From: Thermoguttaceae bacterium
GTDB lineage: Bacteria; Planctomycetota; Planctomycetia; Pirellulales; Thermoguttaceae
DNA: 49,046 nt
Reading direction: 5' to 3'
Assembly: GCA_029975295.1 (NCBI GenBank)
Contig: JARKPK010000029.1
Location: 1 to 49,046, forward strand
Under the pieces are notes generated by a model. The model was given only the letters and a program-made list of their open reading frames with translations, searched no databases and was not told the DNA's origin. A program made the translations under genes and the position numbers. Below are positions 1-49,046 of the stretch, one piece after another (position 1 is the stretch's first letter; the number at the start of each line of letters is the position of its first letter).

Positions 1-219
1 CGCCAAGATGCGCCGCTCGACGTTGCCTGCGGCAACCTCGCGCTGAACGAAATAGAAGAACAGATTATAGAGCAGCATCGCCGAGCCGACGGCGTAGCAT
101 GGCCCGGGATGCGGCAAGGCCCCCAACTGCGACGAGACGAACGTGGCGGCGAACACCGCCGCGGCCGCCCACCAACGGAGGTCCACCAGCCACCGCGCGC
201 CTTCCGGAGGTAGCTTCAT
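1..219 (-). CDS. N-terminal fragment of a membrane protein, possibly a sensor histidine kinase (runs off left edge)
   Basis: Reading on the minus strand from an ATG at 217-219, an open frame of 73 codons continues past the left end. It begins MKLPPEGARW, followed by two hydrophobic stretches: about residues 17-33 (WAAAAVFAATFVSS) and 43-57 (AVGSAMLLYNLFFYF). A short charged segment with an Arg pair follows. An N-terminus with short membrane segments and a conserved RW pair is common in planctomycete sensor histidine kinases, but no kinase domain lies in the window, so the function is a guess. Only the membrane nature and the start are seen directly. It reads in the same direction as the downstream minus-strand genes. 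Confidence 0.55.
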   Translation of the reverse strand, partial: MKLPPEGARWLVDLRWWAAAAVFAATFVSSQLGALPHPGPCYAVGSAMLLYNLFFYFVQREVAAGNVERRILA

Positions 220-269
220 CGACGATCGCTCCGTACGAACACTAATCAGCCGCTCGGCCGCAGCGGCGT

Positions 270-1508
270 TCAGCCGTCGATCACGGCCGAGAAGCCCAAG
301 TCGTCCAGCATCCGCCGGTCGTTTTCGAGCGAGCCGCCGCGGGTGGTCAAATAATCGCCGACGAAGATCGAGTTGGCCGCGAACAACCCCAACGGCTGCA
401 AGCTTCGCAAATGCACCTGCCGGCCGGCCGCAATCCGCAACTCCGCCCGCGGGTTCGCCAAACGGAACAGCGCGAGCACTTTCAAGCAATAGATGGGCGT
501 AAGCGCCGCTGCGCCCCTAGGGGAAGATGCGCCCTTAGGGGAAGAACTTTTGCCGTAAACTGCCGAGGCCGCCGCAGCGGATCGCTCTCCCTTTGCCGCC
601 GGCGACGAGGCGCTGCGCTGTATCTCACCTGCGCGGTCGCTTGTTCCTGCATCCGAATCGCCGCGATCGCCGCATTCACCGAGCAACGCTTTCGCTTCTG
701 TGTCCGAATCGGACGTTTGGCCTGCCAGCGGCACGGTTGCAACTCCCTCGGCCGCCCGCCGATCGCCCAACGGGGTGCCGGCGATCGGCTGGAAAAAGTT
801 CACCGGCAGGGCTTCCACCTTCAGCGCGCCCAACTCCAAGGCCAAATCGACGACATCCTCGTCCGATTCGCCCATGCCCACGATTCCGCCCGAGCACAGT
901 TCCAGCCCGGCGGCACGGGCGGCCTCGAGCGTGGCCCTTCGGGCGTCGTAGTCGTGGGTGGTGCAAATGCGCGCATAGAACGCCCGGCTCGTGTTCAGGT
1001 TGTGATTCACCCGATCAGCCCCGGCCTCGCGCAACTGTCGGGCTTGCTCGGCTGAAAGCAATCCCGGCGAAACGCACAGCCTCAGCCCGAACCGCCGCTT
1101 GATTTCGCGGACCGCCGCGCAGATTTGCTCCCATTCGGCCGAGGAAGGTTGACGCCCCGAAGTGGCCATACAATACGTGCGCGCCCCGTGCTCGGCCGCT
1201 CGGCTGGCTCCGGCGATCAACTCGTCGAGCGAAACAAGCGGGTAGGCAGCCACCGGCGCGGTCGAAACTCGCGACTGCGAGCAATAGCCGCAATCTTCGC
1301 CGCATCGGCCGCTTTTGGCGTTGATCAGATAGTTCAGATGCACCGCACGACCGAACGCCCGAAGCCGCAGCCGATAAGCGGCCGCAAGCAATTCCAGCAC
1401 GGCCTCGTCGGGCGCGCGGAGCACGGCCAGAGCCTCGTCGCGGCTGAGGCCGGGGCCATCCCAAACGCGATCGGCCAAACGGATGAAAAAGTTGCCGTCG
1501 CCACCCAT
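270..1508 (-). CDS. bioB: Biotin synthase BioB with a large low-complexity insertion
   Basis: Radical SAM enzyme that inserts sulfur into dethiobiotin in the last step of biotin synthesis. The SAM-cluster motif C69-x3-C73-x2-C76 (CGEDCGYC) is present. The ligands expected for the [2Fe-2S] cluster are also there: C113 (TYCMATSGR), C145 (RLCVSPG), C205 (ELCSGGIVGMGE) and R363 (AGRQVHLRS). The C-terminal block IFVGDYLTTRG is typical of the family. The protein is 412 residues against about 330-350 usually. The excess is a Ser/Ala/Gly-rich segment at about residues 248-335, between GTPL and LTPIYCLKVL. The ATG at 1508 was chosen because longer in-frame starts would run into leuD. It lies 110 bases downstream of leuD. 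All catalytic residues are present, so activity is plausible. Confidence 0.95.
   Translation of the reverse strand: MGGDGNFFIRLADRVWDGPGLSRDEALAVLRAPDEAVLELLAAAYRLRLRAFGRAVHLNYLINAKSGRCGEDCGYCSQSRVSTAPVAAYPLVSLDELIAGASRAAEHGARTYCMATSGRQPSSAEWEQICAAVREIKRRFGLRLCVSPGLLSAEQARQLREAGADRVNHNLNTSRAFYARICTTHDYDARRATLEAARAAGLELCSGGIVGMGESDEDVVDLALELGALKVEALPVNFFQPIAGTPLGDRRAAEGVATVPLAGQTSDSDTEAKALLGECGDRGDSDAGTSDRAGEIQRSASSPAAKGERSAAAASAVYGKSSSPKGASSPRGAAALTPIYCLKVLALFRLANPRAELRIAAGRQVHLRSLQPLGLFAANSIFVGDYLTTRGGSLENDRRMLDDLGFSAVIDG
509..544. repeat. 18-bp tandem repeat (two copies) inside bioB
   Basis: Two adjacent 18-base units, 509-526 and 527-544, match at 16 of 18 positions. On the bioB strand they encode a doubled hexapeptide (SSPKGA, SSPRGA) at the C-terminal end of the low-complexity insertion. 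The unit length is a multiple of three, so the reading frame is kept. Confidence 0.8.
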
Positions 1509-1618
1509 CAATCCATCCAATGCACCGGCAGTCCGGAAGAAACTTCGCACATGCGCAAAAGCCGGCCGTCGATTCTCGTCGCTGTGCGCCGCCGCGCCGC
1601 GGCCCCCCGACCCGGGCG

Positions 1619-2212
1619 TTACACGATGCCGTGTTCGGCCTCGTAGCGGGCGATGTCGGCCTCGTACTGCAACGTCAGCCCGATGTCGTCGAGCCCGTTG
1701 AGCAGGCAATGGCGGCGGAACTCGTCCACCTCGAATCCGACGCTCAGGCCGTGCTCGTCGGTGATCTTCCGTTGAACCAAGTCGATCGTCAGCCGATAGC
1801 CCGGGTGGCGCGCCGCACGTTGGAACAGATCATCCACGGTCGCCTCATCGAGCCGGATCGGCAGCATGCCGTTCTTGAAGCAGTTGTTGTAGAAGATGTC
1901 GGCAAAGCTCGGCGCGATGATCGCGCGAAAGCCGTAATCGTCCAGCGCCCACGGGGCATGCTCGCGGCTGCTGCCGCAACCGAAATTGCGCCGGGCGAGA
2001 AGGATCGTCGCCCCCTGATACTCGGGCCGATTCAATTCGAACTCGGGGTTCGGCGAGCCATCGTCCAAATAGCGCCAGTCGTAAAAGGCGAACTGCCCGA
2101 AGCCGGTCCGCTCGATCCGCTTGAGGAACTGCTTGGGGATGATCTGGTCGGTATCGACGTCCGATCGATCCATCGGGGCCACCAAACCGGTATGCACGGT
2201 GAAGGGTTTCAT
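1619..2212 (-). CDS. leuD: 3-isopropylmalate dehydratase, small subunit LeuD
   Basis: Small swivel-domain subunit of isopropylmalate isomerase, which converts 2-isopropylmalate to 3-isopropylmalate in leucine synthesis together with LeuC. It has 197 residues, the usual bacterial length. Diagnostic stretches are [14 protein letters not shown] near residue 20, the substrate-recognition loop [15 protein letters not shown] near 76-90, and the region [18 protein letters not shown]. Its start lies 76 bases downstream of the leuC stop on the same strand, so the two are almost certainly one transcription unit; bioB may be carried along downstream. Only a weak ribosome-binding site is seen before the ATG. 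Confidence 0.97.
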
Positions 2213-2288
2213 CGTCGTCTTTCGTCGAGGTTCATGTCTTGATCGAAGACTGCACGGGCCGGCCGCCCTCGACCGACCATTCGCGCGG

Positions 2289-3701
2289 TCAAGAGTTCCA
2301 TTGTCGCACGTCTACGAAATGCCCGGCCACGGCCGCCGCCGCCGCCATCTGCGGCGAAACCAAGTGCGTCCGCCCGCCCTTGCCCTGGCGGCCTTCGAAA
2401 TTGCGATTGCTCGTGGCCGCACAGCGCTCGCCGGGGGCGAGCTTGTCGGGGTTCATCGCCAAGCACATGCTGCATCCGGCCTCGCGCCATTCGAAGCCCG
2501 CCTCGCGGAAGATGCGATCGAGCCCCTCTTGCTCGGCCTGGCGCTTCACCAAGCCGCTGCCCGGCACCACCAGCGCCCGAACCCGATCGGCCACGCGACG
2601 GCCTTTCACCACAGCGGCGGCAGCGCGGAGGTCTTCGATCCGCCCGTTGGTGCATGAACCGATGAACACGCAATCTACCGGAATATCGGCGATCGGCGTG
2701 CCGGGGGTCAAACCCATATATTGCAATGCGGCGGCGGCCGCTTTCTGCGCGGTCGGGTCGGCGAACTCGCTCGGATCGGGCACTTTTCCCCCCACGGCAA
2801 CCACCTGCGACGGATTCGTTCCCCAGGTGACCTGCGGCTCAATGTCGCGCGCGTGGAAAACCTCGGTCCGATCATACTTCGCCCCTGCGTCGGTGGGCAG
2901 TTGCCGCCAACGGGCCACGGCCGCCTCGAAATCCTTCGGCGCGAACGGCCGGCCGCGGAGATAGTTGAACGTGGTTTCATCCGGCGCGATCAGCCCGGCC
3001 CGCGCGCCGGCCTCGATCGACATGTTGCACACGGTCATGCGCTCCTCCATGGTCAGCGCGCGGATTGCCTCGCCGGTGTATTCGATGCAGTAGCCCGCCC
3101 CGCCGCTGGTCGAAATGCGCCCGATCACATAAAGGATCAAGTCTTTCGCCGTCACGCCCGGCGCGAGCCGACCTTCGACGCGAATCTCCAGCGTTTTCGC
3201 CTTGTGCTGAAGCAGCGTTTGCGTGGCGAGCACGTGTTCGACCTCGCTGGTGCCGATGCCGAAGGCCAGCGCGCCGAACGCGCCGTGCGTGGCCGTGTGG
3301 CTGTCGCCGCAGACGATCGTCATGCCCGGCTGAGTCAGGCCGAGTTCCGGCCCAATCACATGCACCACGCCCTGTTCGGCGTCGTTGAGATCGTAGAGCC
3401 GAATGTTGAACTCGCGGCAGTTGCGGCGCAGGGTTTCGATTTGCAAGGCCGAAATCTCATCGACGATCGGCAGCGATCGATCCGTGGTGGGCACGTTGTG
3501 ATCCACCGTGGCGATGGTCCGTTCCGGCCGCCGGACCCGCCGCCCGGCCAATCGCAGACCTTCAAAGGCTTGCGGGCTGGTCACTTCGTGAACCAATTGC
3601 AAATCGATGTACAGGATGGTTTGCTTTTCGGGTTCCGCACGAACGACGTGCGCATCCCAGATCTTCTCAAACATCGTCCGAGGAGCATTCGCGGTAGTCA
3701 T
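2289..3701 (-). CDS. leuC: 3-isopropylmalate dehydratase, large subunit LeuC
   Basis: Aconitase-family [4Fe-4S] subunit of isopropylmalate isomerase, 470 residues, the normal length. The three cluster cysteines sit in [10 protein letters not shown] and in the later GCSMC motif ([13 protein letters not shown]). The family signature [25 protein letters not shown] is complete. The ATG at 3701 gives [20 protein letters not shown], matching family N-termini; an upstream in-frame extension is not family-like. It pairs with leuD 76 bases downstream. No leader peptide or leucine-codon run was found in the roughly 250 bases upstream, so an attenuator is not supported. Confidence 0.97.
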
Positions 3702-3958
3702 GCGTGGAAAAATCTCCGACAACTGCTTCGGTTCCGGCGGCGCGCGGGCCCGACATCGCGCCGGCCAACGCCCAGCCGCCAACCGCGCGGACCATGCCCC
3801 CGGAAGCCCTAATCCCGATCATCCGCGCGGCGAAGCGACGCCGCCGAGAACGCGCCGACGGCCGCCTCGGACTCCCCGAGCGCATGCCGTGACGGGAGAC
3901 ACCCGACCCCCAGCCGAGATCGAGCCGCGTGGCCCTGTCCGGCGGAAAGCCTTCTATT

Positions 3959-6900
3959 CTACTCGCCCGCGCGGGGCTCCACAACCGCCTGATGCCCGGT
4001 GTGCGGCTGGCCATGCGTCGGCGGCGACCACCATTCCGACAATCGCTGCAAGACGTTGTAGAAGATCGGCGTGAGGAAAATCCCGAAAAAGGTCACCCCC
4101 AACATGCCGAAAAAGACGCATGTTCCCAACGTCCGCCGCATCTCGGCCCCAGCGCCCGACGCGATCACCAACGGCACGACCCCGAGGATGAAGGCGAACG
4201 AGGTCATCACGATCGGCCGCAAACGGAGCCGGGCAGCCTCGATGGCCGCGTCGAAGATCGACTGGCCGCTCTCGCGCTGCTGTTTGGCGAACTCGACGAT
4301 CAACACCGCATTCTTGCAGGCCAAACCGGCCAGCACCACAAAGCCGATTTGCGTGAACAAATTGTTGTCCATCCCGCGCCATTGCGCGCCGTAGAGCGCG
4401 CACATCAAGCTCATCGGCACGATCAGAATGATCGCCAACGGCAGCGCCCAACTTTCGTATTCGGCCGAATGGGTGAGAAACACGAACAACACGCACAACG
4501 GGAAGATGAACAGCGCCGAGTTGCCCGCCAAAATCTGCAACAACGTCAGCTCCGTCCACTCGGTCTTCATGGCCACCGAGAGGCGGTCTTTGGCAAGCTG
4601 ATCCATCGCGGCGATGGCTTGCCCCGAGCTGTAACCCGGCGGCCATGCCCCATTGATGGCCGCGGCCGGATACATGTTGTAACGCAGAATCAACGACGGG
4701 CCCGCCGAATCGACAACGCGGGCCACCGCCCCCAACGGCGCCATCTGCCCCTGTGAATTGCGCACGTAGATTCGATGGATGTCTTCCGGTTCGAGCCGGT
4801 AGCGCGACTGGGCCTGAACATTCACCCGCCACGTTCGCCCGAACTGGTTGAAGTCGTTCACATACAAACCGCCGAGATTGGTTTGCAAGGCCTGGAACAC
4901 GCCGCTCAGCGGCACTCCCATGCGTTTGCACTTTTCGCGATCGATGTCGATGTAGTACTGCGGCGCGGCGGCGCGAAACATGCTGAACAACCCGAGCAAG
5001 CCGGGCGTGCGGTTGCCGGCGGCAACCAGTTGATCGGTCTGTTCCTGAAGGGCTGCCAGCCCGGAGTCGCTGCGGTCTTGCACGATGAATTTGAATCCGC
5101 CGGCATTGCCCAGTCCGTCCACCGGCGGCGGGCCGAACACGGCCACTTGGGCTTCGCGGATCTCGCTTCGCAGAGCCGCCCGGAGCTTGGCCGCAATGGC
5201 GTCGCCCGATAGTTCGCGGCCGTGGCGATGATGGAAGTCGTCGAGGATCACGAACAGCGACGCCAGGTTCGAACCGTTCGCTCCCAGCAAGAACGACTGG
5301 CCCGAGGCGTTCACGGTGTGCGACACGCCATCGATGCCCTCATACAGGCCCTCGCCCGACGAGGCAGGCGTCCCCCGGTAGCGTCCGCCGGCCGCTTTGT
5401 CGCCCAAACACAATCGTTCGATTCGCCGAGTCACCTCCAACGTCCGCTCCACCGAGGCCGAATCGGGCAGTTGAACATCGACCAGCAGATAGCCCTTGTC
5501 TTGCTGCGGGATGAAGCCGGTGGGAGTCGTCGAGAAGCCGTGGTACGTCAGCACCAACATCCCGCCATAGACCAACAGCCCGATGGCCGATCCGCGGACG
5601 CACAACCGCACCAGCCGGCCGTAAACGTGCGTCGCCGCGTCGAAGGTCCGGTTGAACGCGCGGAACAGCCAGCCGAACACCAAGTCGATCAACCACGTCA
5701 GCGGATCGCGTTTCGCATGCCGCGGCCGGAGCAGAATCGCCGCCAGCGCCGGGCTGAGCGTCAGCGAGTTGAACGCCGAGATCAGCGTGGCCGTGGCGAT
5801 CGTCAGGGCGAACTGCCGATAGAACTGGCCGGTGATGCCCGTGATGAACGCCGTGGGGATGAACACCGCGCTGAGGCCGAAGGCAATGGCGATCACCGCC
5901 ACGGTCACCTCTTCCATCGAGCGGTAGGCCGCTTCGCGCGGCGAGAGCCCTTGCTCGAGCCAGCGTTCCACGTTCTCGACCACCACGATCGCGTCGTCCA
6001 CCACGATGCCGATGGCCAAGACCAACCCCAGAAGCGTTAGATTGTTCAGGCTGAATCCCATCAGCGCCATGACGACGAACGTACCGATCAACGAAACTGG
6101 CACGGCCACCAGGGCGATCAATGCCGACCGCCAGCTTTGCAGAAAAAGCAACACCACGATTCCGACGAGAAGCACCGCGTCGCGCAGCGCCTTGAGCACC
6201 TCGATGATCGACTCCTTGATAAACGGCGTCGTATCGTAAACGATCGCGTACTCCAGGTCTTGCGGGAACCGCTGGCGCAGTTCCTCCATCTTTTCACGGA
6301 CGCGTTTGGCGGTGTCGAGGGCGTTGGTGCCGGGCATCTGAAACAGGGCCATCCCGATCGCCGGTTGGCCGTCGAGGCTGCACGACTGATCCATGGTGTA
6401 CGCCCCCAACTCGACCTCGGCGACATCTTGCAATAAAACGCGCCGCCCGTCGTTCAGCGTTTTCACCACGATGCGGCGGAATTCGTCGGGCTCGCGGAGC
6501 CGCCCCAGCGTGCTGAGCACATATTGGAACTGCCTGCCCGGCGGAGTGGGCGGCTGGCCCAACTGCCCGGCCGCCACTTGTACGTTCTGTTCCTTCAGCG
6601 CCTGCACCACGTCGTCGGCCGTCATGCCGCGCTGCGTGAGGCTGTCAACCTTCAGCCAAACGCGCATCGAGTAGTCGCGCTGGCCCAGGTAGGCTACGTC
6701 GCCCACGCCTTCCAGCCGCGCCAATTCGTCTTTGATCTGCGTGGTCGCATAGTTGCTCAAGTAAAGCTGGTCGTAGCGGCCGCCCGGCGAATACAGATTC
6801 ACCACCAGCATGATGTTGGGCGACTTCTTCTTGGTTGTCACCCCGGTTTGTTTCACAATGTCGGGCAACGTAGGCACGGCCTGCTGCACGCGGTTCTGCA

Positions 6901-7219
6901 CCAAAACCTGCGCCATGTCCAGGTCCACTCCCAAGCGAAAGGTCACCGTCAGGTTGTATGCGCCGTCGTTGGTGCATTGCGACGACATGTAGAGCATGTT
7001 CTCCACGCCGTTGACCTGCTGCTCGATCGGAGCCGCCACGGTGTCGGCCACCACCTGAGCATTGGCGCCCGGATACGTGCAAAACACCTGGACCGTCGGC
7101 GGAGTGATGTCGGGATACTGCGCCACGGGCAGAAAGAAGATGGAAACGGTTCCGGCGATCACCAGAACGATCGACAAAACGGCCGCGAAGATCGGTCGAT
7201 CAATGAAGAAGCGTGACAT
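3959..7219 (-). CDS. RND-family inner-membrane efflux pump (HAE-1/AcrB type)
   Basis: Proton-driven transporter subunit of a tripartite multidrug or hydrophobe efflux system. Starting at MSRFFIDRPIFAAVLS it is 1086 residues, slightly longer than AcrB. The proton-relay acidic pair lies in GIVVDDAIVVVENVER (transmembrane segment 4), and the matching lysine in LAGLACKNAVLIVEFAKQ (segment 10). Two large periplasmic loops and the segment FIPQQDKGYLLVDVQLPDSAS are typical of HAE-1 pumps. A TTG nine codons upstream is in frame, but the ATG fits the family and has a purine-rich AGGCGG before it. The adaptor gene ends 123 bases upstream on the same strand. No outer-membrane TolC partner is encoded in the window, so it must use one from elsewhere. 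Confidence 0.95.
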   Translation of the reverse strand: MSRFFIDRPIFAAVLSIVLVIAGTVSIFFLPVAQYPDITPPTVQVFCTYPGANAQVVADTVAAPIEQQVNGVENMLYMSSQCTNDGAYNLTVTFRLGVDLDMAQVLVQNRVQQAVPTLPDIVKQTGVTTKKKSPNIMLVVNLYSPGGRYDQLYLSNYATTQIKDELARLEGVGDVAYLGQRDYSMRVWLKVDSLTQRGMTADDVVQALKEQNVQVAAGQLGQPPTPPGRQFQYVLSTLGRLREPDEFRRIVVKTLNDGRRVLLQDVAEVELGAYTMDQSCSLDGQPAIGMALFQMPGTNALDTAKRVREKMEELRQRFPQDLEYAIVYDTTPFIKESIIEVLKALRDAVLLVGIVVLLFLQSWRSALIALVAVPVSLIGTFVVMALMGFSLNNLTLLGLVLAIGIVVDDAIVVVENVERWLEQGLSPREAAYRSMEEVTVAVIAIAFGLSAVFIPTAFITGITGQFYRQFALTIATATLISAFNSLTLSPALAAILLRPRHAKRDPLTWLIDLVFGWLFRAFNRTFDAATHVYGRLVRLCVRGSAIGLLVYGGMLVLTYHGFSTTPTGFIPQQDKGYLLVDVQLPDSASVERTLEVTRRIERLCLGDKAAGGRYRGTPASSGEGLYEGIDGVSHTVNASGQSFLLGANGSNLASLFVILDDFHHRHGRELSGDAIAAKLRAALRSEIREAQVAVFGPPPVDGLGNAGGFKFIVQDRSDSGLAALQEQTDQLVAAGNRTPGLLGLFSMFRAAAPQYYIDIDREKCKRMGVPLSGVFQALQTNLGGLYVNDFNQFGRTWRVNVQAQSRYRLEPEDIHRIYVRNSQGQMAPLGAVARVVDSAGPSLILRYNMYPAAAINGAWPPGYSSGQAIAAMDQLAKDRLSVAMKTEWTELTLLQILAGNSALFIFPLCVLFVFLTHSAEYESWALPLAIILIVPMSLMCALYGAQWRGMDNNLFTQIGFVVLAGLACKNAVLIVEFAKQQRESGQSIFDAAIEAARLRLRPIVMTSFAFILGVVPLVIASGAGAEMRRTLGTCVFFGMLGVTFFGIFLTPIFYNVLQRLSEWWSPPTHGQPHTGHQAVVEPRAGE

Positions 7220-7342
7220 GTCGCCCGCCTGGCTGCTATCGAGCAATGCGCTCGGGATATCGCTCTATTGAACCGAACATGCCCCCGGCGGCCTTCCGTC
7301 TATTGAAGCTCGGAATCGAACGGCGACTCGCCCGCCACATCA

Positions 7343-8548
7343 TTAGGGGGACTGAGGCGCCTGGCCCTCGGCCTCAACGGACGATGGAGAGGCAACCGGC
7401 CTCGGTTCGACAACCATTCCCGGCCGAATGAACTGCACGCCGGCCACCACGACCCGATCGTCCGGCCCAACTCCCTCGTCAATCACCCGCAACTGGCCAT
7501 ACAGTCGGCCCGTTCGCACCTTGCGGTACACGATTTTGTTGTCGGGCCCGACGACATAAACGTACCTCTGGTCGAGGTCGCGGCAGATGGCCCGCTCCGG
7601 CACCAGCAGCTTTTCACGGGGAGAACCCAAGAGCAGCCGCACCCGCGCCGAATAGCCCGGCTTGAACCGATCGTCGGGGTTGCCCAACACGCCGCGCAAC
7701 AGGTAGGTTCCCGTGTTCGGGTCCACGCGGTTGTCGCCGAAGTCGAGCCAACCCTGGTGCGGATAAGTCTCGGGCGGATCGTCATCGAGGCCGACTTCGA
7801 TCAGCGCTCGTTTATTCTCGTCTTCCTTGAGTTTGCCTTCCAACTTCAATCGGAGAAATCGCTGCAAAATGCGTTCTTCGATATGAAACACGACATAGAT
7901 CGGATCGATCGACACCAGATTGGTCAGAACCATTGCGTCGGCAGAAACCAGGTTGCCCGCGCTGATGTTGTTTCGGCTGATCCGACCGGCGAACGGGGCC
8001 GTAATCCGGCAGAACTCCAGCTTCAGCCGGGCTTCGCCGATTTGGGCCAATGCGGCCTCGTGCTGGGCCTCCGTGGAAAGCCGCGCCGCCACGATGCGGT
8101 CGAACTCCTCGCGGCTGATCGTGTTGGCCGCAAGCAACTGCCTGTTTCGCGCCTCTTCAGCCCGCCAGCGGACGACTTGAGCTTCAAGAGCCTTGGCGTC
8201 TGCTTCGAGCCGATCGACCGTCTTCTGGAACGGGCGCGGGTCGATCAGGAACAACTCTTCGTCTTTGGCCACCTTGCCCTGCTTAAGAAACGACTCGGCA
8301 CGCAGGTAGGGAATGTCGATCAAGTATCCCGTCACCTGCGCACGAATATCGACCGAATCGACCGCCTCGAACACGCCGGGGTAGTACTCGCTATCGACCA
8401 GCACTTGCTTGACCGGAGTGGAGACGTCGACCTTCGGCGCTTCGACCGCCGCCGCCGGACGCGACGGCCCACCGCACCCGCCGCCAGTCGCCAACCCCGC
8501 CACGCACACTGCACCCCAAGCCGCGCGACGCACCACGGATGCGTTCAT
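7343..8548 (-). CDS. RND efflux periplasmic adaptor (membrane fusion protein)
   Basis: Periplasmic adaptor that couples an RND pump to an outer-membrane channel. It is 401 residues. An N-terminal hydrophobic segment is followed by a GGGCGG cysteine that may be lipidated, although the lipobox is imperfect. The lipoyl half-motif is in VDSVDIRAQVTGYLIDIPY. A charged helical hairpin at about residues 100-165 contains RLEADAKALEAQ and LSTEAQHEAALAQIGEARL. The second lipoyl half and beta-barrel begin at CRITAPFAGRISRNNIS. The motif TAPFAGRI is a hallmark of the AcrA/MexA family. The pump gene follows 123 bases downstream, so the two are a unit. The gene begins about 300 bases after the ATP-grasp gene, so co-transcription with the kamA group is possible but not shown. 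Confidence 0.93.
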   Translation of the reverse strand: MNASVVRRAAWGAVCVAGLATGGGCGGPSRPAAAVEAPKVDVSTPVKQVLVDSEYYPGVFEAVDSVDIRAQVTGYLIDIPYLRAESFLKQGKVAKDEELFLIDPRPFQKTVDRLEADAKALEAQVVRWRAEEARNRQLLAANTISREEFDRIVAARLSTEAQHEAALAQIGEARLKLEFCRITAPFAGRISRNNISAGNLVSADAMVLTNLVSIDPIYVVFHIEERILQRFLRLKLEGKLKEDENKRALIEVGLDDDPPETYPHQGWLDFGDNRVDPNTGTYLLRGVLGNPDDRFKPGYSARVRLLLGSPREKLLVPERAICRDLDQRYVYVVGPDNKIVYRKVRTGRLYGQLRVIDEGVGPDDRVVVAGVQFIRPGMVVEPRPVASPSSVEAEGQAPQSP

Positions 8549-8845
8549 CTTCGACGATTCCTTGCTTTACGCTGCGACGGGGCCCTCGCTCAATCGCGGC
8601 GCACCCGAGAAGCAGAATGTTCGGGCCGCAACACCAACGCCGTCCGATCTCGGTCGGCTGTGGGCGATGCCGCGCCCTGCCGTTTGCGGCAACAGACCGA
8701 GCCCGACCGAAGAACAACTCGCGCCCGGCGAAGGCCGCTCTGCCCAGCGTCGATCAACATCGGCCTTTGCAAGATATGCGGGCAAGCGTCGCACGGCAAG
8801 TCCCGTCGAGCGACGAAATGGCGGGCAATCCACCGAATCTTCAAC

Positions 8846-9979
8846 TCACCGTTGCAACATGGCGGCGGTCAGAACGGCGGCGATCGCCGCGTCGAAGCTC
8901 AGCCCGGCCCGTTCCAGCGCCGCGGCGAATCCGGCATCGGGCGAAAGGCACGGATTCGTGTTGATCTCCAAAATCCACGGCCGACCCTGCCCATCCACCC
9001 GGAAATCCACGCGAACGTAGCCGCTCAGATCGAACGCCGCCCAGCAGTCGGCCGCCAGCCGCGCCAATTCGGCCAGCAACGGTCCGTCGGCGGCATCGAA
9101 ATCAAACCTTCGCGGCGTGTGGTGATACTCGAACGAGTCGGCCAGCCATTTCGCCCGATAGCCGACGATCCGCGGCTTCTCCGGCGGAAAGGCCGAAAAG
9201 TCGATCTCCGCCGGCGGCAGCACCCGCACGCTGACCCCGTCGGCCAGCAGGGCCACGTTGAACTCGCGCCCGGCAATGAACCGCTCTGCAAACCACGGCC
9301 GACCGTATCGGGCCGCCCGAGCCGCAAGCTGGGCAAGCACTTCCTTCCGCCGGCCGAATACTACGGCATCGTCATCGAGGCAGCGCGACGCCTGCTCCCA
9401 AGCGCCCTTGAGGATCCACCGGCCCGGTTCTTCCGGCGCGGCCCCCGGCATTGAGCCGCAGCAATCGGCTCGACCCGCCAGAGCTTGAGGACACGCGCAG
9501 TCCGGCGCGCTGTCTGCGCCGCCGGGCATGCCGGCCCCACCCCTGGCGCCGGCCCCCAACCCATGATCCTCCGCGCAACGGACCACCGACTTAGCCGGCG
9601 CGATCGGCCCGATCCAATCGGGCGTCGGCAGACCGGCCGCCCGCAGCCGCTCTTTCGCCAGCACCTTATTGGCCGTCAAAAAGGTGGCCTCGGTCGAATT
9701 GCCCGTATAGGCGATGCCCATCGCATCGAACAGCGCGGGCGCCAGATGGCTCAACGAATCCCAGCCCTCGAACCCCTCGACCAAGTTGAAGATCAAATCG
9801 GGCCGATCCGCTTCCAGCCGCGCGCGGAGAGAAGCCAGATCGAGCGTGGCGGGCACGGTCCACGGATGATGGCCCAAACGGTCGAGCGCCTCGGCCACGG
9901 CGGCCGCTTGGACCAACACATCTTGATCGTCGATCGACGATTCCGAACCGACCGCGCTGTGGACAATCGCAATCCGCAT
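8846..9979 (-). CDS. ATP-grasp ligase, D-Ala-D-Ala-ligase-like, with a Cys/Gly-rich insertion
   Basis: The ATP-grasp fold joins a carboxylate to an amine through an acyl phosphate. In this 377-residue protein the N-terminal domain (MRIAIVHSAVG to DLIFNLVEGFEG) and the motif YTGNSTEATFLTANKVLAKERL match Ddl-like ligases. The metal-binding segments VRVDFRVDGQG and ILEINTNPCLSP (E338, N340) are intact. At about residues 135-186, where the central ATP-binding strand should begin, there is a Gly/Ala/Pro-rich insertion with several cysteines (CACPQ, ADCCGSMPG) before RWILKG. Substrate-binding loops differ from true Ddl, so cell-wall D-Ala-D-Ala synthesis is unlikely. It lies 68 bases downstream of a second ATP-grasp gene and after kamA, suggesting an operon. 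The substrate is unknown. The ATG at 9979 is the only family-like start. Confidence 0.82.
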   Translation of the reverse strand: MRIAIVHSAVGSESSIDDQDVLVQAAAVAEALDRLGHHPWTVPATLDLASLRARLEADRPDLIFNLVEGFEGWDSLSHLAPALFDAMGIAYTGNSTEATFLTANKVLAKERLRAAGLPTPDWIGPIAPAKSVVRCAEDHGLGAGARGGAGMPGGADSAPDCACPQALAGRADCCGSMPGAAPEEPGRWILKGAWEQASRCLDDDAVVFGRRKEVLAQLAARAARYGRPWFAERFIAGREFNVALLADGVSVRVLPPAEIDFSAFPPEKPRIVGYRAKWLADSFEYHHTPRRFDFDAADGPLLAELARLAADCWAAFDLSGYVRVDFRVDGQGRPWILEINTNPCLSPDAGFAAALERAGLSFDAAIAAVLTAAMLQR

Positions 9980-10047
9980 CACCGGTTCCCTTCGATGCCG
10001 CCCGACACGGGCGAACGCACCCAGACGGGACTCGCCCGCAGCTCTGT

Positions 10048-11061
10048 TCAATCGCGCCGATGATGTGCATCGGACCGAACCGCCCGCTGCTCGGCCGAGG
10101 CGACAATCGCCCCGATCAATCCGACGTATTCCACGCCGCGCAGTTGGCAGATGATCGGCAGGTCGGAATGCGACGGGTGCAGCCCCGGCAACGGATTGAC
10201 CTCGATAAACTGCGGCTCGCCCCGCTCGTCGCAGCGGAGATCCACTCGGCCGGCGTCGCGGCAGCCCAACGCCCGCCATGCGTCCAGCGCGATCCGCTCG
10301 GCCGCCCGCACGGTCGGGTCGCTCTGCGGGTCGCCCAATTCGTAGCGGCAGAGGGTTTCGCAATCCTCTTTGTTTTTGTAGGAATAGACGCCCGACTCCG
10401 CCCCGGGCAACAGGTGGACCTCCAGAGTGCCCACGACCGAAGCGTTGGGCCCGGTGCCCACAAGCCCCACAGTGAATTCGCGCCCCGGCAGGTAGCATTC
10501 CACCAGCAGGGGTTGGCGGAACTCCGCCAGCAGGCGCTCGGCAGTCGGGCGAAGCCGGCTCAGGCTTTCGACCCGTGAGGCGGCCGAAACGCCCTTACTC
10601 GTGCCCTCGGCCGAAGGTTTGACGAACAACGGCGGCGGCAGCGCGATTCGGTCGGCGTCGTCGGCCGAGGCGATCACGGCGAAGTCCGGCGTCGGGATTC
10701 CCCACTGCCGAACCAACGCCTTGGTCATCTCTTTGTGCAGGGCGACGGCCAGCACCAGCGGATCGGAAAACGTGTAGGGGATTTCGAACAGGTCGAGCAG
10801 GGCCGGAACCTGCGACTCGCGCGCCCGTCCGTTCAACCCCTCGGCGATGTTGAACACCAAATCCCAGCGGTCGCCGGCGGCCAACCGAGCGGCCAACGCC
10901 CGACCGCGCCCGATGCGATCAACCTGATGCCCCAACGCGCGGAGGGCCTGCTCGATCGCGTCGATCGTGTCGGGTCGATCGAACTCGGCCGTCTCTTCTT
11001 CGCCGTAGCCAGCCGCCAGGTAGTCGTCGCGCAGGTCGTAGGTCAGGCCGATCTTCATCAT
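10048..11061 (-). CDS. ATP-grasp ligase, D-Ala-D-Ala-ligase family
   Basis: The protein has 337 residues, with the Ddl-like N-terminal domain MKIGLTYDLRDDYL. It continues through WDLVFNIAEGLNGRARESQVPALL and the motif PYTFSDPLVLAVALHKEMTK. The ATP-binding lysine region is LFVKPSAEGTSKGV, and the metal site is GRVDLRCD with FIEVNPLPGLHPSHSDLP. Only a few charged loops distinguish it from true Ddl, and planctomycetes often carry such paralogues next to radical SAM aminomutases. Two adjacent ATGs (11061 and 11058) are possible starts. It sits 154 bases downstream of kamA and 68 bases upstream of the second ATP-grasp gene. A role in ligating an amino acid made by KamA is inferred from context only; a cell-wall Ddl cannot be fully excluded. 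Confidence 0.85.
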   Translation of the reverse strand: MMKIGLTYDLRDDYLAAGYGEEETAEFDRPDTIDAIEQALRALGHQVDRIGRGRALAARLAAGDRWDLVFNIAEGLNGRARESQVPALLDLFEIPYTFSDPLVLAVALHKEMTKALVRQWGIPTPDFAVIASADDADRIALPPPLFVKPSAEGTSKGVSAASRVESLSRLRPTAERLLAEFRQPLLVECYLPGREFTVGLVGTGPNASVVGTLEVHLLPGAESGVYSYKNKEDCETLCRYELGDPQSDPTVRAAERIALDAWRALGCRDAGRVDLRCDERGEPQFIEVNPLPGLHPSHSDLPIICQLRGVEYVGLIGAIVASAEQRAVRSDAHHRRD

Positions 11062-11215
11062 CAAACCGCGTAAAACAGCGAATCCTTGAAAAACATTCCC
11101 GTACAGCGGGAGAACGTCCCCCTCGGCCCATCGCTCCTCGATGCGCAAACCGGCCTCCGCGTTTTGCCCGTGGGCCCTTTTGCGCATCGAAGAGGGCGGC
11201 AAAGCAAAGCTCGCC

Positions 11216-12556
11216 TTACCGACGACCGCTTTGCCGATTTTCGTCGGGGTAGCAGTAGAGATTACCTTCGTAGTTGCGCAGCACGACGCAGTCGTCGCAC
11301 CGTTCGACCACGGTTTGCGGCTGCAAGGGAATCTTCCCGCCGCCGCCGGGGGCGTCGATCACGTAGTGCGGAACGGCATAGCCGCTGGTGTGCCCGCGCA
11401 AACCGGCGATGATCTCCAACCCCGTGTCCACCGAGGTGCGGAAGTGGGCCGACCCGACGATCGGATCGCACTGGTACAGGTAGTACGGCCGCACCCGCAT
11501 CCGCAGCAACGAATGCATCAGGTCGCGCATCACCGGCACCGAATCGTTCACCCCTTTAAGCAGCACGGTTTGCGAGCCCAAGGGGATGCCCGCGTCGGCC
11601 AGCCGGGCGCAGGCGCGGTAGCTTTCGGGCGTGCATTCGTCGGGATGGATGAAGTGCAAGCTCATCCACAGCGGATGGTGCTTGCGCAACATCTTCACCA
11701 GCGACGGCGTAACGCGCTGCGGCAGCACGGCCGGAACCTTCGTGCCGATCCGCACGATTTCCACATGGCGGATCTGCCTGATTCGGCCCAGCAGCCAATC
11801 GAGCTTCTCATCGGCCAGCACCAACGGATCGCCGCCGGAACGCAGCACGTCGCGGACGGTCGGGGTTCGGGCGATGTAGTCGATCGCCCGCTCCAACCGC
11901 GCGCGGCCGGGGGTGATTTCGCCGTGCCCCACCACCCGCGAACGGGTGCAATAGCGGCAGTAGCTCGAACAGAAGTCGAGCACGAGCAACAGCACGCGGT
12001 CGGGATAGCGATGCACCAGCCCCGGCACCGGGCTGTCCGACTCTTCGTCCAGCGGATCCTCGGCCTCGCCGGGCGAATGGACGAATTCGGCCAGTCGCGG
12101 AACAACCGTCTTGCGGAGCGGCTGCTGCGGATCGTCGCGGTCGAGCAGACTCATGTAGTAGGGCGTGATCCCCACCGGCAGCATCGACGCGCCTTGCAGC
12201 AGCGCGGCCCGTTCGTCGTCGCACAACTCCAACACCCGCGAAATCTGCGCAAGGGTGCGAAAGCGATGCCGAACCTGCCACTGCCAGTCGTTCCAGAGGC
12301 GGTCGGGAACGTCGGGAAAGAACTCGCGGCGAAAATGCCGCGTGCGAACGGAACAGCGAGGCGGGCAAACCGCCCCATCAGGCGAGAATCGCGGAAACAG
12401 CTCGCGATCGGAGAAAAGCATTGGTTGCCGGCTTATTCGCGGCAAGCCGAAGGTTGCCGACGCCGGCGTCGAACCCGTCGCCACGCCCATCGGACTCGGA
12501 GGCTCTTCTTCATCTTGGTGAACAAACCCGGACGGGTCCGCGTCGAAACTGGTCAT
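11216..12556 (-). CDS. kamA: L-lysine 2,3-aminomutase (KamA-type radical SAM/PLP enzyme)
   Basis: Converts L-lysine to L-beta-lysine using SAM, a [4Fe-4S] cluster and PLP. It is 446 residues. The cluster motif is C196-x3-C200-x2-C203 (CSSYCRYC). The PLP lysine is K408 in DAPGGGGKIP, and the substrate-binding aspartate region is VLLKGVNDSVPV. Further family blocks are RSGGDPLVL, RIGTKVPAVLPQR, RPYYLYQCD and GLRGHTSGYAVP. Length and C-terminus fit KamA rather than the shorter EpmB, which modifies elongation factor P. A good ribosome-binding site (AAAGGA, 7 bases before the ATG) supports the start. About 1.1 kb upstream is free of recognisable genes. Two ATP-grasp genes follow, but no beta-lysine acetyltransferase (AblB) is present, so the usual osmolyte route is not encoded here. 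Confidence 0.95.
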   Translation of the reverse strand: MTSFDADPSGFVHQDEEEPPSPMGVATGSTPASATFGLPRISRQPMLFSDRELFPRFSPDGAVCPPRCSVRTRHFRREFFPDVPDRLWNDWQWQVRHRFRTLAQISRVLELCDDERAALLQGASMLPVGITPYYMSLLDRDDPQQPLRKTVVPRLAEFVHSPGEAEDPLDEESDSPVPGLVHRYPDRVLLLVLDFCSSYCRYCTRSRVVGHGEITPGRARLERAIDYIARTPTVRDVLRSGGDPLVLADEKLDWLLGRIRQIRHVEIVRIGTKVPAVLPQRVTPSLVKMLRKHHPLWMSLHFIHPDECTPESYRACARLADAGIPLGSQTVLLKGVNDSVPVMRDLMHSLLRMRVRPYYLYQCDPIVGSAHFRTSVDTGLEIIAGLRGHTSGYAVPHYVIDAPGGGGKIPLQPQTVVERCDDCVVLRNYEGNLYCYPDENRQSGRR

Positions 12557-13635
12557 CGTCTCATCCTTTCATGACCGACCAATAGACCATTGATGACAAA
12601 ACGAACGCCGGACGAATCCGTCGCGGCGATTCACACATTCACAACCGGCCCACAGCACCATCGTCGAGGCACGGGCGATGCTTCTGTTCTTGAGCTGTTC
12701 AGCGGCAGAAGGCCGAACGGGAAGTTCTTTTGGCGGTTCGCGGACGAGCGCGACGCCATCCTTCTCGAAAGGGACGGCAATCCGATCACCAGAACCCGAG
12801 CCGATTCGCACGGCTCGCTCGCAGCAGCGCGGTCGCTTCAGAACGCGGCCCGCCGCTTCGTCCCCCTCCTTTGAACACCCAAGAATCGATCCATCCCGCT
12901 GATTCGCCGACGACGCCCAAGGCGGTCGCCGTTGATCTCAACCGTCTTCCCCGATGCATTCCCTCGCTTGCAGACGGCCGGACCGACCGTGCCCCCGGCC
13001 GACAACAAGAACGTCGGCCTGTCGGGCAGGAGCCTCAGCCGAGGCCAAGCTCAACGCGCTTCCTGAGACTCTATCGGCACCCAAGGCCCTGGCGGCACTG
13101 TCAAACCGCCTACCGCCCCATCGACTATTCCCGAATCGCTCCGCCCATCTAGCGACGGGTTGGCCCGCGGCAGCGGCCGCTTGGGCAACCAACCGCAGGC
13201 GACCGCTTGCGTCGCCGCAGCCTTCCGCGATCGGTTCGGTCTTTGGGAAACCATCGAGTCTGAAGATGAATAAATACCGTCGGCTAAAAATCTGTCAAGG
13301 CCGAAATAGCCCAAAGCCAAGAGATTGCCGCAAAGAACTCCCGCGCGGCCCGCCGAAAACCCGGCTCAACCGCCCCGGCAGCATCGGCCCGGCGCATGCA
13401 ATCCATGCGCAATCAATCCGCGCGCAGTCGAGCCGATCGACTCCGTTGGGCTCGGCCCTGCCGGCGAACAACCAATGCTCAATGCTCCGACCAGCCCGAT
13501 AGGCGACGAGAGCAACAACGCGAATGTTCGCTCTCTGCGGTCCAGAAGCGATCCATCGCGCCGGCGGACTTCGGCAGAACGCGGCTGGCGCAGAATTGGG
13601 CCGCCTGGCCCTAATCGCCTGCCGACGAGGGCGCC
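12557..13635. other. Intergenic region without a recognisable gene, upstream of kamA
   Basis: About 1.1 kb between the start of kamA and the end of the methyltransferase gene. Open frames exist on both strands, but their translations are Arg/Ala/Ser-rich and resemble no family. The only AT-rich island is near 13265-13300, where a minus-strand TTGACA lies. A long untranslated leader or small RNA for kamA is possible but not demonstrated. Confidence 0.6.
13271..13298 (-). promoter_or_regulatory. Candidate sigma-70-type promoter pointing toward kamA
   Basis: On the minus strand a perfect -35 hexamer TTGACA (13293-13298) is followed after 16 bases by TATTTA (13271-13276), which matches only half of the -10 consensus. 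It sits in the sole AT-rich stretch of this intergenic region, about 715 bases upstream of the kamA start. Planctomycete promoters are poorly defined, so this is tentative. Confidence 0.35.
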
Positions 13636-14382
13636 TTAGCCCTGTTTGACCATTTCGACGCAGATGCCGCCGGCCCTGAGTACCTTGTGGATTTGCGAAA
13701 ACCACAACTCGCGGTGCCACGAAAGGCCGAGCTGCTCGGAAATATGCCGCAATTCCCGCCGGTTGTAGGTGCGGCAGCACCAGATCATGCTGGTGCATGC
13801 GCCGGAAAAGTTGTCTTCCGTGGTCAACAGCAGCAGCCGGCCGCCGGGCGCCAGCACACGCCCGATTTCCCGCAGCCCGAGACGGGCGTCGGGCAAGTGC
13901 TCAAGAACGTAACCGCAGGTGACGCAGTCGAAGTAGCCGTCGGCGAAAGGCAACGAAGTCAGATCGGCCACCACAAACCGCGGCCGGTCGCTTTTCAGGC
14001 GGGTGCGGGCCCGCCGCAGCATTTCGGCCGACAAGTCGGTGCATGTCAATTCGGCTTCGGCATCGGCATATTTCAGCAAATGCTTGGCGATCTGACCGGC
14101 CCCGCTGCCCACGTCGAGCACTCGTTTCACTCCGGCAAGATCGAACTTGCGGTTGCGAAACAAACGCTCTCCGAAGGTGGTGTGCAACGAAAGGGCGCTG
14201 CACGTCGCCAGCATCGCCCCCTTCGGTCCATCGTAAACGTCGCGGACCTTTTGGCGATACTTTTCGAAGCTCACCTTGCGAATAAGCTGGTTTTCCAACA
14301 AGCGATTAATCAGCTTCTTTCGTCGGCCCGCCGCCGACTGCTGATCGCCACCCGAGATCCGACGACCCGACTTCGAGATCAT
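13636..14382 (-). CDS. Class I SAM-dependent methyltransferase
   Basis: 248-residue protein with a Rossmann-like methyltransferase core. Motif I is VLDVGSGAGQ at residues 88-97. An acidic residue follows strand 2 (CTDLS, D116). VADLTSLPFADGYFDCV is near 138-153, and the post-II segment GYVLEHLPD is followed by RVLAPGGRLLLLT, all typical of the UbiE/Methyltransf_11 group. The N-terminal 60 residues are basic and helical (LINRLLENQLIRKVSFEKYR). The substrate cannot be deduced; small molecules or lipids are common for this group. The ATG at 14382 is preferred over an upstream extension that is Arg-rich and non-family. It is followed by 1.1 kb of non-coding DNA and is likely transcribed on its own or after mnmE. 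Confidence 0.85.
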   Translation of the reverse strand: MISKSGRRISGGDQQSAAGRRKKLINRLLENQLIRKVSFEKYRQKVRDVYDGPKGAMLATCSALSLHTTFGERLFRNRKFDLAGVKRVLDVGSGAGQIAKHLLKYADAEAELTCTDLSAEMLRRARTRLKSDRPRFVVADLTSLPFADGYFDCVTCGYVLEHLPDARLGLREIGRVLAPGGRLLLLTTEDNFSGACTSMIWCCRTYNRRELRHISEQLGLSWHRELWFSQIHKVLRAGGICVEMVKQG

Positions 14383-14745
14383 GGCCCGTGGTCTTCCTTC
14401 TCTCCGCCCTGCGGCCAGAGCAGCCGCCAAACCGAACAGCCGACTGCCGACGCCCCGCCGAACTGCGGAACGATACCCGGTTAGATATAGCAGTTCGATC
14501 GGCCTCCGCCTAGCCCTTTCCCGGTCAATTAGCCCGAAGGGCCACGGACCTGCCCGGCGCCGCTTTTCCTGTTTATCTCAATTGCCGCAGTTCGGGCCCG
14601 TCGCACCTGCCCCCGCCCGAGAAAACCCGAACGCGGCGCAGTGCCGAGCCGCAACGCCGAGCCCGCGCAGGGCCGGAACACTGGCCGGGGAGCCAACGCC
14701 GCCCGGCAAGCCGATACACCGTCCGGGCCGTCGGCTCCACACCAC
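14383..14745. other. Intergenic region between mnmE and the methyltransferase gene
   Basis: About 360 bases with no frame resembling a known family on either strand. No clear terminator hairpin with a T-run, promoter or repeat was recognised. Confidence 0.5.
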
Positions 14746-16290
14746 TTACTTGCCCACGCAGAAGCGGCCGAAGATATTGCCCAGCAGCTCCTCGGTGTAA
14801 ACAGCGCCGACGATCCGCCCCAAGGCGTCGAGAACGCCCCGCACCCACTCGGCCAGCAATTCATCGCCTTCGCCCCGCCGGCAGGCCGCCCTGGCCTCGG
14901 CCAGCCCGGATTGAACGCGATCGATCGACTCGGCGCAACGCAGCGCGGTAGAGGCAACGGCATCGCCCTGCCCCGCCTGCATCTCGGCGCCGATCTGGTG
15001 CAGCCGTTCACACAATTCGGACAACCCGCGCCCCGTGCAACTGCTGACCGCCAACAGCGGCGCGACCGCCGAACCGATCGCTGATTCGCCCGTCGGCCCA
15101 GATATCGGCCCCTCGATCGGCTCGCCCGGGCGACCGCACAAGGGCAGGCCGGCCGGCTCGCGGCACAGGTCGGCCTTGGTGCCAACGATCAACCCGCGAG
15201 CAGGCCCGCGACAAACATCGCCTCGGCGGCTTGCAGAACCAGTCTCTGTCCATAAAGCCGTCCATGCAGCCGCGATCGATTCATCGGCCGACCCGTCCAA
15301 CGGCAGGCAAATCACCAACAGATCGGCCTGCTCGATGCAACGCACGGCCGTGGCCGCAACAAGGTCGTCGAGGTCGGCCGCGGCCGATTCGGCCGACGGG
15401 CGTTCGCCGCTCGGCCCGAAGGGCGCAAGGCCGGGCGTGTCGATGAGTTCCCAGACGATGCCCCCGCAGTCGAGCGGCGCGGACAGGTAGTCGCGCGTGG
15501 TGCCCGCCTCGTCGGCCACCAGCGCCGCCGAACGCCGCACCAACGCATTAAACAGACTGCTTTTGCCTGCGTTGGGCGGCCCAACCAAAACCGCCCGAGG
15601 CCGATCCGCTCCGAGACCGCGGGTTTCCAGTTGCCGCCCGATGCCCTCGGCCGCCTCGATCGCTGCCGAAAGCCGCCGCTCGATCTCATCGCGCGTGATG
15701 AAACGAATGTCCTCATCGGCGAAATCCAAACCGGCCTCGATGTCGGCCAGCAGATCGAGCAAGCCGGCTCGCAACTGCCCCAATGGGCGGCTCAGCCCGC
15801 CGGCAAGCTGCCGAACCGCGGCCTCCCATTGGCGGCGATTACCCGCCTCGATCGCACCGAGCACCGCTTCAGCCTGCGTCAGATCGATCCTGCCCGACAG
15901 AAACGCCCGCAAGGTGAACTCGCCCGCCTGCGCCAGCCGGGCGCCCGCCGAGCACAACGCGCGCATCAGTGCATCGAGCAGCGGCGGCGAACCGATCGTA
16001 TGCAGTTCGACAACCTCTTGGCCCGTATAGCTCCGCCCCGAAGGCCAGTAGTGCCACTCGACCGGCAACACCGAACAGAACCCCGGCAATCGCAACACCG
16101 TCGGACGGACCAAGGGTTCGCTGCCGACCAAGCCGGAATCGGGCCTTCCGGCTTCGAGCAGCGAGGCCGCCACCAGGGACGCCCTGGGGCCACTGAGCCG
16201 CACCAGCCCGCGCGCCGCCCCGCCCGCCGCCGAAGCGATGGCGGCGATCGTGTCGTCCACCGACGCGTAGATTGCTCCAGCCGAATCCAT
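14746..16290 (-). CDS. mnmE: tRNA modification GTPase MnmE (TrmE)
   Basis: With MnmG it installs the aminomethyl or carboxymethylaminomethyl group on wobble uridine of certain tRNAs. The protein is 514 residues against about 455 usually. The N-terminal folate-binding domain contains AGEFTLRAFLSGRIDLTQAEAV (123-144). The G domain has Walker A GPPNAGKSS (237-245), DEAGTTRDYL, DTPGLAP and the G4 motif TKAD (371-374). The C-terminal FCVGK carries the functional cysteine C511. The usual HCHGG-like motif after VVEL is changed to HTIGS. Extra length comes from a loop near residues 347-366 and a Gly/Pro/Ser-rich insertion near 376-411, just after TKAD. The ATG at 16290 gives a standard N-terminus; the longer upstream frame is not family-like. 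Otherwise intact and probably functional. Confidence 0.95.
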   Translation of the reverse strand: MDSAGAIYASVDDTIAAIASAAGGAARGLVRLSGPRASLVAASLLEAGRPDSGLVGSEPLVRPTVLRLPGFCSVLPVEWHYWPSGRSYTGQEVVELHTIGSPPLLDALMRALCSAGARLAQAGEFTLRAFLSGRIDLTQAEAVLGAIEAGNRRQWEAAVRQLAGGLSRPLGQLRAGLLDLLADIEAGLDFADEDIRFITRDEIERRLSAAIEAAEGIGRQLETRGLGADRPRAVLVGPPNAGKSSLFNALVRRSAALVADEAGTTRDYLSAPLDCGGIVWELIDTPGLAPFGPSGERPSAESAAADLDDLVAATAVRCIEQADLLVICLPLDGSADESIAAAWTALWTETGSASRRGDVCRGPARGLIVGTKADLCREPAGLPLCGRPGEPIEGPISGPTGESAIGSAVAPLLAVSSCTGRGLSELCERLHQIGAEMQAGQGDAVASTALRCAESIDRVQSGLAEARAACRRGEGDELLAEWVRGVLDALGRIVGAVYTEELLGNIFGRFCVGK

Positions 16291-16613
16291 GCGCACAACG
16301 CCCTTTTGCGCCCTGGGGTCGATCACCTCTTGTCGCTGCGCCGCCGGCCCAAGCAGCGTTTGCGCATTGCTGCGCCGCGCACACCGAGAACGCCGATCCC
16401 CCCGGCCGCTATTCCCCAATGGTGATGCGGTCGATTCGCCCCGTCCCTTCCGCACACTCGGCCAACTTGGCGCTCGCGCAGCGCCGGAGCACAGGCCTTG
16501 GCAGAAGCGGCCGCCGCTCCGTGCCGATTGAGAGCCCGGATTGCGCCCCGCGGCCCCGGCTGCGAATCCGCGTTTCCGTCCGAAGGATGACTCCGTGTTT
16601 CCATCAGAAGGAA
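16291..16613. other. Intergenic region upstream of mnmE
   Basis: About 320 bases between the end of the sigma-54 activator gene and the mnmE start. No frame with a recognisable protein, no T-run terminator and no convincing promoter were seen. Confidence 0.5.
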
Positions 16614-18647
16614 TCAGCGACGGCGCGGGGCCTCGTCCTCCAAGGCGTAGCGGCGGATTTTCCGATCGAGCGTCGATCGTTCGATGCCCAGAATCGCCGC
16701 CGTGCGGCTCTTGTTCCAATCGGTGTGCTGCAACGTGGCCAGAATGTAGCGGCGTTCGATCTCTTCCAACGAGGCCGGCAGGAACTCCTCTTCGGCCGCC
16801 GGGGCCGCCACCTCTGTATCGCCGGCCGTGGCCAGCTTGGTGAGCAAGAGGTCTTCCGGACCAATCTCCTCATTGGGGCAAAGCACCACCGCTCGCTCAA
16901 TCACATTCTTCAGCTCGCGAATGTTCCCCGGCCAACGGTAACGCAAAAGGTGCTCCATCGCCGATGCGGTGAACCCTTTGATGCGCCGCCCCGTTTCGGC
17001 GGTGAACTTCCGGAGGAAATGCTCGGCCAGCAGCGGAATATCTTCCGTGCGCTTGCGCAGCGGCGGAACGACGATTTCCACCACGTGCAACCGGAAGTAA
17101 AGGTCGCGGCGGAACTCGCCGGCGGCCACGGCCTTCTCCAAGTCGCGATTGGTGGCGGCAATCACGCGGACATCGGCGGTAACCGGCTTGCTGCCGCCGA
17201 CCCGCTCGAACGGATGCCCCTCGAGAACGCGGAGGAACTTCGCCTGAATGCTCAAGGCCATCTCGCCGATCTCGTCGAGCATCAGCGTGCCGCGATGCGC
17301 GGCCTCGAACTTGCCGATCTTCCGCTCGGTAGCCCCGGTAAACGCCCCTCGCTCGTGCCCAAACAGCTCGCTGGCCAGCAGCGTTTCGGCCAGGGCCGCG
17401 CAATTCAAGCAGACGAACACGTTTTCGCGCCGCTGGCTGTTCAGGTGAATCGCGCGGGCCACCAGTTCTTTGCCAACCCCGCTTTCACCGCGGATCAACA
17501 CGGTGGCATTGGTGGCGGCGGCCCGGGCGATCTCTTCCGTCACGCTGCGGATGGCCGCGCTGCGGCCGATGATTTCGGTTTGTACGCCGAGCCGCTCGCG
17601 CAGTTGCACGTTTTCGGTGCGCACGCGAGTGAGGTTCTCGGCCAACTCTTGCCGCCGTTGCAGATTGTCGAGCGCCACGGCCACCGTGTCGGCCACGGCA
17701 AGGGTGAATTCCAGATCGTCGGGGTCGGGCCCCCGGTCGGTGAATGTCGAATACGCGTGAATCAACCCCACCGGGCGGCGCCCCTGCCGTATCGGTGCGC
17801 AGATCACGCTGGTCGTGTGAATCTCGCCCTTGCTGTCGCGGCTGCCCAGGCTGCTGTCGCCCAGCACGTTTCGCGCCAACACCGCTTCGCCCTCGCGAAG
17901 CACTGTGGCCGCCAAGCTCGGCGGCACGCGATGATACCGTTGGTCGGTCGAGCTGCGCGAGGCGATGATCTCCAGCCGATCGGCGGTCGGCGGCTGCGCT
18001 GCGGCCTGTTCGCGGTCTTTGGCGGGTAAGAGCCACAGCGCGGCCGCGTCCGTTTGAGTGCATTGCAACAGGGTCGTCAAAGCCAGGTTGGCCATGGCCG
18101 CCCCATCGGGCGCCTTGGCCAATTCAAAGGCGAGACGGCAAAGCCGGGCTGCCGCCCGCCCCATCTTCGTCACCCCGCCCGCCTCTTCGACGCCCGCCTC
18201 CGCTTCCAGGAACTTCGTCTGCCCGCGGCGGTGGGTGATGGTTGTCGGCTCACAAGGAGCCAGAACATGCGAGTCGTCGTCGCCCGCGGCCGCCTCAGCC
18301 CCCGAAAGCCGCGTGCTGCCGCTCGAATCGCCGAAGGCTTCGGAGAGCTTATGCACGAACACCAATTGCGAATGGCCCACGCGAATCACATCGCCTACGC
18401 TCAGCGCGTAGTCGCCGCGAATCCGCTGCTCGCCGACGAGCGTGCCGTTGCGGCTGTCCAAGTCGCGCAACACCCAACGACCGCCCGAGGTGAACACCTC
18501 GAGGTGGGTTCGGCTGCATCGCTCGTCTTTGAGGACGATCTGGTTGGTCGGAGCGCGACCTACGGTCACCACTTGCCCCGGCACGAGCCGGAAGACATCG
18601 CTCCACTTCGTCCCCTCGCGAATTACCAAATAGGCAAGGTCCGCCAC
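16614..18647 (-). CDS. FHA-GAF-AAA+ sigma-54-dependent transcriptional activator
   Basis: Enhancer-binding protein that remodels RNA polymerase holding sigma-54. Domain order in about 677 residues: an N-terminal FHA domain ([25 protein letters not shown], then [16 protein letters not shown]) that binds phosphothreonine; a middle GAF-like domain (ALWLLPAKD to DTVAVALDN); and a sigma-54 AAA+ domain. The AAA+ part has Walker A GESGVGKE, the sigma-54 contact loop GAFTGA, Walker [10 protein letters not shown] and an arginine finger region. A Fis-type helix-turn-helix ([23 protein letters not shown]) closes the protein. There is no phospho-acceptor receiver domain, so control is probably through the FHA and GAF domains. 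No ATG precedes the FHA domain; a GTG at 18647 is the best start, with only a weak ribosome-binding site. Its targets are unknown. Confidence 0.92.
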
Positions 18648-18786
18648 GTGCGAAGCTCGTTGTAGGAGAAGAACGCAAGAAAGGCCGCGCCGCTTCGAGC
18701 CCCCGCCGCCCGGCCTCGACGCCGACCCGGCCCAAATGCGCGCCGCTTTGCCCCCGCGGCGCGCAGAGACTCGATCCCGTACCGTT

Positions 18787-19974
18787 CTACGATACCCTAT
18801 CGCCCGGCGCAACTGCAAGCGGTTCCTGCATCTCCGGCTGCCGAGCGCCCTCGGGCTGCGCTCCGGTGCGGCCCTCGGCCGACGCCTTCCCGCGGGGGCG
18901 CACCACGCCCCAGGCCAGTCCCAGCTTCTCCATCAGGCAAATCGTTCGGTACGTCAAATCGATCTCCCACCAGCGATACCCGCCATGCCGCGCCCGGCCC
19001 GGATGAGCATGGTGGTTGTTGTGCCAGCCTTCGCCGAAGGCCAACAGCCCCACCCACCACAGATTGCGGCTGTCGTCCTTCGTCTCGAAGTTGCGATAGC
19101 CCCACATGTGCGACGCAGAGTTGACCAGCCAAGTGACGTGCAACACATAAACCATCCGCAGCGCCGCTCCCCAAACAATCATCGACCATGCTGCGGCCGG
19201 GCCCCAAACCAGCCAGCCCAATCCGCCCAGCGCTCCGGCCAACCCCAGGTGCCAAAGCAAGAATGTGCGATCGAGCAGCCGCATGTACGGGTCGGCCAAA
19301 AGGTCTTTGCCGTAACGCTCGATCATCGCCCGAAACTGCGGCTGCCGCGGCCGGGGAAAGAGCCAAACCATGTGGCTCCACCACGCGCCATCGCGGGGCG
19401 AATGCGGATCGCCCGGTCGATCGCTGTGCTGGTGATGCTGCCGATGGACCGACACCCAGGTGATCGGCGGCCCTTCGCCGGCCAACACTCCCAAGGTGGC
19501 CAGAACCCGCCGCACCCATCGAAACGTCTGAAAGCTGCTGTGCGTCAGCAGCCGGTGGTAGCCCAAACAAACACCCAACGGTCCCGTCAGCCAAGTCAGC
19601 GCGAGGAAGGCCGCCAGGCCCTGCCACGAGAAGAACCACGGCGCCGCCAACGCCCCGAGATGAATCATCCCCAGCCAGGCAATCACGTACCAATCCAAGC
19701 CGTTGGCCCACGGTCGCTTGGGATCGAGAAATTGCACGTCGGATCGCCCGCCGCCCGGCGACGTGCGGTCCGCCAAGCCGCCGGCCTGTTCCTCCGCCCC
19801 ACCCCCCCTTCCTCTCGTTTGATCGCTGATGCTCATCGCTTCAACCGGCAAGCCCTCCGCTCCAAAGGCCGAAGCGTCTGCTTCAACCCCTGTGCCTTCG
19901 ACCGCCGCCTCCCCGGCCGCCTCGCGGCCGAGCCGTTTGCCCTTCCGATCTCGCTTCAACAACAATTCCGACAT
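18787..19974 (-). CDS. Membrane fatty-acid (acyl-lipid/acyl-CoA delta-9 type) desaturase
   Basis: Di-iron membrane enzyme that introduces a cis double bond into saturated acyl chains. The three histidine boxes are HRLLTH (140-145), HRQHH (177-181) and HNNHH (319-323), spaced as in the stearoyl-CoA/DesC family, with hydrophobic segments between them. The ATG at 19974 is preceded by AAGGTG at proper spacing; a GTG three codons earlier is less likely. The protein is 395 residues. About 80 residues at the N-terminus ([30 protein letters not shown]) and about 30 at the C-terminus are low-complexity and absent from most relatives. Membrane-fluidity control is the expected role. It stands alone, 139 bases downstream of the sigma-54 activator start. 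Confidence 0.92.
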
Positions 19975-20513
19975 CGTCCGCACCTTCTCGTTTCGCTTGC
20001 TCTTGACGTAATCCCATTCTTGCCGTTCGTTCCGCTTCCCGGGCCTCTGGCGTTAATCCGTCTTCGCAATCGCTTGCCAAAACACGTTCGCGTTTTCGCG
20101 AGCACTTCCCCGACCTCTTTCGTGCCATCACAGCCTTGCGATCACGCCCCGCCGATCGCCTATCCACACCTCGGCATCGATGGTTGGCGGTTTCCCGGCA
20201 CGAAGATTCTTCGCCCGTCGGCAGCCAAAGCCAAGAGAAACGCACGTAAAAGATGGGTAAAACAAACGTGTGAAAAATCTCGCGGGCCGTGACGAGCCGA
20301 GGACACAAGCGGAAAGCGGGCCGAATCTGACCGGTTTGCCCACGTTCGCGGCCAAGCGCGGTTGCCGAACGTCTTGCAGAACCAATGAAAAACCCCAGCC
20401 GCAGATACCACGGCAAGCCGCAAAAAACGCTGTGGTCAACAGAGGCCGAAGCGACAAACGTTGCGACGAGAAGGCTGCTTCACTCGCTTTGATCTGAGGC
20501 AACGCTGGTCGCG
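19975..20513. other. Intergenic region upstream of the desaturase gene
   Basis: About 540 bases between the PEP-CTERM gene end and the desaturase start. It is slightly AT-richer near 20240-20285. Short frames on the minus strand give Arg/Ser-rich translations without family resemblance. It presumably holds the desaturase promoter, but no convincing -35/-10 pair was found. Confidence 0.5.
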
Positions 20514-23336
20514 TCACTCGGCCGACCGGCCGCGACCGCAATCGCGCCGTTTCGAGGTCCGGCCAGGCCTGGGGGAGCTTCGCTTGCACTGTCTGCCGCA
20601 GCCGAACAGCAGCAGCACGATCGGCACGAACATGAGAAGGGCCGACGGCTCCGGAACCCCCTGAACAACTAATCCCGTAGGAGAAAACTCCAGCAGCAAA
20701 CTGCCGCCGCTCACCGTGACACGATCGAATTCGCCCACGCTCTCCAGCGCTTCGTACAGAAGAAACGTATCCGATGGGCCCGGCACGTAGCCGTCGCGGA
20801 GCACGATTTCCAGCTCGCCGGCCAGGATCGCCCGTCCGTGGATGCGCAACGAGTCGAACTCCGTTGGGCCAGCGATTTCCAAGACAAGCTTGCCGGCCGA
20901 GGTCTGAGTGAAGTCTCCCAAAATGTCGAGGATGCCCGGCGAGGCGCCGGGCGAAACAACTCCGGAGTTCTCAACAGCGGCAAAGACGAATCCTTGACCG
21001 CAAAGCGTCCCGGTCGGTTCGACGGTCAAGAAGCCCGCGGCCACCGAGCCCTGTTCGAGGCGCAGAGTGCCGGCTAAGGAGATTCTCTCCGCGTAAACAC
21101 TCACGTTGTCGTCCGATCTTTCGAGCGCGTGCAGAGCGTACCCTTCGTCGATGCGAAGCGCTGCGCCATCGATGCCGATCTGCCCCGCCGCTCCGACCTT
21201 CACCACCGTCCGGCCATTGATGACGGCATCGCCGCTGCCGGCCCCGATGCGCACCGGATGGGGCTCATCGGCGGCCGGCGACGGGCTTTCACCGTTGAAG
21301 CCGTTTCCTGCGCTCTCGACGGGATCGTTTCCACGATTGAGGTACAGCTTCAGCACCCCTTGTCCGGGATCGTCCGGCGCAGGGCCGCCGTAATCGAACG
21401 TTCCATCGACGATGAGCCCCGCCGTCTGAATGGTCCCGCCGGAAAGTCTCAAGGTGTGGTCCGCGTCGATCCGAATCGCGCCCGGCATCGACCAAACGGA
21501 AGTGACCAGCGAGTCGGCCGATGTCGCGAGCAGAACGGTCGTTGAGCCGTCCTGCCCAGTGAACTGGCTGCCGATGGAAATGTCGCCTTGCGCGAGGTCG
21601 AGTTCGCCGCCGGTGAATTCGAGCCTAGCACCCGAATCGTGGGTGAGCCGGTCCACAATCAGCTTGCCGCCGGCACTCGCGAGTCTGCCGGCGCCACCGA
21701 CGTGCAGGCCGCCGTACGCCCGCAAAACCATGTCGCCGTCCAACTCAAGATTCGCTCCCAGCGGCGCTCCGGCGCCCAACACGACCGGTGTTGTCCAAGT
21801 CCATTCGCCACCGTTCCAAACCACCGCAGCGCCCGGGGCTGCCGACAGCGACGCGGTGTAAAGACTTCCACCGACCAGCTCCAATCGGCTGTGTTCGGAC
21901 AGCATCAGACCATCGGAGAACGTCGCGCCGCCGGAGGTGATTTGCAGCGTCGCCGCATCGGTTCCATTGCCTACGACGATCGGGCCGCCGGTGGAGAACC
22001 GCGAAGAACCGTTGCCGAGCACCAAAACGCCCGAGTCGAACTGGAGAGCCGATCGCGGGCCGGCGACGACCACCTCCTCGGCGCGAAGCGTGCCGCCGGC
22101 CAGCAGCACCGAACCGCCGCCCGGCATGTCGTCGGCATTGCTGTCCAGCCATACGCGCAATGTGTTCAGGGTCGCGCCCGAGGGAATCTCAAGCGCGCCG
22201 GACACGTCGGGCGACAGGCCCATCTTCACTCCGCCGGCGGCCGTGAGCGTTCCGTTGCGAATGCGGAGCAATCCGGGTTCCGGCCCAATTTGACCAATGA
22301 AGATCGCCCCGGTGTTTTCCAGATGGCGCCCTCGGAGCTCCAAGGTCGCTTCGGCGTCGCAAACGCTGATGCCGCTGACGGTGCGGGACTGATCCAAAAC
22401 AACCGAGAAGGAACGTCCGCCGGGCAGCGACGCGAATTCCAGATCGGCGTCGGCCCCGGGCGAAGCATGCCCGTTGAACGTCTCCCAATTAGTCGCCTCG
22501 AAAAAATCGCCGCCGGCCGCGTTGATCCAGCGGAAAGCGGTGCCGTAGGCCGGCAAGAACCCCGCGCTCATTTCGATGTCGTACGCCTGCGACGCGGGAA
22601 CTTCTACGCCGTTGACCAGGACCGTCCTAGTCGGGTCGATGCTCATGATCGGATCGACGACGATGTTCCACTCGCCGCGCTGCGTGGGATTGAATTCGAG
22701 CACGTTGCCTTTGGCATAGATGTACAAAGTTCCGGTCTGGCCGACGGGCACGATTCTGCTTTCTTCGAACGACGCGGAATCGCTGGTGCGACCGTGATAC
22801 GCGTACACGGAAACCATATACTCCCAACTCTGGCTTGGCGACGCCTGAAATTGGGCGATTGCGCTTGCCACCGGATGCGAATAACCGGTCTGGGCTGTCA
22901 CCGAAGCTTCGGCTCGGGCTTGAAGCGTTACCCAAACCGGCATCAGAGGCGCTTCCGGATCGCGTCGCACAACGCGGAACGAATAGTTGATCCTTGCGTC
23001 CGCTTCCGCCCGGCGCAACAACGAGCCGGTCGCGCTGCACGCCATGTCAATCAAGGGGCGCTTACCGGCTTTCAGGTTGAGCACGCCGACGAACTGCCCG
23101 CTCTCATACGGATACAACGTCTTTTCCCGTTGCACGTCGAGTGAAGTGCTGCCCGGCCTGAACAGCTCGGCCGAGTAGTACTCGCTTCCGCCGTACTCGT
23201 TCCGAAACGTCGCCGTAAGGGAACCGCGAACGGTTGCGGTCGGAAGAGGCTCGCCTCGGGCGTCGGAGAGGACCGCCGCGACGGCCAAGACACCGAGGCT
23301 GACATGCGCCCAGAGCCCGCGAAAGGACGTGTCCAT
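20514..23336 (-). CDS. Large secreted beta-helix protein with PEP-CTERM sorting signal
   Basis: A 940-residue exported protein. A signal peptide (MDTSFRGLWAHVSLGVLAVAAVLSDARG) is followed by a roughly 280-residue beta-sandwich-like part. A long repeat region then has strand-turn units of the autotransporter-associated type (GSVLLAGGTLRAEEVVVAG, ATLQITSGGATFSDGLMLS, SRLELVGGSLYTASLS). The C-terminus has VPEP at about 894, a hydrophobic helix (SALLMFVPIVLLLFGC) and basic residues, the PEP-CTERM exosortase signal, so it is probably cleaved and displayed at the surface. Unusually, about 25 Arg/Ser-rich residues follow the helix, where such proteins normally end within a few residues. AAGGGG precedes the ATG at 23336. 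A polysaccharide- or matrix-associated role is inferred. Confidence 0.88.
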   Translation of the reverse strand: MDTSFRGLWAHVSLGVLAVAAVLSDARGEPLPTATVRGSLTATFRNEYGGSEYYSAELFRPGSTSLDVQREKTLYPYESGQFVGVLNLKAGKRPLIDMACSATGSLLRRAEADARINYSFRVVRRDPEAPLMPVWVTLQARAEASVTAQTGYSHPVASAIAQFQASPSQSWEYMVSVYAYHGRTSDSASFEESRIVPVGQTGTLYIYAKGNVLEFNPTQRGEWNIVVDPIMSIDPTRTVLVNGVEVPASQAYDIEMSAGFLPAYGTAFRWINAAGGDFFEATNWETFNGHASPGADADLEFASLPGGRSFSVVLDQSRTVSGISVCDAEATLELRGRHLENTGAIFIGQIGPEPGLLRIRNGTLTAAGGVKMGLSPDVSGALEIPSGATLNTLRVWLDSNADDMPGGGSVLLAGGTLRAEEVVVAGPRSALQFDSGVLVLGNGSSRFSTGGPIVVGNGTDAATLQITSGGATFSDGLMLSEHSRLELVGGSLYTASLSAAPGAAVVWNGGEWTWTTPVVLGAGAPLGANLELDGDMVLRAYGGLHVGGAGRLASAGGKLIVDRLTHDSGARLEFTGGELDLAQGDISIGSQFTGQDGSTTVLLATSADSLVTSVWSMPGAIRIDADHTLRLSGGTIQTAGLIVDGTFDYGGPAPDDPGQGVLKLYLNRGNDPVESAGNGFNGESPSPAADEPHPVRIGAGSGDAVINGRTVVKVGAAGQIGIDGAALRIDEGYALHALERSDDNVSVYAERISLAGTLRLEQGSVAAGFLTVEPTGTLCGQGFVFAAVENSGVVSPGASPGILDILGDFTQTSAGKLVLEIAGPTEFDSLRIHGRAILAGELEIVLRDGYVPGPSDTFLLYEALESVGEFDRVTVSGGSLLLEFSPTGLVVQGVPEPSALLMFVPIVLLLFGCGRQCKRSSPRPGRTSKRRDCGRGRSAE

Positions 23337-23361
23337 GACGCACCCCTTTCGGAGGAGAGAC

Positions 23362-23435
23362 GGCACAGATGGGTTGTGCCCATCCGCCCTAGCACTAGGT
23401 GTAGCCCATGGCGTTCGAACTTTCAAGCGAAAGTT
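23362..23435. promoter_or_regulatory. Three inverted repeats upstream of the PEP-CTERM gene
   Basis: Within 100 bases upstream of the start codon there are three short inverted repeats. They are GGCACA/TGTGCC with a 7-base loop (23362-23380), CCTAG-CA-CTAGG (23388-23399), and AACTTTC-AAGC-GAAAGTT with 7-base perfect arms (23418-23435). The first may form an mRNA hairpin near the ribosome-binding site; the others have the look of operator sites. The repeats are seen directly; their role is inferred. Confidence 0.45.
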
Positions 23436-23634
23436 GCGCAGAACCCGATTTCGCTTCGGTTAGCATCTACCGCGCCAAAATGGACCACGCGACATGAAAA
23501 CGCTTGCCATACACAGTGCAGACGGCCTGCGCCACCCTCTCGAAGATGGGGCCGAGCCCCCGTTGCCGCCTCGATCGCAAAACGAGGAAAGGGCGCAGGT
23601 GGAGCGTACGTCAGAGTGCGAAGCGTCGGCGTCG

Positions 23635-24477
23635 CTATTTCGAGGGAAAATGCGTCAGGGCCTTGGCTGCTTCGGCCGCGAGCCAATCGCGGGCGGGACC
23701 GCCGTCGTGATACTTCGCCCGACGCAAGATCGGCCCCGGGTCGTCGCGGACAGCCTCCAGCGCCGTCTGCGACTCGGCACAGACCGGCAGGGTGAGCATG
23801 CAATAGGCATTGGGCGAGCCGACCAACGCACCGAAGGCGTTGGGAATGCCCATCGTAACCACCGGCGTCGGTTCCGGGTGCTTCTTCACGAACGCCCGCA
23901 CGCGGTCGAGGATCGCCCGTTTGCCGGCGACGATCTCGAACTGATGGGTGAACATGCGGCACGAATCGTAATACGTGTTGATCTGCTCGGCAATCGCCGC
24001 CTCGGGCGACGACGCCGGCACCTCGACCGGTTCGAGAAGCCGAAATTGATACCACTGGCCTTCGGCCGGGGCGCCCTGCTCTTCGATGCCCATCTCGGCC
24101 GCGGGATAATGGTCGAGCCGTATCGGCCCGCCGACGAGCAACACTTCGACCGCGCGGTCGCGCATGTGCTCCAAGTAAACCGTGATTTGAAGTGAAAGCA
24201 CCAATTCGACGCGTTTGACTTCGCGCCCGCGGATCGTTTCGCTCACGTCGAAGACGAGCCGATAGGGCTTGCCGATTTTTTGCAGGTCGGTCAGCGGCTT
24301 GTCGTACTCGATCCGCTCGAGGCCGCCGATCTTACCGACATACAAAATGCGGCCTCCGCCGGCATACGCCTCGGCCGAGACGAAGCCCCGCCCCGTTTGG
24401 GCCGCACCAGAGTTTGCCGCCAGCAACGCAAAAAGCGAAATCGCCCCGAGCCGCAATCGCCCAACGAAAAGACGCAT
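23635..24477 (-). CDS. Secreted hypothetical protein
   Basis: 280-residue protein with a clear signal peptide (MRLFVGRLRLGAISLFALLAANSGAAQ). No known family is recognised. The mature part has a beta-rich stretch (YVGKIGGLERIEYDKPLTDLQKIGKPYRLVFDV), then VELVLSLQITVYLEHMRDRAVEVLLVGGP, and a helical C-terminal half ending ARDWLAAEAAKALTHFPSK. The mention-like pattern of a rate or percent threshold is absent, and no catalytic motif stands out. A GGAG ribosome-binding site about 8 bases before the ATG at 24477 fixes the start. It is divergent from hemL, with a shared 326-base spacer. A periplasmic or outer-face location is inferred from the signal peptide. Confidence 0.8.
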   Translation of the reverse strand: MRLFVGRLRLGAISLFALLAANSGAAQTGRGFVSAEAYAGGGRILYVGKIGGLERIEYDKPLTDLQKIGKPYRLVFDVSETIRGREVKRVELVLSLQITVYLEHMRDRAVEVLLVGGPIRLDHYPAAEMGIEEQGAPAEGQWYQFRLLEPVEVPASSPEAAIAEQINTYYDSCRMFTHQFEIVAGKRAILDRVRAFVKKHPEPTPVVTMGIPNAFGALVGSPNAYCMLTLPVCAESQTALEAVRDDPGPILRRAKYHDGGPARDWLAAEAAKALTHFPSK

Positions 24478-24803
24478 CTTCGTTTCTCCACTGCCGCCTT
24501 TGCTTGCCGCAGGCGTGGTGCGTTCGGAAGCTGTCCTCTGTTCGGTTGAAAAGCAGCGGTTCCTCAACGGAATCATCGGCGACCTTCCGCTCTTCGTCAA
24601 GTTCTTTTCTTTCAATCGGTTCAATCGCGGGCTTGAACAGCCTGTTGAAAAATCCCAAAGGTGGTGCGTGCTACCTGCCCTGGTTCACAGTGAATCGGAA
24701 TTTCGGGCCGCCTGAGCAGCGCGAACCGGATTCTGCGGCCGCTCTCGCGACCGGCAAGGCGTGTGGTAAGATATCGGTCTTTGCCGAATCGGAGGGTGCA
24801 GCT
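24478..24803. other. Divergent intergenic region between the secreted hypothetical and hemL
   Basis: About 326 bases that must hold promoters for both flanking genes. A TAAGAT (-10-like) hexamer lies at about 24765-24770 ahead of hemL, but no good -35 is spaced to it. A stretch near 24637-24658 (CAGCCTGTTGAAAAATCCC) resembles ends of some insertion sequences, with no partner repeat found. Confidence 0.4.
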
Positions 24804-26096
<1,293 letters not shown>

Positions 26097-26399
26097 TCGA
26101 CCGATGCGCCCAGTGATCGGCCGAGAACAGCACAACGGGCCGCAAAGAGTACGGGCGCCCGTTCAGCCCACGCTGCGGCGAGTTGGGTTGTCCGATAGAC
26201 GAAAGGCCGGACGGGACGGAGGCGATGGTAGTGAGCCTGGTCGAATACTCAGGATTTATCGCCGCCCGCTGCCGACGCGCGTTCGTCCTTTCCGCAGTGA
26301 AGCCTTCCCCCAAAGCAGCGCTGCTTCTACCGTCCACCAACCCGCGGCTCCACCGCGTGCGCCGGGCAATCCAACCCGTGCGCCCTTCCTCCGCTCCAA
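26097..26399. other. Convergent intergenic region after hemL
   Basis: About 300 bases between the convergent ends of hemL and the SGNH hydrolase gene. No gene was recognised, and no hairpin with a T-run that would serve as a clear terminator for either gene was found. Confidence 0.5.
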
Positions 26400-27131
26400 T
26401 CAACGACTTTCGGTCTCGGCCAGGAGTGTTTTTACCTTGTCTTTTATGGCCTCCGCCCAGATTTCATAGCCTTTCGGAGCCAGATGCAGGAAGTCCGGCA
26501 TCACGTCTTTGCTAATGGTGCCATCCGGCTCAAGGAACTTGGCCGAGATATCCATATATTCCACGGGCCCACCGTGAAATTGAGAAATCCGTTTGTTGAC
26601 GGCGTCTCTCGTTTTACGGCCGGGATTAGGTTTCTGCCCAACGGGAAGGATGCTCAACAGCAAAATCTTTGCTTTGGGCTGCTTCGTCTGGATCAGGTCG
26701 ATGATCGATTTGACACCGGCCGCCACGTCCTCGGGCACCGGATTCGACCCCCAGCAGTTGTTGGTTCCAATCATTACCACGAAAACGCGCGCCTGATAAC
26801 CGTCCAACTGACCGTGCTTCAGCCGCCAGAGAACATTTTGGGTCCGATCTCCGCCGACCCCCATGTTGACAGCCCGGTACGAACCCCAGTATTTGTTCCA
26901 GACTTCTTTGTTGCCCTCTCCTCTCCAACGTCTCGTGATCGAGTCGCCAACGAAGACCAGATCGATGTCTGCACCCAACTTCTGAAGGTCGGCGTTGATC
27001 TCCTTGTACTGATCCTTCCCGAGGGAATCAGTTCGCTCTTGGGGCGTAGTCGGAGAGTCCTCAGCAGCAGCGAACCCGAAGAGGCTGGCCGTGACGATGA
27101 AAACCGCCATGACTTTCGATCGGGTAACCAT
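26400..27131 (-). CDS. Secreted SGNH/GDSL hydrolase (PAF-acetylhydrolase-like)
   Basis: 243-residue esterase-type hydrolase with a signal peptide (MVTRSKVMAVFIVTASLFGFAAA). SGNH blocks are in order: the nucleophile S64 in VFVGDSITRRW, the glycine of MGVGGDRTQNVLWRL, the asparagine in VVMIGTNN, and the D-x-x-H pair in PDFLHLAPKGYEIWAEAI. This arrangement matches the platelet-activating-factor acetylhydrolase-like branch, often secreted deacetylases of polysaccharides or glycans in planctomycetes. The true substrate is unknown. Codons and base composition are more AT-rich than the surrounding genes, as in the orphan gene upstream, suggesting recent acquisition. The ATG at 27131 was chosen because the signal peptide starts there. 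Confidence 0.9.
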   Translation of the reverse strand: MVTRSKVMAVFIVTASLFGFAAAEDSPTTPQERTDSLGKDQYKEINADLQKLGADIDLVFVGDSITRRWRGEGNKEVWNKYWGSYRAVNMGVGGDRTQNVLWRLKHGQLDGYQARVFVVMIGTNNCWGSNPVPEDVAAGVKSIIDLIQTKQPKAKILLLSILPVGQKPNPGRKTRDAVNKRISQFHGGPVEYMDISAKFLEPDGTISKDVMPDFLHLAPKGYEIWAEAIKDKVKTLLAETESR

Positions 27132-27301
27132 GTTCGACTGGCCCTCATTTTTGGGGTTGAACAAGCTGTCGGCAACCGTGCTCCTCCGACAAGCCGGCCG
27201 AAAACGAACGGCGGCAAAGGGACCGACGCCTTTTTCTCGTCGACCAACTCGCCCGTTCTCTGCGGGCGTCTCTGATCGTCGCCCTCCACCGCCGAAAGCC
27301 A

Positions 27302-27368
27302 AGCTAACCTGCGAGTTGCGAGGCGCGAAGCGCCGGCGTAGCGAGTCAGGTTGAGCGACGTGTTAGGG
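27302..27368 (-). repeat. attC-like inverted-repeat element overlapping the stop of the orphan gene
   Basis: On the minus strand this element begins CCCTAAC, which contains the TAA stop of the 170-residue gene. It continues GCTCAACCTG, a GGCGC-TTC-GCGCC hairpin, then CAGGTTAGC. The arms GCTCAACCTG and CAGGTTAGC pair with one extra unpaired C, an asymmetry typical of integron attC inner boxes. A clean outer right box (GTTRRRY) is not found, so it is degenerate or a related repeat. Confidence 0.45.
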
Positions 27369-27875
27369 TGCATTTTTCCGGAGATAGGGCGTACTCGACG
27401 GCAACAGCCTCTCGAAAACTTGAATAGCTTCGTTATGCCAGGCTTGCAACGGAGCCCACTCCGTGGGTGGATCACACCACCAACTGAATCGCGCCGAAGC
27501 CATGTAGTTGCCGACTTCTATACCGTTACTGACGCCGTCAATGCCAACCGTATTGACTAGTATGAATGCTGGAAGTGTTATCGCCCAAAGCCCTTCCTGT
27601 AATGCATCTAACACGCTTTCATCGAGCTGTGCCTCCGCTCCGTACATTTTTTTAGCGTCTGGCGATATACCCCCTGTGCGTTGGTCCCATACGACTCTAC
27701 GAAGAAAGTACTGCTTTTTGTCTTCTATCACTGTCCAGGAGCAGTGAGGCTCAAACGCGGGATAGCGCCACACGCGCAACAACACCTTCGGGGATTTCTT
27801 TCGAGGCAGCCCCGGGTATCGGAGAGGATTCTCCAGGAGTCCGGTAGCGTTTCCCTCTTGTGCAGTACGGTTCAC
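27363..27875 (-). CDS. Hypothetical protein, candidate lone gene cassette
   Basis: 170-residue protein of unknown family. It contains LRVWRYPAFEPHCSWTVIED, an ITLPAFILVNTVGIDGVSNGIEVG core and a Trp-rich C-terminal part (ARFSWWCDPPTEWAPL, AWHNEAIQVFERLLPSS). There is no signal peptide or membrane segment. The start is a GTG at 27875 with no obvious ribosome-binding site. Base composition is clearly lower in GC than the window average. Its TAA stop lies inside a CCCTAAC box, and upstream of its start lies another inverted-repeat element with GTTAGGC, the layout of an integron gene cassette. Small orphan proteins of this sort are common as cassettes. Function cannot be assigned. Confidence 0.65.
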   Translation of the reverse strand: MNRTAQEGNATGLLENPLRYPGLPRKKSPKVLLRVWRYPAFEPHCSWTVIEDKKQYFLRRVVWDQRTGGISPDAKKMYGAEAQLDESVLDALQEGLWAITLPAFILVNTVGIDGVSNGIEVGNYMASARFSWWCDPPTEWAPLQAWHNEAIQVFERLLPSSTPYLRKNAP

Positions 27876-27924
27876 AGCTTGGTGTACCCTAATGTGTTTA
27901 TAGGAAGTTTCTGCCTATCACCTG

Positions 27925-27946
27925 TAGGCCGCAAATGTGCGGCCTA
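27925..27946. repeat. Perfect 9-bp inverted repeat upstream of the orphan gene
   Basis: TAGGCCGCA and TGCGGCCTA flank a 4-base loop, a perfect hairpin. It overlaps the GTTAGGC box of the adjoining attC-like element and lies about 50-70 bases upstream of the orphan gene start. A related GCCTATCAC copy lies just beside it at 27913-27921. It could be a terminator stem without a T-run or part of the recombination site. Confidence 0.6.
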
Positions 27947-28026
27947 ACGCGCAGGCGGTTTATTGAATTAAGTCGAATTGTAGCCACGGGTTGTTCCCTT
28001 GTCACGCCATTTGCTGCGTGATAGGC
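27942..28026 (-). repeat. attC-like element preceding the orphan gene
   Basis: Outer arms GCCTAACGCGCAG (27942-27954) and CTGCGTGATAGGC (28014-28026) form a 13-base inverted repeat with 11 matches. Inner GGCG and CGCC boxes and an unstructured centre give an 85-base element. Read on the minus strand it ends GTTAGGC, which fits the attC right-box consensus GTTRRRY, directly ahead of the orphan gene. Layout and size fit attC; no integrase is in the window. Confidence 0.5.
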
Positions 28027-28365
28027 CGCCCTTGCCAATCGCTCATCGGGCCGGCGGATCAGACCGTCAGTTGGCCGGCGCGGCCCGCTTCTACCGGGGT
28101 TGGAGACCGAATTCAGTCGCACAGGCGCGAACTCGTTCCTCCAGCAAACAAGCCCAAGGGGGGAGCGGAGTTGGCGGGCCGTTGGACTTGCGGTCGATCC
28201 CCCAAAATGACCGAACTTATTATCACCATGCTTAGGGGGCGCGTCAATCAACGAGCGAACAGCATCGGGCGGGTGAACCCTTTCGTTCACGGTGCTTTTA
28301 GGTGGCTTGGTTGGCGGGGCCCGCCGCCGGTGTGTGGATGGGTTTAGCCGAGGCCGACCGGGCTA

Positions 28366-28395
28366 CCCTGCCGAAGGCCGCCCTGCCGAAGGCCG
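28366..28395. repeat. Perfect 15-bp tandem duplication
   Basis: The 15-base unit CCCTGCCGAAGGCCG occurs twice without a gap (28366-28380, 28381-28395). It lies in non-coding DNA after the attC-like region. Confidence 0.85.
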
Positions 28396-28495
28396 ACCTC
28401 GGGCCGACAAAGGGCCGAAGCCCGAGAAGGCGCAGCAGGCGCTCAGGCCGCATGAGCGACGAAACTCGAACTACCCCACCACCTATTTGCTCAGT

Positions 28496-28578
28496 GACCC
28501 AATTACTGAGTCGTCCAAATGCCCGGTCGTCCAATTGCCCAGTCACCCAGTCACCCATTGGTCCATTGGCCCATTGGC
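28496..28578. repeat. Degenerate simple-sequence tract (GTCCAAT/CAGTCACC/CCATTGG units)
   Basis: This stretch is built from short overlapping units: GTCGTCCAA twice, CAGTCACC twice in tandem, and CCATTGG three times at 8-9 base spacing. It lies about 270-350 bases upstream of the beta-barrel gene. Slippage-type amplification is the simplest origin. Confidence 0.6.
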
Positions 28579-28849
28579 GCGGCCGAATCTGGCACGCATC
28601 GCACGTATTTGCCCGTGTCTGCATGTCCGCCTGCCGGAGTATCCGCGCGCTGGCATGTTGCATGTCGCATCCCCCCGATTTGGCCTTGACATCGGCGATG
28701 CAGGCCGAGTATTCCATTGCTCCCCGAGATCGGGCAGAGACGCGGTTGGCCGGCTTCGCTCCCAATGGCAGACGTTGTTGGGCGCGTGTGGATGGCCGAC
28801 AGCGGCCGAAGATCATTTCTGTTTGGCGATTCGATTCGAGGGCGTGGCG

Positions 28850-30577
28850 GTGAAAACGGCAGTTCGGCGGCTTCGGAACCCGACGGCGAAACGGCGTGCA
28901 GAACGCCAGCCGGCCGACGATGCGCCCCGGCGAAGGTTCGCCCGTGCCTCTGCCACCGCCTGGATCTGGGGCCCACTGGCGTTGATGATCATCTCGCCGG
29001 CGACGTCGGCCCAGGCGCAACGAATGCAGTTCGCCTCGCCGGTGGAAGCGACGGCCGCCGCGCCAGGCACGAACATGGCCGCAACGGCCTCGCCGACCAC
29101 CGGCTACACCGGCTCGACCGGCTGGGTGCCTGCCGCGAGCAACAGGAACTCATCGAGCACCTGGGGCAACCAATTCGTGGCCGCCCCGGCGCAAGGCCAA
29201 TATGGCCAAACATATGGATCGGCCCCGGGCAGCTATCCGCAAGGCAGTTACGGCACCACGCCCACCCCGACCACCTATGGCGGAGTCGCTGCGCAAGGCG
29301 GCATTACGCAAAGCGGCAGCGGGGGCGCGGGCTCGTGGCCCAGCGCGCCGGGCTTGCTTCCCTCCCAAGGCGGAGCGGCGCAACCGGCAACCGGCTACGG
29401 CGGGTCGCCATACTCAATGCCCTCGGGCGGCTATGGCGCGCCGGCAACCGGCTATGGTTCGCCGACTGGGGGTGCTGCCGCCCCGACCAATCCCTACGGC
29501 GGCACAGGCGCAATCGCTAATCCCTACGGCAGCGCGGGCGCAATGGCCGGCAGTCCATCGGCGCCCTACGGCTATTCGAACCCGGCGGCACCAAGCGGTT
29601 TCGGCAATCCCGCGCCCTACGGCTATTCGGGCCCGAACACTCCCCCCAACGCCCTGCTCGATGGAACCGTTTATGGTCCGCCGCCCCAATGGGATCCGTG
29701 GGCGCCGCCCTCAACCGCCCCGCCCAGCCTGCTGCCCTACGACCCGTACTACAGCCCGGCCGCCACGGCTCCGGGCCTGAGCTTTATGGGTTCCGCCCAA
29801 CGGTTCCTGCGGATGCTCAAGCTCGACTACGTTTGGATGCCCGGCAAGGGCGCAAAGGAAATGGGGATCAACGACATCGACGCCAGCGCCACATTCAACA
29901 TTCCGTTTCTCTACAACTCGCAAACTCCGTTGATGATCACCCCGGGCTTCGGCACGACCCTGTTCAGCGGGCCGACCAGTCCCGAAGCGACCGAGGTGCC
30001 GCCCCATGTATTCGACGCCTATCTCGAGTCGGGCTGGAACCCGCAGCTTACCCAATGGTTCGGCGGCGAGCTGAGCTTCCGCGTCGGCGTTCACTCCGAC
30101 TTCAAGAAGGTGGTTACCGACAGCCTCCGTTATCAGGCCAAGGGGATGGCCGTTCTGAATTTCTCGCCCAGCATCAAGGTGAAGGCGGGCGTGTGGTATC
30201 TCGACCGCGTTCACCTGAAATTGCTGCCGGCCGGCGGAATCGTTTGGATTCCCAACAACGACGTGGTGCTGCAACTCACCTTCCCCGATCCGAAGATTGC
30301 GCGACGCCTTTCGACGGTGGGCACAACCGAGTGGTGGATTTACGGACGCGGCGAGTACGGCGGCGACGTCTGGACCACGAAAACCCCAGACCGCGGCGTG
30401 CAACTGTTCGACTACAACGACATCCGCACGGGCCTGGGCTTCGAGTTCTTCCGCCCGGCCGGATTGCACGGGGCGTTCGAGGTGGGCGCCGCCTTCGATC
30501 GCGAGGTTTATTTCCGCAACGACCCGAGGCTTCACCTGAGTCCGTGCGTCTATCTCCGCGGCATGCTCACCTACTGA
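28850..30577 (+). CDS. Outer-membrane beta-barrel-like protein with Gly/Tyr/Pro-rich repeat domain
   Basis: 575 residues from a GTG at 28850, which has GAGGG seven bases upstream. A long basic n-region precedes a signal sequence (WIWGPLALMIISPATSAQA). Residues about 110-300 are Gly/Tyr/Ala/Pro-rich with imperfect repeats (TGYGGSP, GYGAPATGYGSP, TNPYGGTGAIANPYGS, APYGYSNPA). The C-terminal 265 residues are beta-strand-rich (VWYLDRVHLKLLPAGGIVWIP, WWIYGRGEYGGDVWT, FDYNDIRTGLGFEFF) and end in an aromatic (LTY), as outer-membrane barrels do. The next gene encodes a relative of this part. The two genes are 13 bases apart, so likely one unit. Its partner and cargo are unknown; the repeat region may be an exposed linker. 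Confidence 0.75.
   Translation: MKTAVRRLRNPTAKRRAERQPADDAPRRRFARASATAWIWGPLALMIISPATSAQAQRMQFASPVEATAAAPGTNMAATASPTTGYTGSTGWVPAASNRNSSSTWGNQFVAAPAQGQYGQTYGSAPGSYPQGSYGTTPTPTTYGGVAAQGGITQSGSGGAGSWPSAPGLLPSQGGAAQPATGYGGSPYSMPSGGYGAPATGYGSPTGGAAAPTNPYGGTGAIANPYGSAGAMAGSPSAPYGYSNPAAPSGFGNPAPYGYSGPNTPPNALLDGTVYGPPPQWDPWAPPSTAPPSLLPYDPYYSPAATAPGLSFMGSAQRFLRMLKLDYVWMPGKGAKEMGINDIDASATFNIPFLYNSQTPLMITPGFGTTLFSGPTSPEATEVPPHVFDAYLESGWNPQLTQWFGGELSFRVGVHSDFKKVVTDSLRYQAKGMAVLNFSPSIKVKAGVWYLDRVHLKLLPAGGIVWIPNNDVVLQLTFPDPKIARRLSTVGTTEWWIYGRGEYGGDVWTTKTPDRGVQLFDYNDIRTGLGFEFFRPAGLHGAFEVGAAFDREVYFRNDPRLHLSPCVYLRGMLTY
29180..29750. repeat. Gly/Tyr/Pro/Ala-rich coding repeat tract
   Basis: Imperfect repeats encoding units such as GYG-P/S, NPYG and APYGYS recur through this part of the first barrel gene. 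It is probably disordered and surface-exposed, and may vary in copy number. Confidence 0.6.
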
Positions 30578-30590
30578 CCCGGCCCGAAGT

Positions 30591-31811
30591 GTGCAACCAA
30601 CACGCGCTCCACAAACCGCTCGCGTCGCACCTTGCATCTTGAGCCGCTTACGGCTTTACGCGGCAACGTGCGCACTGGCCGCGGCGGCGTTGGTCAGCCC
30701 GTCTGCGGCCGAAGCCCAAATCAGCCGACTGCCGCCCACCGACCTGGTCGCCCCCGACGGCGACCCATGGGCTCCCTTGGCCGCTCGTCGAACGTCCCCG
30801 CTGGGCGCGCCGATGGCCGACCTTGCGGCTGCTTCACTGGCCGAGGCCACGGCAGACGGCCCTCAAAGCCCCGTGTGGACCGGTGCGGCGCCAACGGTTG
30901 GCCCGGACGACCGAGCCGCCGGCATCAGCGCTGCGCCGTCGGCGTTCGGCCCATCGTTCGAGCCCTGGCCGTCGGCGGCCGTCGCCCCCTGCCCCGCATG
31001 CCCCGTCGAACTGCCCCCCGAACATCGCAACGGTTTCTTCCAGAAGGCGATTGTGGACTACGGCTATCTTCCCCGGTGGAATCCCCGCGGGATGGGGCAA
31101 CACGATGTCGAAACGAAGCTCGTTTTCGCCCTGCCCTGCCCGACCGTCGAATGGCCCTTGCTGCTCGTGCCCGCCTATGGATTGCACGTGCTCGACGGTC
31201 CCCGCGACGCGGAGATGCCGGCCCAGTTGCACGACGCCTTTTTGGCCCTCCGCTGGCTGCCGAAACTGTCGGAGCGGCTGGAACTGGACGTCACGGTTGC
31301 CCCGGGCGTCTATAGCGACTTCGAGCAATCGAGCGACCGGGCCGTTCGCACCCCGGGCTACGCGGCCGCCACGTGGAAGGGCCATCCCCGCCTGCATTGC
31401 GTGCTCGGGGTGGGCTATTTCGATCGACTCACGGTCGACTGGCTTCCGGTCGGCGGGCTGATCTGGATGCCGACCGAGCGCACCCGTTTTGAACTGCTCT
31501 TTCCCCAACCGAAACTGGCCTGGCAAATCGGGACGATGGGCGCCGACGGGCTGTTGGTTCAAGACTGGGTTTATCTTTCGGCCGAGTTCGGCGGCGGGGC
31601 GTGGGCGTTTCGCCGCAGCGATGGCGCAGACGACCTGGTGGACTTTCGCGATTACCGCATCTTTGCCGGCGCCGAACGCAAAGTCCGGGGCGGCGCGGAA
31701 CTGCGACTCGAGTTGGGCTACGTGTTCGGCCGCGAAATCCAGTACCTCAGCGGGCGCCCCAGCGTCTTTCCCTCTGATACGGTGCTCGTTCGCACCGGCT
31801 TGCGGTACTGA
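30591..31811 (+). CDS. Outer-membrane beta-barrel-like protein, paralogue of the preceding gene
   Basis: 406 residues from a GTG at 30591, 13 bases after the preceding stop; a TTG at 30639 is an alternative. A signal peptide (LRLYAATCALAAAALVSPSAAEAQ) is present. The C-terminal two thirds align by eye with the preceding protein: FDRLTVDWLPVGGLIWMP against LDRVHLKLLPAGGIVWIP, LSAEFGGGAWAF against GRGEYGGDVWT, and a matching end (VRTGLRY). The Gly/Tyr repeat domain is missing; instead there is a short Ala/Pro-rich N-terminal stretch with a CPACP motif. Probably an outer-membrane barrel of unknown role. It is followed by 270 bases holding palindromes ahead of the Tad locus. Confidence 0.75.
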   Translation: MQPTRAPQTARVAPCILSRLRLYAATCALAAAALVSPSAAEAQISRLPPTDLVAPDGDPWAPLAARRTSPLGAPMADLAAASLAEATADGPQSPVWTGAAPTVGPDDRAAGISAAPSAFGPSFEPWPSAAVAPCPACPVELPPEHRNGFFQKAIVDYGYLPRWNPRGMGQHDVETKLVFALPCPTVEWPLLLVPAYGLHVLDGPRDAEMPAQLHDAFLALRWLPKLSERLELDVTVAPGVYSDFEQSSDRAVRTPGYAAATWKGHPRLHCVLGVGYFDRLTVDWLPVGGLIWMPTERTRFELLFPQPKLAWQIGTMGADGLLVQDWVYLSAEFGGGAWAFRRSDGADDLVDFRDYRIFAGAERKVRGGAELRLELGYVFGREIQYLSGRPSVFPSDTVLVRTGLRY

Positions 31812-31933
31812 ACCCTGGCCCAGCGGCAGCGGTGCCTGACTTGGCCCAAACGCTCGACTGTGGCCGAATCGCGCGGTTGAATTGCCCCCAAACGGGTTAG
31901 GCGCCGGCCAAGGCGATCGCCGTGGCGCGACCA

Positions 31934-31947
31934 ACCGACCGGTCGGT
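31934..31947. promoter_or_regulatory. Perfect 14-bp palindrome upstream of the Tad locus
   Basis: ACCGACCGGTCGGT is a perfect palindrome about 136 bases before the first pilin start. A zero-loop symmetric site suits a dimeric DNA-binding protein better than a terminator. No T-run follows. Function is inferred. Confidence 0.4.
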
Positions 31948-31977
31948 CGCCGACTCGCGGCAGGTGCGAATCTCGTT

Positions 31978-31996
31978 CCGCAATATTTTTCTGCGG
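31978..31996. promoter_or_regulatory. Short inverted repeat in the AT-rich leader of the Tad locus
   Basis: CCGCA and TGCGG flank an AT-rich 9-base spacer at 31978-31996. Just downstream a TTGAAC (32009-32014) and TAAGAA lie 16 bases apart, a weak sigma-70-like pair. This is the best promoter candidate for the pilin genes, but no element matches consensus well. Confidence 0.3.
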
Positions 31997-32082
31997 ATCG
32001 AAAATGCTTGAACCTTTGCTTGCATTATGTAAGAATGCCGATAAGGAACGAGGTGGAGTGGCCTCGCTGAGGGTCTGCCCTG

Positions 32083-32235
32083 ATGAAAAAGCGTCGAGGT
32101 GTCAGTACGCTCGATTACGTGCTGGTGCTCGGGGTGATCTTGCCGTTGGCGGCGTTCATCTTGCGGGTGGGGCCTCAGATTATGAACCTGGCGTACGAAA
32201 TGATCAGCGTGCTCGTAGCTTGGCCTTTCCTATAG
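32083..32235 (+). CDS. Small Flp/TadE-type pilin-like protein (50 aa)
   Basis: A 50-residue protein with a basic N-terminus MKKRRG, then VSTLDYVLVLGVILPLAAFIL, a hydrophobic pilin-like helix. The G6 before VSTLD fits a prepilin cleavage site with an acidic residue at mature position +5 (D). A short C-terminal part holds a second hydrophobic stretch (MISVLVAWPFL). GAGGG lies 9 bases before the ATG. It ends 25 bases upstream of the clear Flp pilin and reads in the same direction, so it belongs to the Tad locus as a minor or second pilin. Confidence comes from motif, spacing and ribosome-binding site. Confidence 0.75.
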   Translation: MKKRRGVSTLDYVLVLGVILPLAAFILRVGPQIMNLAYEMISVLVAWPFL

Positions 32236-32260
32236 TATCACGTCCCGAGGAGCAGAGACT

Positions 32261-32467
32261 ATGAAGAAGCCGTCGATGTGGAGCTTGTTCCGCCGTATCC
32301 ACGAAGACGAGCAAGGCGCGCTCAGCCTGGAAACGATTCTGATCATCGGCGCCATCGCGCTGCCTATCCTGATCTTCTTGATCAAAGTGGGGTGGCCGAA
32401 GGTGAAAGAGTACTTCAACAAGGGCGTTGAAGACCTGCAAACCGGCGCCGATCAGGCTCGCTACTAA
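32261..32467 (+). CDS. Flp-family type IVb pilin (68 aa)
   Basis: Major pilin candidate of the Tad pilus. 68 residues: leader MKKPSMWSLFRRIHEDEQG, cleavage before ALSLE with glutamate at mature +5, then a hydrophobic helix (TILIIGAIALPILIFLI) and a short charged tail. The Flp size and layout match, though the mature start is ALSLE rather than the common ATAIEY. GAGGAG precedes the ATG at good spacing. The dedicated prepilin peptidase gene begins 129 bases downstream. Confidence 0.88.
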   Translation: MKKPSMWSLFRRIHEDEQGALSLETILIIGAIALPILIFLIKVGWPKVKEYFNKGVEDLQTGADQARY

Positions 32468-32595
32468 ACAGGTCGGCGCTGAACAGGCGCGCCCCGCGCA
32501 ATCATCGGCACGCTTCAGCGGCGTGCCGGCCGTTGTGCGAGGGGCGGGTTTGGGAAGCGCCGGCGGCACCGCAGCCTTAGTCTTCGCTGGCGCGT

Positions 32596-33177
32596 ATGCT
32601 CGTCACGATCTTGTTGTTGGCGTTCCTGGCCGTTGCCGCCGGCACCGACCTCACCCGCCACAAGATCTACAACGCAACAACCTATCCCGGCATGTTGGCC
32701 GGTTTGTTGGTGCATGGGCTGGGCAGCGCATACGCGTTGGTTGCGCCCGAATCGGCGGAACCATTGGCCCACTGGGGTTGCGTGCCATTGCACGCGGCGT
32801 TGGCCGGGTGGGCGCTGTGCGGGTTCGTGATGGTGTTGTGCTACGTGCTCTTCCGCAAGGTGGGCGGGGGAGACGTGAAGTTGATGGCGATGATCGGCGC
32901 CTTGCTCGGCTACGAGCAGGGGCTGATGGTGATGTTGTGGACGTTCGTCTTCGGGGCCTGCGCCGGATTGATGGTTCTGGTGTGGCGCGTCGGGCCCTGG
33001 AGGCTCACGGTTCGAATCCTCCGGCAGATCAAGTTCGTCGCAAGGATTGGCGGCTGGGGCCCGCTGACCGACGAAGAGCGCGGGCAGCTTCAGGCCCCGC
33101 TCTTCCTCGCGCCGTGCGCCCTGCTGGCGGGCATCATGGTCCGATTCGAACTGGAACGTTTCGTGCCGCTTTTCTGA
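32596..33177 (+). CDS. Prepilin peptidase (CpaA/TadV, A24 family)
   Basis: Inner-membrane aspartic peptidase that removes prepilin leaders. It is 193 residues with several transmembrane segments. The two catalytic aspartates are D18 in AAGTDLTRHKIYN and D93 in GGGDVKLMAMIGAL; the GGGD motif is the family hallmark. It lacks the N-terminal methyltransferase domain found in PilD, as expected for TadV/CpaA. It follows the two pilins and precedes the pseudopilin genes. The ATG at 32596 has no strong ribosome-binding site but begins the first membrane helix. Confidence 0.93.
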   Translation: MLVTILLLAFLAVAAGTDLTRHKIYNATTYPGMLAGLLVHGLGSAYALVAPESAEPLAHWGCVPLHAALAGWALCGFVMVLCYVLFRKVGGGDVKLMAMIGALLGYEQGLMVMLWTFVFGACAGLMVLVWRVGPWRLTVRILRQIKFVARIGGWGPLTDEERGQLQAPLFLAPCALLAGIMVRFELERFVPLF

Positions 33178-33340
33178 CGGCGGCTGGCGTGGAATAATTA
33201 CTTGGGCGGGGATAAAACGATCGGTGCGTCGCCTTGCCGGCGGGGCATCGGTTGGCGCGGGCCGGTTGAAGGTTCTCGACAGGCGGGTTCCTTGTCTGCC
33301 GGCCGCATTGGGCGCTTGGGCAAACCAGGAGCGCGGCACC

Positions 33341-34339
33341 ATGGCCCGAGCTATTCTCTCGGCGTTGTTTCCCTGGACGCTCTTGCTGCTGGCGGCGGTG
33401 GTTCTTTGCTGCCTGTTGGCCCGCTTCATGCATGCGCGGTTCGAGCCGCTCCGCGCGCTGAGGCTGCATCGCGATCAACGCGGGGCCGTGCAAAGCCTGA
33501 GCTTCGTGCTCACGCTGCCGCTGCTGGTCATGTTCCTGATGTTCATCGTGCAGGTGAGCCAGTTGATGATCGGCGTGGTGGTTGTTCACTATGCCGCCTA
33601 CGCCGCCGCCCGGACCGCCACGGTGTGGATCCCCGCCTACGTGTCCGACATCGAAAATGAGAACGGCGTGACGGGCTACTACGTCGATCCCGACGCGCAG
33701 CAGGATTTGCCCGTCATCGACCCGAACGATCCGGGCTACGGCCCCAGCGCCGGCGGAATGACGTTGGTGATCGAACCGGGCGGACAGAAGTACGAAAAGA
33801 TTCGCTCGGCCGCCATCTTAGCCTGCATGCCGATCTGCCCGTCGCGAGATTTGGCCGCGGGCGGCCCGGTGGCCGGACACATGATCGACTCGGCGGCGTT
33901 GCGCACGGCCTATGAGGCCCTGGCCCCTTCGTCGCGGTCGAACACGCGAACCGGGCCGCGGCTGGAAAACAAATTGGCTTATGCGGCGGCCAACACGCAA
34001 ATCGAGTTGCGCTTCTACCACAAGAACGCCGAGCCGCCGTTGTGGTGGGGCTATGTCGATCCGAACGAAACCGATCCGGCCGTCCAGCAGGTGCTGCAAC
34101 ACGGCTACAACGAAATCGGTTGGCAAGATCAATTGCAGATCACCATTCGGCACAATTTGGCCCTGCTGCCCGGCCCGGGCCGGCTGCTCTCGTACTTCGT
34201 GCCGAACGCCCGCGGCGAAGACCGGTTGAGCAGCCGCATCGGGCACAACGGCCAAGTCTATGTTTATCCGCTCACGGCATCGTGCGTGATCGGCAACGAA
34301 GGGCTCAAACCGCTGGTGCGTTATGTCTATCAGCCGTAA
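33341..34339 (+). CDS. TadE-like pseudopilin membrane protein
   Basis: 332 residues. Two N-terminal hydrophobic segments: AILSALFPWTLLLLAAVVLCCLLA, then after HRDQRGAVQ a second (SLSFVLTLPLLVMFLMFIVQVSQLMI). The RGAVQSL boundary preceding the helix is like the TadE/TadG prepilin motif. A periplasmic part rich in Tyr, Asp and Pro follows (VIDPNDPGYGP). AGGAG precedes the ATG at 33341. The 3-prime end overlaps the next gene by 17 bases, implying translational coupling. It probably acts as a minor pilin or assembly-priming subunit of the Tad pilus; this is inferred from family and context. Confidence 0.82.
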   Translation: MARAILSALFPWTLLLLAAVVLCCLLARFMHARFEPLRALRLHRDQRGAVQSLSFVLTLPLLVMFLMFIVQVSQLMIGVVVVHYAAYAAARTATVWIPAYVSDIENENGVTGYYVDPDAQQDLPVIDPNDPGYGPSAGGMTLVIEPGGQKYEKIRSAAILACMPICPSRDLAAGGPVAGHMIDSAALRTAYEALAPSSRSNTRTGPRLENKLAYAAANTQIELRFYHKNAEPPLWWGYVDPNETDPAVQQVLQHGYNEIGWQDQLQITIRHNLALLPGPGRLLSYFVPNARGEDRLSSRIGHNGQVYVYPLTASCVIGNEGLKPLVRYVYQP

Positions 34340-35792
34340 CCGCCCCTGGGGCATCGCGCGTCGTTTCCGTCCGCTTTGGCGGCGGGTGTGCGCGCGGCTG
34401 TCGCGACTGCCTGCCGACAGCCGCGGGGCCATCAGTTTGGTGGCGGTGTTCGCCGTGATGCTGCTGACGATGCTTCTGGGCATGGTGATGAACGTCGGCC
34501 GCCAAGCCGACGGAAAAATGCGGATGCAGAACGCGGCCGACGCCGTGGCGTACTCGGGCGGGGTCGCGTTGACGCGGGGCATGAACACGCTGGCCTACAC
34601 CAACCATCTGCTGTGCGAAGTGTTCGCCATGACGGCGATCATGCGCGAGGGGCGCGACGCCAACGCCTCGGCGCGCATTCCGGAAATCGTCGCCGCCTGG
34701 AAGCGCGAGGCGCCCGAGTTCGCCTCCGCTCCGATGGACAAGTTCCGGGTGCTGGCCTCGGCCATCCCGCCGAAGGTGGACGCCGAACAACAAATGGTCG
34801 ACGCCTACGCCGCCTGGATCGCTGCGCTGAGCGACGCCACGCTGCCGATCTTCGAGATGATCTTGGCCGAAGAACTGATCCCGAAGTATCAGCGGGCCGT
34901 CGCCGCCATCTTTCCCGAGATCGCGCAGATGGCGGCCATCGAGATCGCCGCGCGGAACGGGCGGCCCGATCACGGACGCGGACCAATGATCGGCGTGCTG
35001 TGGCGCACCGACGTGGTGCCCGTCGGGCTCGATGAGACCTATCAGCCCACCTTGCCGGTGGTCGATCCGCAGATGGCCCCCGATCCCGACTATCGCACCC
35101 TCGCCCGAAGGCAGCGCAACAACTTGGCGATGACCTACCTGAACACGTGGAACGGCATCAACATGGCCGGGTTCGACCGCGTGGCCACGTTGACGCAGTT
35201 CGGCCAACTCTGGCGGTCGTTCACCTGCGGGCAGCTTCGCAAGTTGCTCGACGAAGAGTATCCCGAGACGAATCTCGTCTATCAGATCCATCGCGAGGCG
35301 CGCTCGCCCTATTTCCAAGACCGCTTCATGTTCGTCGGCGTGGTCTATTGGCGCAAGCTGCCCGACATGATGCCCGGCGTGTTCCGCGCGCCGCTGGCGT
35401 CGGACGCGGTAACCTACGCCCAAGTGCGCATGTTCGTGCCCGCGCCGAAGTTGCAGTGGCAGCACGAAAGTCAAGGCGGGGGCGGCAATCCCGGCATTTC
35501 GCTGGGCGGCGTGCCCGGCCATTCGGCGATGCTGGTGCCCGACGAGCCGGCCGACCCGACGGCCAATCCCGGCGGTCCGGGCCGCTGGGTGGTTCGCTAT
35601 GAACCGGTTCCCACCCATTGGGATTTGCTCAATCAGCATTGGACGTGCCAGTTGGTTCCGGCCGTCGGCCCGAACCTCTCGATGATCTTGGGCACCAGCC
35701 CGCCGATCGCCGAGTTCGGCGCGGCCAACCTGCGTTTGCCCAATACGGCCGCCCTAGACGACCGCATGATCACCAACATCAGCCCGCACTGA
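34323..35792 (+). CDS. TadG-like pilus-assembly protein
   Basis: 489 residues with a single N-terminal membrane helix preceded by a basic segment and SRGAISLVAVFAVMLLTMLLGMVMNVGRQ, the arrangement typical of TadE/TadG proteins. NVGRQADGKMRMQNAADAVAYSGGVAL follows; the NAADAAA-like motif after the helix is a TadG hallmark. The large periplasmic domain has no recognised fold (no von Willebrand domain seen, unlike many TadG). It overlaps the preceding gene by 17 bases and is 12 bases upstream of the next, so all three are one unit. Role: envelope anchoring or priming of the pilus, from family knowledge. Confidence 0.85.
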   Translation: MSISRNRPWGIARRFRPLWRRVCARLSRLPADSRGAISLVAVFAVMLLTMLLGMVMNVGRQADGKMRMQNAADAVAYSGGVALTRGMNTLAYTNHLLCEVFAMTAIMREGRDANASARIPEIVAAWKREAPEFASAPMDKFRVLASAIPPKVDAEQQMVDAYAAWIAALSDATLPIFEMILAEELIPKYQRAVAAIFPEIAQMAAIEIAARNGRPDHGRGPMIGVLWRTDVVPVGLDETYQPTLPVVDPQMAPDPDYRTLARRQRNNLAMTYLNTWNGINMAGFDRVATLTQFGQLWRSFTCGQLRKLLDEEYPETNLVYQIHREARSPYFQDRFMFVGVVYWRKLPDMMPGVFRAPLASDAVTYAQVRMFVPAPKLQWQHESQGGGGNPGISLGGVPGHSAMLVPDEPADPTANPGGPGRWVVRYEPVPTHWDLLNQHWTCQLVPAVGPNLSMILGTSPPIAEFGAANLRLPNTAALDDRMITNISPH

Positions 35793-35804
35793 AAGCCCGC
35801 ACTT

Positions 35805-36782
35805 ATGAACGCGATGTTTCGCTGGAAGCACGAACGTCGGCGCGGCTTGGCTCCGCTGGAGCTGGTGCTGGCGCTGCCGATTCTGTTGATGATCATGGCG
35901 CTGATGGTCAACTACGGCACGATGGCCGCTTGGAAACTGCGCGGACACACGGCGGCCCGCTATGCGGCCTTTAGCGCCCGCTGGCCGCGCACCGGCCATA
36001 CCGACCCGCGGCCCGCCTACTGGCCCGGCGCGATGGGCGTCGAAGCGGCGGGCAACATTGCGCGGCTCGACGATCAGCGGGTGTACCATCCGGTGGCGCG
36101 CGGGCCGTTGGCCTCGGGCGTGCAGGTGAACTCCGATCTGCTCGACCCCAGCCGAGGGCTTCGACGGGGCAGCGCGGGACTGACTCGCGGATACCCGATG
36201 ATGGGCAAGATGGGTTCGTACCATCTCTCGGCCGAGGTGTATTTTCTCGACAACATGTGGCAGTATCAGCGATTCGGACTGAGCGGGAACGTTCACCTGC
36301 GCATCCCGACGATTTACACCTTCACCCAAATCATGCCGCTGCACGACAGCTACTTGACGGCGGCCCGCGACAACTACTTCCAGCAGTACAGCGTGCCGGC
36401 CGCCGGGCGCTACGCGCAGCTTTCGGCATTGCTTGGGCCCGACGTCGATTCGGTCAATTGGGGCTGGCTGGCCGGGTATCAGCTTTCCAGTTTCGTCCCC
36501 GGTTTGCGGCGTTTTTGCACGCTGGACCAGACGACTGCCGACAATTCGGTGACCAATCTTGTCGAGCGGATCGAGGGCAGCGATTCGCCGTGGCGCGCCG
36601 GAGTGGCCGACCGGATGACCCGCGGCTTCTACCGTTTCTACCGCGCCGTGATTCGCGGGGCCCAAAACTATGTTCCGCCGTTGCCCAACGCACAGTCGAT
36701 CATCGACATGATGCAGTCGAAGGCCGACCAAATGGATCAGTTCTGGGACAACAGCCTCAACCCGGGGCGTCCCGGCCCATGA
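35805..36782 (+). CDS. TadE-like pseudopilin protein
   Basis: 325 residues. Basic leader MNAMFRWKHERRRG then LAPLELVLALPILLMIMALMVNYGTMAAW, a prepilin-like site with glutamate at mature +5 and a hydrophobic helix. RGHTAARYAAFSARWP follows, as in TadE-type proteins. The rest is a periplasmic domain rich in Arg and Tyr with no known family. A second ATG at 35814 is possible. The last four bases (ATGA) overlap the start of the next gene. This is the third pseudopilin-type protein in the locus. Confidence 0.8.
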   Translation: MNAMFRWKHERRRGLAPLELVLALPILLMIMALMVNYGTMAAWKLRGHTAARYAAFSARWPRTGHTDPRPAYWPGAMGVEAAGNIARLDDQRVYHPVARGPLASGVQVNSDLLDPSRGLRRGSAGLTRGYPMMGKMGSYHLSAEVYFLDNMWQYQRFGLSGNVHLRIPTIYTFTQIMPLHDSYLTAARDNYFQQYSVPAAGRYAQLSALLGPDVDSVNWGWLAGYQLSSFVPGLRRFCTLDQTTADNSVTNLVERIEGSDSPWRAGVADRMTRGFYRFYRAVIRGAQNYVPPLPNAQSIIDMMQSKADQMDQFWDNSLNPGRPGP

Positions 36783-37723
36783 GCAGCGCGAAGGTCGATT
36801 CGCAGAGCCCTCGGACAACCGACCAAGGCGTGCCCGGTCCCGCCCAACGCTTGGCTTCGTGGACCACGCGACTGCTGCTGTGTGGGCTGATTGCAGCGGT
36901 GGGGCTGGGCTTCGGACGGCAAGTGCTCCAGTGGTGGGCTCCCGAAGGCGATTCGGCCCCGGTCGAGCCGCCCGCCCAAGGCTCGCCGTCGCCGGACGAC
37001 GCCGACGACCGGCAGATGGTTTCCGTCGGGGCGGGCCCTTGGCGGCTGCGCCGCGAGTTGGTCGCCGGGCCGCGCGAGCAGGTGGCCGCCGTCTTGGTGC
37101 GGCGCGCGGTGGAAATCACCTCCGCCGCTTCGTTGCCGCCATCGCCTCCGCAAGCCGCCGAGAAGGCGCTGCTGGCCCGCGCTGCAACCATTCCGCTCGA
37201 CGCCGGTCCGCAAGGCGCCAATTGGCGCGTGGTGCCGGTCGATCTCGGCGTGCCTGCCGCGGTGGGGCTGAAATGGCCCGACAATCGCCCGGCAGCCGAG
37301 GGCGTCAACCTTGCCCAGACCGATGCCCGCGTGGTAACTTGGGGATTGGCGGTTCCGGCCGACGAATCGGCCTGGGCCGTTTACTGCGTGTTTTCGGAAC
37401 AGACGACCACCGACCCGGCCGGCCCGGCGCCCGAGCTGCCCTTGCCGCCCGAGGCGCGGCGCACGCTGGCCTTGGGCACCGTCGGCGGCGGCGCAATGGT
37501 GGGGTTTGAAGGACGGATCGACCCAGCCGCATGCCAACGGTTCTTCCAACAGTGGTTTTCGCAGAACGGCTGGACGTGCGTCGGAACGTGGCGAACCGCC
37601 GACGGCGGTTGGTTCGCGCGCTTTGAGAAGAGTTCTTCGCGCGACTCGGCGGTTGTCGATGTTCGCGTCGGCCTCGATGCGCAGCGGCAGTTGCAGGGGC
37701 TGCTCGTTCTGTCGCGGCATTGA
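36779..37723 (+). CDS. Membrane-anchored hypothetical protein of the Tad locus
   Basis: 314 residues. One N-terminal helix (TRLLLCGLIAAVGLGFGRQVLQWW) follows a short cytoplasmic part. A Pro/Asp-rich linker leads to an alpha/beta domain (WRLRRELVAGPREQVAAVLVRRA, GLAVPADESAWAVYCVF). It ends with a beta-rich segment (GWTCVGTWRTADGGWFARFEK). No known family is recognised. The start ATG overlaps the preceding stop (ATGA), a coupling signal, and CpaB follows 65 bases later. Probably a periplasm-facing accessory of the pilus machine, inferred from position only. Confidence 0.72.
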   Translation: MSSAKVDSQSPRTTDQGVPGPAQRLASWTTRLLLCGLIAAVGLGFGRQVLQWWAPEGDSAPVEPPAQGSPSPDDADDRQMVSVGAGPWRLRRELVAGPREQVAAVLVRRAVEITSAASLPPSPPQAAEKALLARAATIPLDAGPQGANWRVVPVDLGVPAAVGLKWPDNRPAAEGVNLAQTDARVVTWGLAVPADESAWAVYCVFSEQTTTDPAGPAPELPLPPEARRTLALGTVGGGAMVGFEGRIDPAACQRFFQQWFSQNGWTCVGTWRTADGGWFARFEKSSSRDSAVVDVRVGLDAQRQLQGLLVLSRH

Positions 37724-37788
37724 CCTCCGCGCGGAACGACCGCCGACAGTCGGTACACAACACCATCTTTTCTCTTTGCGGAACGGCC

Positions 37789-38577
37789 ATGAAGGGTATC
37801 TACGGTTTAGGCGTGGCGTTGGCGTTGGGCATTGCCGGGGCGCTGTTCAACTACGTGTATCTTACCAGCAAGTTGAAGGACGTCGAAAAGGTGGCCTTCA
37901 TCGGGATTCCGGAGAATGTTGTGATTCAGCGGGGCGAGAAGATCCGCGAGGAGCATCTTTGCCCCATCGAGATTCCCACCGCCTGGGTCGGCTCGCTGGC
38001 CGACGTGGCCGACCGCTGGGAGCTGCGCAACACGGTGGTGGTCAACAAGCCGGTGACGCGCACCCTGGCCGGCCAACGAATCCTGTTGCGCGACGACTAT
38101 CGCCCCGCGCCCGAGGAAGTGCTTGTGCTGGGCGAAGGCGAAAAGGCCCGGTTCGTGGCCGTCGACACGCGAACGTTCGTACCAGCGCTGTTGTCGCCGG
38201 GCGACCGTGTTTCGTTCATCGTGCCGAAGTTCATCGGTCCGCAGCCGGCTCGAACAGTCGCGCCGGCGCCGCCGGCGTCGGAAAACGACGGCGACCTCGA
38301 CCCGATCGCCGCGGCCCAGCCCAAACCGGCCGGCTCCGACGACGTGCTCGGCCCGTTCACCGTCTTGGCCGTCGGCAATCGCTTGGCCAGCGCCGAAGTG
38401 TGGAGGGCGAATCGCATTCCGCAAACCCAAGAGAACGTGTTGACCATTCGCGTGAGCAAGAATGTGCCGAACGAAGTGCAACGGGCCGACGAGCTTTTCC
38501 GCCGTTTGCAGGCGATCGAGTATCGCCCGGTGGGCATTGAAATCGAGAAACAAAGCCGTCTGCAAACAACACCGTAG
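37789..38577 (+). CDS. cpaB: CpaB/RcpC-type Flp pilus assembly protein
   Basis: 262 residues. An N-terminal helix (GIYGLGVALALGIAGALFNYVYL) is followed by a SAF-like region (VVIQRGEKIREEHLCPIEIP, NTVVVNKPVTRTLAGQRIL). The CpaB motif region LLSPGDRVSFIVPKF follows, then a Pro-rich linker and a beta-rich C-terminus (GPFTVLAVGNRLASAE, VLTIRVSKNV). CpaB/RcpC is a periplasmic protein linked to the outer-membrane secretin of Tad systems, yet no secretin is encoded here. The ATG at 37789 is used because the helix begins there; only a weak ribosome-binding site is seen. It lies just before the ATPase gene. Confidence 0.85.
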   Translation: MKGIYGLGVALALGIAGALFNYVYLTSKLKDVEKVAFIGIPENVVIQRGEKIREEHLCPIEIPTAWVGSLADVADRWELRNTVVVNKPVTRTLAGQRILLRDDYRPAPEEVLVLGEGEKARFVAVDTRTFVPALLSPGDRVSFIVPKFIGPQPARTVAPAPPASENDGDLDPIAAAQPKPAGSDDVLGPFTVLAVGNRLASAEVWRANRIPQTQENVLTIRVSKNVPNEVQRADELFRRLQAIEYRPVGIEIEKQSRLQTTP

Positions 38578-38715
38578 GGCTCGCGTTGGCTCGCCAGGGG
38601 CGGCGCCGCCCGCGCCCGGCGCTGCCCGGCCCGCCCGCGCAGCCGGTCGGCTGCACTGAGCGACCGCCGATTTTTTGTGCCGCAAACGACACGCCCCCAG
38701 AAGAATCGACCGACG

Positions 38716-40662
38716 ATGAAGATTTGGTTCAACAAGATCAACGAAAGCCGCCGCACGATGATCGAAGTGCCCGATGGCGAAATCACCATCGGGCGCGACC
38801 CGGCCAACGTCGTCTGCCTGCAAAGCCCGCTGGTTTCGCGGGTTCATGCGGTGGTCCGGCCCAGCGGCGGCAAGTTGATGCTGGAGAACGTCGGGCTGAA
38901 TAGCTGCGCGGTGGGCGACGAAGAGGTGCTCGGCGGACAGTCGGCTGTTTTCGAGCCGGGCACGAAGGTGCGCATCTGGCCCTTCACCCTGACGTTCGAG
39001 GCGGAAAAGGCGGCCGTGGTCACCCGCGCCGAGTTGGAAAGCCATCTCCGCGCGATCCTGGCCGATCTCGAACTCCGCATCCACCGCAAGCTGCTCGAAC
39101 GGCTCGACCTTTACGAGTTCGAGACCAATCGGGCCAACGACCCGCAAAGCATTCTGCTCCTGGAAAACAACATCGAAGACGTCACCCGCGAGCTCCGCCT
39201 GTTCGAGTTGGAAAACGAGCCGGTGCTGGAAGAGATTTCGGGCCTGGTGCTGCGCGACTTTCTGATCAACCAATTGATCATGGAGACGAACGCCGAGGAG
39301 TACTTCGACCTGGCCGTGCTCACCAGCAACGAGTTCGACGTACCCGCCACGCTGGTTCCCGAGCGCGAGGCCGAATTGCACAGCCTGCTGTCCTTCCTCC
39401 GCGAACGATTGCGGCTGACCGAATGCCGCGACATCAGCCAGCAGGTGCATCGCGTAGAAGAACGATTCAACGACGTGTTCCATCTGGTCCGGCCGCATCT
39501 GCACCGCGAGCTGCGCAAGTATTTGATCCTCCGCACGCTGAAGAAGGACTTGAAAGACACCATTTTCGGCTTCGGCCCGCTGCAAGATTTGCTCCGCGCG
39601 CCGACGATCACCGAAATCATGGTGGTCGCCAGCGATCAGATTTACGTGGAGCAGGCGGGGTTGATCGAGAAGTCGGGCCGCCGCTTCATCTCCGATAAAG
39701 TGACCGAAGCGATCATCGAGCGGATCGTGGCGCAGGTGGGCCGGCGGATCGACAAGAGCCAACCGCTGGTCGATGCCCGACTGCCCGACGGCTCGCGCGT
39801 CAACGCCGTCATCCCCCCGCTGGCCGTCAAAGGGCCCACGCTCACCATTCGCAAATTTCCCGCACAGCGGCTCACGATGGACGACTTGGTGGAAATGGGC
39901 AGCATCAGCAAGGCGGCGGCCACCTTCCTCCGCGCCTGCGTGATCGCCCGGCGGAACATCCTCGTCAGCGGCGGCACCGGCACGGGCAAAACCACCATGC
40001 TCAACGTCTTGAGCAGCTTCATCCCCTTCAAGGAACGCATCATCACCATCGAAGACACCACCGAGCTGCGGCTGCACCAAGAGCACGTGGTGACGATGGA
40101 AACCAAACCGGCCAATATCGAAGGGGCGGGCGAATACACGATCCGCGACCTGGTGAAGAACTCGCTCCGCATGCGGCCCGACCGTGTGATCGTCGGCGAA
40201 TGCCGCGGCGGCGAGGCGCTGGACATGATCCAAGCGATGAACACCGGCCACGACGGCTCGATGACCACCGTCCACGCCAACAACGCCCGCGAGGTGATCG
40301 AACGGTTGGAAGTGCTGATTCTCATGGCGGCCGATTTGCCCGTTTCCTCGATCCACCGCCAAATCGCCTCGGCCATCGACTTGGTTGTGCACATCAGCCG
40401 CTTGCCCGGCGGACGCCGAGCCGTGACCCAAGTGACCGAGGTCGTCCGCTACGACCCCGACGAAAAGCAGATCATCATGCTCGACATTTTCAACTTCCGC
40501 AACGGCCTTTCGTTGCGGCCGACCGGCTACCTGCCCTCGTTCATCGATCATTTGATCGAGAAGGACCTGCTCGACGTGGAGTTCCTTTACGGGCGCGAAG
40601 ACGGGACGGATGCCCTAGCCGACCAACGCAAGCCGGAAAGCGCCCGCGCCTTGCCGCGATGA
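38716..40662 (+). CDS. cpaF: Tad pilus assembly ATPase (CpaF/TadA) with N-terminal FHA domain
   Basis: 648-residue secretion ATPase powering Flp pilus assembly; CpaF alone is about 450-480 residues. The first 100 residues are an FHA domain with intact phosphothreonine-binding signature: G26-R27 (IGRDPANVV), S41-R42 and H44 (VSRVHAVV), then LENVGLNSCAV. A helical linker (about 100-280) precedes the ATPase. The ATPase has Walker A GGTGTGKTT with K425, an Asp box (IITIEDTTELRL), RPDRVIVGECRGGEALDMIQAMNTGHDGS (Walker B and His box) and the family segment RLPDGSRVNAVIPP. TadB follows after 40 bases. The FHA domain suggests that a phosphorylated partner regulates the ATPase; a kinase gene lies 3.3 kb downstream. 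Confidence 0.94.
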   Translation: MKIWFNKINESRRTMIEVPDGEITIGRDPANVVCLQSPLVSRVHAVVRPSGGKLMLENVGLNSCAVGDEEVLGGQSAVFEPGTKVRIWPFTLTFEAEKAAVVTRAELESHLRAILADLELRIHRKLLERLDLYEFETNRANDPQSILLLENNIEDVTRELRLFELENEPVLEEISGLVLRDFLINQLIMETNAEEYFDLAVLTSNEFDVPATLVPEREAELHSLLSFLRERLRLTECRDISQQVHRVEERFNDVFHLVRPHLHRELRKYLILRTLKKDLKDTIFGFGPLQDLLRAPTITEIMVVASDQIYVEQAGLIEKSGRRFISDKVTEAIIERIVAQVGRRIDKSQPLVDARLPDGSRVNAVIPPLAVKGPTLTIRKFPAQRLTMDDLVEMGSISKAAATFLRACVIARRNILVSGGTGTGKTTMLNVLSSFIPFKERIITIEDTTELRLHQEHVVTMETKPANIEGAGEYTIRDLVKNSLRMRPDRVIVGECRGGEALDMIQAMNTGHDGSMTTVHANNAREVIERLEVLILMAADLPVSSIHRQIASAIDLVVHISRLPGGRRAVTQVTEVVRYDPDEKQIIMLDIFNFRNGLSLRPTGYLPSFIDHLIEKDLLDVEFLYGREDGTDALADQRKPESARALPR

Positions 40663-40702
40663 CCGAACAGCGTTTTTCCCGCAATAGACTCAGAAAGGCT
40701 CG

Positions 40703-41569
40703 ATGCCCAGCGCAACGGTTCCCATGGACTTTGAAGGCTACTTGGCATGTTTGTTGATCGGCGCGGCCGCGGGCGCGGCCGGGTTTTTCGGCCGCGAGTA
40801 CCTCGCTCACGGCATGAGCCTCGTCGAAGCCGATTTGACGGACAAGCTCCGCCGGCTTCGGGCGCCGACCAGCCATCTTCGCGTCTATATCGGCATCTGG
40901 TTGGCGGCGATCGGCGGCACGTTGGCGCTGTTCGCCTTCGCGCTGAACAACATCGTTTTCGCCCTGCTGATCTCGGCGTTCCTCGTCTGCACGCCGTGGT
41001 ATTTGGTTCGCCGCATGGCCGAGCGCCGCCGGCTGAAGATTGAAGACCAATTGGCCGACGCGATGGTCACCATGTCCAGCGCGGTCAAGGCCGGCTTGTC
41101 GCTGGCCCAGTCGCTCGAATTGCTGGCCTCGCAGCTCCCGCAGCCGATTAGCACCGAGTTCCAGCAGATGGCCTCGGAGTACAAACTGGGTAAAACTCTG
41201 GAGCGAGTGCTCGTTGAAGCGAAGGAGCGGCTGCGCAGCGAAAACTTCGCCCTGTTCGCCGCCGCATTGCTGGCCAGCCACGAAAGCGGCGGCCGGCTCA
41301 ACGAAACCGTAGAGCGCATCGCCCGAAGCGTGCTCGAACTGCAACGGTTGGAACGCAAGGTTCGCTCCGAAACCGCCCAGGCCCGCAAGTCCGCCGTCTA
41401 TATGGCCTTGGCCCCGGCGCTGATTCTGACCGCCTATTGGTTCGTCGATCCGATCAATACGGCCCTGCTGTTCACCACCGTGGTCGGGCAGATCCTGCTG
41501 GCGATTGCGTTGGTGCTCAATGTGATCGCTTACTTTTGGGCAAGGTGGATTTTGAACCCCGATATTTGA
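40703..41569 (+). CDS. tadB: Tad pilus inner-membrane platform protein TadB
   Basis: 288 residues, T2SSF family. An N-terminal membrane pair (FEGYLACLLIGAAAGAAGFFG and VYIGIWLAAIGGTLALFAFALNNIVFALLISAFLV) is followed by a cytoplasmic helical F domain (IEDQLADAMVTMSSAVKAGLSLAQSLELLA, SHESGGRLNETVERIA). C-terminal membrane helices end NVIAYFWARWILNPDI. The pattern AGLSL..SLE is the family signature. AAAGG precedes the ATG. It is paired with TadC downstream. Confidence 0.92.
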   Translation: MPSATVPMDFEGYLACLLIGAAAGAAGFFGREYLAHGMSLVEADLTDKLRRLRAPTSHLRVYIGIWLAAIGGTLALFAFALNNIVFALLISAFLVCTPWYLVRRMAERRRLKIEDQLADAMVTMSSAVKAGLSLAQSLELLASQLPQPISTEFQQMASEYKLGKTLERVLVEAKERLRSENFALFAAALLASHESGGRLNETVERIARSVLELQRLERKVRSETAQARKSAVYMALAPALILTAYWFVDPINTALLFTTVVGQILLAIALVLNVIAYFWARWILNPDI

Positions 41570-41626
41570 CCGCATCGGCCCGACAGGGCCGCTGCGCGGC
41601 GTCCGACGCAATTGAGATATCCCGCG

Positions 41627-42580
41627 ATGTTCACCGACTGCTTCCTCGCAACGTCATCGCTGTTCGCCGCCGGCATCGGGCTCGAGCTGTTCGCCAGCTT
41701 GGTGATGGGGTCGGCTCTGGGGCTGGTCGGCTGGTGGTTCTTCCAGATATTCCAGGTAGAGGAGCTTCAGCAAGGCGATCAGTGGCGCTACGACATCAGC
41801 CGGATCAACGAACTTCGCCGCGTCGATGCGATGTACCGCCTCTTTCAGCCCGCCATCCAATTGCTCGCCTTCATCAATCGCCGCGTCTTTCGCGACAGCC
41901 TGCCGGAAATCAACCGCGAGATTCAAGCGGCGGGCCTATCGCGATTTTGGATCGCTGAAGAGTACTTGGGCAAGGCCGAACTGATCGCTCTGTTTTGCAG
42001 CCCGATCTACCTTTACGTTCTGCTGGAAATGGTCGGGCCGGTCGGGTTCCTCTTTGCCGCGGCGGCGGTGGCGTTGACGGCTTGGTTCCTTCGCTACCGC
42101 CTGGCCATGCGCGCCCGCACCCGGTTGCGGCTGATCAAGCGGCGCATGCCCTTCTTGCTCGATTTGCTCACGCTGCTGATGGAGGCCGGCGCCACGTTTC
42201 TCAACGCCTTGCGTCAGGCCGTCGAGGAGTTTCGCGGGCATCCGGTGGCCGACGAGTTCGGCCGCGTGCTCAACGACATGAACATGGGCAAAACCCGCGC
42301 CGAAGCCTTCGCCGCCATGCGCGACCGGTTGGCCGACGACGAAATCACCAGCATCATCGGGTCGATCCTCCAAGGCGAACAGCTCGGCACGCCGCTGGCC
42401 AACATCTTCCGCACCCAAGCCGACGTGCTCCGGCTGAAGCGAACACAGCGTGCGGAAACGATCGCCGGCGAGGCGGGAGTGAACATGCTTCTGCCGGGCA
42501 TCTTGGTGATGATCTCTACGGTGCTGGTCATCATCGGCCCATTCATGTTGAACTACCTGAAATTCGGATGGACAATGTAA
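41627..42580 (+). CDS. tadC: Tad pilus inner-membrane platform protein TadC
   Basis: 317 residues from the ATG at 41627 (a TTG at 41612 is less likely). T2SSF family, partner of TadB. An N-terminal helix (FASLVMGSALGLVGWWFFQIF) leads to a central pair (IALFCSPIYLYVLLEMVGPVGFLF). The F domain is MPFLLDLLTLLMEAGATFLNALRQAVEE, with QGEQLGTPLANIFRTQADVLRLKR. A C-terminal helix ends NYLKFGWTM. Both TadB and TadC are complete, so the platform is intact. About 80 bases separate it from the next gene. Confidence 0.92.
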   Translation: MFTDCFLATSSLFAAGIGLELFASLVMGSALGLVGWWFFQIFQVEELQQGDQWRYDISRINELRRVDAMYRLFQPAIQLLAFINRRVFRDSLPEINREIQAAGLSRFWIAEEYLGKAELIALFCSPIYLYVLLEMVGPVGFLFAAAAVALTAWFLRYRLAMRARTRLRLIKRRMPFLLDLLTLLMEAGATFLNALRQAVEEFRGHPVADEFGRVLNDMNMGKTRAEAFAAMRDRLADDEITSIIGSILQGEQLGTPLANIFRTQADVLRLKRTQRAETIAGEAGVNMLLPGILVMISTVLVIIGPFMLNYLKFGWTM

Positions 42581-42659
42581 ACAGAGGGACTGTTCCGCCG
42601 GCAGCCTTCGCCACTCGTCTTACAGCAAAAAACGATCGACGCAGCCAACGATCCGACCC

Positions 42660-43877
42660 ATGGCACTGAAACTTGATTGCCCACGATGCAAGACGCCGCT
42701 GCTAGCGCCGGACAAGGTGGCTGGTTCGTACGCCCATTGTCCGGCCTGCCGTGGGCGGGTGTGGATTCCGCACAACGCCCCCAGCGTGCCCGAGGTCGTT
42801 GAACAGGTTGTAGCCGCCTCGATGGGCGCCGCGCCGGCGCCGCCGGCCCCCACGCCAACCAAGTCCGCCGCCGTGCTGCCGCCGCCGGCCCCGCCGGGTT
42901 GGACTCCTCCCCCGCCGGGCCAACCAGCGCCGGCCCCCGCAACGAACCCCGCGCCGGCAGCGCCGTTTCCGGCCGCACCTGCTGGTGTGGCCCCCTCGGC
43001 CGGGCTGCCCTCGCCGCCGATGCCGCCCTCGTCGCCGGGCCGCGTCCCGCCGGCCCCTTCGCCACCAGTCGGCGCGGCGGTTGCGCCGGTCGCCTCCATC
43101 CCCACTCCGTCGCATTCCGAACCCGTCGGCCGAGCCACACCGGCCGCCAGTCCGTCGGCAACACCGGCTCCCCCCGCGCGGCCTGCGTCGGCTCCGCCCT
43201 CGGCCCCGGCCCCGGCAGCAACCCAGCGAAGCCGAGGCGCGGCCCCGGCCGGTTCGTCCGCTGCCGCCGCCACCGGCGCGTTGGCTACCGCGGGCGCAGC
43301 GATGCCCGGGGGCGGGCCCGTGGTGCCTGCTGTGCCGCCGGGCAGTGCGGGGCCGGGCTTGGCGCCGTCGCGCACCGCCCGGCTGATCACCTCCGAAACC
43401 GCTCAATCGGCCCTGAAACTAGCGCCCGACGGCCGACTGCCCGAGTTGCACCTCGACGAAGACGAGACGAAGAAGAAGGCCGACGACGATCAGAGCGCGG
43501 CGATGAATCCTCTGGTTCTTTTTGGGCTGCTGACGCTGAGCGTGGCCATGTCGGTGGCAATGGTGCTGATCGACTGGGGCACGCCCACGACCAGCCGCGC
43601 CGAAGAGCGAGGCAAAGCCCGCGCCCTGATCGAAGAGAAGTTTTTCGGCGGCGGGTCGCTCGATCGCACCAAACCGCTCGAACCCTATCAGGAGTTGCTC
43701 CGCGATGCGCAGCGCGAGCATTTTCGCGGCAACCTCCGCAAAGAACGCGAGCTGTATCGCAGAGTGCTCGACATGATCCGCGCCGAACGCGGCGCCGGCG
43801 ATCGCGGGCTGACCGGAAGCCTGACGAACGACCGGCTCTTGGAGAGGCAGTTGCTCATCCTTCTGACCGAAGGTTGA
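42660..43877 (+). CDS. Zinc-ribbon, proline-rich, single-pass membrane protein
   Basis: 405 residues in four parts. An N-terminal zinc ribbon of C-x2-C type (LDCPRCKTPLLAP, then HCPACRGRVWIP) occupies residues 1-40. A proline/alanine-rich, probably disordered linker of about 190 residues follows. An acidic segment leads to one transmembrane helix (NPLVLFGLLTLSVAMSVAMVLI, about 284-305). A helical C-terminal part (EEKFFGGGSLDRTKPLEPYQELLRDAQREHFRGNLRKERELYRRVLDMIRA) resembles a single tetratricopeptide-like hairpin. No enzyme motif is seen. It sits between tadC and the kinase-caspase, with an 81-base gap to the latter. It may scaffold membrane complexes; the function is unknown. Confidence 0.75.
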   Translation: MALKLDCPRCKTPLLAPDKVAGSYAHCPACRGRVWIPHNAPSVPEVVEQVVAASMGAAPAPPAPTPTKSAAVLPPPAPPGWTPPPPGQPAPAPATNPAPAAPFPAAPAGVAPSAGLPSPPMPPSSPGRVPPAPSPPVGAAVAPVASIPTPSHSEPVGRATPAASPSATPAPPARPASAPPSAPAPAATQRSRGAAPAGSSAAAATGALATAGAAMPGGGPVVPAVPPGSAGPGLAPSRTARLITSETAQSALKLAPDGRLPELHLDEDETKKKADDDQSAAMNPLVLFGLLTLSVAMSVAMVLIDWGTPTTSRAEERGKARALIEEKFFGGGSLDRTKPLEPYQELLRDAQREHFRGNLRKERELYRRVLDMIRAERGAGDRGLTGSLTNDRLLERQLLILLTEG

Positions 43878-43958
43878 CGGAGCGTCGGAACGCCCGGGCC
43901 GCCGCGCCGCCGCGGACGGCCGGCGGGCGCGGCCCGCCCATCGAGAAAAAGGAACGCC

Positions 43959-46900
43959 ATGTCCGCCGGTTCTCGCTACGAAGTTCTGGAACGCATCGCC
44001 GTGGGCGATTTCGCGTCGGTCTATCGCGCCCGCGATCGGGAACTGGGCCGCGAGGTGGCCATCAAACAGATTCACCCGCAATTCCTGCACGACGAACGCC
44101 AGTTGGCCCGCTACTGGCAAGAAGCGCAGTTGCTGGCCGGCTTGCAGCACCCGAACATCATGACCATCTACGACATCGTCCGTTCCCGCGGATGGCTGAT
44201 CGTGGAGTTGATGAGGGGCAATCTTGAACAACACACGCATGGAGAACCGATCGATCTGGAGTTGCTTCGCCAAGTGCTGAGCAGTTCGCTCAGCGCGCTC
44301 GATTTCCTCCACCGCAATGGGGTGATCCACGGCGACATCAAGCCCAGCAACATCCTCATCAACATGCAGGGGCAGATCAAACTGGGCGATTTCGGGCTCG
44401 CCCGGCGGGTGACCAACGACACGGGCAGCCTGCTCAAAGGCACCACGAAGTACATGGCGCCCGAGTTCGTCTCCAACCAGTTCGGTCCGGTCGGGCCGGC
44501 CAGCGACATCTATTCACTGGGCTTCTCCGCCTTCGAGTTGATGGTGGGGGCGAACCAGTTTGAAATGCTGTTCCCCGGGCTCAGTTCCTTCGGCCGCGAC
44601 AAGCAAATCGCCTGGATGATGTGGCACGCCGCCGCCGACCGCCAGTTGCCGGAAATCCATCGTGTGCTCGAAGGAGTGCCGCCCGACCTGGCCGCCGCCG
44701 TGCAGAAGATGACCTACAAGGATCCGGCGCGGCGCTACCCGTCGGCGGCGCACGCGCTGCGCGATCTGCGTTACGATCCGCTGGCGGCCCCGCCGGTGGT
44801 CGGCCCGTCGGAAGACCCGGCGGCGATGGCCGCAGCTGCCGCCGAGGCGCGCAAGAAGAAGCGGACCCGCTTGGCGGCGATTGGCGCGTTGGCTTTCTCG
44901 GTGCTGCTCTGCGTGTTCCTGCTTTGGCCGGCGGCTGAACCTCCGCTGCCGACGCAAAGCGAAGAACCGCTTAAGGGCGTCGTGGCCAACGTCTATCCCA
45001 ACGAGCTGCGGCTGGCCGTGCGCATCCAAGGCGAAAAAGGCGACAGCATCAAGGAAATCGAGCTGCGGCGCAATGATCGGGTGTTGATCAACGACAAGGT
45101 GCATGAATTCCGCGAATTGAAGGCGGACGACCGCGTCCTGATTCGCCCTCTGGTGGAGGACGGCCGCAAGATCCTCGAGCTCCGCGCCACCCGCCCGGTG
45201 ATGCACCGGGGCGTCGTCAAAGAGATCAAACCCGACGAAGGGCGGTTCGTTTTGGCCGTCAGCGAGGGCGAAGACCAAGGCAAAGACCTAGTGATCGACG
45301 TGCCGCCGGAACTGCAAATTCCGCTCAACGGCGGCAAGCCCGAAAGCGGCGGCCGAATGATCGCGCTGGTCGATCTGCACGTGGACGACCGGGTGAGCGT
45401 CGATCATTTGGGCTACGAGTCGGGCCGGCAGGCCACGGCCATCACCGCCCAGCGCGTCGTGGTGGTCGAGGGGAAGATCGCCGGCGTCGACGTGCGGCAG
45501 AAGCTCTTGGAAGTGGCCCTGGCCGACGGCGCAAACGTCGTCAAGCTGCCGTTCAAACCCGATTGCGAAGTGCTGATCAACAAACAGCGGCTGATCAACG
45601 ATCAGTTGCTCAAGCCCACCGACCTTCTGCCCGGCGATCAGGTGACGCTGGAACACGACGTAGCGGTGCTTCGCGTCAACGCCTATCGGATCATGGGCGA
45701 AGGCGGCGTGGTGCGCCGGATCAGCTATCCCGACCGATTGGTCGAGGTGGAACGCAGCGATGGCGGGCGAACCGTCAGTTATCAGGTCGGCCCGAACTGC
45801 GAAATCACCCTCGGCGGAGAATCCGTGGCGCTGGCCGACCTCCGCATTGGCGACCAGGTCGATATTACGCACGACACGCCCGGGGCGGCCATTCCGCGGG
45901 CGATCCGGCTTTCGGCCGTGCGACCGCCCGACGCCAACCGCTGGGCGATCCTCATCGCCAACCAGAACTACGAAAGCACCTATCTTACGCGGCTTTCGCA
46001 TCCGGTTTCCGACGCCCAGGCGCTGGCCAAAGTGCTCGTCGACCGCTACCGCGTGCCGCCGCAGCAGTGCGTCACCTTGTTCGATGAAAGCCTAGTGCGT
46101 CTCGAACAGGCGTTGCCCGACCGCCTGCGGCACATCGGCCCGGAGGCCTCGGTGCTGGTGTATTTCACCGGCCATGCCTACAAAGACGACGAAGGCAAAG
46201 TCTATCTGGCGCCGCGGAGCTTCGATTTCACCCGCATGGCGGCCACCGGACTGCCGCTGCAATGGCTGGTCGATCGGCTCGAAGAGTGCCAGGCGAAAAC
46301 CAAGCTTCTCTTCCTCGATTGCGGCCACCCGGGCGGCGGCAACGACCTGAAGGCCCAACCTTCGTCCGCCGAAATGCTCGCGGCCCTGCGCGCCCCGCCC
46401 GGCCGCGCTCCGTTGCGAACCATTACCGCCGTGGCCAGCGCCCAAGCCGGACAACGGGGATTGATCATTCCGGGCAAAGACGGAGGGCCGCCCCAGGGAT
46501 TGTTCGCGCGTCATTTGGCTCGGGCCTATCAGGGCGAGGCCGACAAGAATCTCGACAACGTGTTGGAGCCCACCGAGCTGTTCAGCTATCTCAACGAGGC
46601 GGTGCCGCGAGGCGCGCAGGAATTGGGCGGCGCGCAGGCGCCCGAACTCTTCCTGCCCGACAATCGGCCCCCGCGGCTCACCGACGACGCGAAGAAGGCC
46701 ATCCGCCGCTTGGCGGCGTTGGTCCGGCAAGAGCGGTTCGATCGCGACTTGGTCGCCCAGGCTTTCCTCGAAGCGTCGCAGGCGGCCGGACAAGAGATCG
46801 AGCCGAAGCTGATCCATGCCGTATTGCTGCTCCGCGGCAAACAACGCGACGACGCCCTGAAACAATGCGAAGAGATCAAATTGGAGCGCCCGGGGCTGAT

Positions 46901-47351
46901 CCTGCCGCAAATGGGCATCGTTTGGGTCCAGGTGGAAAAGCGCAGTTGGAAGTCGGCTGCCGACAATCTCACCGATCTGATCAAGCAGTTGCCGCGCCCG
47001 TCCAAACCCGGGCAGAAGCACTCCGCCGAGGCCTTGCAGGCGGCCGAGTGGGCCGGCGGACTCCGCGAATTCATCGAAAAAGGCAGCGACGTGAACGATC
47101 CGCGATTGCCCGCGGCGATTGCGGCGCTTGACGCCGCCGTGCAATCGCACCCGCCCGAGATCATCACGGCCTTCGAGCAGGGCCGCTCGAAAACCCGCAG
47201 CGTGCTCCGCGAGTTCGACCGCAAGATCGCCGCCGACGACGACAACGAGGCCCTGCGCCTCCGCGTCGAGCGGAAGCAGATCGGGCACTACTCTTCGTTC
47301 CCCTACGACGACTGCGTGCAACGCGTTCTCGACATGCTCGACACCGACTAG
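43959..47351 (+). CDS. Ser/Thr kinase fused to a caspase-like (peptidase C14) domain
   Basis: A 1130-residue protein. Residues 1-280: eukaryotic-type kinase with lysine K36 (VAIKQI), D126 in HGDIKPSN and D144 in GDFGLA. The activation segment has KGTTKYMAPEF. The glycine loop is altered (VGDFASVY) and the HRD arginine is glycine, so it is a non-RD type. A transmembrane helix follows near 305-325. Residues 340-639: four tandem beta repeats ending in D-x-V-x-I (DUF5666-like). Residues about 650-900: caspase-like fold starting RWAILIANQNY, with H739 (YFTGHAYKDDEGKVYLAPR) and C788 (LLFLDCGHPGG), 49 residues apart as in caspases. The C-terminus is helical, TPR-like. AAAGGA precedes the ATG. Membrane orientation suggests a cytoplasmic kinase and an outward peptidase part. 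Confidence 0.9.
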   Translation: MSAGSRYEVLERIAVGDFASVYRARDRELGREVAIKQIHPQFLHDERQLARYWQEAQLLAGLQHPNIMTIYDIVRSRGWLIVELMRGNLEQHTHGEPIDLELLRQVLSSSLSALDFLHRNGVIHGDIKPSNILINMQGQIKLGDFGLARRVTNDTGSLLKGTTKYMAPEFVSNQFGPVGPASDIYSLGFSAFELMVGANQFEMLFPGLSSFGRDKQIAWMMWHAAADRQLPEIHRVLEGVPPDLAAAVQKMTYKDPARRYPSAAHALRDLRYDPLAAPPVVGPSEDPAAMAAAAAEARKKKRTRLAAIGALAFSVLLCVFLLWPAAEPPLPTQSEEPLKGVVANVYPNELRLAVRIQGEKGDSIKEIELRRNDRVLINDKVHEFRELKADDRVLIRPLVEDGRKILELRATRPVMHRGVVKEIKPDEGRFVLAVSEGEDQGKDLVIDVPPELQIPLNGGKPESGGRMIALVDLHVDDRVSVDHLGYESGRQATAITAQRVVVVEGKIAGVDVRQKLLEVALADGANVVKLPFKPDCEVLINKQRLINDQLLKPTDLLPGDQVTLEHDVAVLRVNAYRIMGEGGVVRRISYPDRLVEVERSDGGRTVSYQVGPNCEITLGGESVALADLRIGDQVDITHDTPGAAIPRAIRLSAVRPPDANRWAILIANQNYESTYLTRLSHPVSDAQALAKVLVDRYRVPPQQCVTLFDESLVRLEQALPDRLRHIGPEASVLVYFTGHAYKDDEGKVYLAPRSFDFTRMAATGLPLQWLVDRLEECQAKTKLLFLDCGHPGGGNDLKAQPSSAEMLAALRAPPGRAPLRTITAVASAQAGQRGLIIPGKDGGPPQGLFARHLARAYQGEADKNLDNVLEPTELFSYLNEAVPRGAQELGGAQAPELFLPDNRPPRLTDDAKKAIRRLAALVRQERFDRDLVAQAFLEASQAAGQEIEPKLIHAVLLLRGKQRDDALKQCEEIKLERPGLILPQMGIVWVQVEKRSWKSAADNLTDLIKQLPRPSKPGQKHSAEALQAAEWAGGLREFIEKGSDVNDPRLPAAIAALDAAVQSHPPEIITAFEQGRSKTRSVLREFDRKIAADDDNEALRLRVERKQIGHYSSFPYDDCVQRVLDMLDTD
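44976..45875 (+). repeat. Four tandem beta repeats within the kinase-caspase gene
   Basis: Repeat starts lie at about residues 340, 418, 505 and 583, each about 65-87 residues. Shared pattern: G-x-V near the start, alternating hydrophobics, a short mid-repeat loop around I/L-x-I-N, then a D/L-x-x-x-D-x-V-x-I end (ADDRVLI, VDDRVSV, PGDQVTL, IGDQVDI). The pattern is seen directly; assignment to the DUF5666-like group is by recall of that family. Confidence 0.6.
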
Positions 47352-47498
47352 CTTGGGACGCCTGTCGCCGGAACAACGTTGCCGACAGCCTTGCGACGAC
47401 GTGCGCCGCCGAAGCGACATCGGCCGAACAACTCGCGGGCAATCCGCCGTCCGAACCGCCGGCCGGCATAACCACGGCAGCATCGGACGACGACAAAC

Positions 47499-47548
47499 GC
47501 AAAGGCCGACGGACTCGCGCCCGCCGGCCTTTGCTCGTTCGTTCTTTT
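47499..47548 (+). terminator. Rho-independent terminator after the Tad/kinase-caspase locus
   Basis: A perfect 10-base stem (GCAAAGGCCG at 47499-47508, CGGCCTTTGC at 47525-47534) with an extra inner CGG/CCG pairing is followed by a T-rich tract ending CTTTT. It lies about 150 bases after the kinase-caspase stop and before the convergent ThuA gene, so it may act on both strands, more weakly on the minus side. Confidence 0.75.
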
Positions 47549-47581
47549 CCGCCGCTGTCTGCTGCGGTCCGCGGCCGTCTG

Positions 47582-48592
47582 CTACGGACGCGGCATGGCG
47601 TAGTCGGCCGGCTTCAAGCCCGCCTTATGCTTGCCGAAACCGAACGGAAGCGGCTTGAACTCGCCGACCACCGCCACGTCGGCCCGCTGAGGAATCTTCT
47701 CTTCCAAACCGGCGGCCCAGTAGGTGGCGTTCACCAGCAGGCGTCGCACCCCTTCGCTTTCCAAATCGGTGGCCGCGCCCATCGTCGTGCAGAACGCCCG
47801 GCCCGTCTTTCCGCTTTTCTGGGCCGTGTAGCTCTTGGTCCAGGCAATCGGCATCATCGGGTCGTTCTTCGGCCCCTCCAGCGGCTTGTCGTCGGCCGAC
47901 ATCCCCACGAGCACCTGCCCAAGCACCAGCGGTTTGCTGTCGCCCGGCAGCGGCAATCGCACCGTGTAAACGTCGGTCGGTCCCCAAATGTCTTCGCAGC
48001 CGCGCACCAAGGGGCTCGTCTTGGCCTCCGGAGCGATCACCCCTCGCGTGCTTTCTTTGCCGTGTTTGCCGTGGTGATTGATCCAGGTTTCGCCCAACAC
48101 TTGGCGTCCGAACCCACCCTCCCACGTCTTGCTGTTGAAGCTCCAATCGGCGTACGTCGTGTTCTTCTTGAAGTTGAAGGCATGGGTGGCCGTTCGCAGC
48201 CCAATCACCGGCTTGCCCGCCTCCACGTAATCGACGATGTGCTTCATCTGCGCGTCAGGCAAGTCGCGAAACCGCGTAGCGATGATCATCACATCGGCTT
48301 GGGCCAAGTTCTCCAGCCCTGGTATGTTGTCGAGCACGGTCGGGTCGATCGTGCCGTCGGCCGGATTGATGGCGAACAGCACAGTACATTTGAACCCGTG
48401 CCGCAAGGCGAGAATCTTGCCGAGCTGGGGCAGGGCCTCCTCCGATCGGTACTCCTCGTCGCCGGATACCAGAACGACGTGCTTGCCCAGCGGCGCCGCG
48501 CCCGGCTCGTAAACCACCCAACGCTCATCGGCTGCGGCCATCGCCGCCAAACAGGCCGTCCACACAAAACCCGCCGTCAACGCTGTTCTCAT
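47582..48592 (-). CDS. Secreted ThuA-domain protein
   Basis: 336 residues. A signal peptide (MRTALTAGFVWTACLAAMAAADE) precedes a glutamine-amidotransferase-like fold of the ThuA (trehalose utilisation) family. Segments include KHVVLVSGDEEYRSEEALPQLGKIL, DVMIIATRFRDLPDAQMKHIVDYVEAGKPVIGLRTATHAF and GGFGRQVLGETWINHHG. GEFKPLPFGFGKHKAG stands at the C-terminus. The conserved GLRTATHAF and WINHHGKHG segments are those seen in planctomycete paralogues, which are often numerous. GGGAGG lies five bases before the ATG at 48592. The family's reaction is poorly defined; links to sugar degradation are family knowledge. It lies downstream of the truncated gene at the right edge, same strand. Confidence 0.9.
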   Translation of the reverse strand: MRTALTAGFVWTACLAAMAAADERWVVYEPGAAPLGKHVVLVSGDEEYRSEEALPQLGKILALRHGFKCTVLFAINPADGTIDPTVLDNIPGLENLAQADVMIIATRFRDLPDAQMKHIVDYVEAGKPVIGLRTATHAFNFKKNTTYADWSFNSKTWEGGFGRQVLGETWINHHGKHGKESTRGVIAPEAKTSPLVRGCEDIWGPTDVYTVRLPLPGDSKPLVLGQVLVGMSADDKPLEGPKNDPMMPIAWTKSYTAQKSGKTGRAFCTTMGAATDLESEGVRRLLVNATYWAAGLEEKIPQRADVAVVGEFKPLPFGFGKHKAGLKPADYAMPRP

Positions 48593-48753
48593 CGGAACCT
48601 CCCAACGATGCCTTAAGAAAAGAGAGCCCATCACGTTTTCGCTTTTGTCGCCCGAGACGCTCCCAACGCAACGGCAGCGGTATTCCACGGCCGCGGCCGT
48701 CGCCGACACGGCAGTTCGCGCCGCCGAATCGGCAGATCCTTGAGCCGCCGCGT

Positions 48754-49046
48754 CTATTTCGCCTCGGCGGGATGTTCGCCGTCGAGCCGCGTGATTCGGA
48801 AATTCTCGAAGCGGATCCAATGCTCCGCGTCAGGCGGCCCTTGGTAACACTGAATGCTCACCTGTTCGTTCGGCCCTGGGGCGAGCTTGCCCTCGGCCGC
48901 TGTGAGATACTCGCCCTTCGCCTCGGGCCGGTACTGGGCCACAAACCGATCGGCCGACACGATCAGCCGCAATTCCACCGTGTTGCACTCCAACGGTTTT
49001 CGGCCCGGAATGACAAAGAGCTTCCCGTCGATCAATTCCTTCACCA
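48754..49046 (-). CDS. C-terminal fragment of a protein with a concanavalin-like end (runs off right edge)
   Basis: At least 97 codons open to the right end. The stop at 48754 is followed upstream by EHWIRFENFRITRLDGE, a typical final strand of secreted planctomycete proteins with a laminin G/DUF1080-like jelly-roll fold. VELRLIVSADRFVAQYRPEAKGEYLTAAEGKL precedes it. The N-terminus and any signal peptide lie outside the window, so the family is a guess. It reads toward the ThuA gene with about 160 bases between them, so they may be co-transcribed. Confidence 0.6.
   Translation of the reverse strand, partial: VKELIDGKLFVIPGRKPLECNTVELRLIVSADRFVAQYRPEAKGEYLTAAEGKLAPGPNEQVSIQCYQGPPDAEHWIRFENFRITRLDGEHPAEAK

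Follow-up and report, generated by a model that had tools for sequence, protein, structure and literature searches.

The gene at positions 43959 to 47351 (forward strand) encodes a putative receptor kinase that joins a Hanks-type kinase domain to a caspase fold lacking its catalytic cysteine, and it is the last gene of a Tad-like operon. The window, meaning the whole stretch of DNA analyzed, comprises 49,046 nucleotides of a Thermoguttaceae genome (GCA_029975295.1, contig JARKPK010000029.1). From the sequence evidence, we hold with moderate confidence that this kinase, using its pseudo-caspase as a sensor, may control the Tad-like (type IVc pilus-like) machine through a TadA motor ATPase bearing an FHA domain, much as PpkA acts with Fha. 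The open reading frame is uninterrupted, begins with ATG directly downstream of AGGA, and yields 1130 aa. An earlier sequence-only reading had placed a kinase, a membrane helix, four beta repeats and a caspase-like part in one protein, and this layout was confirmed by Pfam, hydropathy and AF2. The TPR-like tail (residues 906–1130), the EF-hand-like loop (residues 862–873) and the Tad-like operon were absent from that reading. From N- to C-terminus, the features of the gene are:

43959..47351, +, whole gene: kinase, membrane helix, four OB-like barrels, pseudo-caspase, TPR-like helical tail
43977..44756, +, Hanks-type Ser/Thr kinase domain, residues 7–266 (Pfam PF00069, E 1.3e-46; residue conservation)
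44871..44927, +, single predicted membrane helix, residues 305–323, N-side positive (hydropathy scan)
44967..45923, +, four tandem OB-like beta units, residues 337–655 (AF2, Pfam on 61 members, repeat scores)
45933..46658, +, caspase-fold domain, catalytically incomplete, residues 659–900 (Pfam PF00656; AF2 pLDDT 94.8; Foldseek/VIA)
46173..46175, +, His739, catalytic His column (alignment)
46320..46322, +, Cys788, earlier candidate, one residue ahead of the catalytic Cys column (alignment)
46323..46325, +, Gly789, catalytic Cys column, occupied by Cys in MALT1 and in other caspases of planctomycetes (alignment)
46542..46577, +, EF-hand-like loop, residues 862–873 (D..N..D......E), kept in 68/71 members
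46674..47348, +, all-helical TPR-like C-terminal region, residues 906–1130 (AF2)

Searches of planctomycete genomes for the same architecture recovered orthologues at 28 loci across 98 related genomes, showing neither a one-off assembly nor a frameshift product. A species-wide scan retained 80 loci, a set that overlaps with the 28, and the kinase query P0001 gave one match per genome in 29/29 genomes. Judged by sequence, proteins with this kinase, membrane helix, OB barrel and pseudo-caspase order are a conserved, mostly single-copy planctomycete family. Among the matches listed, no description of such a protein was found in the open-access literature.

Hanks kinases are recognized by a catalytic Lys, a Glu, the HxD and DFG motifs and the PE residues. 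The window protein has the residues expected for PF00069, with K36, E55, HGD124–126 and DFG144–146 together with the activation-loop threonines T162/T163. HGD, DFG and P168/E169 were invariant in 71/71 members and E55 was kept in 70/71; K36 was replaced by Arg in 3/71, while the window copy keeps Lys. Arg does not precede the catalytic Asp in any of the 71 members, as HGD stands in all of them, and the earlier assignment as a non-RD kinase therefore holds. The unusual glycine loop was also borne out, as only the middle Gly of IAxGDFA was kept in most of 24 aligned rows. The further suggestion of atypical regulation fared less evenly: HGD marks the whole family, but the two activation-loop threonines persist in 69/71 and 68/71 members. 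The NCBIfam PknB model (NF033483) matched residues 4–272 with an E value of 3e-56 and 191 bits, under its cut-off of 450. PASTA kinases of the PknB type consist of a kinase, a membrane helix and a repeated outer part, and the window protein resembles them in this respect; unlike them, it has OB barrels and a caspase fold in place of PASTA repeats and HGD in place of HRD.

The single membrane helix and the charge around it (net positive charge was higher in the 15 residues on the N-side than in the 15 on the C-side in 61/74 proteins) predict a cytoplasmic kinase and a caspase fold outside the membrane, the topology that the earlier reading had supposed. The four beta units were modeled with a mean pLDDT of 95.5, and pairwise scores among them ranged from z 2.6 to 8.1 (cut points author-chosen). 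In homologues, this region matched CusF_Ec in 31/61 members and DUF5666 in 28/61; the window protein's own copy matched neither in Pfam. The number of repeats described earlier was correct, and their likeness to DUF5666 was seen in those homologues. Foldseek gave no single clear match for the region (best E 1.5e-7 at TM 0.2), with CusF at TM 0.72 over one unit. At the other end of the protein, the best TPR models matched the tail in 9/43 members, the window copy not among them, and Pfam EF-hand_5 matched the loop in 5/43.

Upstream of the kinase lie the following genes:

32596..33177, +, prepilin peptidase, Peptidase_A24 (domain scan)
33224..34339, +, TadE-like (domain scan)
34323..35792, +, TadE/G-like, PF13400 (Pfam)
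35805..36782, +, TadE-like (under Pfam cut-off)
37720..38577, +, CpaB/RcpC-like (RcpC E 0.007, under Pfam cut-off)
38677..40662, +, TadA/CpaF motor ATPase (T2SSE E 1.9e-61) with N-terminal FHA at 38782–38976 (E 4.5e-8)
40703..41569, +, TadB-like, T2SSF (Pfam; TadB and TadC told apart by gene order)
41612..42580, +, TadC-like, T2SSF (likewise)
42660..43877, +, conserved neighbor with N-terminal Zn ribbon, Pro-rich linker, membrane helix and C-terminal tail (Zn_ribbon_TFIIB under Pfam cut-off; alignments)

The operon thus runs from TadE/G through CpaB-like, TadA(FHA), TadB, TadC and the Zn-ribbon gene to the kinase, and TadA, two T2SSF genes, a prepilin peptidase and TadE/G-like genes occur together as in a Tad-like system. 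Secretin (PF00263) and Flp pilin (PF04964) models had no match on contig C152, where divergent versions are possible; both matched at a second Tad locus on contig C103. A search of gene neighbors showed the Zn-ribbon gene and/or TadC ahead of the kinase in 24/24 informative loci, four of the 28 loci (L041–L068) being cut inside the gene. The FHA motif GR..SR.HA was present in 15/15 readable TadA rows, window included, and by sequence the window TadA fits class III CpaF, with an N-terminal FHA and a phospho-binding motif. No phosphatase was seen near the kinase using the PP2C_2 model, whose only match was on another contig, C52. The invariant Thr T385 of the Zn-ribbon protein was considered as an FHA target and set aside, as the charges weakly suggest that it lies outside the membrane.

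Co-occurrence of the kinase with FHA-bearing TadA was investigated in several samples. Among 392 genomes of the phylum, a P0001 match (E ≤ 1e-50) was found in 13, identical to the 13 with TadA at E ≤ 1e-180, with cut-offs picked after the lists were seen. Eleven of these hold the family kinase, and two (G072 and G075) hold related kinases with other ectodomains. Against the association, another 13 phylum genomes matched TadA less strongly (E 1e-129 to 1e-155) and had no P0001 match, and 23 of the 80 scanned loci had no Tad gene upstream of the kinase. Each of the 22 genomes with a kinase away from Tad genes had one P0001 match (E ≤ 1e-60), and 20 had a TadA match on another contig starting at most 14 query residues in, i.e., with the FHA part. 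No gene within 6 kb was common to more than five of the 23 unlinked kinases. In the sample of relatives (n = 99), the kinase occurred without TadA in four genomes (G022, G029, G036 and G046; 560–1420 contigs) and TadA without a P0001 match in three (G015, G065 and G072). The fetched stretch contained a Hanks kinase at 14/18 of the more distant FHA-type TadA loci compared to 1/20 of the FHA-less TadA loci (Fisher p 5e-6, a value that overstates the contrast because the genomes are related). At L238 and L249, TadA was present with no kinase within about 20 kb. The ectodomains of the distant kinases are of other kinds, consistent with a sensor that can be exchanged. SRxH was kept in 4/18 distant TadA FHAs, with Ser changed to Ala or Asn in eight, SPxH in two and His lost in four (L236–L239). 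Two of 10 scanned fell under the Pfam FHA threshold, and phosphothreonine reading by the distant TadAs is consequently doubtful. A plasmid search with TadA returned 799 records, three covering ≥80% of the query.

We infer a route from sensing to the motor as follows. With the Hanks kinase in the cytoplasm, the membrane helix would join it to the outer OB barrels, the non-cutting caspase fold and the TPR-like tail. The outer part would receive a signal, perhaps a ligand, a protein of the envelope or pilus, or Ca2+ acting via the EF-hand-like loop, and kinases would come together in response. These would phosphorylate threonines, beginning with their own T162/T163, and the FHA domain of TadA would read phosphothreonines and thereby switch pilus or secretion activity. 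In the T6SS, an FHA protein reads phosphothreonine, and the PpkA–Fha1 pathway (with PppA) likewise has its membrane Hanks kinase encoded alongside the FHA protein and the envelope machine (PMC3953482; PMC12133291). The window locus holds both a membrane Hanks kinase and an FHA partner, as in the T6SS threonine phosphorylation pathway; it differs in that the motor ATPase itself carries the FHA domain, the ectodomain consists of OB barrels and a pseudo-caspase, no PP2C_2 gene occurs on the contig and no T6SS gene was found among the 18 window products scanned. FHA-TadA proteins are also described as class III CpaF, placed mostly in betaproteobacteria (PMC12019362), and as KilF of the Myxococcus Kil system (PMC8460266). 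The discussion of the Kil paper proposes an FHA signaling cascade and its main text does not contain the word kinase (PMC8460266), whereas a linked kinase is identified here.

The caspase part raises a different reading, namely an active outer peptidase switched by the inner kinase, or the reverse, with phosphorylation coupled to proteolysis as first suggested. The fold itself supports it: Peptidase_C14 matched residues 661–897 (E 5.2e-7), and the predicted structure resembled procaspase-6, metacaspase 4 and MALT1 (Z 20–22), indicating that residues 659–900 adopt a true caspase fold (PF00656). A PDB search with this part as a single sequence found no caspase, whereas a profile search did. H739 also lies in the catalytic His column and C788 is close by, but alignment with MALT1 and planctomycete caspases places the catalytic Cys at 789, a Gly, so that H739/C788 is not the catalytic pair that had been proposed. 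The column of C788 is itself variable (Cys in 24/71). Both catalytic residues are kept in 11/71 members (5/44 Tad-linked, 6/27 others), e.g., L089 with DSCHSG, and peptidase activity is possible in these; the corresponding count is 37/47 for other caspase matches in related genomes. On the kinase tree, both dyad columns show 13 or more changes each, and five Tad-linked members stop short of the caspase part. Owing to the catalytic register and the loss of the dyad across the family, we reject the peptidase reading as very unlikely and regard the window domain as a pseudo-caspase, probably sensing rather than cutting proteins. Pseudo-orthocaspases likewise have a caspase fold without the His–Cys dyad, with Alphaproteobacteria and Cyanobacteria accounting for 90% of them in one survey (PMC6426788); the present domain differs in being a planctomycete kinase ectodomain with many dyad changes.

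A large ectodomain conserved without enzyme residues would also suit a structural or assembly factor that scaffolds the Tad-like machine, with the kinase acting on another target and the FHA domain answering to another kinase or reading no phosphothreonine. The genome has 14 further kinase-like places, G386 has another kinase near its Tad genes and the family kinase elsewhere (L266/L267), and the FHA Ser or His is often lost in distant TadAs. We nevertheless consider this rather unlikely, given the near-invariant kinase residues and the 14/18 versus 1/20 contrast, in which several of the ectodomains are unrelated. Caspases act in defense elsewhere, which counts toward a kinase-caspase for cell death or anti-phage defense lying beside Tad genes by chance. 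PADLOC kinase models (MAD6 and PD-T4-6 types) matched, and the best named caspase model, NF047832 (Caspase, EACC1-associated type), matched residues 662–882 (E 1.1e-22) at 80.6 bits, under its curated cut-off of 140, so that the protein is not a member by that model. The PADLOC matches listed (25 of 35) all fall in residues 3–327, that is, the kinase and linker, and a defense role was set aside on this ground. With the stable operon position, the single P0001 match per genome and the missing catalytic Cys, such a role appears very unlikely.

The locus connects a kinase with Tad motors that bear FHA domains. A caspase fold kept family-wide without its catalytic pair, inside a receptor kinase, also cautions against taking kinase-caspase fusions as proteolytic switches. 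More tentatively, Planctomycetota may have phosphorylation-gated Tad machines in which a receptor kinase belongs to most FHA-TadA loci, the core being kept, the sensor swapped between lineages and, in one lineage, a caspase turned from peptidase to sensor; such a kinase would be of the type that FHA-bearing Tad systems, for instance the one with the proposed Kil cascade, have so far lacked. The outer sensors swapped in this broader picture would include the pseudo-caspase with OB barrels, an FGE-sulfatase fold, TPR, Ig and PEGA.

The open reading frame at 43959-47351 (+) has a good start, and the architecture proposed for its product in the sequence-only reading, a kinase, membrane helix, four beta units and a caspase fold, was borne out. 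Pfam matched Pkinase at residues 7-266 (E 1.3e-46) and Peptidase_C14 at residues 661-897 (E 5.2e-7), and residues 305-323 of the window copy formed its lone hydrophobic helix. AF2 models, built on the window sequence and sequences of related loci, gave a mean pLDDT of 95.5 for the beta part and 94.8 for the caspase part with its tail. Overlay on procaspase-6, metacaspase 4 and MALT1 supported a caspase fold (Z 20-22). The beta part is read as four OB-like units, judged on predicted strand order together with fold and family matches; CusF_Ec matched in 31/61 homologues and DUF5666 in 28/61, and the window copy had weak, unrelated matches only. The C-terminal tail was helical in the AF2 model and TPR-like in up to 9/43 members, and an EF-hand-like loop was kept in 68/71.

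The catalytic pair had been named as H739/C788, and only the histidine stood. Five other planctomycete caspases carried the motif LDxCHAG (VIDACHAG in one), and their Cys aligned to window position 789, which is Gly. Aligning the family profile with MALT1 gave the same register, with the Cys of LLDMCRKR at 789 and the His of GHG at H739; we take these two MALT1 residues to be catalytic. Because the planctomycete caspases and MALT1 both place Cys at 789, C788 is not the catalytic residue. Of 71 members, 49 carry the His, 15 carry a Cys at 789 and 11 carry both; His occurs together with C788 in 14. By comparison, both residues were kept in 37 of 47 usable non-family caspase-domain matches from related genomes, drawn from 45 loci of our choosing and considered for the caspase domain alone (Fisher p 8e-12 with kinship ignored). 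On a quick kinase-domain tree, each dyad column changed at least 13 times. A 2012 caspase survey gives 64% conservation of the Cys-His pair in Planctomycetes, and a survey of pseudo-orthocaspases assigns 90% of them to Alphaproteobacteria and Cyanobacteria (PMC6426788).

The kinase gene is the last of an operon whose motor ATPase, TadA, bears an FHA domain (Pfam), the motif of which was intact in 15/15 readable rows of operon TadA (a 16th, L057, was empty). Neither a secretin nor a Flp pilin was matched on the window's contig. A second Tad locus, with secretin, Flp pilins and TadA in a 445-aa frame, lies elsewhere in the same genome (contig C103, 29360-39071), and the window system is therefore best termed Tad-like. 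Other features in the window were as follows.

28292-30577: large ORF without Pfam match, in or beside the Tad-like operon
36257-37723: large ORF without Pfam match, in or beside the Tad-like operon, kept in the operon of relatives
42660-43877: Zn-ribbon, Pro-rich, TM protein directly ahead of the kinase; Thr T385 in GLTGS conserved in 21/21 rows
47582-48820 (-): ThuA-like gene, convergent, immediately downstream of the kinase gene

The same architecture and neighbours were sought in 98 related genomes and the window's own. The caspase part found some match in 56/99, including 28 orthologues (E below 1e-40); four of these loci were cut within the gene, and the remaining 24/24 were preceded by the Zn-ribbon gene, TadC or both. 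Scanning species genomes yielded 419 confirmed stretches, and the best 80 were used. Among 60 loci with >2.5 kb upstream, TadC preceded 28/37 long, 2/14 mid-length (no tail) and 7/8 short forms, with one locus in no class. Forms were sorted by length; contig-cut genes may be among them and are included in the short class. Five complete short forms of 649-650 aa (L139, L141, L143, L147 and L148) followed Tad genes and ended ahead of the caspase part. They form one clade nested among caspase-bearing members (support 93, in an open fork), and the caspase part was therefore lost at least once. Short matches also occurred in G185, G064 and G082. One family match per genome was found in 29/29 genomes searched, and stop codons were reported within some matches (L155, L158, and sites in G499, G497, G507, G508 and G511-G514).

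The kinase and FHA-bearing TadA co-occurred across related genomes, for which cut-offs and control loci were of our choosing. In 392 genomes of the phylum, the family kinase query P0001 (E<=1e-50) and the TadA query (E<=1e-180), with cut-offs set after the lists were seen, selected the identical 13 genomes; 11 encode the family kinase, and two (G072, G075) encode kinases with other ectodomains. Thirteen more had a weaker TadA match without a P0001 match. Among 99 relatives, 28 had kinase and TadA, four the kinase only, three TadA only and 64 neither. Where the kinase was unlinked, with neither TadC nor the Zn-ribbon gene in the 2.2-10 kb available upstream (22 genomes), TadA including its FHA part was found in 20; one matched only from residue 94, and one had an FHA-less TadA only.

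Eighteen more FHA-type TadA loci came from 16 genomes, four loci belonging to the family or order of the window genome and 14 from 12 genomes of the same phylum. A Hanks kinase lay within the 11-20 kb stretch at 14/18, compared with 1/20 control FHA-less loci (9-19 kb), which were taken from the unlinked-kinase genomes; control and test loci come from different genomes. Contig ends truncated two of the four kinase-less loci (L239 and L246); L238 and L249 were uncut. Pfam matched FHA in 8/10 distant TadAs and a kinase domain in 9/9 neighbouring kinases scanned, the remainder being called by our profiles only. Motif search located the site in 10 distant kinases (HRD in nine, HND in one). None gave a caspase match.

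Ectodomains of kinases near distant TadA loci
FGE-sulfatase: L236 (2655-4895), L241 (13459-16779), both in other planctomycete lineages
TPR: L237, L240, L242
Ig-like: L237, L241
PEGA or carboxypeptidase-regulatory-like: L245, L250
None recognised: L248, L252

TagR, a T6SS activator, has an FGE-sulfatase-type fold. A different kinase (L266:1411-4377, 989-aa frame) lies near a Tad operon, with the family kinase of that genome elsewhere (L267).

The SRxH motif was kept in only 4/18 distant TadAs (L241, L245, L250 and L251), which counts against a simple reading of the kinase-FHA link. Its Ser was Ala or Asn in 8/18, its His was missing in L236-L239, and L252 and L253 carried SPxH. FHA-like domains without the Ser and/or His were seen in L236-L239, L240, L242-L244 and L246-L249. 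At loci with an altered motif, the link may operate without phosphothreonine.

Within the family, the kinase and the FHA domain do not vary, unlike the enzyme residues of the ectodomain; between lineages, the ectodomain is swapped. This pattern is as expected of a receptor kinase that passes its signal to a domain reading phosphothreonine. The PpkA-Fha pathway (PMC12133291, PMC3953482) serves as our model. By analogy, outer sensing would gather kinases, and FHA, on binding either the phosphorylated kinase or some other protein, would alter motor activity. Putative FHA reading of the family kinase rests on operon linkage and co-occurrence of genes, and is not thereby proven. In the literature, FHA-bearing CpaF is class III and is described as mainly betaproteobacterial (PMC12019362). 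The Kil paper reports FHA proteins, along with an ATPase fused to FHA, and proposes a signalling cascade, with a kinase unmentioned in its main text (PMC8460266). Figures aside, the 2012 caspase survey uses the word kinase twice, both on Myxococcus, and the main text of a planctomycete kinase survey mentions neither caspase nor pilus. In the family kinase, T162 was kept in 69/71 members and T163 in 68/71, and both are candidate docking residues for FHA.
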